Below are positions 1 through 64,000 of a stretch of DNA of 64,000 nucleotides, piece after piece. Within the stretch, counting starts at the first letter, position 1. Every line of letters starts with the position of its first letter. The position numbers were made by a program, and so were the translations under genes. The stretch is from Mya arenaria (taxonomy: Eukaryota; Mollusca; Bivalvia; Myida; Myidae). The notes beneath the pieces are model-generated. The model made no database searches, was not told where the DNA came from, and was given only the letters and a program-made list of their open reading frames with translations. The stretch is taken from assembly GCF_026914265.1 (NCBI RefSeq), contig NC_069125.1:72139546-72203545 (forward strand), given 5' to 3'.

Positions 1-93
1 TACTCCATGGCCAGATCCTACAGTCAGCTCAAGTGCTAAATATCTTGGTGTTGATATATCAGCAGACCACAGCTGGAACACTCATATTTCAAG

Positions 94-1232
94 CAGGGTT
101 TCTGCCAGCCCTTTATGGCTTGTCGGGCCCGACGTGCCTTCAGCTGGCAAGGCTTATTACCGACAAGCGTTAACTATGCCGACATGCTTTAATCCGCTCA
201 GGGACAATCCTTATCAAAACAATCACCAGTTTTGACAATACACAGTTTTGCTGCGATTGCAACGGTTGACTGACAGCAAGAAGGCGTGTCGGGACTATTA
301 CGGCATTTGTATCAGCCATTCAGGATCGACGACAGCATGAAGGCGTGTCGGTGAGGATTGACTGTGCAATTAACCAAACACCTCCTATTCTTTATCAAAA
401 TGGGAATGTGTGAAAAACACCACTGTCGTAATTGCGACCTTCATCCCTATAATTACCTATGAATGCAAAGTAAACAATAAGTGTTAATTAATTTCGGTAA
501 CATAAATCATGTGTCGTTTTATTTTGTTTATTGATCCCGGGTCCGTTTTTTAACCAATTATTAAATTGTAATTGAGAACCGTGTTAAGATTTCTGTGTTA
601 ACAAGGGTTTTGCTATGTAATTGAATGTAATTGAGTCGCGTTCCCGTCTTTAGTTTAGTGTAAAGTTATATTTTGTGTTGCTTATTATTAAAATTATTTT
701 ATCGTTCTTTTAATTTATTTAGAAAAAAGATCAATAAATCTGAAAATATACATTACATTCCCTTTAAGTTATTATTTAGCCGACCCGGCTTTAAAAATAA
801 TGGCTGTTGCACCTTTTAATACGGATACACCCACGAGCAGTCGCCTTGCTCCGAGCTCTTTTGTGTTCCAGCATGCAGACAGCGTGTTTTACACATTTTG
901 CTGTGACGTCAACGGTGTCAATATAAATAATACCCACACTAAACGAAACATGAGTCGATCGATGTCATCAATATTGTATTGTGGGAATACTTGAGAAGTA
1001 CCAATAATAAAATGAAGAGAAACAATTAAACCTTTTCACAAATATTTTTAATGTTAATCGGACTTGAGTTGGTAATTCTAAATCATAGGAACATAACTGT
1101 AAACTTGTTTAAAATGCAGGAATATGCACCATTTTGGTTACGAAAATAAAAAAAAATCGACGTCGGAAGGGGACACCCCTCCCAAACCCTCCCCTCCTGA
1201 CATGCCTTATGATTTTCCTGGCGGGAACCCTG
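94..1232. mobile_element. Non-autonomous hAT-type element 1 (1139 bp)
   Basis: The left end CAGGGTTTCTGCCAGCC and the inverted right end CAGGGTTCCCGCCAGG form imperfect terminal inverted repeats, and further similarity runs inward to about 34 bases. The flanks TCAAG (89-93) and TCAAA (1233-1237) look like a 5-bp target duplication with one later change. Removing the element restores the LINE reading across the junction. CAGGG ends are typical of hAT elements, and a 5-bp duplication fits the hAT5 type rather than the usual 8 bp. I see no transposase; the short open frame at 800-994 has no recognisable content. Confidence 0.72.
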
Positions 1233-1452
1233 TCAAAAATTACTGCCAATAAAAATAATACTCTCAACTTCATTAAAAGAAATATAAAAACAATAACAGA
1301 AAGTGTCAGGCTTACAAAACCCTTGTCGGTTCACAATTAGAATATGCAAGCTGCCATCTTATATTCAAACACCAGTGACATTAACCAGACTAATGCACCC
1401 ACTATGTTTCAGACAAATTCAAGTAAAAACTGACTATCACAAATTTTCATTC

Positions 1453-2871
1453 CAGGGCTCCAGGCAGGCTTTGAAAAGGGCAGGGTGGAGTTTTGAAAAG
1501 GGCAAGCTACATGAGTCGTGTAGGGGCGATTGGGGGTGGTTGTGGGAGGGGTCCACCCCTGTCACAAGGTGTTGTTTTTATTTGGGGGGGGGGGGGAATT
1601 TAAATCATTTTCCATGATTTTCAGACTTGAACAAAATGGGTCTTTTTCTCAAAATTTAGAAGGGTGATTTAATATCAAAATTAAAATTTGTCTTATTGTC
1701 TGTGGTATAGTGTGATTGTACTTGTCTGGAGTCTTCTTTAGTGCAATGTCACATATTTCTCCTAAAAATCATGTAAAATGAAGAAAAAACCAAAGACAGT
1801 TAAACATTTGAAGCAATCAAATAAATAAATACACAAAAAACAAATATGTAAGGGACGAATCTTAATTTGTTACGTTCAGGATTGGGTACGAATGTTACAT
1901 TCAGCCTGGCTGTTATTTAATTGTCTTCGGTAAAATAATGTTTAATATGCTGATGTTTTAGAATAAAATGACAATAAAAATCACTGCCCTTGCTTAAAAA
2001 ATCACTTATAAAACATAGAACATTGATAAAATAACTCCGAAATTCGTTCTGACAAAATGGCGGTTTCGGCGAATTTTGACAAGATCATGGGCATGATAGG
2101 TAAACACTACATAAAGCATCAACATATTTTTGTGGGTTAGAAAGAAATTTTCATCATCAATATTTTACAAATAAACTTTCAAAACATCTACTGAAAAAGT
2201 TATGTATTTGATTGTGTTAGCGCCACTTTTCCTGTGTTTATAAATCGGCAGTGACCGTCTGCTTCAAATCAACAATGTTTAAAATGGCAAGTCTCGTCTG
2301 TACAATACAATTAACAATTATTTTAAAATATTTAATTGTGCTTGACAACATTTTCCACCATCCCCTCACATTTTCTATCGCATTTTAAGAACTTTTATCA
2401 TTGAATAAACGAGTTCTCAATGTATATTCTGATTGGCTGGTATTCAATAGCTCCGCCTCCTGCCGATGTTTCCCTATTTGGCTTTTCCTAATTATCGGAT
2501 TAAAAGATGACCGGTTATGAATACACATGTCGTCTGCTCACTACACAAATACACAATTAGCTGTCATATGACTTGGACAAGGCACATGGGAATGTGAAAG
2601 GGCAGTACGGCATATTTTAAGCAGTCGGCAATGAGGCAGCATGGTGACACCTAGCGGGAACACTATTATCATAAGTATTACGTAATTTGTCTCAATTATG
2701 ACAGCGGCTGCTGATCTTTAATAATGATTTCAATAGTAAAAAGGGCACTAACGGGATAACTGGCGCTAATAGAGCATTTGTTAAAAGGGCACTACTCAAA
2801 AAAGGAGGCAGGGTGGTAAGAAAAGGGGCACGGGCGCTGCGCCATTGAAAAACGGGCTAGCTGGAGCACTG
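1453..2871. mobile_element. Non-autonomous hAT-type element 2 (1419 bp)
   Basis: The left end CAGGGCTCCAGGCAGGC and the inverted right end CAGTGCTCCAGCTAGCC form imperfect terminal inverted repeats. Perfect 5-bp direct repeats CATTC flank it (1448-1452 and 2872-2876). Its removal joins the LINE frame KFSF to FPHLVVLWNSLPNN, which supports the exact boundaries. Internal sequence has a G-homopolymer at about 1583-1597 and no coding capacity that I can recognise. It shares the CAG..CTG ends and 5-bp target size with the element at 94-1232 but little internal sequence, so it is a different family of the same superfamily. Confidence 0.75.
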
Positions 2872-2976
2872 CATTCTTTCCTCACTTGGTTGTGCTTTGG
2901 AACAGTTTGCCAAATAATTTTGCGACAATCCCCACCCCTGACACATTCAAGGTGGCTGTGGCAACTATTAAGCTTT

Positions 2977-3963
2977 AGATAAGCGAGCAATGTTTTTATC
3001 TTTTTACCAGTTAACCAATTTCTTTTTATTGGTTTACTTAAACTGTGTTCTCTTTAATACCCCAGTTCTCTCTTCTCTGATGTTGATATGCTTCATCAGT
3101 GTTTTTGTTTTTTTTCACTAACAAGTCAGCGCACACCGCTCATGAATGTCAGTAACACTAGGAAGAAGAAATGACATAAAACAGAGATAGATAATTTGCA
3201 AGCCTTTTGTTGAAATGAAAGCAATTCTCCATTTCAGATACTTGGGATTGTTATTAACCAAGGCTAGATCACTGCAAATGAAAACAATTAACGTAAAGAA
3301 AAGTGCAAAAAGAAAATGTTTGCCTTTGAGTTAACATTTGGAGAGTCTAAGAAAATCGGACTACCACATAATATTCAAACTGGAAGTAAGTCTCCGCTTC
3401 AATATAAACATTGTTCATGCATGAAAAATTTCAAAAATGCAATCAAATATAAGGTTTCTCCATTTCTGTTGAACGATACTTACTGAAAATTGTCTTCTTT
3501 TCAAATATTGTGTGACAGTGGAGTGTAAATGCTCGTATTTAGTTCGTTTCATTGTATCATTATAATGGCAAATTTACCTATAGGGGCAGTAACTTTTGTA
3601 AAAGCGTACATCAAAAGCGTCATAACGTCTAATACTAAAACGGCCATGAAGGTGCAGCAATGATCCAGCAAGTATCAATGATTATCCATTTACGGTACCT
3701 TTAGGTTTACTGAGTTACACATCCACGTTAATGGTGATGGATAGTGACCCCACTGAAGCGGATTTAAAATTTGATGTATAGAGGGGCGAAGGTACCTGTG
3801 TATTGGTTTTAATGTGGTCAAGTGTGTTTAGGGGTCCTCCCGCAAGAACATTTGGGATATTTTAGTCTGAAATGATACATTCTCAAATATTTTGTTGTCC
3901 CTTTTTCTCCGGAGCTTGTGCAGGTCATTTTTCCCTGCATTGACGTTTCACCTTTTTGGTCTT
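2977..3963. other. Unassigned spacer before the macro-repeat
   Basis: About 1 kb of AT-rich sequence follows the LINE stop and leads into the first 3767-bp unit. I see no gene, RNA or repeat here. The first part may be LINE 3' UTR. Confidence 0.5.
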
Positions 3964-4049
3964 ACCTGTGGATGCTCGACCGTTTGCACATGCCCATTCA
4001 AGGGAAAATTACGCTATATGGGGGCCAAATATGCCATGTGAAGGGGCGA

Positions 4050-4170
4050 TTTAGTAGTAGTAATAATAGTAGAAGCGGCAACAGTAGTAGTAGCGGTACC
4101 GGTTGTGGTAGTTGTGTAGCTTTTGTGGTAGTGGTGGTGGTGTTGTGGTAGTGGTTTTGGTAGTAGTGTA
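4050..4170. repeat. Degenerate GTA/GGT trinucleotide tract (unit 1)
   Basis: A purine/GT-rich tract of TAG, GTA and GGT triplets; it recurs at +3767 and +7534. A second similar tract lies at 5083-5150 and recurs with the same spacing. Leu-rich and Thr/His-rich open frames on the minus strand are by-products of these triplets and are not called as genes. Confidence 0.8.
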
Positions 4171-5559
4171 ACGTTTCTTCCCTAGCTAGCTTGGACACGC
4201 CACCTTAAATTAAACTTCAAACCTATACTCGGACGGCATTGTCCCAAAATTTAAATATGAAATCAGTAATATATACACGTGATTAACAATGATTGCTTAC
4301 AAAACCAATGATTGGAGAAATAATTATTATGGTTTAAGAATCAATGTTCAATTATCCCAAAACCAAGAACGCGCAAACTCCTATGCTTTAGCTTACAGGA
4401 TCAGCAAACAAAACGCTTATAAACCAATCACAATATATCAGCGAAACCTGCAGTCCTAAGTGTATTGCTTTTACGGGGAATCAAACCATTGACCCTGTTC
4501 CGTCTGTATCGCAATGATCCAGGCTTACTAAGAAGCCAAAACGAAACCCCACGGATGTCCGAACCTAGAAACTAGAAGCTGCAGCGCAATGCTTCACTTT
4601 AATTCTCCTAGCCTCCAGTGGTTCAGAACCTGCCCTTAACAGTACAAAAAGATACTTTAAAGCTTCCCAATATATTAACGTGATGTTCTCCCATCAGCGT
4701 CGAGACAAGAACTAACTATTTCTATGCCTTTCGCTTGTTATATACCCTAACATCACGTGACCAGAATGAAATGGTCCATTTTAACAAACTCTATGGGCGA
4801 AACCATTATATATAACTAATGTTACAGAGTAGGGGTGTCAAGTTTATCAAACTTACGAAAAAGTAGAAAACTATTAAGAATACAACTTATTCGTATTAAT
4901 TAATCATTTACTAGCTAAATTTAGACATTGAATACTAAAACCATAACATTAGTATTAAATACACGAAATCATTATAAAGAAGTCATAGCGATAAAGCGAA
5001 CATCAAGTACTCTATAAAATTCACTTAAACAGAAATGATTATTTTCCGGGCTCCGGACTACATGATTCCATGAACATTACAGTAGTGGTGGTGGTGTTGT
5101 GGTAGTGATTGTGGTAGTAGTGGTGGTGGAGTTGTGGTGGTGGTTGTAGAGTTAACGGTTTTGAATGGTGTCGATAAGCCTCGACTTGGGAAAATCTTCA
5201 AAAGTCTCAGTGTCAGTATGTAATAAATTGTGAGGAAAGGTTCCACGAAACAGTAATGAAAGATTAGAAAGAATTGTTATCAAGTATTCAGAGCACAAAC
5301 TTTTTAGTCAGAGCACGAACTTTTTAGTACAATAACATAAGAGTAATATTTAGAAAAATAAAAGCAAAATTAAAGAATATTTCATTTTCAGGTTAAAGTT
5401 ACCCAAACTCCCTTATTAAGCACAATGTTTTCTTGCATTTTTTTTAACATTTATTTAGGCAAATCCAGATTACCCATTTAAATGTACATGTATGTTCAAT
5501 GTATTACTTTCACTTAAGGTGTTTTAATTACTTGGTGGTGGTTGACTGACACTTGAATT

Positions 5560-6240
5560 GGCCAATTGCGGAGAAAGCGTCCGGCGAAAAAATATGCATT
5601 ATTGGATTATGGTTCTTGTGGACTGCGTTTTCTCTCAATGCCATCTATCTGTATACCAAGCGGTCCCAATGGCATGGTAGACTGCCTAAGAAGGACATTC
5701 GTTGCATTTGAAGTTCCTGGTGAACTCGCATCCGATGGTGGACCAGAGTTCAGCTCTGTAACCACGCGTGCATTCCCACATGACTGGGGCTTTCGCCATA
5801 GGCTCGCATAGTCAGTAACTTCCCTCGTATCAACTGTCGTGCCGAAGTGGGAGTTTAAACAGTGAAACGTTTAATCACTGTTAATACCAGTCCTCGCGGC
5901 AATCTCAACACTGATGCATTTCAACGTGCTATGCTACAATACTAGAACACTCCTGACAGGGATACAAAATTGTCACCAGCCATGTGTATTTTCGGCCGAC
6001 CTATTCGGGAGTTTATTTCAGTACCTCCAGGCCGATACAGATCGCAAGACCTGGGTAGAAACCATGGCAGCCATTGAAGAAGCGCTACGACACCGACATA
6101 TGCGATAGACTGAATGCATATCTGAACACACAAAACGGCCCCTTTCCCTCGCTATTGGAGATTATGTGTAATAAACAGTAAAAGGAACTGGGTCCCATTC
6201 GAAGATGTCTCCATTGAATTGAAACGCATGCATATATTCC
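5560..6240 (+). pseudogene. Ty3/Gypsy-type integrase relic (macro-repeat unit 1)
   Basis: Short reading pieces on the plus strand resemble the catalytic core and downstream part of a Ty3/Gypsy LTR-retrotransposon integrase. The element is a fossil: only part of the pol region is present, it carries several breaks, and no LTR, gag, protease or reverse transcriptase is recognisable in the unit. Its decay must predate the amplification of the 3767-bp unit, because all three copies share the same broken state. Confidence 0.75.
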
Positions 6241-9200
6241 ACTTTTTACTTCCCTTACAGTACTGTAATCCATGCCAACCCGCAAATCAAATGACCATGG
6301 ATAGCCATCATTACATAGATAAGCTTATAAGTTATCTTTGATTCTGAAAGTTTTATTGTATTTCCAACTTCATTCTCTTTGAATAATTTAAATGAGAGAG
6401 GAAGAACCAATTAATTGATTGTTTATACAATGTACATGTTAAGCTAAAATCTAGATATACTCGTTCGTGGTGGCAGAGGTCTATTCTGCGTGTCAGGGGA
6501 GATCACTGCGTAGGAGATTGGCTCCTACTACGTGTACTGTGCGGTAGGAAATCGAACGCTATTAAATTCAACGAGAGCAAAATGTTCAAGTTGGTATTTC
6601 ACATCGAGATATATTCCTCGAGCAGTCAAATAACGCAAATCATCTGGGAATAAGGCAGGATTCCAATTTTCTTTGAAAGGTTCGTATTGACGAGGCTTTC
6701 GCTAAAAGCCATAAGCACGTTTTATATATGTCTGCACAAGGCTTGCATCCTAACGGATTTAATCCACAGTTGTGTACATACATAATTGTATGAGAATGCT
6801 GTGGACAATATCTGATATGTGGGAATCCATGATAGGTGTATGCTATTTATTCCGGAATGTTGTTTTGGGAGAAATGTTATTTTTACATAAGCTACTACTG
6901 ACAGAACGATTTTGAACAGTGTATCATGGTATTGTTAGCTGGATCATACATTTTAATTACTGTTAATTTGTAACAATAAATCATTTTTCATTTTTATTTC
7001 TAAAACATTGTCTGTAGACAGCATTATGTTTAATGACTAGTTTGTGTTTGTTTGCACACTTTCTTTTCTTGCAGTTTGTGTTCATTGTTTAATTATCATC
7101 AATTTCTGGTGGAAATAATTAAACTATTAACTTTAAACACATACAGTTGGGTGGTATACATAGTAGTAAACACAAGCATTACCAGGTAAAGCTTAAATGG
7201 GGCAATTACATGAGCGGCTCCAGGTCAGCATGGTCATTGAGAATATCTTCCAAGTTTCTGGTCATGGTTCATTTACTCAATATCAAACCTCAACTTACAT
7301 GTAAGTCTAAGACCAGAAACTGAGTCACTGATGGAATGGAAGCCTTTTTGCTAATTGGTGTTTTAAATATAATTGGCGGAAAATAGATTAATTGCTTCAC
7401 TAGAATGTATCGATCTTTGTTCGTCGTTCGAGCTACTGCAAAGCCGTACCTTAATTACTGACGACATCACTAGTTGTGGAAATGGTCTTTTGCTCGAGCA
7501 GTATGACGAACCGACCTCATATTTGTATAAGCGGTTGTTGCTTTCAGACAACCATTTGGGAACGAAATCTTTCTCATATTTGTCTCCTATAATTGTTATT
7601 TTCACGTGCAGCAGGTTCAGATTTCAACCTCTTATTTGATCCTGAGAAGTGTCTCAATGGCTTTGACCTTGCAGTAATGTCGTGGTTGAAAGTACATTCT
7701 GATAAAATGTCCGCAGAATCTCCTGTTATTACCTGTGGATGCTCGACCGTTTGCACATGCCCATTCAAGGGAAAATTACGCTATATGGGGGCCAAATATG
7801 CCATGTGAAGGGGCGATTTAGTAGTAGTAATAATAGTAGAAGCGGCAACAGTAGTAGTAGCGGTACCGGTTGTGGTAGTTGTGTAGCTTTTGTGGTAGTG
7901 GTGGTGGTGTTGTGGTAGTGGTTTTGGTAGTAGTGTAACGTTTCTTCCCTAGCTAGCTTGGACACGCCACCTTAAATTAAACTTCAAACCTATACTCGGA
8001 CGGCATTGTCCCAAAATTTAAATATGAAATCAGTAATATATACACGTGATTAACAATGATTGCTTACAAAACCAATGATTGGAGAAATAATTATTATGGT
8101 TTAAGAATCAATGTTCAATTATCCCAAAACCAAGAACGCGCAAACTCCTATGCTTTAGCTTACAGGATCAGCAAACAAAACGCTTATAAACCAATCACAA
8201 TATATCAGCGAAACCTGCAGTCCTAAGTGTATTGCTTTTACGGGGAATCAAACCATTGACCCTGTTCCGTCTGTATCGCAATGATCCAGGCTTACTAAGA
8301 AGCCAAAACGAAACCCCACGGATGTCCGAACCTAGAAACTAGAAGCTGCAGCGCAATGCTTCACTTTAATTCTCCTAGCCTCCAGTGGTTCAGAACCTGC
8401 CCTTAACAGTACAAAAAGATACTTTAAAGCTTCCCAATATATTAACGTGATGTTCTCCCATCAGCGTCGAGACAAGAACTAACTATTTCTATGCCTTTCG
8501 CTTGTTATATACCCTAACATCACGTGACCAGAATGAAATGGTCCATTTTAACAAACTCTATGGGCGAAACCATTATATATAACTAATGTTACAGAGTAGG
8601 GGTGTCAAGTTTATCAAACTTACGAAAAAGTAGAAAACTATTAAGAATACAACTTATTCGTATTAATTAATCATTTACTAGCTAAATTTAGACATTGAAT
8701 ACTAAAACCATAACATTAGTATTAAATACACGAAATCATTATAAAGAAGTCATAGCGATAAAGCGAACATCAAGTACTCTATAAAATTCACTTAAACAGA
8801 AATGATTATTTTCCGGGCTCCGGACTACATGATTCCATGAACATTACAGTAGTGGTGGTGGTGTTGTGGTAGTGATTGTGGTAGTAGTGGTGGTGGAGTT
8901 GTGGTGGTGGTTGTAGAGTTAACGGTTTTGAATGGTGTCGATAAGCCTCGACTTGGGAAAATCTTCAAAAGTCTCAGTGTCAGTATGTAATAAATTGTGA
9001 GGAAAGGTTCCACGAAACAGTAATGAAAGATTAGAAAGAATTGTTATCAAGTATTCAGAGCACAAACTTTTTAGTCAGAGCACGAACTTTTTAGTACAAT
9101 AACATAAGAGTAATATTTAGAAAAATAAAAGCAAAATTAAAGAATATTTCATTTTCAGGTTAAAGTTACCCAAACTCCCTTATTAAGCACAATGTTTTCT

Positions 9201-9326
9201 TGCATTTTTTTTAACATTTATTTAGGCAAATCCAGATTACCCATTTAAATGTACATGTATGTTCAATGTATTACTTTCACTTAAGGTGTTTTAATTACTT
9301 GGTGGTGGTTGACTGACACTTGAATT

Positions 9327-10007
9327 GGCCAATTGCGGAGAAAGCGTCCGGCGAAAAAATATGCATTATTGGATTATGGTTCTTGTGGACTGCGTTTTCT
9401 CTCAATGCCATCTATCTGTATACCAAGCGGTCCCAATGGCATGGTAGACTGCCTAAGAAGGACATTCGTTGCATTTGAAGTTCCTGGTGAACTCGCATCC
9501 GATGGTGGACCAGAGTTCAGCTCTGTAACCACGCGTGCATTCCCACATGACTGGGGCTTTCGCCATAGGCTCGCATAGTCAGTAACTTCCCTCGTATCAA
9601 CTGTCGTGCCGAAGTGGGAGTTTAAACAGTGAAACGTTTAATCACTGTTAATACCAGTCCTCGCGGCAATCTCAACACTGATGCATTTCAACGTGCTATG
9701 CTACAATACTAGAACACTCCTGACAGGGATACAAAATTGTCACCAGCCATGTGTATTTTCGGCCGACCTATTCGGGAGTTTATTTCAGTACCTCCAGGCC
9801 GATACAGATCGCAAGACCTGGGTAGAAACCATGGCAGCCATTGAAGAAGCGCTACGACACCGACATATGCGATAGACTGAATGCATATCTGAACACACAA
9901 AACGGCCCCTTTCCCTCGCTATTGGAGATTATGTGTAATAAACAGTAAAAGGAACTGGGTCCCATTCGAAGATGTCTCCATTGAATTGAAACGCATGCAT
10001 ATATTCC
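9327..10007 (+). pseudogene. Ty3/Gypsy-type integrase relic (unit 2)
   Basis: Second copy of the fossil described in unit 1, displaced by 3767 bp and apparently identical to it. Broken, partial and not functional. Confidence 0.75.
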
Positions 10008-13000
10008 ACTTTTTACTTCCCTTACAGTACTGTAATCCATGCCAACCCGCAAATCAAATGACCATGGATAGCCATCATTACATAGATAAGCTTATAAGTT
10101 ATCTTTGATTCTGAAAGTTTTATTGTATTTCCAACTTCATTCTCTTTGAATAATTTAAATGAGAGAGGAAGAACCAATTAATTGATTGTTTATACAATGT
10201 ACATGTTAAGCTAAAATCTAGATATACTCGTTCGTGGTGGCAGAGGTCTATTCTGCGTGTCAGGGGAGATCACTGCGTAGGAGATTGGCTCCTACTACGT
10301 GTACTGTGCGGTAGGAAATCGAACGCTATTAAATTCAACGAGAGCAAAATGTTCAAGTTGGTATTTCACATCGAGATATATTCCTCGAGCAGTCAAATAA
10401 CGCAAATCATCTGGGAATAAGGCAGGATTCCAATTTTCTTTGAAAGGTTCGTATTGACGAGGCTTTCGCTAAAAGCCATAAGCACGTTTTATATATGTCT
10501 GCACAAGGCTTGCATCCTAACGGATTTAATCCACAGTTGTGTACATACATAATTGTATGAGAATGCTGTGGACAATATCTGATATGTGGGAATCCATGAT
10601 AGGTGTATGCTATTTATTCCGGAATGTTGTTTTGGGAGAAATGTTATTTTTACATAAGCTACTACTGACAGAACGATTTTGAACAGTGTATCATGGTATT
10701 GTTAGCTGGATCATACATTTTAATTACTGTTAATTTGTAACAATAAATCATTTTTCATTTTTATTTCTAAAACATTGTCTGTAGACAGCATTATGTTTAA
10801 TGACTAGTTTGTGTTTGTTTGCACACTTTCTTTTCTTGCAGTTTGTGTTCATTGTTTAATTATCATCAATTTCTGGTGGAAATAATTAAACTATTAACTT
10901 TAAACACATACAGTTGGGTGGTATACATAGTAGTAAACACAAGCATTACCAGGTAAAGCTTAAATGGGGCAATTACATGAGCGGCTCCAGGTCAGCATGG
11001 TCATTGAGAATATCTTCCAAGTTTCTGGTCATGGTTCATTTACTCAATATCAAACCTCAACTTACATGTAAGTCTAAGACCAGAAACTGAGTCACTGATG
11101 GAATGGAAGCCTTTTTGCTAATTGGTGTTTTAAATATAATTGGCGGAAAATAGATTAATTGCTTCACTAGAATGTATCGATCTTTGTTCGTCGTTCGAGC
11201 TACTGCAAAGCCGTACCTTAATTACTGACGACATCACTAGTTGTGGAAATGGTCTTTTGCTCGAGCAGTATGACGAACCGACCTCATATTTGTATAAGCG
11301 GTTGTTGCTTTCAGACAACCATTTGGGAACGAAATCTTTCTCATATTTGTCTCCTATAATTGTTATTTTCACGTGCAGCAGGTTCAGATTTCAACCTCTT
11401 ATTTGATCCTGAGAAGTGTCTCAATGGCTTTGACCTTGCAGTAATGTCGTGGTTGAAAGTACATTCTGATAAAATGTCCGCAGAATCTCCTGTTATTACC
11501 TGTGGATGCTCGACCGTTTGCACATGCCCATTCAAGGGAAAATTACGCTATATGGGGGCCAAATATGCCATGTGAAGGGGCGATTTAGTAGTAGTAATAA
11601 TAGTAGAAGCGGCAACAGTAGTAGGAGCGGTACCGGTTGTGGTAGTTGTGTAGCTTTTGTGGTAGTGGTGGTGGTGTTGTGGTAGTGGTTTTGGTAGTAG
11701 TGTAACGTTTCTTCCCTAGCTAGCTTGGACACGCCACCTTAAATTAAACTTCAAACCTATACTCGGACGGCATTGTCCCAAAATTTAAATATGAAATCAG
11801 TAATATATACACGTGATTAACAATGATTGCTTACAAAACCAATGATTGGAGAAATAATTATTATGGTTTAAGAATCAATGTTCAATTATCCCAAAACCAA
11901 GAACGCGCAAACTCCTATGCTTTAGCTTACAGGATCAGCAAACAAAACGCTTATAAACCAATCACAATATATCAGCGAAACCTGCAGTCCTAAGTGTATT
12001 GCTTTTACGGGGAATCAAACCATTGACCCTGTTCCGTCTGTATCGCAATGATCCAGGCTTACTAAGAAGCCAAAACGAAACCCCACGGATGTCCGAACCT
12101 AGAAACTAGAAGCTGCAGCGCAATGCTTCACTTTAATTCTCCTAGCCTCCAGTGGTTCAGAACCTGCCCTTAACAGTACAAAAAGATACTTTAAAGCTTC
12201 CCAATATATTAACGTGATGTTCTCCCATCAGCGTCGAGACAAGAACTAACTATTTCTATGCCTTTCGCTTGTTATATACCCTAACATCACGTGACCAGAA
12301 TGAAATGGTCCATTTTAACAAACTCTATGGGCGAAACCATTATATATAACTAATGTTACAGAGTAGGGGTGTCAAGTTTATCAAACTTACGAAAAAGTAG
12401 AAAACTATTAAGAATACAACTTATTCGTATTAATTAATCATTTACTAGCTAAATTTAGACATTGAATACTAAAACCATAACATTAGTATTAAATACAAGA
12501 AATCATTATAAAGAAGTCATAGCGATAAAGCGAACATCAAGTACTCTATAAAATTCACTTAAACAGAAATGATTATTTTCCGGGCTCCGGACTACATGAT
12601 TCCATGAACATTACAGTAGTGGTGGTGGTGTTGTGGTAGTGATTGTGGTAGTAGTGGTGGTGGAGTTGTGGTGGTGGTTGTAGAGTTAACGGTTTTGAAT
12701 GGTGTCGATAAGCCTCGACTTGGGAAAATCTTCAAAAGTCTCAGTGTCAGTATGTAATAAATTGTGAGGAAAGGTTCCACGAAACAGTAATGAAAGATTA
12801 GAAAGAATTGTTATCAAGTATTCAGAGCACAAACTTTTTAGTCAGAGCACGAACTTTTTAGTACAATAACATAAGAGTAATATTTAGAAAAATAAAAGCA
12901 AAATTAAAGAATATTTCATTTTCAGGTTAAAGTTACCCAAACTCCCTTATTAAGCACAATGTTTTCTTGCATTTTTTTTAACATTTATTTAGGCAAATCC

Positions 13001-13093
13001 AGATTACCCATTTAAATGTACATGTATGTTCAATGTATTACTTTCACTTAAGGTGTTTTAATTACTTGGTGGTGGTTGACTGACACTTGAATT

Positions 13094-13774
13094 GGCCAAT
13101 TGCGGAGAAAGCGTCCGGCGAAAAAATATGCATTATTGGATTATGGTTCTTGTGGACTGCGTTTTCTCTCAATGCCATCTATCTGTATACCAAGCGGTCC
13201 CAATGGCATGGTAGACTGCCTAAGAAGGACATTCGTTGCATTTGAAGTTCCTGGTGAACTCGCATCCGATGGTGGACCAGAGTTCAGCTCTGTAACCACG
13301 CGTGCATTCCCACATGACTGGGGCTTTCGCCATAGGCTCGCATAGTCAGTAACTTCCCTCGTATCAACTGTCGTGCCGAAGTGGGAGTTTAAACAGTGAA
13401 ACGTTTAATCACTGTTAATACCAGTCCTCGCGGCAATCTCAACACTGATGCATTTCAACGTGCTATGCTACAATACTAGAACACTCCTGACAGGGATACA
13501 AAATTGTCACCAGCCATGTGTATTTTCGGCCGACCTATTCGGGAGTTTATTTCAGTACCTCCAGGCCGATACAGATCGCAAGACCTGGGTAGAAACCATG
13601 GCAGCCATTGAAGAAGCGCTACGACACCGACATATGCGATAGACTGAATGCATATCTGAACACACAAAACGGCCCCTTTCCCTCGCTATTGGAGATTATG
13701 TGTAATAAACAGTAAAAGGAACTGGGTCCCATTCGAAGATGTCTCCATTGAATTGAAACGCATGCATATATTCC
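13094..13774 (+). pseudogene. Ty3/Gypsy-type integrase relic (unit 3)
   Basis: Third copy of the same fossil, displaced by 7534 bp from the first. Broken, partial and not functional. Confidence 0.75.
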
Positions 13775-15145
13775 ACTTTTTACTTCCCTTACAGTACTGT
13801 AATCCATGCCAACCCGCAAATCAAATGACCATGGATAGCCATCATTACATAGATAAGCTTATAAGTTATCTTTGATTCTGAAAGTTTTATTGTATTTCCA
13901 ACTTCATTCTCTTTGAATAATTTAAATGAGAGAGGAAGAACCAATTAATTGATTGTTTATACAATGTACATGTTAAGCTAAAATCTAGATATACTCGTTC
14001 GTGGTGGCAGAGGTCTATTCTGCGTGTCAGGGGAGATCACTGCGTAGGAGATTGGCTCCTACTACGTGTACTGTGCGGTAGGAAATCGAACGCTATTAAA
14101 TTCAACGAGAGCAAAATGTTCAAGTTGGTATTTCACATCGAGATATATTCCTCGAGCAGTCAAATAACGCAAATCATCTGGGAATAAGGCAGGATTCCAA
14201 TTTTCTTTGAAAGGTTCGTATTGACGAGGCTTTCGCTAAAAGCCATAAGCACGTTTTATATATGTCTGCACAAGGCTTGCATCCTAACGGATTTAATCCA
14301 CAGTTGTGTACATACATAATTGTATGAGAATGCTGTGGACAATATCTGATATGTGGGAATCCATGATAGGTGTATGCTATTTATTCCGGAATGTTGTTTT
14401 GGGAGAAATGTTATTTTTACATAAGCTACTACTGACAGAACGATTTTGAACAGTGTATCATGGTATTGTTAGCTGGATCATACATTTTAATTACTGTTAA
14501 TTTGTAACAATAAATCATTTTTCATTTTTATTTCTAAAACATTGTCTGTAGACAGCATTATGTTTAATGACTAGTTTGTGTTTGTTTGCACACTTTCTTT
14601 TCTTGCAGTTTGTGTTCATTGTTTAATTATCATCAATTTCTGGTGGAAATAATTAAACTATTAACTTTAAACACATACAGTTGGGTGGTATACATAGTAG
14701 TAAACACAAGCATTACCAGGTAAAGCTTAAATGGGGCAATTACATGAGCGGCTCCAGGTCAGCATGGTCATTGAGAATATCTTCCAAGTTTCTGGTCATG
14801 GTTCATTTACTCAATATCAAACCTCAACTTACATGTAAGTCTAAGACCAGAAACTGAGTCACTGATGGAATGGAAGCCTTTTTGCTAATTGGTGTTTTAA
14901 ATATAATTGGCGGAAAATAGATTAATTGCTTCACTAGAATGTATCGATCTTTGTTCGTCGTTCGAGCTACTGCAAAGCCGTACCTTAATTACTGACGACA
15001 TCACTAGTTGTGGAAATGGTCTTTTGCTCGAGCAGTATGACGAACCGACCTCATATTTGTATAAGCGGTTGTTGCTTTCAGACAACCATTTGGGAACGAA
15101 ATCTTTCTCATATTTGTCTCCTATAATTGTTATTTTCACGTGCAG

Positions 15146-15264
15146 CAGGTTCAGATTTCAACCTCTTATTTGATCCTGAGAAGTGTCTCAATGGCTTTGA
15201 CCTTGCAGTAATGTCGTGGTTGAAAGTACATTCTGATAAAATGTCCGCAGAATCTCCTGTTATA
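15146..15264 (+). other. LamG-like exon piece at the end of macro-repeat units
   Basis: A pyrimidine-rich stretch ending in CACGTGCAG precedes an open segment containing FDPEKCLNGFDLAVMSWLKV. The pattern C-x2-GF-x-L-x4-W-x-K is typical of laminin-G/concanavalin-like domains in invertebrate surface proteins, where the Cys precedes the first core strand. The same piece occurs at 7612-7730 and 11379-11497. No convincing donor site follows in units 1 and 2; in unit 3 the piece runs into unique sequence. It is probably a captured exon fragment rather than a working exon. The domain call rests on one motif. Confidence 0.3.
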
Positions 15265-15281
15265 GAATTCCGATATTCCAG

Positions 15282-15320
15282 AAAAGTCTCCGGTCTGCAT
15301 GGAAACAGATTTTGAAAATG
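15282..15320 (+). CDS. Possible small upstream exon of the EB-module gene
   Basis: A 39-nt segment between an acceptor (GATATTCCAG) and a strong donor (GTAAGTGAAG) reads KSPVCMETDFEN in the same 1-1 phase as the EB-module exons downstream. It sits just right of the last macro-repeat unit. It could be a real linker exon or chance. I found no signal-peptide exon in the window, so the 5' end of the gene is not established. Confidence 0.3.
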
Positions 15321-15743
15321 GTAAGTGAAGACATGTTAACGATTAAAGGATGTTTTTAAGTGTTTTGAATGCAAATTGCAACAATATAGGTTCTGGTTTT
15401 GTCCAACACCTGCCTTAAAGGAGTTTATATGCATTTAAGTTGCAAAGGATTGTATATCGGTTATATAGCTCATTTTTTTCAGACTCTTTGGAACGTCTGC
15501 TTGACAGCGCTTGTGTGGACATGTCAGATAAATATAGGATTCTCAGGTAATCAGACTTCATTTGCATTGCTTTAAAAATAGTGGCGTAGTTGTGCAAATA
15601 AGAACGGAAACATAATTGTTTACGCCTATGCTTAGTTGATATTATTTTTAGTAAAAGGGATTTCACGTTTATATATCAATCATTAAAATGTCGGCTATGT
15701 CGGCTATGTTCATGAAACAATTTTTAAATTTCCCGTCGAACAG

Positions 15744-18700
15744 CGCTTGACAGTTGTACCGTAGATGCAGAGTGTACAGCGAACGCCGTATGTGACGTCA
15801 ACAAGGTATGCACGTGCCAGGCCTCATTTTTTGAACGTGGGAAACGGTGTGAGCCAAAAGGTGCGTTTACGTGCATTTCTATGTCTATAAGCCAGCTGGT
15901 TGATATATTATGCAATTAATGTTTTAAAAAATAATAACTTCAGATATAACGCTTGTGTAAAACATATATTAAAATGTATTTTTGTTTGGGACTTTATGAG
16001 CCCTTTCAATTTAGTAACAACATTATTTTACACAATTCTCCAAACTGCCGAAATTCCAAATGGTCGAATAAATACTATGACTATACTAGTTGACATTGAA
16101 TGGAACATACAATCATATTGAGTGTCTGGACTGAACTAATAGAATCACGAGGTAGATGGTTAAGTGAACCTCAACTAAATCGAACAAAATGTCAGGGTTG
16201 TTGTCACTCCATTTTTGTCTTTTAAATTATGCATTTTGTTAGAAAAAAAGCTAAATAAAAGAAAGTTTAGGTGTTATATTGATTTATAATTAGAAAAAGC
16301 TGGTGCGCTTATTTCAATTATAGCAGCTATTGCAACGCCTAGTGGACCTCCAACTGTCCATTTTAAGTTATCAATTGTTTTACCTCTACGTCGAAACACT
16401 GTGAAATAACGCAGGGGTATGGTTGCATTATAAGTAGGACACAAGACTTTCATACAAAACGTTTCCCATATTGTTAGCAGAACATGAACATGAACATGTA
16501 TTTTTACGAAATCACATGCATACTCTGCATATATATGGCATTGTTTTTCAAATCTGTGATACATATCTTGAAAGCACTAACCAAAGAATGGTCTTCGGTA
16601 TATTATCTGAGGAATAATATTATACATGTATGCATGAAAACACGCTTAAAAGGACCTCCTCTTATGTATATGTACATGTCGACGCCATGTTTGTCATCGA
16701 TAGGGTATGTAAAAAAAATCTTTGGAGAATGCAGTTTTTCTTCTTTGAAGAACACTGCATTACATATTGGATTTGAATGTTTTTTTCGAAGACGCGCATT
16801 TTCTGATTATTTACTGTTTTTTGTATTATAATTATTTCCACTGAAACTGATGCGTTGACTATGAAGCTGTGTCATGTATTTTCCTAGTTATGTTGTATAT
16901 CAACAGTGTTGTGATTCAGAAGCATGTTCTGCTTCTTCTGAAGTTGTATACATTTTCTATGTATTGTTTAATGCCATAGTCAAATTACATCTTATATAAC
17001 CCATTCAAGGGACTAAACACTGAATCGGCGAATACAGTTTTTCTCAAAACAAGCCTAGAATTATCAATACGAGCTAGACATCATTATATATGATTAAAAT
17101 AATATTTTTTCGCTGTCTCAGCCCAGATTAACTGTTTAAAAATAGCGCATAATGGTTTCCCAGTTTATAGTGTGTTTTAGCACGTGCAAGTCAATTGATT
17201 AGTACAGATACATATACCGACGCAAGTAGACGAACCCAGTAAATTTCGAATTGGAAAAATGCGCAACAATTGCGAAAGATGCATGTGTCGTAAGCGATGT
17301 GATACATTAATAAGTAAGATGCATGTGTCGTAAGCGATGTGATACATTAATAAGAAAGATGCATGTGTCGTAAGCGATGTGATACATTAATAAGTAAGAT
17401 GCATGTGTCGTAAGCGATGTGATACATTAATAAGTAAGATGCATGTGTCGTAAGCGATGTGATACATTAATAAGTAAGATGCATGTGTCGTAAGCGATGT
17501 AATACATTAATAAGTAAGATGTTATGCGTTGTACACGATATCAATATACACAAGTTTTTTACCGTTTTTATTTGTTTCTGCAATGGAATCCTTTAGTTTC
17601 TTGTCCCTTTAAGGACTGTTAGGGGCTAAATAAAACTCGGACGGGCAGTCGAACTTGCGACCTTCTGAAACCGTAGCGGGCCCAAAAATCTTGAGCGATG
17701 TGAGTATATAACCGCCAAACTAAAAGTGTTTGTATATTTTTTAAAACTCATGTGTACCTGACAACTCTTATTTGTAATACAATTTGAACATGAGAGATTT
17801 CTTACCAGGTTTGGACGACACATGCTCAGCAGATGATGATTGTGTCGCCGTGAACAACGCCATGTGCTCTGGTGGAGCCTGCACGTGCAAACCCTCATTC
17901 AACGAGCAGCAAAAGGCTTGTCATCCTGTTGTTGGTAATTTTAACAGCTAGACCAGTAATCTGGGCGGAAATTAACGTTTTAAATGAGTGTTTAGTCATA
18001 TATCCAGTTACAGAAAGTTCTTATGTTTATGCTTACCCTCTAGCTCATCGCTTCAAACAAACCAATCAGAGCCAAGTACTTCGGTCAATTTATTCCGTTT
18101 ATTGGCATTGATGATTCAGTAGAAACAAGTTGAGGTTGGAGACTTGAACCGTTTGCTCAAATTAAATAACGCTAAGATTTGATTTCATTACTATAAGAAA
18201 AATCCATCCGTAAAAGAAAATTCACAATGCAACTTAATCTTTGTAGGTATCGGTTCCGCCTGCGAAGCGAAGCAAGACTGCAGCCTAGTTGAGAACACGG
18301 ATTGTGTTGAAGGTCAGTGCGCGTGCAGCCCCTCCTTCCATGAGCAGGACGGCACGTGCAACCCCGACTCCGCTCCGACCACCAGCGGTTCGTATTTAAC
18401 TAGGACTTTATCGAAAACTCTAACAAATGTAGAATATAATTTTTATTAAGGCGTATGACACAACTGCATTGTCTCAATGAGAGTCGTAAACATTCGGCTA
18501 TACTACACACAAAATATTGGGTACAGTCTCATTTGGCAATTTAGTCAAGCTATAAACGGAAAATTTGCCGTGGTTTTCAGGTCTGATGGACGTGTGTTCA
18601 ACGGACGGCGACTGTGCGGCCGTGGGGAACGCCATCTGCAGCTCGGACAACAGCTGTGTCTGCCACTCGGCCTTCATGGAAAAGGGCAAACGATGTGAAC

Positions 18701-19897
18701 CCAAGGGTTAATAAGAGCTAGTCACTATTCAACTGGTTACGATTAATTGTTAAGTTTAACGTTTTACGTTTGAGTGGTAACGCAATGTCCCAGTTTCTCC
18801 GACCATTTTTACACCAGTGGATAAAAAGTATGTTTTCCCTACAGGTCTGGATGACCCGTGCACGGGAGATCAGGAATGTGTCGCCGTGGACAATGCCACG
18901 TGCTCTGATGGAACATGTACGTGTAAACCAGGCTTCCACGAAAAGGCTGGCGTCTGCAGTCCCGAGTCCGCCCCAACCAGCAAAGGTAAGTATAAAGTGT
19001 ATATAGTTGGCTGTTTCCTCTGACGAAAAACGTTTTATATGTACTAGTATATCCAAACACAAAAGTGATGATGGTCACCCAAATGCCTTGTGCCTTAAAT
19101 AAATCCAAATTGTTCATCTAGTCAAGTTATTCCATTTTTTCAAAAAGTGTTTTCTTAGGTCTGTCGGCCGTGTGTTTAATGAACGGCGACTGTGCGGCCG
19201 TGGGAAACGCCATCTGCAGCTCGGACAACCTCTGCGTCTGTCACCCTGCCTTCGTGGAAAAGGGCAAACAATGTGAACCCAAGGGTAAATACAATTGCTA
19301 CCGCTAGTCTTTGACGCTTTTAGCTGTTATATCATGATCTCTCCGTGATACTGGCTTGTTACATGAGGTAACCATTGGTTCTTGTTTGTGTTGTTGTTGT
19401 TGTTTCTTGTTGTTTATACTTCAAGTTCCAAAACAGTTTATTTAAACAGGTCTAATGGCCGAGTGTACAATGGATACGGAGTGCGTGTCTGTTGAGAACG
19501 CCGTCTGCAACACCAACAACCAATGCGCATGCGCAACAGCATTCGAACAGAAGGGACAGGGCTGTGACGCTAAAGGTTTGTGGTGAATTCTAACGTTCTA
19601 TATCACGGACAACATGCATTGATTCGTCAAATAAGGATAACTCGGACAAAAATAAATATTTGATTGTATTTAAATATGAAAGATTTTGATTTACGCAGGC
19701 CTTGGTGACGCGTGCTCGGACACAGGAGAATGTGGTTCCGTTGACAACGCCTCCTGCGGACAAGACCGGACGTGTGAATGTAACCAGGGTTTCACGAAGA
19801 AGGGGGATAACTGCGTACCAGACAGTACAAGTTTGTATTTATTGCAGATGCATTTTTCAAAACGTTACTAAGTCATAAATTATCAGTAATTTCATTG

Positions 19898-19958
<61 letters not shown>

Positions 19959-20238
19959 ATTATTATTATTATTGTCCCTCATTTTAAGTGTTTACCAAAC
20001 ATTGCTAAAATTAATACTAGACAGCGTTTTAATTTTGTTTTTTAAGTCTCCGCCACCATGTATAGTTTTCAATGATTAGGCTGTATGTGACTTTTAATAC
20101 CATAATAGGTCATTATGATAATGACAGTGTAACTTTCTTGCTGCAGAACCTAAAAAGCCGAAAAACGCCGCACCCGGACTTACAGCACCACTCACGTCAT
20201 TGTTCATAGTGTTCGTTGGAATATTTCGTGTTTCCTAA
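15744..20238 (+). CDS. EB/EGF-like multi-module cell-surface protein, probably GPI-anchored
   Basis: Nine exons are supported: 15744-15860, 17809-17934, 18247-18387, 18581-18706, 18845-18985, 19159-19284, 19450-19575, 19699-19830 and 20147-20238 (stop TAA 20236-20238). The first eight each encode one module of 39-47 residues with six cysteines, spaced roughly C-x5-C-x5-C-x4/6-C-x-C-x8/10-C, as in EB or EGF-like modules. All junctions are phase 1, so every module exon is symmetric. The last exon encodes a basic linker, NAAPG, then a hydrophobic run (SLFIVFVGIF) ending the protein, which is the pattern of a GPI-attachment signal. I infer an extracellular, membrane-anchored protein. Its ligand is unknown. 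The signal peptide and any earlier modules are missing from this model; they may lie upstream of the macro-repeat. Resemblance to scavenger-receptor-like EGF proteins is possible but not shown. Confidence 0.85.
17276..17520. repeat. 40-bp minisatellite, six copies
   Basis: Six direct copies of a 40-bp unit beginning GCATGTGTCGTAAGCGATGT (17281-17520) lie in the first intron of the EB-module gene. Copies are almost identical: one AAG for TAAG variant in copy 2 and one G-to-A change in copy 6. The array is recent. The rest of this 1.9-kb intron (15861-17808) shows nothing recognisable. Confidence 0.95.
19901..19972. repeat. (ATT)n microsatellite
   Basis: About 70 bp of near-perfect TTA/ATT triplets in the last intron of the EB-module gene, with one interruption near 19957. 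Confidence 0.95.
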
Positions 20239-20411
20239 AGGCGTTGATGATAGTTGGCCCCCGCAACGTCGGAAGTAAATGTTTGGAGTGGAGCAGAACG
20301 TTTTTGTACTCCGAACTGTCACAGATGATCGGGAATAGTCATAATGTGTTGTACTTCATATATTATTGTACGCGTGTGTGAAATAATAAGTCAGGAGGAT
20401 ATTCATATGAA

Positions 20412-20417
20412 AATAAA
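20412..20417 (+). terminator. Poly(A) signal of the EB-module gene
   Basis: AATAAA lies 174 bp after the stop codon. It is the first canonical signal downstream and a sensible end for the 3' UTR (20239 to about 20435). Homology to the region around 36.36 kb begins here, so the tandem duplication appears to start inside this 3' UTR. Confidence 0.6.
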
Positions 20418-20435
20418 AGTTTATTATATAAACGT

Positions 20436-21260
20436 ATAAAAGTATTGCTTTGATATATCTGAAGGCAGTCCCTAAAACACCTCAAATGTAGACTATCAAT
20501 AAGTTGTTGATAGCAAAAATTATATCATAACATGTAACATTGTATTTACATACCACATATCTTGATTCGAATCATCAACATTATAAAGAGCCGCCGGCTT
20601 ACGTCGGGGTATTTAACAATTCTTCGGATTTTCTTCTTTAAGCAACACACATAATAAAAAGTGACACCAGAATATGAGCATGTTCCGTCCATAACAACCT
20701 TATTACAATGTATTTTAATATTTACAGCAGGTGAAAAAATTGATACATAACAACGTTTATTTAAACAAAAACACGCCGACCGGTGTCCATAAAAATCGCT
20801 TAAGGCTAAGAGTCGCTCACGTCAAAACAACCTCGGATGTATTTGGACGGTTTACATACTCAAAAAGCGGTACGATTCAGCCCGCTGCAAGTAGATCGCG
20901 TAGTTATATTCTTTAGCAGTTAAACTTTTTGACGTTACTCTTGGGAATCTTAATTAAGTTTGCAATAATAAACATTCTACTGGCAATAAATTCAAAATGT
21001 GATCAATAAATACAACTCTAAAAACACTACATTTAATAAACGATATTATTCATGAATTTAAGAACTATTTCAACTGATGTACCGGCATACATCCGAGGTT
21101 GTTTTCGATAACAATGGCCGAAGAGTTCCGAATGCACGTCACGTTGTGTTGTTTGTTGTTTTGTATCCCTGTCATATCGTTGCGCATACACTGGAAGTGG
21201 GGGACCAACTCGCAAACATTAGCTTTCGTGAACGACTGTTAGCCCTTACTGAACACATGG
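20436..21260. other. Intergenic spacer between convergent genes
   Basis: No gene is recognisable. Parts match 36.36-36.75 kb (for example the stretches around 20420-20520 and 21190-21240), marking the left part of the tandem duplication. Confidence 0.5.
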
Positions 21261-21449
21261 CTAGTCTGTGGTCTTGTCAAATCCTTTATTGTCCGAGCAA
21301 TCATTCTGTTTGTCGTCTGCTAATTGTACTCCCGCGCTACCCTCGTGAAGAAGTTCTATCGTGTCGTTTTGGGCTTCAAAATAAAAAAGCCTTGATAAGT
21401 CCACAATGCTTTTGATACATTTGCGTCCAAAAATGCAGCCGAATAAGTT
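21261..21449 (-). other. Conserved segment, possible alternative last exon of voltage-sensor copy A
   Basis: On the minus strand an acceptor-like TGCAG precedes an open segment containing FYFEAQND and ending in TAG at 21261-21263. The counterpart in copy B (36755-36974) keeps FYFEAKND and much of the following acidic sequence, and the length difference between the copies near the middle is a multiple of three. That pattern is coding-like, but the frame upstream of FYFEA differs between copies and does not join cleanly to the known exons. It could equally be conserved 3' UTR. Confidence 0.3.
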
Positions 21450-21485
21450 CTGCATTCATATGTCTTTCTACTAACATGATGGGAA

Positions 21486-21611
21486 ATGCGCACATATACG
21501 AACAAATGGGTTACAGCAGCTCACATACACGATCTAATGGGTCACGGCAGCGCACATACACGACCTAATGGGTCACGGCAGCGCACACACACACGACCAA
21601 ATGGGTCACGG

Positions 21612-21653
<42 letters not shown>

Positions 21654-21732
21654 CCAAACGGGTCACAGCAGGTCACATACACGACCTAATGGGTCACGGC
21701 AGCGCACACACACACGACCAAATGGGTCACGG

Positions 21733-21782
<50 letters not shown>

Positions 21783-21900
21783 CCAAACGGGTCACAGCAG
21801 GTCACATACACGACCTAATGGGACACGGCAGCTCAAAATTACAACCAAATTTGCCACGTCAGCGGTCGTATGTACATGGCCAAATGGGCCACGACAACCA
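21486..21900. repeat. Composite (CA)n and 30-40-bp minisatellite
   Basis: A unit containing ACGACC(T/A)AATGGGTCACGGCAGC recurs about ten times, alternating with two long (CA)n runs (about 21614-21650 and 21737-21780). The whole block is duplicated internally (about 21540-21680 and 21680-21830). His/Thr-rich open frames across it are not genes. Confidence 0.9.
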
Positions 21901-23115
21901 CTTGATCGGCTTTGGTTGTTATTAGAATAAGAAAACAGCAGTTATTTCAAACAGTATACGCCTCTTGATATTTAAAAGCAGTAATCGCACATTAATAACA
22001 ATAACAAATCATATGACAAAGATATTTGTGGCAAGGTCGGCAACAGAAGTTATTTAATTACACTTTGCAGATATCGAAACACTTCACTTACTTTTACTGT
22101 TAAATGAGTCGTCTGTGAGCGTCTCCCCCCTGTCCTCCGTAACTCCCAGTTTGGTGATCCCTACTTCCGCTTCCTCTCCTCTCACTGGAGGATGGCTGCT
22201 GAAACTAGCACACAGAACGGTCCTCAATTGCATACACTATGAGGGTGAGATTCGAGCGCCAGTCAGAACGGACATGATTCATATCACCGATCTCAGAATA
22301 TGTTTAAGATATAATAAGAAAAAAATGGAGTAATTATTACCGTTGGCATCAATGTCAATTTTATAAAGCAGATTAAGAAGTTAAAATGGTACACACCAGT
22401 GAGGGTCATATGACCGAATGTGTATATGGACCGAGACATTGTATTTCTCATAGTATACGAAAATTCCATTAAATATAAATATTCACTAATATTGTAATAA
22501 AAAGGCGCATGTTTAACATGCACAGGCATTGCTATATAGAAGCTCGCAATGGTATGTTGTTAGTGTTCACATGCATCTACTGTAGTGACGATAACGTTCA
22601 CTCAAACAGATCGACAAAAACAAAAAGGAAATAAAACATGCAATTTGATAAAATGATTACAGTTCAAACACTCTCCGTTTGTTCAGTATATATATGCTTT
22701 TTATAAAGAGAAGACTTTTAGTTATGCAGCATATACATAAAACATATAAAAGCCAAATTGCAGTAGCCAGCGTTTTTACCAGCAGATGGCCATGTTCAGA
22801 ATCCGTACTGTCCATGTCGATGAAACTGGCGACGCTGTCAGGTGATACAAATTTCATAAAGGCCACACTGCATTGTTTATTAATGTACACCTTCCAGAGA
22901 TACTATCACCTGGTGTTGAGAGGCTATAGAGAAAATGCAGTAAAAGAAATAGGTTTCATAAAATATTGAAAACAATATAATTATTTTTAATAATCCTGCA
23001 TGTATGGTGTAAAAATAAGAGTGAATTCAATAAAAAAGGTGAAACTTCATGCACAGTGAGTGGGGGTGGAGGAGGTTGGAAATGCTGGTTGGATGTGCTT
23101 GTGAAAGTCAGGGGC
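21901..23115. other. 3' flank and presumed 3' UTR of voltage-sensor copy A
   Basis: AT-rich sequence with no coding segment that I can support. TTTATT at about 22874, which is AATAAA on the minus strand, is a candidate poly(A) signal for the gene ending at 23116. Confidence 0.4.
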
Positions 23116-26100
23116 TTACTGGGTTTCTGTGTCGTCTGAGATTGTGGCCATGAAGGCGGCGCTGTTCTCAGCCAGCTCCGCCAGGAACGAGTTTCTGCGC
23201 GGCTTCTCGTCCATCTCCCGGACCTCGATCACCGAAAGACCTGCAGGATGGAGCACTGGTAAAAATCGGATGTGTTATACAGCTGCTTCCAACACATTTA
23301 CTCAATCTCGTTATGTACATTTTACATCTCCATTAGTATCACTATTTTATCAGAATAATACGATCACATCCATACGTCCCGATGAATGCCCCGAATGATA
23401 TACGTGACCATATCATATAAGGTAAGTACGGTTTATATTAGGAAATATACCCGAGGTCTACTTACTCCTGGGCCTGTCGTCGAGGAGCCCCCGGGGGAGC
23501 CGAGGGGAGGCACTGTTGGTCAGGTTGGAGCCGGTAGCGTTCGCAGTCTTGGACGTCTCATTGGCTATTGTTGTCACATCCTCCAAATTCTCAGCAGTCG
23601 TGCTGGCTGTATCTTGGTAAAGTTTTAATTACAAACTTATCAAATATTATAACCACATTTAGTTTTATTCTCATAACACATATAAAATATATTTTTAAAT
23701 GTATTGCTTGTTTATTATGCTGAAAGAAGGAAGCTAGAACATATATACTATATATCTATGTATCAATAGCGAATGATAATCAATTATTACAAAAATATAA
23801 TAGTTTTTATGCTAATATATTTTGAATAAAAAAGTTCTCTGTTCTGACCTGTATGATTCTGTTCGTTTTCCACGTTAATGGTGACGTTGCCGTTGGATTT
23901 TGGCAGCCCGACCTTGAAGGGATTGTTCATAGCGTCCCCTCCGATAGCGAAACTTGACATGGCGCCCATCATGTTTGTCTTTGCTTTGACCTTCCGGTAC
24001 ATGTCTGTGGAAAACAGACAATGCTAAGCCAATAAGATGGAGAGTATAGAATCTGTATGTCAATGTCAAGCTCCGTGTTTTGGGTTCGACTGTGCAACGT
24101 GGACTTTGACTTCACAGTGAACAATACGTGTACCCGCGTTTTTGTTGTATATTTTCAAAGTTTTCAGTGAACTATTGTAAGTGAACTTACTTAGTTTTGC
24201 CTTGACATGCGTGTCCGGTATCCCGGCACTTTCACACAACTTCCCCAACTCAGAGATACAGGCCTGTAACAATTTACAAGTAGAACGGTTGAAAACATGA
24301 ATTTGAACATTCAAACTTTAAAAAGTATAAATAGGTCTCATATCCAATTTACGTGTACTGCTTGGCCTATAGGTACACATACCTCGAGTCCCTTGTTCTC
24401 GTCCTTGACCTCCTGTAGTTCCTTCGCCGTCTTCTTCTTCTGCTTGTAGAGAATCACCAGCCGCAGGTGCTCGTGATCCATGATCGCAACCACCAAACCT
24501 GATAATAAGCAGTGTCAATCTTACATTAAATTACTTTACAGCGTGTATTTATACGAAATACGTATGCATTAGCCGTGTAGTATCATTTCAATTCATTTGT
24601 AATAATATTGCACCATTCAAACATGTTGTTTCAGTCGAGTTCAAATATACAGTCTTGCCGGTTAAATATTTAATAGTTTCTAGCATCGTTTATAAACTTC
24701 TACTCGAAAAAAGAAGTTATTTTAAACAATCGGCATCCACGAAACCAGAGCCAACAATAGTGGTTGATTTCTGCCTCGCATTTTCGTTAACTGTTTCCAA
24801 AGTGTCGTGTGTTCACGCCGCTGTTCGTCTTCAAGAGTACGTACTGTTGACGACCCTGATGATACGCCAGGGAACCATGAAGGCGAGAATGAGCACAAAC
24901 TCCTGCACCTCGAAGTCCTGCAGCCCGCCCAGGAACACCAGGTCAACCACAAACGATGCTATAACGACGAACGCGTCGAAACACTGAAACAAACAAACCG
25001 CATATACACCACATGCGATATAATATATGTCATTGACATTCCTTGATATGCACTTCCTGCTCACTCTGGAATTATTTGTTTATGTTTCCCAACAATATAA
25101 AAGTAATTGAAACCTAAAAAAGAAGAAAGAATATCATTTTTAAAAGTAATGTATAAAGTGTAAGAGTTGGTGTCAGTAACAATACTAACCTCGAGTTTGT
25201 GATGTAACAATTCTTTGCCCAGGCAAACTATCTTTACAAGTATCTGAAAATAAACCAGGATTCAGAACGTTCTTATACCAGCAAAGCTTGACTTACAATT
25301 GTAAGTGGTTCATGTTAATAACCGGAACAAAGCAGATGGATACAACTTATCCAATAATGACTTAACTACTTATCCAATAATAACTAAACTACTTGTCCAA
25401 TAATAACTGAACTACTTATCCAATAATGACTAAACTACTTGTCCAATAATGACTGAACTACTTATCCAATAATGACTGAACTACTTATCCAGTTATGACT
25501 GAACTACTTGTCAAATAATAACTGAACTATTTATCCAATAATGACTAAACTACTTGTCCAATAATGACTGAACTACTTATCCAATAATGACTTAACTACA
25601 TATCAAAATAATGACTGAAATACTTGTCCAATAATGACTGAACTACTTATCCAATAATGACTGAACTACTTATACAATAATGACTCAACTACATATCAAA
25701 ATAATGACTGAACTACTTGTCCAATAATGACTGAACTACTTATCCAATAATGACTGACTTACTTATACAACAATGACTAAATGCCTAAACTACTTATCCA
25801 ATAATGACTGAACTACTTATACAATAATGACTAAACTACTTATCCAATAATGACTGAACTACTTATACATTAATGACTAAATGACTAGATTACTTATACA
25901 ATAATGACTAAACTACTTATTTAATAATAACTGAACTACTTTTCCAATAATGAATGAATTACTTATCCAATAATGACTAAACCACTTATCCAATAATAAC
26001 TGAACTACTTATCTAATAATGACTGAACTACTTGTCCAATAATGACTAAACTACTTATCCAATATTAACTGAACTACTTATACAATAATGACTAAACTAC

Positions 26101-29100
26101 TTATACAATAATGACTAAACTACTTATACAACAATGACTAAATGCCTAAACTACTTATCCAACAATGACTGAACTAATTATACAATAATGACTCAATGCC
26201 TAAACTACTTATCCAACAATGACTGAACTACTTATACAATAATGACTAAATGACTAAACTACTTATCCAAAAATGACTAAACTACTTATCCAATATTGAC
26301 TGAACTACTTATACAATAATGACTTTATGACTAAACTACTTATCCAATAATGACTGAACTACTTACACAATAATGACTTTATGACTAAACTACTTATCCA
26401 ATATTGACTGAACTACTTATACAATAATTACTTTATGACTAAACTACTTATCCAATATTGACTGAACTACTTATCCAATATTGACTGAACTACTTATACA
26501 ATAATGACTTTATGACTAAACTACTTATCCAATAATGACTAAACTACTTATCCAATATTGACTGAACTACTTATCCAATAATGACTAAACTACTTATACA
26601 ATAATGACTGAACTAATTACACAATAATGACTTTATGACTAAACTACTTATCCAATAATTACTGAACTACTTATACAATAATGACTAAACTACTTATCCA
26701 ATTATGACTAAACTACTTATCTTATAATGACTAAACTGCTTATCCAATAATGACTAGACTACTTATCCAATAATGACAGTCGTTAACCAATCAATTAACT
26801 TCAATGCTCAGAAATAGCCAGTGATAATATTTTTGTTACATTCACTTTATAGGATCAGTTGAATAACAGTAGTTATCGTTGTCATTAAATTGAGACGTTA
26901 AAAACAACATTTCATATTGATTTCGTTTATGCGGACAAAAATGTCAAAGAGGTATTTGAGTTCTGGACAAAATGAGGGTCACCGTAATCCTAAAAATAGG
27001 TCTTCAGCAAATACAACGTATTACACAACAATATACTACATGTTGTTGTATACACAGATGTATGTTTAGTTTTCCATCAACAGACTTGTAATAAAAAGTA
27101 TGTCTGTCTGTAAAAGCAATGAGACTTTACCTCCACACACAGTATGCCGAGGATGGATATGCTGGCTTTGTGGAGCCCGTGCGCAATCTGCTCCTCGATG
27201 CTGTGTGCGTGATGCACGTGCGTTATCAGCGTCTCGTTCCCGACTCCCGACCCGGTCGGATGTTCTGCTGTGACTCCGGTCCGTCGCCGTCTTGTGTGGC
27301 GCTCAGCCGAGTGACTACTGCTGTTGATGGCGCTGTCCCACACGGTGTGACCAATGAGGATCTGATGCTGAAGGCCAACGATGTCGTCGTCCTCCAGGCG
27401 GCCGAGCCGCGCAGGATACAGCAGCTTCATCTCCCCAATAAACTTCTCAGACCGGTCGTACTCCTTCGTCAGAAGGTCTGAAATCAGCACAGTATCGTTA
27501 AAACTAGTCAAGAGACTATACAATACAAGGATGCGACTTGTTCGCGTATGTTTGGTCACTTTCTTCTAATAACTTTTCAATACCTACTTTATACGTGGAG
27601 AACTTCATAGTACAAAACAAAATAAAATACGATGAAATATGTAACTATTCTTTCAAAACATGTTACATCGTGATCATATATCACCTGTGACGTATTTAAT
27701 GTCGAGCATTAGTTCTCCGAGCACGAGCAAACAGTCGATGATGTTGAGGATGACGACGGCCAGCAGCACGTACTTGGTGTGCAGGGCTTTCTCGCCCTTC
27801 CGCCGAACCCTGACATATACGAGAGGATCTGAGTTAACAACACATATTATATACTGATGAAATGTTATTTCCGTATTTTGATGGAGAGGGACATTATGAA
27901 AATGATTTGGCGTACAAAAGTGGCAAAAGCAGGGGTGGATCCAGGATTTGACGTAAGTTTGGGCTTTTCTTAGCGTCGTAATCTTTTGACTTGCGGCCCG
28001 CTCTGAGAACCAAAATGTTTTGTTTTCCCCTAAGAAAAGAAAATAAAAATCTATGCGAAAAGGTGCATTTTGGGCGTATATTATTAATCTTTTTCTCACT
28101 TAGAAGATTTTTTTTATTTATTTATTGATCTTTATTTTTTATTATTATTTTTTTTTTTTGGGGGGGGGGGGGGCGGATGCATCTGGATTTGCTAGTTGAT
28201 AGTGTTATATTTTGCTGCTTAATTCCGGACATTCTACTAGTCCCCGGTTGTGCTGTACCTTTGTACTTTGGTTGTGGGCTCTCCACGCTCCGCCTCGTGT
28301 TGTATCTCGCGGTCGAGGGACGCCTCCGTCTTGTCGAGCACCATCATCTGCTGGGCCATCTTCGCCGTGTTTCCGGCAAGAGTCTGCAACACGGGAAAGG
28401 TGGTAAACATTGTACGTGTTTTACGCATACTGCACGGGCAAATGGCTAACATTGCACAAGTTTCAATTGTTTTCTGGCATTACTTAAATATGTTGCTGGT
28501 GTTGGATTACAATAAAACTGTTCAGTTATCACCTGTTAAAAAGTTGGTCAATAGTTGTTGTTTTTTTTGTATATATATCCCATCTTTGACTATGGGTGAT
28601 GTGGATGAACTGTATTAATAAGTAGATCAAACACATTTATACAAATGCGTGGGGACGATATCCGGACATTAACACGACAAAAAATTGTTTTATAGACTTT
28701 TCATTTACCCCAGTATCTGATATATACATTATTTATATTTACTTTTATGATTTGATAGAAGAAACATTTCCATTTATAGCTGATTCTGACGTAAACTGCC
28801 TTTAAACAGGAAGCATAACGAGTTAATTATACTTGCTAATTAGACGAATGCTAATATTATAGGCTGTATACATGTAGCCCTTTCACTGTAAAATTTATGG
28901 TAAGTATTTATATCCGCTGTGTCATCAAGAATTCTCATGCAGGTAAAATAGCTTAGTAATATACATTTAGCAATTAATTCTTAGAGGGACTGCCTAGCCG
29001 CGGGATACATATATTATCTTTAATGCCTTTTTTATGGTGGCTGATTTCAGCTACTTCATATTTTTCAACTCGAAATTACGCCAAGTGGCGAGCCGAAAAT

Positions 29101-30336
29101 ATGCAAGATGGCGGGGCGAAAATTCGCAAGATGGCGGGGCGAAAATACCCAAGATGGCGAGGCGAAAACACGCAAGATGGCGAGGCGAAAATTCGCAAGA
29201 TGGCGGGGCGAAAATACGCACGATGGCGAGGCGAAAATACGCAAGATGGCGAGGCTAAAATTCGCAAGATGGCGGGGCGAAAATACGCACGATGGCGAGG
29301 CGAAAATACGCAAGATGGCGGGGCGAAAATACGCAAGATGGCGAGGCGAAAATATGCCATGTAGGTGGAGGAATTTTGCTATGCCACTTGGTGTATCGGC
29401 GTGTGACGTATTGCCGCATGTTCGTATGTCGGTAGGCATGTAAATGAGTAATCTTTTTCTAACTTAGAAGATTTCATAGTTCACCAAATGGAAAAGGATA
29501 ATGTAAAAAAGACTGATAACAATTTCGTATGTTCGCTACGCCACATTGCGTATTTCGCCAGGCTGCATTGCAAAGTGTCGTACCTTCGCCCCTCCATTTG
29601 GCGTTTAGTCGTAGTTTCGTCCCGCCATATATGGCGTATATGGCGTATTCTCAAAATTTAAAGCTGCACTCTCACAGATTAAACGTTGTGACATGGAAAC
29701 AATTTATATAAGACTGCTGACAAAAACTTAGATCGCAGGTTTTTTATTTTAATTGAAAAACTGATGTTTATGCAATTTTCTTAAACCGTTAGTTTAAGCC
29801 CGAAAACATTAATTTTCGAACGGAAATATCAAATCTGCGATCTGGTCTTTTGTCAGCAGTCTTATTTTACTGGTTTGCAAATAGTTGTGCGAAAATTTGT
29901 TTTTTCCAAGACAATTTTTTTTTGTCAAAACGGTGACAGTGCAACTTTAAAGACAACATCCAACATGGTCGGTAAATTCAAAACTCAAGTTGGGTTTACT
30001 GGACTTGAGTTAAGTTTGCGAAATTTCTACAGCAAAAACTCGAGAACATGATATTTCTTCTTTTTTTTAAAAAAAATCCTAAAGCGTTGCTTTTGTTTTT
30101 GAGTAGACGCAACTCTTATTCTTAAATTAAGCATCTCTGTCAACATTTGATATAATAACTTAATATAATCTGAAATACATTAATTCCATAAGTATAGTTT
30201 AAAATACATACTTTTATGTTAGAAACACTTTCAGGAAGTTGGCTTAATTAAGAAATGGCTTCAGATGTGTTATGAATGCCGGCCCACTTACCGCCAGCCC
30301 CATTGTGTTTTTCCTCCTTCTTTTCATGAACGCCAT
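23116..30336 (-). CDS. Hv1/TMEM266-like voltage-sensor protein, copy A (481 aa)
   Basis: Eleven exons join in phase: 30292-30336, 28259-28383, 27685-27809, 27131-27477, 25190-25243, 24845-24983, 24383-24498, 24191-24263, 23849-24004, 23466-23606 and 23116-23240. S1 is about residues 70-92, S2 204-222, S3 234-250 and S4 261-278; a charged helical stretch (about 290-317) follows S4, as the coiled coil does in Hv1. Aligned by eye to human Hv1, D82 matches the selectivity residue D112, E89 matches E119, E214 and K218 match E153 and K157, D235 and D246 match D174 and D185, H201 matches zinc ligand H140, and R272, R275 and N278 match R208, R211 and N214. V269 stands where R205 should be. The S1-S2 loop is over 100 residues with TRRRR and HVHHAH stretches, much longer than in Hv1. 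The role is a voltage-sensing membrane protein, proton channel or non-conducting sensor. There is no pore domain. Confidence 0.88.
25335..26778. repeat. 23-bp minisatellite (CCAATAATGACTAAACTACTTAT type)
   Basis: About 60 direct copies of a 23-bp AT-rich unit fill the intron between exons 4 and 5 of copy A. Some units carry an extra AATGACTA/TTTATGACT insert, giving 31-36-bp variants, mostly in the right half. The corresponding intron of copy B (40573-40901) has no trace, so the array arose after the duplication. Confidence 0.95.
28120..28175. repeat. T-rich then G homopolymer run
   Basis: A stretch of T/A followed by an uninterrupted run of about 14 G. It lies in intron 2 of voltage-sensor copy A. 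Confidence 0.9.
29085..29365. repeat. 23-bp GC-rich minisatellite in intron 1 of copy A
   Basis: About 12 direct copies of a 23-bp unit, GATGGCGGGGCGAAAATACG plus CAA. The unit is clearly related to that of the large array at 42330-44770 in the same intron of copy B. Reverse-orientation unit fragments lie to the right (29378-29425 and about 29530-29645). Confidence 0.92.
29662..29946. mobile_element. Palindromic MITE with TTAA target site
   Basis: The ends AGCTGCACTCTCACAG and, inverted, AGTTGCACTGTCACC are flanked on both sides by TTAA (29658-29661 and 29947-29950). The interior is also an inverted repeat: AGACTGCTGACAAAA at about 29711 is matched by its complement at about 29850. TTAA duplication fits a Kolobok- or piggyBac-type non-autonomous element. 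There is no coding sequence, and the whole unit could fold into a single hairpin. It lies in intron 1 of copy A and has no counterpart in copy B. Confidence 0.75.
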
Positions 30337-30366
30337 GGCTAAGGATTCACAGCTGTTGCTCAATAC
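30337..30366 (-). other. 5' UTR part of the start exon, copy A
   Basis: An acceptor (CTATTTCCAG on the minus strand) lies 30 bp upstream of the start ATG, so the start exon is preceded by at least one non-coding exon. Copy B has the same arrangement (48609-48639). The first exon and promoter were not located. Confidence 0.6.
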
Positions 30367-30594
30367 CTGGAAATAGGGTTTGAACAGTTATTTGTGCAGT
30401 CACACTATGGCTTTAAGAGAAACTTGTATCTAGCATATGAACACTCATATAATATTGTCACTACGTCGGCATACGCCCAAAAAGTATGTTTTACAGTATG
30501 AATATGTATGTATGTATTTCTTTAGGATAATCCGTGAAAGTGCAAGCACTTATTACCAACGGGGTACTTTGTGTTGTTGTTTTTGTTGCTGAAG

Positions 30595-30906
30595 GGACAG
30601 CACGCAAAATAGAGACAGTGGTGGAATACAAGGAAGTCTGGGTGCGTTATCCTAGCTCATTTTCTAAGAGACCCCTTGGTTATTAAACGTGCTCGGTGTA
30701 AAGCACCAATACACGGGGTACAACTTTGGGTTAAACCAGTACTGAGTACACCACTTTTCCAAACACTACTCTTTAAATGCCGAGCGCCAGGCAAGGGCGC
30801 TATTTTTACCAACTTTTAACGTCTTTCGGTATGACGCGGACAGGGATCGAACCCACGGCATCCCCCTCTGTCGGTGGACGCCTTAACCACTAGGCCACGG
30901 AGACGG
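30595..30906 (-). mobile_element. tRNA-derived SINE, minus strand
   Basis: Read on the minus strand, the element starts CCGTCTCCGTGGCCTAGTGG and contains a good A box (TGGCCTAGTGGTTAAGG) and B box (GGGTTCGATCC), about 50 bases apart. A body of some 230 bp follows toward lower coordinates. The head is a tRNA relic used as a Pol III promoter. The left limit is approximate, and I could not identify target duplications. Confidence 0.7.
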
Positions 30907-31146
30907 TTAAACTGGGCGCGTATTGAACATATACATATTGCATGTCTAGCCTATTAGCAACATATCACTAATTTATGACAGCGTATCACAGCCCATGGAC
31001 AGCGTATGGCCAGCGTTCTCTACTTCTGCCAAATGTATGACTAACTTATGAGAAACTTATGCGCAGTGCGCTCGGAGTGTTGCCGACGGTCAATACAATC
31101 CACTGACGTTCTGCATAAATACGGCGCCGATCTCTACAGTACCACA

Positions 31147-31437
31147 GTCCGCCCGGTTAGCTCAATCGGTAGAGCGTTGGACTCTGAATCGGACAACCCG
31201 GGTTCGATTCCCGGGCGGACCAGATCACTTCTATTGTGATTGGTTATGAAATCCTTTCTACGGCCATTCGCACTGTACCACTGCCCCTGACATGTACAGA
31301 AGTTGTCAGTTCCTTGCAGAGGTGAAGGCACCCAGTACTGGTTCTGCCCAGGATAGGTGTGCGGTGGTTGAACTGTCACTCTGGGACCCTTCAATGTGCT
31401 CACGCCGGGACCCGGAGTATAAACTACTAACACCACC
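31147..31437 (+). mobile_element. tRNA-derived SINE with intact target duplication
   Basis: The head GTCCGCCCGGTTAGCTCAAT contains A-box (TAGCTCAATCGGTAGAG) and B-box (GGGTTCGATTCCC) motifs and is followed by a tRNA-unrelated body of about 215 bp. A perfect 11-bp direct repeat, ACAGTACCACA, flanks the element (31136-31146 and 31438-31448), giving exact ends. The anticodon-like loop would read CTG, but the anticodon stem has mismatches and the acceptor pairing does not fit the standard length, so this is a SINE head and not a tRNA gene. The unmutated duplication implies a fairly recent insertion. Confidence 0.85.
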
Positions 31438-31448
31438 ACAGTACCACA

Positions 31449-32925
31449 TTCATACAGTAGACAGCGAGCTATCAACATATACATGGCACCCAAGAAAACG
31501 AAGAAGAAAGCAACCCAAGAAGTCTACCAGAACCCGAGGTAAAGGCAAAAGGTTCAACCTCCATCAACATCACCATCATCCTCACCATCATCCTCCCTAT
31601 CATCCTCACTATCAACGTCCAAAACCGATTATCGTGCTCATGGTCTCCATCCTGTGTCCGAACCGGCAGCTTGCAGTCACAACGCTCTTCATGTCCTCAT
31701 GTAATGGTTTCCGAACCTGTTCTGTCAGATGCTACAACTGTTGCCATTTGACACTGTCACACTGATGTTGGAGAATCACAAAGTGATATTCTTGTCGAAG
31801 CCCCTTAGGATCCTCGATCTTCCCTGGTGACGGGCGGATTGATGGTGAGATACTAACAGACGCCGTTATATACAGGTGACGCAAAGCGCTACCAAAACGC
31901 CAATAATTATCTTGTTGTACAGAAGAAATACGTTCAATAAGTTACACCGTCGTCAGGCACGTCTAATATGTCCGAATACGCCAATATGCGCTGCATATTA
32001 AATGTATGTTAAATATATAGGTTAACCGTATGTTACTGAGAATACTTTACGTATGTCAAACCTATGAAGAGGACGTCGACTTACGCCCAGAACATTTGGG
32101 CATGCACAAAAAATATTTCTGCCTCTGCGTTCAACCACGTATCCAGCTTATACGAGCGTGCTTTTAACGTACATAACGTATACCAAATCTACCCCTAACG
32201 TCTGTCAACGTGTTAGCAAAAATTGAAATACGTCGGCATATGTTACATTTAAACGTTTAGTGCGGAGGCACCATAACACGTGACAAATATTTACACCTTG
32301 CCAAACTAAATGTATTGGTATTATCAGTAAAATTTAAAAGTGTTAAATTTACATATTAATATATCAACATAACAACTATACTATACACATGTATAAAGTG
32401 ACCGACTAATATTATTGACACATAAAGGATGAACTGAACATAGTTCTGCTGCAATTCTCAAAGTTACTACAATAATATATTTATCTGTATAAAGTATACA
32501 TTATGGAGACATGGACGTTATCATTATGGTAACACGATAAACTATTGTTATTTAGTAAAATCAAAATAAAGTTAGAAATTTGGCTGAATGAAATTAGCTA
32601 CTTAAATTTATTTTGCTAAAGAACTCGAGAAAGTGAGTGGAGGACAAAGACAACTTATAAGTACAGTAAAGATGTTATTTTGCAAGGAGCAAATTGTCCT
32701 TTTGTATTAAAAATCGCACTTGACCGGTTACTGAACTTAATCAGATATGTGATCAGAATATACTTGATTTTTAGATTATTTTAGTTGTCTCAATGGTTAA
32801 AAACGGGTAAGCGTCCATTGTCGTATTATTTTCGTTTTTACATTATCTTACACAGCCATGCCCGATTCTTAAACGTACGTCTATGGTAGAGATTCATCAT
32901 GTTCTTAATGTATGACAGCGACCAG
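31449..32925. other. Unassigned sequence upstream of copy A
   Basis: A short open frame beginning at 31483 (MAPKKTKKKATQEVYQNPR, then a stop) and a low-complexity CATCAC/CATCCT stretch (31560-31620) are visible but do not match anything I recognise. From about 32690 the sequence matches 48.93-49.1 kb, the equivalent region of copy B. Confidence 0.5.
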
Positions 32926-32927
32926 CT

Positions 32928-33070
32928 CATCATCATCATCATCATCATCATCGTCGTGGTCGTGGATTTGGTGGTGGTGGTCGTCGTCATTATCATCATC
33001 ATCAGCAGCAGCAGCAGCACCACCACCACCACCACCACCACCACAATCATCATCTCATCATCATCATCAG
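32928..33070. repeat. CAT/CAC/CAG trinucleotide tract
   Basis: Runs of (CAT)n, GTG/GTC, (CAG)n and (CAC)n follow one another. Homopolymeric Ile, Val, Ser, His and Pro frames across it are artefacts of the triplets. Confidence 0.93.
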
Positions 33071-36000
33071 AAACCGGTTCTACGCCAGTTCTATGATTAT
33101 ACTGCAGACGATTAAGACAAGATGCCTGTAGGTTATCAAACATTCAGTGGTTTGTTGTCATATAACGTATGCTACAATGGATCCTCACAAAGGGGCATTT
33201 AAGTTAAGCATTGCGAGGCAAATAAATGTAATAATGTTATTCCGAAGGGTAATATCCCCCTGGGTATAAAATAGTGTTAGACCTAATTGCTAAAATAGAT
33301 GGAACATTGGAAACATGAAACATAGTCGTCACGTAAATGCCACCGTTGCGAGTGTGACTGTTTATACATCTATTGATATAACTAATATAGGCGTTTTTAA
33401 GGAAATTCAAGCTTTAAATTATCAGAACGCATGCACTGAACATGATCCACACCTTGTTTGTCTGCCACTGAGTCAATTGCTGTCTTTTATTTTATAAGAA
33501 AATCATTTGGTATTGAGATATCAAATTTAAAACTATTTTTTGAATATCAAAACATATTACAATAGTCGATAACTTACCTAGCAACTCTTTTTAAAAAAAT
33601 CCAAGACGAACTAGTATCCAGTATCCATTAAGCCACACATTTGTCACACACTAGCCCAATACCTTCTCAGTTCACTGCGCTCGATGCTACATGGTAATGT
33701 TGGTCTGTGTTTTACATGGTTTAGAATATATGTACTATTCTAAGAGCATTTAGGCCGAAGCCTTGATATATGCTGTGCTATGTATGGATTATGCAAAGAA
33801 GCAATATTTCAAGAAAACAAATAGCATTCTGCGTTGTCAAACGTATCATAATTATACAAAATAACTGAAAGAAGCCATTATTTAAAGATTTATCGGCCTT
33901 TTTGTTTTTCGTTACATTCATGTGTATACAAGTTTTTTTCGCATAATCTAACCTTATGTGTATTCTTATGATGTTTGGACAGCTAGGATGACGAAGATTG
34001 TGCTTGGAAAGAGAAGTGGGATGAAAACAGATCAACAGCACAATACTCAATTAAAAACAAAATAAATAACACAACACAAAACGATGTTTAAGAATGTAAT
34101 TTTAAGGGACTGTGTCAAATCCGCAAAAGGTCTTATTACCTCCACATTAGAAGTGTTCAACAAGCGTGCGAAATTACGTTGACGTGGCTTAAACTGGTTT
34201 GCTCTTATTCTAGTGGTTATTTTTTTTCTATTTTAAACCGAAAAGCGTTTTTTTTTTTTATTCATGATGTTGATTAGGTAAAAAGACTCGGATGTTGTAC
34301 CACTACACAGCGTTATGCCTTAAAGGCAACCAACTTCATTAATTGTTTTTATCAAAATGCTACCTATGCGACGCAAGTGTAAACGAAACATCATAAAAAT
34401 ACAAAATCAAATTCGACATCAGCCAAATATACAACAAGTAAAGAAATGGTTCTTTTTATTTTAGGCTTAGTACCTAACAATCCTTGATGAATACTCCTTG
34501 TTTTATATATATTATATATGTAGTGTGGCGTTGGCCCTGTGCGGGGTAAACGGGTTTACGTTTAAACTTTCCGCTACAATACTTTTTCTGTAGCTTTTCA
34601 AATAAATCTTTATCAAATTTAGCAATGTTTAGATATATAATTATGGTTCTGGTGCATAATGAGTTTATGTAGTATCTCATTCTAAAAACAGATATGGGCT
34701 TTTGGTATGGAGTTGAACTTTTAAAGTGTGTTTCTTTTTATCGCTTTATATCAACTTTACAACTGATGTCGTTCTCAAATGCACAGTACAAAAGTGCATC
34801 ACTTAAATCCTTTGTATTTTATTAGGTTTATAGAAGCCTTTTCGTAATTAAGCTAGGTACCCCTGTGGTAAGTTGTATTATAGTTGTCACCTGGCTGACG
34901 AGGAGAGCCACTTAGCGGCCCAATGTGACAGTTTAAGAAGGCCAAATACCTGTTTCAATTGAGCCTGCTGAATTACTATTTTCACGTAAAACCCCATAAA
35001 CGCTGAGATTTCTTTTAAAGTAATGACGAACTTGAACCTTCGATTATATCTGTTGAGGAGGAAGAGCGAAGTTTGCTGTCAATTTCATGTAATTCGCTAA
35101 CCAACAGTAAAGTCTAAGATAATGTAACGTTTAAAACAAAACACAACCTGGACGAAGTCAACGTGGAACCGTGTGAAATATCGTAAAATACGGTGCAGAA
35201 TGAATAAACGGTTCGAATTAAAATCTACCTTTTTTCCTATTTTTCAACTTTAAAACACTTTCTGACTACTAGTATTATCTCCTCTATTATCCCAGGGGGT
35301 TTGACACGCTGTGCCAGACGCACAGAACCTCAAACTTATTGAAACGTACTATATTATGAAAACAATCTTTACCTTTGAATGGAAATTTTTATTAAACAAC
35401 TTATATACAGTTTTAATTTTTGTTTTTTATAAATTTATAAATTACTTAATATGATCATATTCGAGATATGTAAAATGAAAGTTTCAAACACATGCTCGTA
35501 AATCAATTAAATTAAAATCAAGGGAGGTAATAAATATGATTAGAAACAAGATTGTCAACAACCGTAAGGAAATCGGTCCTATATCGTTATTGATATATAT
35601 CCTATATTTTAAAATATACTGGTCTAATGCTTTACTTCATGTCATCTTACTATAACATAAGTTACAACTTAGTTACAATCAAATACACATATGGGGAGAA
35701 ATGCATAACTATCGGACCGTTATCGGGGCATCGTTGGGCCTTTCTTCCGACATTCAGACCAGATGCCGATATCTATTCGATATGGCCATGTTCACTGGGT
35801 AGTAGCATGTTCTGAGTGTTATCTGATATTTATACTAAATTATTCAAAAACATAAAGAAAAAAAGATTTGTGTTTAAATTCAAGAAAATGATCTTGATCA
35901 TTATGAAGGCGTTCCTGACATGGACATTCCGGGAAAATGTCCTTCAAAATCTATGTGCGGTTTCGTTGGTTTAGACTAAAATCGATGCTTTTAAACGTAG

Positions 36001-36360
36001 AAATAGTCAAATGAGACATGACATCAAATGAATATTACGATGTACGCTTTAATGACGTCTTGTTCGTTGTATTCATATGCATCCGTTTTGATAGCTACGC
36101 GATCTCTCGGGTACGCTTTTACACACCGAACTGGAAACGCCTCGGCAGTTTAGAATGGATTGTTTGCTGCGTCAATCCTTGACCAAGATTATGACACATT
36201 TGTTAATAATAATATACGTCTAATTCAAACTGATTAAAATCATATTCTCACTAACACAAGCTCATAAGGCAAGAACGACCCCATATGTCCCTAGTCAGAT
36301 TTGGATCTACTACTATATTTTGTATTTCTATGACTATTGTGCGTTTGTAATTGTAAGTTA
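33071..36360. other. Upstream flank of copy A and duplication junction
   Basis: No gene is recognisable. Blocks match the flank of copy B: about 34.1-35.2 kb with 50.1-51.06 kb, and about 35.9-36.15 kb with 52.77-52.94 kb. The second block in B lies inside a twitchin intron, so this stretch is the duplicated, decayed 3' end of twitchin. The right end of the duplicated unit falls between about 36.15 and 36.36 kb. Confidence 0.6.
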
Positions 36361-36754
36361 GAAGGATAGTACTTATAAAAAAGTTTGTTATATAAACGAA
36401 CAAAAGTATTGCCTTTATCCATATAAAGACATCATTAAAACACCTAAAATGTAGATTGTCAATTAGTGGTTGATAGCGAAATCAGTTTAACAACGGGTTG
36501 TTTCGAAGAATCAACTTACTCTTTCGATACATTATATAAACATGAAAAGAGCCAGCGACTTATTTTATTGAACATCTGTTTACAACTGGTTTTCATCAGA
36601 TTTGCTTCTCTTCTGCAACATGATGAGACGCGCAAACACAATATGGGCATGGTCGGTCCACAGGTTCAGTCGCCAACGTCTTGTGTGTTGTTTTGAATCC
36701 CTGATTTATCGTTGAGTATAAACTGGAAGCGGGAAACTAACTTGTAAATGTTAG

Positions 36755-36974
36755 CTATCGTGAACGACTGTTAGCCGTAACGTCTGCTGCCTTTTCAAAT
36801 CCCCTGTTGTCTGCGCAGCCTTCCTGTATGCCGTCCGCTACTTGTACCCCCACGCTCTCCTCTTGAAGTCCCATCGCATCGTTTTTGGCTTCAAAATAAA
36901 AACAGTCCTGATTATTCCACCATCCCTTCAAAACATTTGCGGTTGTAAGTGGTGTAAATACAGCTGAATAATTT
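36755..36974 (-). other. Conserved segment, possible alternative last exon of copy B
   Basis: After an acceptor-like CCTGCAG the minus strand is open for 73 codons (containing FYFEAKNDAMGLQEESVGV) to a TAG at 36755-36757. It is the counterpart of 21261-21449. It does not join in phase to the exon at 37514-37669, so if it is used there must be an intervening exon that I did not find. Confidence 0.3.
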
Positions 36975-37427
36975 CTGCAGGCATACGTCATTCCAGCCAG
37001 GACCAAGTGGGTTACTGTGGCTTCTAGTTCTGCTTTGATAACAATTACTAGTAGAATGACTTGGGAATGGAACTTATGGTAGTCAGTATACAGTATACGA
37101 AAAACTCAATTTTACTAACAAGTTAGTTCAGATATTCGATGTTTCTGTACGTGGGAAATTAAAAGCAGTTACATCCATATCAGCAAAATATATGACCAGC
37201 TCCTTAAAGTTTAAAATGAAGTTAATTGTTACAAGATCGGCTAGCAAGGTATTTAAGGTAAGCCGTTTATCATGAAAACAAAACGATGCTACTTGTAAAT
37301 ATTCGATTTAAAGAGACGGGCTGCATGTGCTGGCTGTCAAGTTTAAGAAAAGTCTTAATAACAAAATGGCAAACTTTGATTTTGATTTTGAGGTTGTAAA
37401 GCAATTATTAGTTTAACTCTTAGATAC

Positions 37428-40400
37428 TTAGAGAATATAATAACTTTCTTGCTCGTATATTTTGAAAATGTATGTGCCATCTGTTATTACCTTTATGTGC
37501 TCTCTGGTATTACCTGTATGATTCTGTTCGGTTTTTAAGTTAACGGTTTCGTGGCCGTTGGTCATGGGCAGCCCGACCTTGAAATGTGTGTCCATATCTT
37601 CCCCTCCGAAGGCGAAACAAGACATGACACCCATCATGATCGTCTTGGGTTTGGCCCTCCGGTACATGTCTGTGGAAATACAGACAATGTTAAGCCATCT
37701 TCATTGAAAGAATATATTATGCCAATGTCAGTCTTCATGATTTGGGTTTGATAACTTTGCTACGTGCAAAAGTTGGCTATGACTTGAGAGGGAACAGTAC
37801 GTTTCTTTTGTATACTTACAAACAATTGAAGTGAACTTACTTAGTTTTGCCTTTACATGGGTGTCTGGAATCCCAGCACTTGCGCACAACTTCCCCAGCT
37901 CATCGATACACGCCTAAAACAATATTATAGAAGAAGTGATAAAAACATGTGTTTGTACATTCAAACTTTAAAAAGTATATATCACATATCCAATACACGT
38001 GTACTTCTATGCCGGTAGGTACACATACCTCGAGTCCCTTGTTCTCGTCCTTGACCTCCTGTAGTTCCTTCGCCGTCTGCTTTTTCTGCTTGTAGAGAAT
38101 CACCAGCCGCAGGTGCTGATGGTCCATGCTCGCAACCACCAAACCTGATAGCAAGCAACAACACACTTACACAGTCGCCATGTTCAGCAAGTATACTAAG
38201 AATGTATGCATAAGCCTGTAGTTTGATTTGCAATACTAGTAGTACCTCTTTGTACATGTCGTTACAATAGAATTCAAATATAGCCTGAACAGTCCAAGCT
38301 TTAATAGTTTTCTAGTACCATTTACAAAATGTTTTGTTTTTTTTTCTTTTTAACAAAAATATATTTTAAACGATCGGCTTTACATGACTACTTAAAAACA
38401 ACTTGAACAAAAATGATTGTAAAATAATTGCTTTCGATTTCAGTGAACGGTGTTCAGTCTTAAAGTGTCGTATGATCACGCTGGTGGCCGTCTGCTAGTG
38501 TACGTACTATTGACGACCCTAATGATCCGCCAGGGAACCATGAAGGCGAGGATGAGCATGTACTCCTGCACCGCGTAGTCCTGTAGCCCGCCCAGGAACA
38601 CCAGGTCAATCACGAACGATGCTATCACGACAAACGCGTCAAAACACTAGAATATACATACAACATTCATCAGCCGTGACTTTAGAGTATGCGTCCACGG
38701 CAACGTAAGCGATATAGAAAACGTGTCATGCATCAATGCGTTAACGGACCAACTAATGTTGCCAGTCATACATTGAATGTGGTTATCAGCAGAGACCCTG
38801 AGTTCTCTAATTCCGATGGAAAAGCGTCACGTGACCACGTGGCTGTTATTTTCGACGCTAAAGCTTCTAAACCACTATCAGTAAGAACAACTGGGTCTTA
38901 TAGGAAATTGAGTTCCATCGATATTCATTCGTTTTGACAAGATATAAGAAAAACATATTTTTAACACTAAATGCATTCACTCAAATACTGATGATTTTGC
39001 GAAAGAATACTCAGATCAGCTTATGTCTAAAGTTGACAACCATGCCCCATTACACACCAAGACTGTTGTGCTGAGACCTTCATGCCCTTGGTGTAATCAA
39101 CAACTACACGAAGCGAAACATCAGAAACGTAAATAAGAAGGAAAATGGCGCGAAAGTAAACTTACACTCACGAATGGTATCAAAGTATGCTCACGTGATT
39201 TAAAATGCCAAAAGAAACCCGTGTGGGGTACTAAACGAGCAAAGCAAAATTGAGTCATGCGGGTGTGATCAAAAGAGTCTCTTTAAGATCACCAAACATC
39301 TTCTGGGTAATACATATGAGGTGATTTTACCATCAAATTCATCTTCAACGCGACTCGCACATGGTTTCAGTGACTTTTCATTGAAAAGATCGAAACAATC
39401 AGAAACAATATAACAATCACAAACGGAATCCGTTTCTGACCTGAATTACATGGAAACCAACTATGCGTCTGTCAATTTTGTAGGATTTACTCAAACCTCC
39501 GAAGAAGAAATTATATCAATAATCAAAAAGGTAGCAAACAACTCTTGTGAACTAGATCCCATACCGACATGATTATTAAAAGAATGTCTTCGTGAGCTTA
39601 TACCTGTGCTGAGAAAAATCATAAATGCATCTCTAGACGTTGCTTATGTACCCAAATCATTCAAAGTCCGCGAAGCAGACCTATTCTAAAAATACCTAGA
39701 TGCTAATGTACTAAAAACTACAGGCCAGGGTCCAATCTACCGCTTCTGTCCAAGCTCTTAGAAAAAGTTATTGATGTTCGAATTGAAAATCATCTGAAAA
39801 ACAATGATCTTCATGAAGTCGATCAATCTGCCTATAGACAATTCCTCTCTACAGAAACCGTCCGTCTGTAAGTCCATAACGACACTCTAATCGCTGGATA
39901 AGAACAGTGTGACAATTCTTGTGATGATTGGTCTCTTTGCAGCATTTGATACCATCGACCACAGGACGCTGGTTCATCGCCTAGAACGTCACTTCGGTAT
40001 CTCAGGCAAACCCCTCGCATGGATGACATCATATATGCATAGACGGCGAGCTATCACAACCAGTGATCATGACTAACAGAGTACCCCAAGGACCTGTCCG
40101 ATGAGAGCCAAAGAACTACACTAAGTAAACACAAATATTTGGAGTTATCTGCAAAACGCAAAGATTGAATAATCTTTTTTATGCGGACGTTTCGCAGTAA
40201 TACTTACCTTTCATATTTGCGGACATAATGTCAGTCGAAGAGACCATAACCGTGTTGAGAGCTGTCTTAAAGATATAGTAAATTGTTGTCAATTGATAAC
40301 AACATGATTAAAACAGTTTCCAATATCTCTGTATCAGTTGACAATTCTGAAATCAAGCAATCGTTAATTATTTGATATGCACTTGCTGTTCACTTTTGAA

Positions 40401-43400
40401 TATCTTTTACGTGTAAATACAATGACGAAATAAACAAAGGCAAGAACAATGGAATGTCATAATGATGTTTTTAAGTAATGTATTAAGTGTGAGAGTTGAT
40501 GTCAGTAACTATACTAACCTCGAGTTTGTGATGTAACAATTCTTTGCCCAGGCAAAATATCTTTACAAGTATCTGAAAATAAATCAGGATTCAGAATGTT
40601 CTTGTACCAGCAGCCAATTGAGTATAGCTTGACTTACAGTTCGGCCAAACTTTTAATTACCGGAACAAAGTTATCACAAAATGACTTCATTCAACAATTC
40701 AATACTCAGATTTAGCCAGTTATATTGTATTAACTTAGATCAGTAGATTGCACTAGATCGCGTTGCCATTAAAAACTTTATTTCGGTTTGATTTCGTTCA
40801 TCCGGACAACACTGTCAATGAGGCATTTTGTTCAAGGCATTTAATTTCAGGCAAAAGAGCGTCGCCCATTCTGTCTGTCTGTACGAACTATGAATCTTTA
40901 CCTCCACACACAGTATGCCGAGGATGGATATGCTGGCTTTGTGAAACACGATCGCAATCTGCTCCTCGATGGTGTGTGGATAATGCACGTGCGTTATAAG
41001 TTTCTCGTTCCCGACTGCGGTCGCATTTTCGGCTGCGTCGCCGGCCCGTCGCCGTCTTGTATGGACGCCAGCCGACCATTGACCGCTACTATTTGTGGCG
41101 CTGTCCCACACGGTGTGACCAATGAGAATCTGATGCTGAAGGCCAACGATGTCGTCGTCCTCGAGGCGGCCGAGCCGCGCAGGATACAGCAGCTTCATCT
41201 CCCCAATAAATTTATCTGACCGGTCGTACTCCTTCGTCAGTAGGTCTAAAATCAGCAGAGTTGCGTAAACAGTAGTCAAGATACTATACAATACAAGGAT
41301 GCAACTTGTTCACATATGTTGGTTCACTTTGTTTAAATTTTCAAAACCCACTTTATACGTGGAGTACTTACTTCGTACTTTTGTATTACAAAATAAAGCA
41401 AAATTCTAATAAAAATGTTCTATTCTTTATGAGCATGTTACATCATACACAATACCTGTGACGTATTTAATGTCGAGCATGAGTTCTCCGAGCACGAGCA
41501 AACAGTCGATGATGTTGAGGATGACGACGGCCAGCAGCACGTACTTGGTGTGCAGGGCTTTCTCGCCCTTCCGCCTAACCCTGACATATACGAGAGGATC
41601 AGAGTTAACAACACGTATACAGATGATCTCATATAATGTTCGTGTTTTGCCCTCTGTGTAAAAAGACTTAGTTTTGCCATTAATACTTTATTTAAAATGA
41701 TTTTTGGATGATTGACTTTATGACGATGGCTGGGCGTACAAAAGAGTCAATAGAGTTATATTTCGCTGCTTAATTCCAGACTACTTAATGACTTTCTGCT
41801 TGGCCCCGGTTGTTCTGTACCTTTGTACTTTGGTTGTGGGCTCTCCACGTTCCGCCTCGTGCTGCATCTCGCGGTCGAGGGCCGCCTCCGTCTTGTCGAG
41901 CACCATCATCTGCCGGGCCAACTTCGCCGTGTTTCCGGCCATAGTCTGTCGCACGGGAAAATGGTTCTTATTGCATGTTTTTGTTATTATAATTTAAAGA
42001 ATTAAGGAGCAGCAGTTGTTTTGATCACCTTTTAGAGTGATAAAATGTATGTATTTGCAGTAGCATTGTTGTTATTTTTTACTGTTGTTTTTGTTTTGTT
42101 TGTTCATCTTTGAATTCGCCATGACTGTAGTAGATGAACCGTATTAACAATTAAACCAAACTCATGATTACACATGCGCGTCCCGCCACTGTATACTTTC
42201 GCTCCGCCACTTTGCATCTTTTCGCCCGCCAATGTTCGGACATTAATATGACAACAAAATGCTTTATAGATCAGCATGTAACTTGACAAAAATTATGGCA
42301 TTTGTATACATTTGATTGTGGAAACATACACCAAGTGATTGGACGAAAATACGCCGGATAGCGGGGCAGAAATACGCCAAGTGGCGGGGCGAAAGTATGC
42401 AAAGTGGCGGGGCGAAAGTATGCAAAGTGGCGGGGCGAAAGTATGCGAAGTGGCGGTGTGAAAGTATACCAAGTGGCTGGGTGAAAGTATACCAAGTGGC
42501 GGTGTGAAAGTATGCGAAGTCGCGGGGCGAAAGTATACCAAGTGGCGGGGCGAAAGTATACCAAGTGGCTGGGTGAAAGTATACCAAGTGGCGGTGTGAA
42601 AGTATGCGAAGTGGCGGGGCGAAAGTATACCAAGTGACGGGGCGAAAGTATACCAAGTGGCTGGGCGAAAGTGTACCAAGTGGCTGGGCGAAAGTATACC
42701 AAGTGAAGTGGCGGTGTGAAAGTATGCGAAGTGGCGGGGCGAAAGTATATCAAGTGGATGGGCGAAAGCATACAAAGTGGCGGGGCGAAAGTATACCAAG
42801 TGGCGGGCCGAAAGTATGCCAAGTGGCGGGGCGAAAGTATACCAAGTGGCGGTGTGAAAGTATGCGAAGTGGCGGGGCGAAAGTATATCAAGTGGATGAT
42901 CGAAAGTATACCAAGTGGCGGGGCGAAAGTATACCAAATGGCGGGGCGAAAGTATACCAAGTGGCTGGGCGAAAGTATACCAAGTGGCTAGGCGAAAGTC
43001 AACAAAGTGGCGGGGCGAAAGTATGCGATGTGGCGGTGTGAAAGTATGCGAAGTGGCGGGGCGAAAGTATATCAAGTGGATGATCGAAAGTATACCAAGT
43101 GGCGGGGCGAAAGTATACCAAGTGGCGGGGCGAAAGTATACCAAGTGGCTGGGCGAAAATATACCAAGTGGCTAGGCGAAAGTAATCAAAGTGGCGGGGC
43201 GAAAGTATGCGATGTGGTGGTGTGAAAGTATGCGATGTGGCGGGGCGAATGTATACAAAGTGGCTGGGCGAAAGTATACAAAGTGGCTGGGCGAAAGTAT
43301 ACAAAGTGGCGGGGCGAAAGTATACCAAGTGGCGGTGTGAATGTATGCGATGTGGCGGGGCGAAAGTATACAAAGTGGCTGGGCGAAAGTATACAAAGTG

Positions 43401-46400
43401 GCGGGGCGAAAGTATACCAAGTGGCTGGGCGAAAGTATACAAAGTGGCTGGGCGAAAGTGTACCAAGTGGTGGTGTGAAAGTATGCGAAGTGGCGGGGCG
43501 AAAGTGTACCAAGTGGCTGGGCGAAAGTGTACAAAGTGGCGGGGCGAAAGTATACCAAGTGGCTGGGCGAAAGTATACAAAGTGGCTGGGCGAAAGTGTA
43601 CCAAGTGGCGGTGTGAAAGTATGCGATGTGGCGGGGCGAAAGTATACAAAGTGGATGGGCGAAAGTAAACAAAGTGGCTGGGCGAAAGTATACCAAGTGG
43701 CTGGGCGAAAGTATACAAAGTGGCTGGGCGAAAGTGTACCAAGTGGCGGTGTGAAAGTATGCGAAGTGGCTAGGCGAAAGTGTACCAAGTGGCTGGGCGA
43801 AAGTATACAAAGTGGTGGGGCGAAAGTATACCAAGTGGCTAGGCGAAAGTATACAAAGTAGCTGGGCGAAAGTGTACCAAGTGGCGGTGTGAAAGTATGC
43901 GAAGTGGCGGGGCGAAAGTGTACCAAGTGGCTGGGCGAAAGTATACAAAGTGGCGGGGCGAAAGTATACAAAGTGGCTGGGCGAAAGTGTACCAAGTGGC
44001 GGTGTGAAAGTATGCGAAGTGGCGGGGCGAAAGTGTACCAAGTGGCTGGGCGAAAGTATACAAAGTGGCGGGGCGAAAGTATACCAAGTGGCTGGGCGAA
44101 AGTATACAAAGTGGCTGGGCGAAAGTGTACCAAGTGGCGGTGTGAAAGTATGCGAAGTAGCGGGGCGAAAGTATACCAAGTGGCGGGGCGAAAGTATACA
44201 AAGTGGCGGGGTGAAAGTATACCAAGTGTAGGGGCGAAAGTATACAAAGTGGCGGGGCGAAAGTATACCAACTGGCTGGGCGAAAGTATACCAAGTGGCT
44301 GGGCGAAAGTGTACCAAGTGGCGGTGTGAAAGTATGCGAAGTGGCTGGGCGAAAGTATACCAAGTGGCTGGGCGAAAGTATACAAAGTGGCGGGGCGAAA
44401 GTGTACCAAGTGGCGGTGTGAAAGTATGCGAAGTGGCGGGGCGAAAGTATACCAAGTGGCTGGGCGAAAGTGTACCAAGTGGCGGTGTGAAAGTATGCGA
44501 AGTGGCGGGGCGAAAGTATACCAAGTGGCTGGGCGAAAGAATACAAAGTGGCGGGGCGAAAGTGTACCAAGTGGCGGTGTGAAAGTATGCGAAGTGGCGG
44601 GGTGAAAGTATACCAAGTGGCTGGGCGAAAGAATACAAAGTGGCGGGGCGAAAGTATACCAAGTGGCTGGGCGAAAGTATACCAAGTGGCTGGGCGAAAG
44701 TATGCGAAGTGGTGGGGCGAAAGTATACCAAGTGGCTAGGCAAAAGTACACCAAGTGACGGGACGAAAGTACAGTACTATTAAGACCAAACTTTACACTC
44801 TTGTGCACTTGAAGTGCACTCCTAGTGAACAAAATGTGCACTATGGATAAACTAATGTAGTCTATAGTTTATTAGATAAGCCAGTATTGATTTTCCTGGT
44901 CCACTCAGATTGGCCTTAAAATATTGATTTAATTTCATTGATAAGATCATTTCCTCTACCAGTTCATTGTTTAACTTGTGATAAAATGTTTTAGTATACT
45001 GTATTTATTGGTGACTTTATGATGTAAATCATTTTATGGGCCAGTAACTAGGACAAGGGGTTTCTACCCGTCATTTACTGGTCATATTTGTCAATTATAA
45101 ATTATAATGTAGATGAAATAAGAATAAAACACTGCACCTCAAACACTGACAGGTCTGAGATTTGATAGACAATAGTAGGCAATAAAGAAAAAGATCAATA
45201 TACAGAATTGTGTACTAAGGGGAGGGCACTTAAAGACGGCTCAAATTACGCCTTCAATGGCTAGTATTTCATTTAATAATGAAGCAGCAACACCAAATAT
45301 ACAACTCCTCCAAAATATATGTTTATCTATATTATTACATGTTTCAAATTAGAAATGCAATTAATCATCTGGGTACAATGTAGAATATACGATAATAATT
45401 AATGGTGTACTTATTTGATAATGATTGCTGTCAGGCTGTCACCTTAAATCCGAACACATTTGTTACATAAGAATAAACATAAAATTGAAAGTTTCTGCTC
45501 ATGGAAGAAAATCTTTGTTTATATACCCTTCGAATTAATCAACAATGACACAAGAATTTCACAGTTTGAGCTTGGAACAATAAGGCGTGAACTTTGACGT
45601 TTAACTATTTCAAATACCGAACAACTTGTAATTATCACCTTGTGAAACTGATTGTTACACTTTGAATAAAGGCTCATGAATTCCTTTGATCGTTATGTTA
45701 AATAAGTGTTATGTTGAAGATGTGTGATCCCGCTAATTATCGCCCAATAGCACTGCTTAGTTGTTTTGGTAAGCTATTTACTACAGTTTTGAATAATAGA
45801 CTATTAAAATTCATTGAAAAATACGATATGTTAAGCGAATTTCAAACTGGTTTTAGACCAGCACATTCAACAGTCGATAACATGTTTGTTTTGAATATGC
45901 TTATAGAACACATGTACACATCTCGCAAGAAATTGTTATGTGCCTTTATTGACTTAAAAGGTGCCTTTGATTCCATTAATAGAAACATGCTATGGTTTAA
46001 AATGCATGGACATAAGATACAAGGAACCTTTTTAAATGTTGTTAGGAACATGTACGAACAAGCAAAAAGCTGTGTTAAGGTGAATGGAACTAAGTCGGAC
46101 TATTTCCCTTGTTGTGTTGGGGTCCGGCAAGGAGAAAGTTTATCTCCTTTACTGTTTTCATTCTTTGTAAATGATTTGCATCAATATTTTCAAAGTAGCT
46201 TGGTTGTAAATGGTATTGTTATTAACAAACATGAACATGATTACAGGTTAATTGATTTTTTAAAGTTATTTGTACTCCTTTATGCGGACGATACTGTTAT
46301 AATGTCTGAATCTGCTATAGATTTACAGAATGCACTAAACCTGTATGAGAACTATTGTTTACAGTGGAATTTAACTGTTAATACCTCAAAAACTAAGGTT

Positions 46401-48608
46401 GTCATTTTCTCTAGAGGTAGACTAAACCACCATACGCTTTCTTTATGTAATGATACAATAGATGTTGTCACGGAATATAAATATTTAGGAATTATTTTTA
46501 CTAAAAGTGGCTCGTTTTGTAAAACAAAGGACTATATTTCAAAACAGGCAACAAAGGCAATGTTCTGTTTGCTTAAAAAGTCAAAATATTTATGTTTATA
46601 TATTGATTTACAAATAGATTTGTTCAACAAAATTATCAAACCTATATTACTATACGGTTGTGAATGTTGGGGTTCTGGCAACAATTACATACTCGAAAAG
46701 GTCCAATTGAAATTTCTAAAATATATATTAAATGTTAAATGTAGTACGCCAACATGTATGATATATGGTGAAACGGGTGTTAAGCCTTTACAAATAGATA
46801 TAGATTCACGTATGGTCAATTACTGGTCCAACTTGATCGTTCCATCATGTCATAAACTCTCAATCTCAGTATACAACGTCACATTGAGTAAATTCATGTA
46901 TTCTGCCAATGTTAGAGCTAATGACTTTAAATGGATTAAACATATTAAGAATATTTTCATCAAATGTGGTCTTATTAATGTTTGGCAAAGCCACGAATTT
47001 CCAAATAAAAAATGGTTACAAAAGAGTGTTAAGCAGAAATTGTCTGATTTGTTTTTAAACGAATGGTACACTACTGTGAACTCTTCAAATAAATGTGTAA
47101 ATTATAGATTGTTTAAAGAACGTTTTGAATTTGAAAACTATCTTGTTAAAACACCGCCAAAATTATTGAACTATGTTATACGATTTAGAACAAGAAACAA
47201 TCATTTTCCTATTGAAGTAGGTAGTTGGAGGAATATAAAAATAAATGACAGAAATTGCCACCTTTGTGATTCAAATCGTATTGGTGATGAATTTCATTAT
47301 TTGTTAGAGTGTAGTTATTTCACTAACGAAAGGCGACGTTTCATTGATAACTGTAGTTTTAGAACTCCGAATATATTGTCATTTAAACGTGTTATGAAAT
47401 TTAACCCAGAATGTATTATGTTTTCAAAGTTGTGTAAATTTATGAAATGTATCATTAAAAAAGTCAATTATAGAATATAATGTACTCCTCTTTATACCAT
47501 GATGTTAATTATTATTATGATTGAAGTTCATTTTTCAAAGCCTCTTTATGTGTAACTGTATAATATGTTCATTGCAATTCTCATTTTGTCATGCATGTAT
47601 GACATGAGTTTACTGAATAAACTTGAAACTTGAAGATGAAACCCTTTAACCGAGAACCAAAATTATATCATTATACCTAACAATTAATACCAAATAATGC
47701 AATGATCATTTATAATGAAAACACAAAACATTTAAATATCTTTGTTTGACATTTTTTTTTATAAATTGACGTCAGTTATTTAATTTTATAAATCTATATT
47801 GCTAGTATTTGAATACATGAAAGGTCCAAATCAATTGTAATTATTCTCCATATATTAATTAACATTAAAACATCTGTTTAAACTACACATATCATTTTAA
47901 GTTTCACTGTAAAGATAGCTTATATTATAGACTGAAGAAGCCTTATCTGGCCAGCCCCTTGTCTGCATTTAGTCTTACCCTAGTGTACGAAGTGCACTGC
48001 TGGTGAACAAAGAGTGAACAAGAAGTGCACTAACTGTCAATTTTCTACTTGCCACTTGGTGCATTTCCTATTTTCCACTTGACGTATGGGTTTTTGGCGT
48101 ACGTTCGTATTTAAGCCAAAATAGAAAAAAAGGACAAGGAAGTTTCTACAACAACAATTTTCTGTCTGCAGAACTACTGGTAAACTACTAGAAGTAGAAA
48201 TAAATATGGGTCACAGAAAAGTTTTCTTGATGAAATGTACTGATGTAATACTGGAAGGCGAAATCAATAAGAAATTCACGAAGTGGAAGGGCGAAAAAAC
48301 CCCACAATAAACGCAAAGCTGCGGGGCGGAAATAAGAAAATACGCCATGTGACAGGACGTAAATAGAACAATACGCCGTGTGGTAGGGCGTAAATAGAAC
48401 AATACGCCATGTGATAGGGCGTAAATTGAAGCAGATTTACTTTCTGATCTATCTGATAAAACAAATCAATATCTGTAAAGGTTAAAGAGCTAAAGCATGT
48501 CATCGATTTTTCTATGAAAGTGAATTACTTTTGAACACGTAGAAATACTAGTAAATTACTTACCGCCAACCCCTTTGAGTTTTTCCTCTTTCTCTTCAAG
48601 AACTCCAT
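37428..48608 (-). CDS. Hv1/TMEM266-like voltage-sensor protein, copy B
   Basis: Nine exons match copy A in order and phase: 48564-48608, 41821-41945, 41456-41580, 40902-41245, 40519-40572, 38508-38646, 38029-38144, 37841-37913 and 37514-37669. Exon 4 is 3 nt shorter, removing one loop residue. The Asp/Glu/Lys set of S1-S3 and the S4 sequence FMVPWRIIRVVN are the same as in A; the loop keeps THVHYPHTIEE and the zinc-ligand-like His in VFHKAS. Counterparts of A's exons 10 and 11 are absent between 37006 and 37513. If the exon-9 donor is not used, translation runs 28 residues further to a stop at 37428-37430, giving about 420 residues. Otherwise an unidentified exon ends the protein. Intron 1 is 6.6 kb, swollen by the minisatellite and a LINE; intron 5 holds an older LINE. 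The acting part, the four-helix sensor, is intact, so this looks like a working paralogue with a different C-terminus. Confidence 0.8.
38690..40365 (+). mobile_element. Decayed jockey/CR1-like LINE in intron 5 of copy B
   Basis: Pieces read as the end of an endonuclease (VNGPTNVASHTLNVVISRD near 38737 and SYRKL near 38900), then a linker (KTVVLRPSCPWCNQQLHEAK near 39065), then reverse transcriptase (KNYRPGSNLPLLSKLLEKVI near 39715, and DTIDHRTLVHRLERHFGISG near 39950). There are several stops and frameshifts. The intron of copy A at this place is only 206 bp and matches both ends of the B intron, so the insertion postdates the duplication or was lost cleanly from A. It is of the same general family as the LINE at the start of the window. 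Confidence 0.8.
42178..42235. repeat. Reverse-orientation units of the 23-bp minisatellite
   Basis: The sequence CCCGCCACTGTATACTTTCG and what follows are two to three units of the GC-rich 23-bp repeat in the orientation opposite to the main array at 42330-44770. Array and fragment could pair as a stem. Confidence 0.75.
42330..44770. repeat. Large 23-bp GC-rich minisatellite array, about 106 units
   Basis: Direct copies of GGCGGGGCGAAAGTATACCA plus AGT run for 2.4 kb in intron 1 of copy B. Main variants start GGCGGGGCG, GGCTGGGCG or GGCGGTGTG. The GGCGGTGTG variant recurs every 138 bp, that is every six units, between about 43468 and 44137 (one spacing is five units), a higher-order pattern. 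Because 23 is not a multiple of three and the unit lacks stops, long open frames occur on both strands; none is called as a gene. Confidence 0.96.
44790..45713. other. Intron 1 sequence of copy B between the array and the LINE
   Basis: AT-rich with no gene. A motif GAAGTGCACTCCTAGTGAAC (about 44811) recurs in similar form at about 47992, beyond the LINE. Confidence 0.5.
45723..47629 (+). mobile_element. Young 5'-truncated LINE with open RT frame
   Basis: One uninterrupted frame encodes a reverse transcriptase. In order it has NYRPIALLSCFGKLF at the start, AFIDLKGAFDSINR (first catalytic Asp), VRQGESLSPLLF, YADDTVIM (catalytic Asp pair), the thumb, and a C-terminal zinc-knuckle-like CHLCDSNRIGDEFHYLLEC, with a stop at 47478-47480. 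The 3' end carries AATAAACTTGAAACTTGAA, a short tandem tail. TTGAAGATG occurs at 45714-45722 and 47630-47638 and fits a 9-bp target duplication, so the element begins within the RT domain; endonuclease and ORF1 are missing. No RNase H is seen. The clade is not determined. It inserted into intron 1 of copy B and is recent, judging by the open frame, but truncated and so not autonomous. Confidence 0.88.
47639..48563. other. Intron 1 of copy B, right part
   Basis: AT-rich with no gene. Scattered, diverged units of the GC-rich 23-bp repeat occur at about 48040-48110 (reverse orientation) and 48255-48425 (forward). Confidence 0.5.
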
Positions 48609-48639
48609 TGTTCGGGATTACAGTCAGCTGATTAATTCC
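48609..48639 (-). other. 5' UTR part of the start exon, copy B
   Basis: An acceptor (CTATTTCCAG) lies 31 bp upstream of the start ATG, as in copy A. The non-coding first exon and promoter should lie between here and about 51.2 kb. Confidence 0.6.
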
Positions 48640-49389
48640 TGGAAATAGGGTGTGGACACCTGGCCCAAATTATTCGAACGTACCTTTAAACAGTATTAAG
48701 TTTATCTCACTATGAACACTTTTTTGTTTTGTGTTATATACATTCTTAAGTTTTTGGACTTAAAAATGAACAACTTTTTATTTAGTAAAATCAAGATTAA
48801 TTATGAAAGTACGTTGGCTTGATGAAAAATGCTACTAAAACTAGTTGCACATAACACGTTCGATACATTTAGCCAGAACAAAGACATCCTTGCGCCAGCC
48901 TCTTATAAGTAAGACAACATAGTAACTATTTGGCCAGGAGCAAATTGTCCTTTTGTATTGAAAATCACAATTCGTCGGTAAATAAACTTTATCACATATT
49001 TTATCAGATAATTCTTGATTTTTAGATTATTCAATTTTCAGCTTATTTTTCATGCGGTAAAAACGGGTGACCGTTTACTGTCGCAAAGTAATCGTTTCAG
49101 GGTGTACGCCTTCAGGCCTTCAGAGTTTACCATAAATCGGCATCTACCATCGTAAAATCGACTTAACATTTTTGAACATCTACCGAACTAATGCGCCGTA
49201 TTCAAAAGCAAATAACACATTAAACATTTTTAAAGATAGTTTATGCATGCTCATGAAATCATTTGCAAGTAGTTTTAAAATGAGTATGCTGATATTCACC
49301 AAAGTCAGGGAGTGTAAAGTGTATATAACAATATCAAATCATACGTTTTTCCGACATTTTTTCCGAGTTCTTCGATTTCTTTCTTCCTA

Positions 49390-49860
49390 GTATAGGCGTG
49401 AGACAAAGAGAACATCTCTCACCCCTCTTATTTTCTCTTTTTCCTTAATGATCTACAAAGCAACCTCAAGTAAATGCAAATGTTCAGTGAACGTAATTCC
49501 AATACACTTAAATGAAGATATTAAAATGCACTTCCTCAGTCAGTGAAACGTTTTGTTATTTTATATGGAAGATACAATTATAATGGCAGAAACTGTAAAT
49601 GACTTGCAAAATGCGAGTGATGCTTACAATAGCTACTGCACTAATTTGAAGTAAATGATAAATATAAAGAAAGTCTAAATATGTAGTATTTTCTAAGGGT
49701 AGAGCTTCAATTTTCAAAATTAATATACACCTAATAATCGACCACTTGAGACTGTAAAAGAATGTTTATATCTAGGCGTGCTGATTATTAGAACGGGCAA
49801 TTAGGGCAGTATTAAGTCTCCTAAGAAACTCTATACATTGTAATACTCAATTTACCAATT
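49390..49860 (+). mobile_element. Decayed LINE fragment related to the young LINE
   Basis: The pieces GVRQREHLSPLLFSLFLNDL (about 49396) and ILYMEDTIIMAETVNDLQNA (about 49556) match the VRQGESLSPLLF and YADD regions of the LINE at 45723-47629, but the Asp pair reads MEDD-like and several stops intervene. It is an older relative or a member of the same clade, in the upstream flank of copy B. Confidence 0.65.
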
Positions 49861-51264
49861 GATCTCCAAAAAAACTTGTATGTACTGGTGTAATGAAAAT
49901 TTTCATCATACAATATCAAACTTATGATAGGAGTGGAAAAAAAACGTCAAAAATAAATTGTGTCCATTCTGCCTGTGTTATCTTTTAAGTATATTGTCGG
50001 TGAATATTGACATATTGTTCCGATACCTTACACTACATTTTCTATTTTCGCGGAATAATTTTTGCTATTTATATATAATGGCACAATTTCTATAACTCAG
50101 GGTCACAGTGACAATGTGTTTTTGAAGGAAAAAAAATATTGAGGTGGCTTAAACTTTCCTGCTCTTATATTATTAATTTACTTGTTCTGTTTAAAAACGG
50201 AAAGCGTTTTTTTTTTATACATGTCGTTGCTAGGGCAAAAGTGCCCGAATGTTGTACCGTGGCATTGCGTTTTGCCGTAAAGGCAACACCCAAAGATGTG
50301 ACGCAAGTGTGTAGGAAGTACTAGTATTATAAAAAATACAAAAGCGAATTCAAAATCAGCCTTTTTTTAAATTTTGAGCTTAGATCGAGACGATTGATTT
50401 TTTTATATATAAAGTTGGTACTAGTGCATACAGTATATTTAGTATTTCTTTTCTAAAGGAGATCTGGGCATTTCGTTACTATGGAGAATAAGTTTTCAAC
50501 ATGTGTTTCGTTTTTGTCGCTTTATTTAAACTTTAAAACTGATGATGCTATTAAATGAACGGCCCAAAAGTGTATCACTTAATCCTTTGTTATTTATTAG
50601 GCTTATATAATCATTTACGCTTCAATACCATAAAGCAACATACCCCTGTGGCACTTTAATACATAAGTTGAGACCTGGTTGACGCGGGGAGCCACTTAGT
50701 GACGTAATGTGACGGTTTTAAAAGGGCGAGACGATCCGATCCGATCACCCCAGCCAAATACCTGATACAATATTGAGCCTGTTGAATAACTATCCACACC
50801 TACAATATGTACGTGAAGCCCAATTAAAATTGTTTTCGAAGTAAATACGAACTTGAATCATCGGTTTTATAATACTATATTGAGGAGGAATAGCGAAGAT
50901 TGCTGTCAATTTCATGTAAAAACGCAAGAATCATATAACGTTTAATACAAAAAGCAGCATGTATCGTTTACAGGTTTATGGGCAAAGAAAGCAAGCAAAC
51001 ACGTTAAATATCACAAAATAATACACGAAATAAATGAACAGTTTCAAAATGGTTCAGATACATGAGTAAAACAGCACAGTTTCTTTCAATCATCCACACT
51101 TTGAGTAACATGACGCTGTTAATCTTCGTTGATCGTGCATACTTGATTTAATTGCAAATACAATGTTTTTATGCTGGTATTAAATCATCTTGAAAGCGGC
51201 TAACACTTGTAGTATCTTGTTTTGGATGCACTCAGCGGTTAGTGTCATAAGTACAGTAGTGACG
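49861..51264. other. Spacer between twitchin and voltage-sensor copy B
   Basis: No coding segment. From about 50.1 to 51.06 kb it matches 34.1-35.2 kb, the upstream flank of copy A. It should contain the promoter of copy B and the 3' UTR of the long twitchin form. Confidence 0.5.
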
Positions 51265-54162
51265 TCACTGGATAGACTTGATCAGCTTTACAACGTCGAC
51301 GTCAGCACACGGCGAGGAACTCACAAATACGCCCAACGTAAACGTCCACAGACTGTTCCCTGAAGATAAATAAATACAAAAAAGCTAGACTATATAATCC
51401 ATTTTGCTAAAGTTCAATTACTATGTGTTAGAAGGCATTAATTGATCATTATTTGAGTGAAGTGTACTTAATTATTATTTGTAATCAACTCCCCAAATAC
51501 TAAACAAGACCGATAAAAGAACAGTAACCGTCTCTGTGATGTACCTCGGTGGTTGTTGGCCTCTACCGAAAAGACGCCGGCATCCGGGGCTAGAGCGGCG
51601 GGTATGGTGAGGCTGCTGCGGCCGTCCCCAAACGAGATCCGATACCGCCCGCTGTCATCCAGTACCTGAGAGCCCTTCAACCACGTAACTGGAATAATAA
51701 CCGTCAAATCCATCATGTAGCGCCACATAAATAAACTCCTTGCTGGCTTGTGATAGAAACTGAATGTACACATTTATTTTTTCAACAACTATTATCCAGT
51801 TCCGTTTGATAAACAAGCATTAAAAAATAATAATTTTAAATTAACGATCACCAACCTGTGTGGGCCTCATCCAGGGCGCAGGTGAAGACGACCTTTGCCC
51901 CCTCGTCAACGTGCTGGGATCGCGGGAACTCGAGGAATACCGGCCCCAACGGTTCCTCTTCCGGAACTGAAATATGATGGTGAGTATTGTGGATATGATA
52001 TTGTTACAGTAACAGTTCATATTATAAAAGTGTGGTCATTTGAAATCATACTGCAGCGCAGTTTATATACTAAGTATGAATCCATCGACAGATATCTCCG
52101 AGCCTTTAATGTAAAAAAATGGAACAAGAAATACTATGTGTTTCACGTATTGTAAAATACAAGTTTTGGGATATAAACAATATATTTAATTCACGTGTAA
52201 TACATTCGGCGATAATGTGTCAAACCTGATCACTTTTCATAAGGCAAAATGAGTTTTAGGTTAATATCAAATGATTAAATAATGCTTTAAAATCTGTTTT
52301 TGAGAGGGAAATTGTAATTGTAACTGAGTGGTTAATATAAACAAACAAAACTATTTTCAAAACTGATTGACCAAATGCCAGAGAAAGTTTCGTCAATTGT
52401 AGTAAACACATTTATAGTTAATAAAATCTTCTTCTTCTTCATTTAAAAAAATAGATTAGAAAGTATATTGGTAGATATATAATAAACAATGTATTTCATG
52501 CCTATCAATTTTGTCCATATCCAACAGTGAAAAAACAGCACATTGTATAGAAAAGTCCATATCACATATTACTGTTTTCCAAAAATCAACATGTGTTGAG
52601 TGCTATATCTTTACACACTTAATTATTGAAGCTTTTTACAGTATAAACTTACTATTCAGTATTATATATATTTTTGGAACGATCTCAATTTATAGAAGAA
52701 ATTATTTCAAATGTTTAATAGTTCAAGAATATGCACTAAATCATAAAGCGATTGATTTATGAAGTAATTTTTGACATGGACATTCCGGGAAAGTGTCGTA
52801 TTATAACTATGGACATATCATAAAAGAAATATTACGACAGTACGCTTTTCTGATGACCTGAATCACGCCGCGGTCTTGTTCGCTGTTTAGAGAGTCGTCC
52901 GTCTCGACGGATACGCGTTTACACGCCGAACTCGACGTGATACAGAACGTCAAAAAAGAGTCCTGTCATAATAGTCCCAATGTATACAAACAAATAATAA
53001 GCATAAACGCAAACGTATACTAAGAAAGTATGCTAACGTCCTACCATTGACATGGATAGTGAAGGAACTGGTTGCAGTGCCCGACTCGTTCGCGGCCTCG
53101 GCCCGGTACACCCCGCTGTCTTCTGGAAACACCTCGGCGATCACAAGCCGCCGGACTTCACCGGAAGCCTCGTACCGGAAATCGTCATTATGAGGTATTA
53201 CCTCGTTCCCTCTGTACCACGTCAACTCCGCATTTCCTTTCAAGTTTAAAACAACCTTTTATAATTGTATACTTTGAACAATAGTTCTTTTAAACTTTTT
53301 AAAAAAACGATAGTTGTCAACTTTACATTATGCTATAAAGTAAGGTTAATTGTTATGTAATACCCTTTGTTCAATTCTATTGTTACATCGTCAGATTTCC
53401 ATGAAACAATTGCGTATTTATACAGTAGAAATAGTCACTAGTATATGAATAACAGGAATTTGTCCGAAGCTTACCTTTGACCCGACACTCTATGACGGCC
53501 CGTTCTCCGTCCGCCACGGATAAGCCTTGAGGTGGTCGGACAAACAGTGGCTGGTCTGGGGCGGGCGCCTTCGCCAGACGGACACCGCCTGAAAAGGGTA
53601 ATGACGCGATTTTGTGTACACTAGATGATAATGCCCTTACTGGACGACTTTACCAACCCCGACATGTGCAATACTGTATTAAATACTGTTTAATACGCCA
53701 GATCACATATGAAAGTTCGACCTACTTTGTACATTGACTCTGGCGCTGACCTCAGCCCGGCCGCCGTCGTTTATGGCGATGCATTTGTACTCCCCGGCAT
53801 CAACCCCTGTTACCTCGATAACTGAGAGGGAGCACAGACCCGCCCGGTTCTTCGTCGTGATGGTGTCAATCAGCTTCACGTTCTTTGAAACGAAAGCCAA
53901 TGTGGATTGCATATTTTATTTACTAAGGGAAGAAATGCGCGTATATGAATTTTATGGAAAACTTTTTTTTTTGACGACCGACTTGCCTTATATACATAAG
54001 TTAAGTGATAAATTAAGTTAACTGTGTTTACCTGTCCGTCACGGAACCACTCGACGTCAGGTTCAGGATTCCCGGACACGTTACATCTCAACGTCAACCT
54101 CTCGCCGTCCGTTAACGTCTTTGGGCTTAGATCGCCGTCGAAATGCGGTGCCGTTACATCGT
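51265..54162 (-). CDS. Twitchin, alternative C-terminal part with three Ig domains
   Basis: Seven exons join in phase: 54032-54162, 53726-53882, 53475-53588, 53045-53236, 51856-51966, 51545-51688 and 51265-51359 (stop TGA 51265-51267). They encode three I-set Ig domains: residues around LTLRCNVSGNPEPDVEWFRD with DAGEYKCIAINDGG; ERAVIECRV with LTWYRGNEV and DSGVYRAEAANESG; and AKVVFTCAL with VTWLKGSQV and DAGVFSVEANNHRG. A 30-residue tail follows. The first exon starts in phase 1, the same phase as the Ser-rich exon, so the twitchin exon 56938-57118 could splice to either. Nematode and insect relatives carry several Ig domains after the kinase, which supports this as a long form. It could instead be a separate Ig-protein gene with an unseen first exon; the acceptor of the first exon is weak. 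Confidence 0.75.
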
Positions 54163-56190
54163 CTTCAAGTATCATTTGCATCAATATTGTTAGCATTATT
54201 ATTTGTTTAGCACATTTTGTAGGACAGAAAACCTTGAATACATATTACTGATACTTCATAAGCCTCAGCAATACGGAGTATGAATCAAATCACGACGCAG
54301 ACACTTTTACCTTTATCTCCAAAAACGATAGTATTTTTTGTCTCTGTTTTAGCCAATTCATAAAAACAATTTTATTCAGTTTCGTATCATTACATTAGAC
54401 CCTGTACAAGAAATACGCCCGAGGTGAGCTCTTACCACTGACCGCCCGTTTATTAGGCATATGCTTTACCAACTGAAAGAACTTGTCAATCTTACCCTTT
54501 AATTTATCGGGAACCAAGGAAACATTATGAGCATGGATCTTTTTAGATCGACGAAAATAAGCAATGATTTCTGATCCGCATTTTAAATAAAATGCATTTT
54601 ACATTACGCTATTCTAAGATGAGACTGTGTGCATTTGAAGTGCATTCTCTACAGACGACCTGCACAGTTCAAAGAAACATCTACACACCATACTCGACAT
54701 GAAATGCTTTGGCCGTTAGGCTGCGACTTAGGCTGCGACTTAAGTTTTACAGCTTACAAATGGAAAACAATGTGTTTTTTTTTCTTCTTTATTTTTAATA
54801 TTAAAAACAAAACACGTGTCAAACACCGCAAACAAAGTATCTCCAAGAAAAGTAAATAAATAAAATATTGCACATTCTCTTATGGGACGGGGCTCAGTAC
54901 GCATTTCCCTGAATCGATTCCAACTCATCGACAGGAAAACATACAATATGAATATACGACTATGACGCCTCTAGGGGGCGTGGTCTAACACGTGTCTAGC
55001 GGGCGTGGCTACGGACGGAAGCTCATGGGTGTACAGTATGGCCGTACAGAACATGAAACAGTGTCAACGGAACAGTTAAAACAGATAACTTTTAACAAAA
55101 ACATTGTCACTTGCAACTCCATAACATCTGATTTCTCTCCTCTATCATTCAAAACATAAGCTACATCAGAAACATATTAATTACATGTTATCTGACATGT
55201 ACATTTGGGTCTCTGCCTTCATGCACAATATACAATTTAATCATAATCAATAAATATTCAAAATAATTACTAAGATTATTTCCACAATCGATAAAGAAGA
55301 GTTTTCAACTAATAAACTATGGATATTGAAAATATTATAAAACTGAGATTTCAAAATTCATTCCGTTCTAAGCAAAGGTGTGTATCACAGTAATTGACAT
55401 TGTCAACATATATACAGTACTTGATTATATACAGAAGAAGCTACAGTCATACATGGTATACTACATGACCATATAGTTGAGGAGTACTGGCACATTCAGA
55501 AAGCGAGTTACACACATGTACAAATTATGTTAACATTACACAAGGTAGTATTTGTATTATAGACTATATGTGCTACATTGCCATGTATTGTAAGCTTTAT
55601 TATACATATAAAGGTAGTATGATGTGAGCAATGCAAAAGATTTAAAGTCTACAACAAGCTAATTAATTTATATTGATAACCAGTGAACATTCATATAGAA
55701 GCACACATAATCTCCATTAATAATGGACAAATAAATAGTTATTGATAAAACAAACAAATGAATAATACATCCGGGCCATATAAACCACATTCCTTTGCAC
55801 AGAAGATATACACATAATTTTACATAGATTTGACAGTTATACAAAAGTAAGAACGCAAAACAAGTCTTAATTTATTAATAACTGCTTCCTGTTGAAATCA
55901 AATCCAAAAAAAGGCAAACGATTGATAGTCAAAATGTAACTGTTAACAGGTTCTTTATTATTATGATTTCAGATTGAAACACAAACTTCTATTCCTCATA
56001 CACAACATTCAGTGTTAAGTTACAGTGTTCATTGTTACCGTGAATAGCACTTGGGTTATGGCAGCTGCCATATATGTACGTAGCGCACTGTGTTACGGTC
56101 ATACAGCGGGTGTGCAGTTAGTGACAGAGTGTCTATTGTGTCGCTACATGACTGGAGTACTGTACAACATCGACTAGGATAGGCAAGTCA
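54163..56190. other. 3' UTR of the short twitchin form, and intron
   Basis: About 2 kb with no coding segment. Candidate minus-strand poly(A) signals (TTTATT on the plus strand) lie near 55597, 55869 and 55955. Confidence 0.45.
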
Positions 56191-56597
56191 TTATGCAACA
56201 GACTCACTTCGCTTTGTGCGACGCGTTCCAGTCGAGTAGGAAGAGGTGCCATATTTAGATGATCGCGAGGACCTAGATGGTGAATAGTCCGTAGTGTAAG
56301 AGCTACCGAATCCACTAGAGCGGGGGCTACTCAATGTGCTGTACTTGTAGCTGGAGTCGCTGCTGTACTTGTTAGCTAGGTTGGACATACGGCGGGAGGA
56401 GAAGGGGCTAGCCATGGATGAATAGCTAGAAGTGGAGTAACTGGGAGTATAATACGAGCTTGATGTCGTCTGGTATGACGAGGTGTCATACATGTTGGAG
56501 CTTGTCAAGTTAGACTCCCGAGGAGTGGAGGACACACTGTACGAGCTTGGGGTGAGAGACAAAGAGCCCCGTCGCAACTTTCCACTGCCTGCACGGT
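56191..56597 (-). CDS. twitchin: Twitchin Ser/Tyr-rich terminal exon (short form)
   Basis: This exon encodes about 135 residues dominated by Ser, Tyr, Thr and Arg (for example SSYYTPSYSTSSYSSMASPF) and ends RRTKRSESVA. The sequence is low complexity with many potential phosphorylation sites such as RRGS and RRMS. Nematode twitchin has an Arg/Ser-rich linker at the same place, followed by more Ig domains; here a stop codon ends the frame. It therefore looks like an alternative last exon. Confidence 0.85.
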
Positions 56598-59500
56598 CTG
56601 CAAATATACAACAACAGTCAGTCAAGGGTTTCCCTATCTCTAGCAATAATTAAATATCTTTGGTCAACTTATTTTAACTAAGTTTCTAAACAATTAACAT
56701 GCATATCTTACATGTCCTTACATTATTGTATATTATGAAGGATAAAAGTATAAATGTTTTTTTTACCAAAGACATTTCTTGAAACAAGAGATTGTAGTCA
56801 AGCTATTGCAATATAGAGCAAAAATTCAAAACCGCTTGAATTCATAGTTGAATACAACATGAGTATGTTTTCTAGGGAATGTTTAGCATCTTCAGATAAT
56901 TTTATTGTGGTAATATAAAACTCCTCATCCTACTCACCTTCCACAATGACCTTGCTGCTGGTTTCCTTTTCACCGAGGGAGTTGATAGCAAGGCACCTGT
57001 AGACACCGGTGTCATCTACCTTAGCGGAGGAGATCTCCAGCGTGCACACACCGTGGAAGTACTGGATGCTGATGTGGTCGTTGGACTGTAACTCCCTACC
57101 ATCCTTATACCAGGTCACCTGCAAAGTCAAACATCAGTGTGTAAACATTAATTTACAGATTTAATAAATTAATAGTTGGCATGAACAAACCCCTTATTGA
57201 ACTTAAGCTATTTTTCACATATTTTCCTTTTATATATTGCTGTTAATAGCGTTAATAAATTAATAGTTGGCATGAACAAACCCCTTATTGAACTAAAGCT
57301 ATTTTTCACATATTTTCCTTTTATATATTGCTGTTAATAGCGAAGTAATAAACAGTGGATATTGTTACTGATATTTTCCCAACTACATGTAGCAACATTC
57401 GGTAGAATAGCCATGAACATTAATTTAAAGGAGCTTAATCATTATAACAATTAAGAGGGCAACAGCAGCCTTACAGTAGGTGGTGGTGTGGCATCGACGA
57501 CAGTGGACAGTTTAAACTCTCCGCCGGACTGGATGACACGCGGTCGCAGGTTGAAGTCGATGTCTGGCTTGTGATCAAGGTCCGGGGGAGAATATTCCTT
57601 CACCTCCGAAAATGAACGCCTGAAAACGAAAACAGGAATGTTAAACTGACTTAAAATAGTATAATGATTTGAAGACTTAATGTAGACGCAAACCTGGATG
57701 GTCAGTTTCAGAATCAGTAAAGCTTTTTACTTTCTTGACCAACACATTCTATATATCTCTAATGACAATAAATAGAAACAGGATCGTACCTGGTGCTCCG
57801 TGAGTAATCCCTGTCTATTGCGGGTTGTTCTGGGGCAGCTGAAACATGAAACATTGAAATATATGGCATCTGCACAATACTCAACTCAAACGATTTCTGT
57901 CAAGATCAACAGAATAGTCATGGTATAGACTGGTTTCATTTATTTTTATGGATTTTTTTATCTCCATACTTAAGTTTTGAAATATCTGTTTAGTTTACAT
58001 AAATGCATATTCATCATATTTTTTTTAAAAAGTGTCAGTTTTCAAATATTTTAAGGAAATGAAACAAGTCTTGTGAGAGTGCAAGTTTGTGAGCCACTTA
58101 CCATCAACCTTCAGAATGCCAAGCTCTTCACGCTTGCCAAAGGAGTTCTCTGCCTTGACGACATACTCTCCTTTGTCCTCCATCTTCACACGGCTGATCT
58201 TTAGTTCATACTCCCTCCCTCTGTACTTCTGCATGTACTTCACGCTCTGGGTCAGCTGGACGTTGTCAAAGTGCCTGGGAAATAAAACTTGCATGGTAAA
58301 ATACTCATATATTAAACAATCAAAAACTTTAAGTTGACATGATCAATAGCATTTTAAAATGATGAGAAACTGCTTAATTTGGAAGAAACAAATTGATTTG
58401 ATTAAAGTTTTCACAACGAAAAACCTCTTATGATAAATTTAAAATTAGCCCAACCAGGTAACGATTGGAGGGGAGGCAGCGATGATTTTGCAGTCAAACT
58501 TGGCAATCTGTCCCTCTGTAACATTGCACGTACGTGGCTTGCGAATAAATCTCGGAATGGCTTCACGGCGATCTACAAGTGATAGATAACAAGTTACATT
58601 ATGTTTTTTTAATGTAACTGGATTATTTTATTGAAATTTGGTTAAAGACATTGTTACAGCCATATCAATGTTGATATACATGTGTATGCATTTATACTGT
58701 ATAACAGTAACTGTAATACAGTTTAACAACAGCACACTTTGTATACTGGTTAATTATGTGGAAAAAAGGCCTTTTAATTTAAAACCATTATTTGATTGAC
58801 ATCTTACCGAAATATGCATCATATATACAATATTCCTTCGGGTTATGTTTTCTAAGGGAGCTATAGTTAGCGATACGACCAATAGCTGGCATTGGCATTG
58901 GCCAGTCAGCCTGAAAAATAGCAGTAAAGGAAATCAATTATAATTAAAATTGCTAAGAATGATCAATATATTTTGAACTTTATATTATAAGGGTGATGGC
59001 TCAGCTACTTCATAAATTAAACAATACCCCATCTTATAAAATTAACATTACAAATAGGCATACACTATTGCAGCAAATAAGTCTCATGGTTTGTTTAAAT
59101 AGTTAGGTTTCATTGAAAAGCAAAATATTACTTACGTATCTTTCACGAATTTTCGCCCGTATTTTGTCGTATCTGCTGGAAGGAATTCTATGAGTTCTAT
59201 CTGAGTGGTCTCCCTTTAGCCATGGGTGTTCTAATGACTGATGCACTGTCATACGGGCCCTTGGAATGGAAAACATGGTGTCAAAGTTGGTTTATGTAAT
59301 ACAGCTTCACAGGAACACACTGATTAAACAAATGTTGAACATAGTGCTGTCTCACACTGGAACTCAATGTTTGTCTGCGTTACGCCAACAAATTACAGGT
59401 CTGCCACTGTCACAATATTGAAAAATTCTGAGAAGGAATGTAATTTTACCTTTAATGTAATTTTTAGCATGTTAGACCCACATATATAAAACAAACTCTC

Positions 59501-62500
59501 ATTGCGACAACTTTATTGAGCACACCACAAGTAGGCTCCACAATAAAACAGACAACATAAACATTCAATTTACAATAAACCAAATCATATCTAGTTCGTA
59601 CTTGTTTATTCACTCAACTCTGGGTTGTGTCTTAAGAAATCGAAAATACAATAGGTAAGTTTTGCCTCATAAGCAGGGCCCCATTTCGTTACAAGATCTT
59701 TATAGTCTTAATTTAGAAAATCTAAAATATGTAGGTTACTTACAGACAGCAACTTGTTGATTGTTTTCATAATATTTCCTAATTTTTAGCTCTGTATACA
59801 AATTAAATAAACACAAAGCAAACAAACGAAAAAAAGGACACTAAGACAATTTCAACTTTGCCATAAGGTCTGGAAATGTCTGATATAATCCCATATACAA
59901 AACCAAGCTTAGGAAAGACAAACATTAAAATATGGCAAAGAAACCAGGAAAGAAATTGGCCAATACAGTTTCGTTGCACATATCCACAAGAAGGTACTTA
60001 CTGGGGTTGTTTGATTAGGAGTTTCTTGATAAAGTCCTTGCCTTCTTCCGAAACATTGGCGAAGGCGTCGGTATCGAAATCCCAGTCTCCCGACCTGACG
60101 TTGTCCAGGGTCTCCAGGTCGTCCTCGCCCGCAAAGGGGGACAACCCACTCAGCCTGAACAGTAAACAAACGGGGTAAACTTGACTTAAAGGATCTTCAA
60201 AATCATATACAACATAATTAACATCTAAATTTCTATATAATTTACAGCTACATTTCTGTATATTTCAGCCAAATGAACAGATATGAACTTATCTACTACA
60301 AAGTTGTAAGCAGTTATTTACAATATGTTCGGCAAATCAAACAAGTACAATGTACAAACATTGTACATAATTATAATGAAGAGGTTTTGTAATTATAATG
60401 AAGAGGTTTTGTAATTATAATGAAGAGGTTTTGTAATAATCAAAGTTTGTGTTCTCTTACAGTACATATGCGAGGACGCCCACTGCCCACATGTCGGTGT
60501 AGAAACCCACAGGCTCGTGATCCACGATCTCTGGAGCAGCAAACTCCGCCGTTGCAGTTGTCACCTTCACCATCTCGTCAGGGTTCAGTTTTGTAGCCAG
60601 GCCAAAGTCTATGATCTTCACATTGTTGCTCTTCTTTGTCTCACACATCACATTCTCAGGCTGTATGGTACAAAATTCATTACTTTAGTTATCATTTTGA
60701 AATATAAAACAATTTTGTTATTTTTTTTTTAAATTAAGAAGACCTCCAAATTAAGATAAAAAGTATTAAATGTGTAAGTATAAATTGAACATTAGCCACA
60801 GGTAATACTTTTCATGATATACCGGTTACACGTAATCAAAATTAAATTAAAAACCAGAAAGAAAAGGTTACCTTGATGTCTAGGTGTACAATGCTGTTCT
60901 CATGCATGTGTTGTAGGCCATTGCAGACCTGGATCATGTAGTTGATCACCTCTGCCTCAGACATCTTGTAATCCTCTGCCGCTATACGGTCAAACAGCTC
61001 TCCTCCAGCCAGACTACACACAATAGAGATCATTTCAAATACTTAGCACTGTCACTCTTAAAACTCTATTCCCACAAAGTAACTATATTATAATTCAACA
61101 TCCTAATAGCCATAGAACTAAAGAAGTGTTCTTCTTGGATTTATTATAAATTTAACAACAGTCAGGAGTAACTTGGAGGCGTATAATCACCATATGTCCT
61201 CGTTACAATAAAAAGGGTAAAAGAACATGCAAAGAAAATCATACAAAACTAAGGGACACTGTTATCATGAAACAAGTGGTAATCCACATGGAGAACATAC
61301 AATTCCAGGATGAGGACCATCTCTGTCTTGTCCTCGAATGCGTCCTTCAGGTTGAGCAGTTTGGGGTGGTGCAGGTTGTTCATCATGTTGATCTCGTTCT
61401 TCACAGTGTACTTGTCCAGTGGGTAGGGCGTGTTGATGAACTTTGCAACAAACACACGCCCTGTAGACTTCTCCACGCACCGGTGGACAACGCCAAATGC
61501 TCCACTGATAGAAATAGAAGTATGTTTCACAATGGTAAAGAAAATTTGTTCTTGATGTATTCTTGATGTTTGGATTAGAATCACTCAATATTGCCTGAAC
61601 AGCCTAGTTAGTTACTAATCTAAGCAGAGAAGTTGCTGACAAAACCAGTATTGAATATCTCCCATTAAAGTGCCAAATTATAGAAATCTCTTTATCATTG
61701 TCACTGTATCATTTTACCCATAACCTTGAATATGACATTCATTCCTATTGCAAGACAATCATGCCATCATTAGGGTGGTGAGTTAAAATTGCTACCCAGA
61801 TTAACATGCCCCTACTAGTTGTGTGCCACTTCATTGTTGCAATTACTAAGATATACAGAGTTATGTGCCCCTACATTGCCCCAGTTACTAAGATATACAT
61901 ACCTGCCAAGCTCCTCAAGGATATCGTAGTAGTCATATACACTCTCCTGCTTCACCTCCACGGGCTGTGGCACATACTTCTTCCACAGGTCATAGTCTGT
62001 ACACAAAACATGTAAACATTAATGCAAAGCAACCTTGAGGAAACTATACCGCATCACATTATAATCACACAGCAATTAAATAATGAAAATGTTTCTTTGA
62101 AGATATAACAGAACTACTAAGTCATAAAATATAAGGATGATTAAAGAAACTATAACACTTACAAAGTTTGTCATAGTCAGCAATCTTTGGTCCATCATAT
62201 TTTCCTCTCTGTCTGCGACCAAATTCATCTGAAAGTAAGAAGAGCCATTATATTACATAAACTTTCAGAAATATTTCACAAACTATGAGTGTTTTACAAT
62301 GTAATGAAAGTTATGACATTGTATGTCACCAGCAATTCTAGCTGTGTGGTATATCATTATTACCAAATGTATGCGTATTATGATTATAAATATATATGCA
62401 AGAATTTTAAAACTTACTTGAATAAGTTCTACTAAAAACAAAGAAGTAAGCTATTGGTAAAATCATCTGAATTTCTTTAACATTTGTAGACTACTACTGT

Positions 62501-64000
62501 ACAACATACCATCCTTGCCCCTCCTTCTTTCAGAGACCTGTTCAGTCTTCACAGTCTTTGAGGGCTCAGATGGCTCACTGCGCCCGTACAGGTTCTCCGC
62601 GCTCACACGGAACTGGTACTCGTTTCCAGGGGTAAGTCCAGTCACATTATGTACTGTCAGCCTGAATATTCACAATGTCATAAATATTTCGTCACTAGAT
62701 TGAAAGCTTCCTTAAAACCTGGGATATTGACAATTATCGTAGTGTATGATTAAATTGTAAAATTTAATTAAATCTATCCAAATCTATCTATTGTAAACAA
62801 AATATTGACACGTATTGTTTACCTGACGCATATTTAATGAAAATTATAGAATTCCTTAACAGTTACAATTCTATACTACATGTTGGGCGAGTGTTTCCCA
62901 TACCTGTTAGTGCCGACCCTAGCCCATGAGGAGGATGGCAGTTCAAGTTTTTCAATGACGTAGTCAGAGACGTAGCTTCCCCCATCGTCTAATGGAGCCT
63001 TCCAGGAAAGTGTGCAGCTGTCAGACAGAACATTCTCTACCACAGGGAACCGAGGTTTATCAGGGCGGTCTGCAGAACAATACATATGATACTTGTACAC
63101 CTGTATAATGTTATTTATATTGAACACTGCGATGATGCCAGAAACTTGAACATCTATGCAAACACAATATTCCAATATCTTTTAAGAACCATTTTGATAT
63201 CTTAACACATGAAGTTGAACATTAAAAGGACTCATTATATTGTATAGTATTTTGAACTCAGGCTATACTTCTATCACGTTAATATGTTAAATCCTACACA
63301 AACCAATGAATTATTAATTAAGCTTAAAATTTCATTAATTAAAGCGATCACGTTTCATTCATGTCAGGAGACTGACCGTTGATTTGTATCTTGATAAGGG
63401 CGGAGTCTGTGCCCAGGTTGTTGTCAAGCTGTAGTCTCCAGGGACCAGTGTCGTCCTTTGTGGCAGACTTGATGGTGAGTAGGGTGTGTCTGTCTGTAAC
63501 GTCAATATGGTACCGGTGGCCGGACACCTCTGTGTTGTCACGCAGCCATTTCACAGTTGGTTTCGGGTTGCCCGTGAACGGAATCTTTAGAACCACATCC
63601 TCACCCTTTTCATATGCGGACACCTCACGGAATCGCTGAGGAACGTTGATCTTCGGAGGGGCTGAAGTAATGATAGGCAAATAAAATAACTTAATCATCT
63701 ACGGTAATAAAGAGTATTCAGTTATTACAAAAGAACTATGCATTCTTTATCACACAAGGAAAGTTTATGTATTAATAATGTAATGTAAACAAATATATTG
63801 CAAATTTTATATCAATGGAAAGCACGTACAGCTGATTTCCAAGTCTGCTCGGCTGGTCTTGGATCCCCCATGATTGGTTGCCTTGACCAGGTACTCATCC
63901 TGGTCTTCTCCGAACACATCTCGCACTACAAGAGAGAGAGTGTCCCCCTCCTCCGATATCTGGTACTTATCTCCGTCAAAGATCTCACGACTACCCTTGA
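56191..64000 (-). CDS. twitchin: Twitchin (titin-family giant kinase), 3' part
   Basis: The gene enters from beyond the right edge. Exons: 63830-64000, 63377-63661, 62904-63069, 62510-62661, 62163-62228, 61903-61996, 61301-61504, 60872-61013, 60461-60660, 60002-60154, 59136-59259, 58808-58910, 58455-58572, 58102-58274, 57790-57838, 57475-57619, 56938-57118 and 56191-56597 (TAA). Domain order is Ig, Ig, FN3 (two exons), kinase linker, Ser/Thr kinase, autoregulatory tail, Ig, linker, Ig, Ser-rich tail. All junction phases agree. The order matches nematode twitchin, as do the linker WKKYVPQPVEVK and the post-kinase motif IGRIANYSSLRKHNPKEY. Twitchin is a thick-filament protein of the sarcomere; in molluscs its phosphorylation controls catch tension. 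It is partial here only because the window ends. Confidence 0.95.
57163..57342. repeat. Tandem duplication of about 91 bp in a twitchin intron
   Basis: The segment beginning TTAATAAATTAATAGTTGGC occurs twice back to back with only about one difference. It lies in the intron between exons 56938-57118 and 57475-57619. Confidence 0.9.
58808..61996 (-). CDS. twitchin: Twitchin kinase domain and regulatory tail (exon group)
   Basis: Seven exons encode a complete kinase: glycine loop SGAFGVV, ATP-site Lys in FVAKF, catalytic loop HLDIKPEN (HLD in place of HRD, usual for this family), DFG in IIDFGLA, the APE motif in EFAAPEI, and the C-lobe motifs YTDMWAVGVLAYVL and SGLSPFAGEDD. The regulatory tail RIPSSRYDKIRAKIRERYAD follows; in twitchin kinases this segment folds into the active site and inhibits it. 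All key residues are present, so the kinase should be active once released. The N-terminal linker with a Tyr-rich YDYYDILEELG is kept. Confidence 0.93.
60370..60440. repeat. Short tandem repeat, three copies of about 24 bp
   Basis: AATTATAATGAAGAGGTTTT plus GT repeats three times in the twitchin intron just left of exon 60002-60154's upstream neighbour, about 20 bp from the donor of exon 60461-60660. Confidence 0.85.

Follow-up and report, generated by a model that had tools for sequence, protein, structure and literature searches.

Two HV3-type voltage-sensor genes of the clam Mya arenaria as probable proton-selective leak channels

A clam gene whose product resembles the voltage sensor of the proton channel Hv1, but lacks the first arginine of the S4 segment, raises the question of whether such a protein opens and closes as a proton channel, leaks or has become a silent sensor. 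We analyzed the window, that is, the whole stretch of 64,000 nucleotides from Mya arenaria (contig NC_069125.1, positions 72,139,546 to 72,203,545 of the forward strand), and related loci in the same genome. The window contains two such genes, copies A and B. Judged by the published description of family traits, they match the HV3 family of proton channels and do not represent a new type of sensor.

Structure of the two genes

Copy A occupies positions 23116-30336 on the minus strand; its product has 483 residues and four membrane stretches. It has eleven coding exons and ten GT-AG introns, and the phases match across every junction. The original prediction placed the sensor at 24845-27809, an interval that covers S1 to S4, but the coding exons extend over the whole of 23116-30336. 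When translation is begun at MAFMK in exon 30292-30336, the predicted residue numbers D82, E89 and H201 are recovered. Approximately 60 residues lie N-terminal to S1 and approximately 200 C-terminal to S4; the large intracellular domains known as an HV3 trait are present in copy A. The coding parts of copy A, all on the minus strand, are as follows.

30292..30336, minus: first coding part (MAFMKRRRKNTMGLA), with an ATG-started open frame, a GT donor and a homologous exon in copy B
28259..28383, minus: N-terminal cytoplasmic exon, with AG/GT borders and 88% identity with copy B
27685..27809, minus: S1 exon with N79 (human V109), D82 (D112), E89 (E119) and D93 (D123)
27131..27477, minus: long loop between S1 and S2, and N-terminal half of S2, with H201 (human H140), L211 (F150) and E214 (E153)
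25190..25243, minus: remainder of S2 and the link to S3 (ILVKIVCLGKELLHHKLE)
24845..24983, minus: S3-S4 exon with V269-P270-W271-R272-x2-R275-x2-N278
24383..24498, minus: stretch prolonging S4, a candidate coiled coil
24191..24263, minus: C-terminal exon
23849..24004, minus: C-terminal exon
23466..23612, minus: C-terminal exon
23116..23240, minus: final coding exon, with the stop

The first of these exons, together with a 5' untranslated part, may reach further upstream. Copy B is a second gene at 37514-48608, also on the minus strand.

48564..48608, minus: first coding part
41821..41945, minus: N-terminal exon
41456..41580, minus: S1 exon, with the same protein sequence as in copy A
40902..41245, minus: loop (HVHYPH) and N-terminal half of S2
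40519..40572, minus: second half of S2
38508..38646, minus: S3-S4 exon (VPWRIIRVVN)
38029..38144, minus: stretch after S4
37841..37913, minus: C-terminal exon
37514..37669, minus: C-terminal exon

A tblastn search with the S3-S4 exon over window positions 23000-50000 found a single S4 exon per copy and no further one at E<=1.

It is highly improbable that the pair consists of decaying duplicates, either pseudogenes or assembly copies. Such decay would agree with the state of two related loci, L046 and L051, which are broken in the exons examined, and with the last two exons of copy A, for which no copy B counterpart was found at E<=1 in window positions 31001-50000. However, every modelled splice site and reading frame of the pair is intact, and dN/dS between A and B is 0.32 (bootstrap 95% interval 0.22-0.48; 391 aligned codons). 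Together with the S1 exon, in which there are zero amino acid differences, this ratio points to conservation beyond chance, as expected under purifying selection on both copies. In the two largest DNA alignments, identity between A and B is 85% (763 columns) and 74% (1,211 columns), thus the genes are not haplotype copies.

Sensor residues and related proteins

The S4 segments of A and B follow the pattern V-P-W-R-x-x-R-x-x-N, so the first S4 arginine (R1) is absent from both. Residues were aligned with human Hv1 (HVCN1; PDB 5oqk), with human numbers anchored on D112 and H140. In copy A, D82, E89, E214, K218, D235 and D246 correspond to human D112, E119, E153, K157, D174 and D185, and the S4 residues R272, R275 and N278 to R208, R211 and N214; equivalents of D123, H140, H168, E171 and W207 are also present in the pair. 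All residues initially likened to Hv1 (the S1 Asp and Glu, S2 Glu and Lys, S3 acids and S4 R-x2-R-x2-N) thus align with human equivalents, and the selectivity residues of this Hv1-type sensor are intact, as predicted.

The pair differs from human Hv1 at the following aligned positions and lacks an equivalent of H193. Val replaces R205 (V269 in copy A), a departure from the Hv1 S4 motif RxWRxxR, and Pro replaces L206 (P270); these are the Val and the Pro ahead of WRIIR noticed originally, and the S4 of copy B is the same. Leu occurs instead of F150 (L211), the gasket Phe of Hv1 in S2, and Asn instead of V109. The loop is approximately 90 residues longer than in human Hv1, and there is a long C-terminal tail. 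The original prediction did not mention that the gasket Phe in S2 and Val109 are missing.

A search of solved proteins with a first-draft sequence, from S1 to the part after S4, yielded nine matches at E<=10. Human Hv1 (5oqk) was the nearest (E 1.7e-11), followed by the Hv1 chimera 3wkv (1.6e-7), six CNNM2 sequences over the S1-loop part (0.18-0.64) and Cav3.3 (5.7). Hence, among solved sequences, the closest relative is Hv1 rather than another voltage sensor. The four-helix sensor without a pore is shared with the voltage-sensing phosphatases Ci-VSP and TPTE, but no such phosphatase matched among solved proteins at E<=10, and Pfam recognized no phosphatase part after the sensor. The sole Pfam match at E<=1 was Ion_trans, which at 17.6 bits is below its cut-off of 25; part of the conventional channel of the clam scores 43.4.

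A non-conducting sensor, in which S4 moves with no passage of protons, had been proposed by analogy with TMEM266. The clam proteins have in common with TMEM266 an S1-S4 part like that of Hv1 and an extended C-terminal tail, which for TMEM266 is predicted to be disordered according to excerpts of PMC6392501. One gating charge fewer, a large additional cytoplasmic tail such as TMEM266 has, and metal-ligand-like residues outside would all suit a silent sensor. However, the same excerpts give TMEM266 three S4 arginines, the S2 Phe and a non-polar V111, which probably falls at Hv1 D112, judging from the spacing to E118; the pair has two S4 arginines, Leu and Asp (PMC6392501). TMEM266 thus departs from Hv1 in the opposite direction, having R1 and Phe without the acid where the clam proteins have the acid without R1 and Phe. 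The analogy breaks down on this point, and a silent sensor is unlikely, the more so as the HV3 channel AcHV3 conducts (excerpts of PMC10377628).

The HV3 proteins offer a closer parallel. Excerpts of PMC10377628 describe them as "unconventional" proton channels of molluscs with a large S1-S2 loop, the S4 motif xPWRxxR, an S1 Asp and large intracellular parts, and give "up to eight" HV3 genes for bivalves. The window pair shares these traits: VPWRIIR in both copies, with the S4 proline and the first arginine missing, Asp82 as the S1 selectivity-filter acid, a loop of 107 residues between D93 and H201 in copy A, large intracellular parts, and several genes in one bivalve. AcHV3 of Aplysia californica, listed as XM_005094218 in excerpts of PMC11853527, has LPWRxxR, i.e., Leu at R1, as opposed to Val in the pair. 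It is described as proton-selective (>10^7 over TMA+), with a closed-state leak, tied to the proline and the absence of the arginine, and a shallow conductance-voltage curve (PMC10377628, in excerpt). The original prediction stands as far as it saw an Hv1-type sensor with one S4 charge fewer; its changes are not peculiarities of one gene, but marks of a published family. Altered voltage dependence or a leak, which it expected, is what this tested relative would lead one to anticipate.

Paralogues and the proposed leak

The clam genome contains 14 HV3-type S3-S4 loci, all on a single contig. Eleven of them are distinct and show no break in the examined exons, namely the window pair and nine others, for which only the sensor exons were assembled; this count compares with the "up to eight" genes stated for bivalves in the excerpts of PMC10377628. 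The labels L011 to L022 refer to the same loci as L039 to L049 and L051. The 11-sequence table excludes three loci: L043, identical to L042 in the compared S1 and S3-S4 exons; L046, with a partial S1 match, Lys at R2 and a changed S4 end; and L051, with a stop in S1 and a frame break ahead of S4.

All 11 aligned sequences lack R1 and have the S4 Pro. F150 is likewise missing from every one (Leu in eight, Ile in two, Met in one), and V109 from 10 of the 11 (Asn in six, including both window copies, Cys in two, Ala and Ser in one each). The equivalents of W207, R208, R211, N214, E171, D174 and D185 are retained throughout, and that of D112 is Asp in ten sequences and Glu in one. The S2 residue E153, retained in the window pair, is replaced in 3/11 (Trp, Tyr, Val). 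L049 retains Val109 and has Lys at H140, and the alignment places Thr at human position 179 in L047 and L049. Because of this variation, the members need not all behave alike. The conventional channel of the clam retains V109, F150 and R205.

In a tree of 15 sensors, the 11 HV3-type sequences split from human Hv1, the clam conventional channel and two outgroups with local support of 0.999. The outgroups, Cav3.3 VSD2 and a Nav1.7-NavAb chimera, both without S1, were placed next to human Hv1 with support of 0.594, so the tree is silent on whether HV3 belongs within Hv1 or apart from it.

What is added here to the family description is the loss of the gasket Phe in 11/11 sequences and of Val109 in 10/11, with selectivity residues retained. 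The gasket of human Hv1 consists of V109, F150, V178 and V179 (PMC11853527, in excerpt). Neither the excerpts of PMC10377628 and PMC11853527 nor the literature matches listed hold a statement on gasket residues of HV3; the primary FEBS J and gasket papers may contain one.

Most probably, the window pair encodes proton-selective, leaky, weakly voltage-gated HV3 channels (probability of about 0.75); we infer conduction, the leak and its direction. Both genes would encode stand-alone voltage-sensor proton channels of a family described from molluscs, brachiopods and phoronids. S1 Asp82 and S4 Arg272 (human D112-R208), both retained, are expected to select protons. Three features that contribute to closure of the human channel are altered: R205 to Val269, followed by Pro270; F150 to Leu211; and V109 to polar Asn79. 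Without the R1-D112 contact and with a wetter constriction, protons would pass at rest and voltage would have a weak effect on the current. A channel of this kind would serve as a leak that is selective for protons and runs along their gradient. The R205W change by itself produces a closed-state leak in human Hv1, and a more polar gasket reportedly does the same (excerpts of PMC11853527). On the other hand, the residues now at the R1 and gasket positions, Val and Leu, are hydrophobic and could make a tighter seal than the Trp or more polar mutants of human Hv1.

This possible sealing, and the retention of R2, R3, N214 and the listed S1-S3 acids in the pair, would also suit a conventional voltage-gated extruder of protons whose gating is only shifted, and in which the R1 and gasket changes offset each other. 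Such an extruder is rather improbable, given the polar Asn at the V109 position and the approximately 60 mV per e-fold of AcHV3 vs. 4-6 mV in its siblings (PMC10377628, in excerpt).

R1 and two gasket residues are missing together while selectivity residues are retained, and under the leak reading this combination gives a prediction testable by reversion of single residues. Two well-defined genes and nine other distinct loci of this genome are material on the transition from voltage-gated channel to leak. A more tentative suggestion is that HV3 proteins are natural gasket-less channels: ancestral loss of R1, the S2 Phe and the S1 Val may have made the valve a standing proton-selective leak, a design that clams multiplied along one chromosome. 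If so, the AcHV3 leak would rest partly on the gasket. Proton leaks of the HV3 type have been suggested to bear on mollusc shell calcification and neuronal pH (excerpts of PMC10377628), and a voltage-gated hydrogen channel, not necessarily of the HV3 type, is one of three ion transporters that excerpts of PMC8382897 report from the mantle under repair in each of its three bivalves.

The S1-S2 loop

The predicted S1-S2 loop of more than 100 residues was found in both copies. In copy A it comprises residues 94-200, i.e., 107 residues between D93 and H201 with 10 His, and in copy B 106 residues with 6 His; human Hv1 has 16 residues between D123 and H140, counted from the sequence. The S4, S1 and long-loop changes are common to A and B, as claimed, but the His cluster is not, being HVHHAH in A and HVHYPH in B, and the two further paralogue loops that were aligned have no motif of this type. 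No His occurs between D246 and W271 in the pair, which leaves it with no H193 equivalent. Loss of this second zinc ligand is not a mark of HV3, since the clam conventional channel also has no His in this gapped region. The loop of L041, for which only sensor exons were assembled, is seemingly divided by an additional intron. The copy A loop contains the N-glycosylation sequons NSS and NET, which would fit a position outside the membrane.

Gene pair and voltage-sensor residues

Two homologous genes lie in tandem in the window:

48608 down to 37514, minus strand: copy B
30336 down to 23116, minus strand: copy A

Copy A encodes 483 residues in 11 coding exons separated by 10 GT-AG introns with matching phases; copy B gives 392 residues from the nine exons that match copy A, its 3' end being excluded. 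In copy A, seven hydrophobic runs (17-residue mean > 1.3) merge into four stretches, 64-97, 196-228, 229-256, and 253-285.

The original prediction of an Hv1-like sensor that lacks the first S4 arginine is real and was correctly read. Alignment with human Hv1 bears out the sensor residues it named: human D112, E119, E153, and K157 correspond to D82, E89, E214, and K218 of copy A, and D174, D185, R208, R211, and N214 to D235, D246, R272, R275, and N278. Val269 and Pro270 occupy the positions of R205 (R1) and L206. Neither copy has an alternative S4 exon nearby at E<=1.

The S1-S2 loop is as long as predicted, with 107 residues between D93 and H201, and contains two N-glycosylation sequons, which fits a predicted location outside the cell. 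H201 stands at the position of human H140, a zinc ligand. Human H193, the other ligand, is without counterpart, since neither copy has a histidine between D246 and W271. The histidine cluster was thought to be alike in both copies; it reads HVHHAH in copy A and HVHYPH in copy B, and was not found in the two other paralogue loops aligned. The divergent HV3-type paralogue L047 (C4:38207500-38217400), in which S2 E153 is missing too, has a very His-rich S1-S2 loop (HDHAHDHTH...HKHD).

A non-conducting sensor similar to TMEM266 was also proposed. This is unlikely, because TMEM266 itself, as described in PMC6392501, retains the S2 Phe along with three S4 arginines, and a Val falls, by spacing, where Hv1 has D112. 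A pair of pseudogenes is less likely still. Over 391 aligned codons dN is 0.076 and dS 0.236 (ratio 0.32, bootstrap 95% 0.22-0.48), and the S1 exon shows zero amino-acid changes; thus, both copies look maintained by selection.

HV3-type genes in the clam genome

When the genome (1.216 Gb, 18 contigs) was searched with the S3-S4 exon, 14 places matched, every one of them on contig C4 (about 38.1-38.2, 50.65, 53.4, 63.7, 72.2, and 76.3 Mb). Of these, 13 span at least 45 of the 47 residues; the other covers just the final 22. All 13 near-full matches have Pro-Trp and lack Arg at R1; the R2 position (human R208) is Arg in 12 and Lys in one. Contig C4 also carries one conventional channel (RLWRVTR), at 26.69 Mb. 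In the sensor exons examined, 11 of the 14 loci are distinct and unbroken, two are broken, and one does not differ from another in the exons compared. The latter case involves L042 and L043 (63.68 and 63.76 Mb, 76 kb apart), HV3-type loci with no difference seen in the S1 and S3-S4 exons, either an assembly copy or a recent duplication.

Another S3-S4-like exon, RLWRLPR, occurs twice on contig C3 (L058:5039-5194 at 92.09 Mb and L059:4567-4722 at 88.19 Mb), with identical protein across a 51-residue stretch. Hv1 is its closest match, weakly (E 0.022). With a possible S2 exon upstream, it may belong to a further sensor-only gene.

The window pair is a new pair of a known family, HV3. Section 2.1.4 of PMC10377628 describes these unconventional mollusc channels, up to eight per bivalve, by the xPWRxxR motif and by the large size of both the S1-S2 loop and the intracellular domains, and announces a manuscript.

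Gasket changes and predicted conduction

Among the 11 distinct clam HV3-type sequences (human numbering), equivalents of W207, R208, R211, N214, E171, D174, and D185 are invariant; as the S1 acid, 10 carry Asp and the eleventh Glu. E153 is lost in three, and H140 is replaced by Lys in one. The gasket is altered: Phe150 is absent from all 11 (Leu 8, Ile 2, Met 1) and Val109 from 10 (Asn 6, Cys 2, Ala 1, Ser 1). Both are present in human Hv1 and the conventional clam channel, and the Phe also in Cav3.3 and the Nav1.7-NavAb chimera. S3 positions 177 and 178 are aliphatic throughout; position 179 is Ile in the window pair and Thr in L047 and a second paralogue, L049. Thus, the proton-choosing parts were held while the pore-shutting parts changed together.

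PMC10377628 describes Phe150 as conserved, and reports for the Aplysia californica channel AcHV3 proton selectivity, a closed-state leak, and a steepness of about 60 mV per e-fold. PMC11853527 compares AcHV3 with human R205W, a mutant with a closed-state leak, notes that raising the polarity of gasket residues produces a leak too, and includes position 179 in the gasket. By analogy with AcHV3 and the human mutants, the window pair most likely conducts a weakly voltage-dependent, proton-selective leak. Without R1, a contact that the closed human channel makes, R1-D112, could not form, and with Asn79 next to Leu211 the constriction would be wetter and looser; together these would produce the leak. 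Against this, the hydrophobic Val and Leu could perhaps form a seal all the same, as in an ordinary extruder, which is also less likely than a TMEM266-like sensor. The gasket change in HV3 seems to be an addition of this analysis, as no report of it was found in the parts of the literature read, and it deserves a direct test.

Introns and other sequence in the window

The first intron of copy B contains an open frame of 589 residues (45711-47480), whose first 267 residues strongly match reverse transcriptase (RVT_1, 134 bits), and about 105 tandem copies of a 23-base unit, GCGGGGCGAAAGTATACCAAGTG (42361-44771). Copy A has a similar 23-base array in its own first intron (29071-29354); these arrays create long spurious open frames. 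In copy A, a tandem array of 23/46-base units, ACTTATCCAATAATGACTGAACT (25345-26777), also takes up most of the S2-splitting intron. A Ser/Tyr-rich frame of 151 residues (56191-56646) has no Pfam match at E<=0.001, and a 40-base unit occurs in six copies, 98% alike, at 17276-17521.
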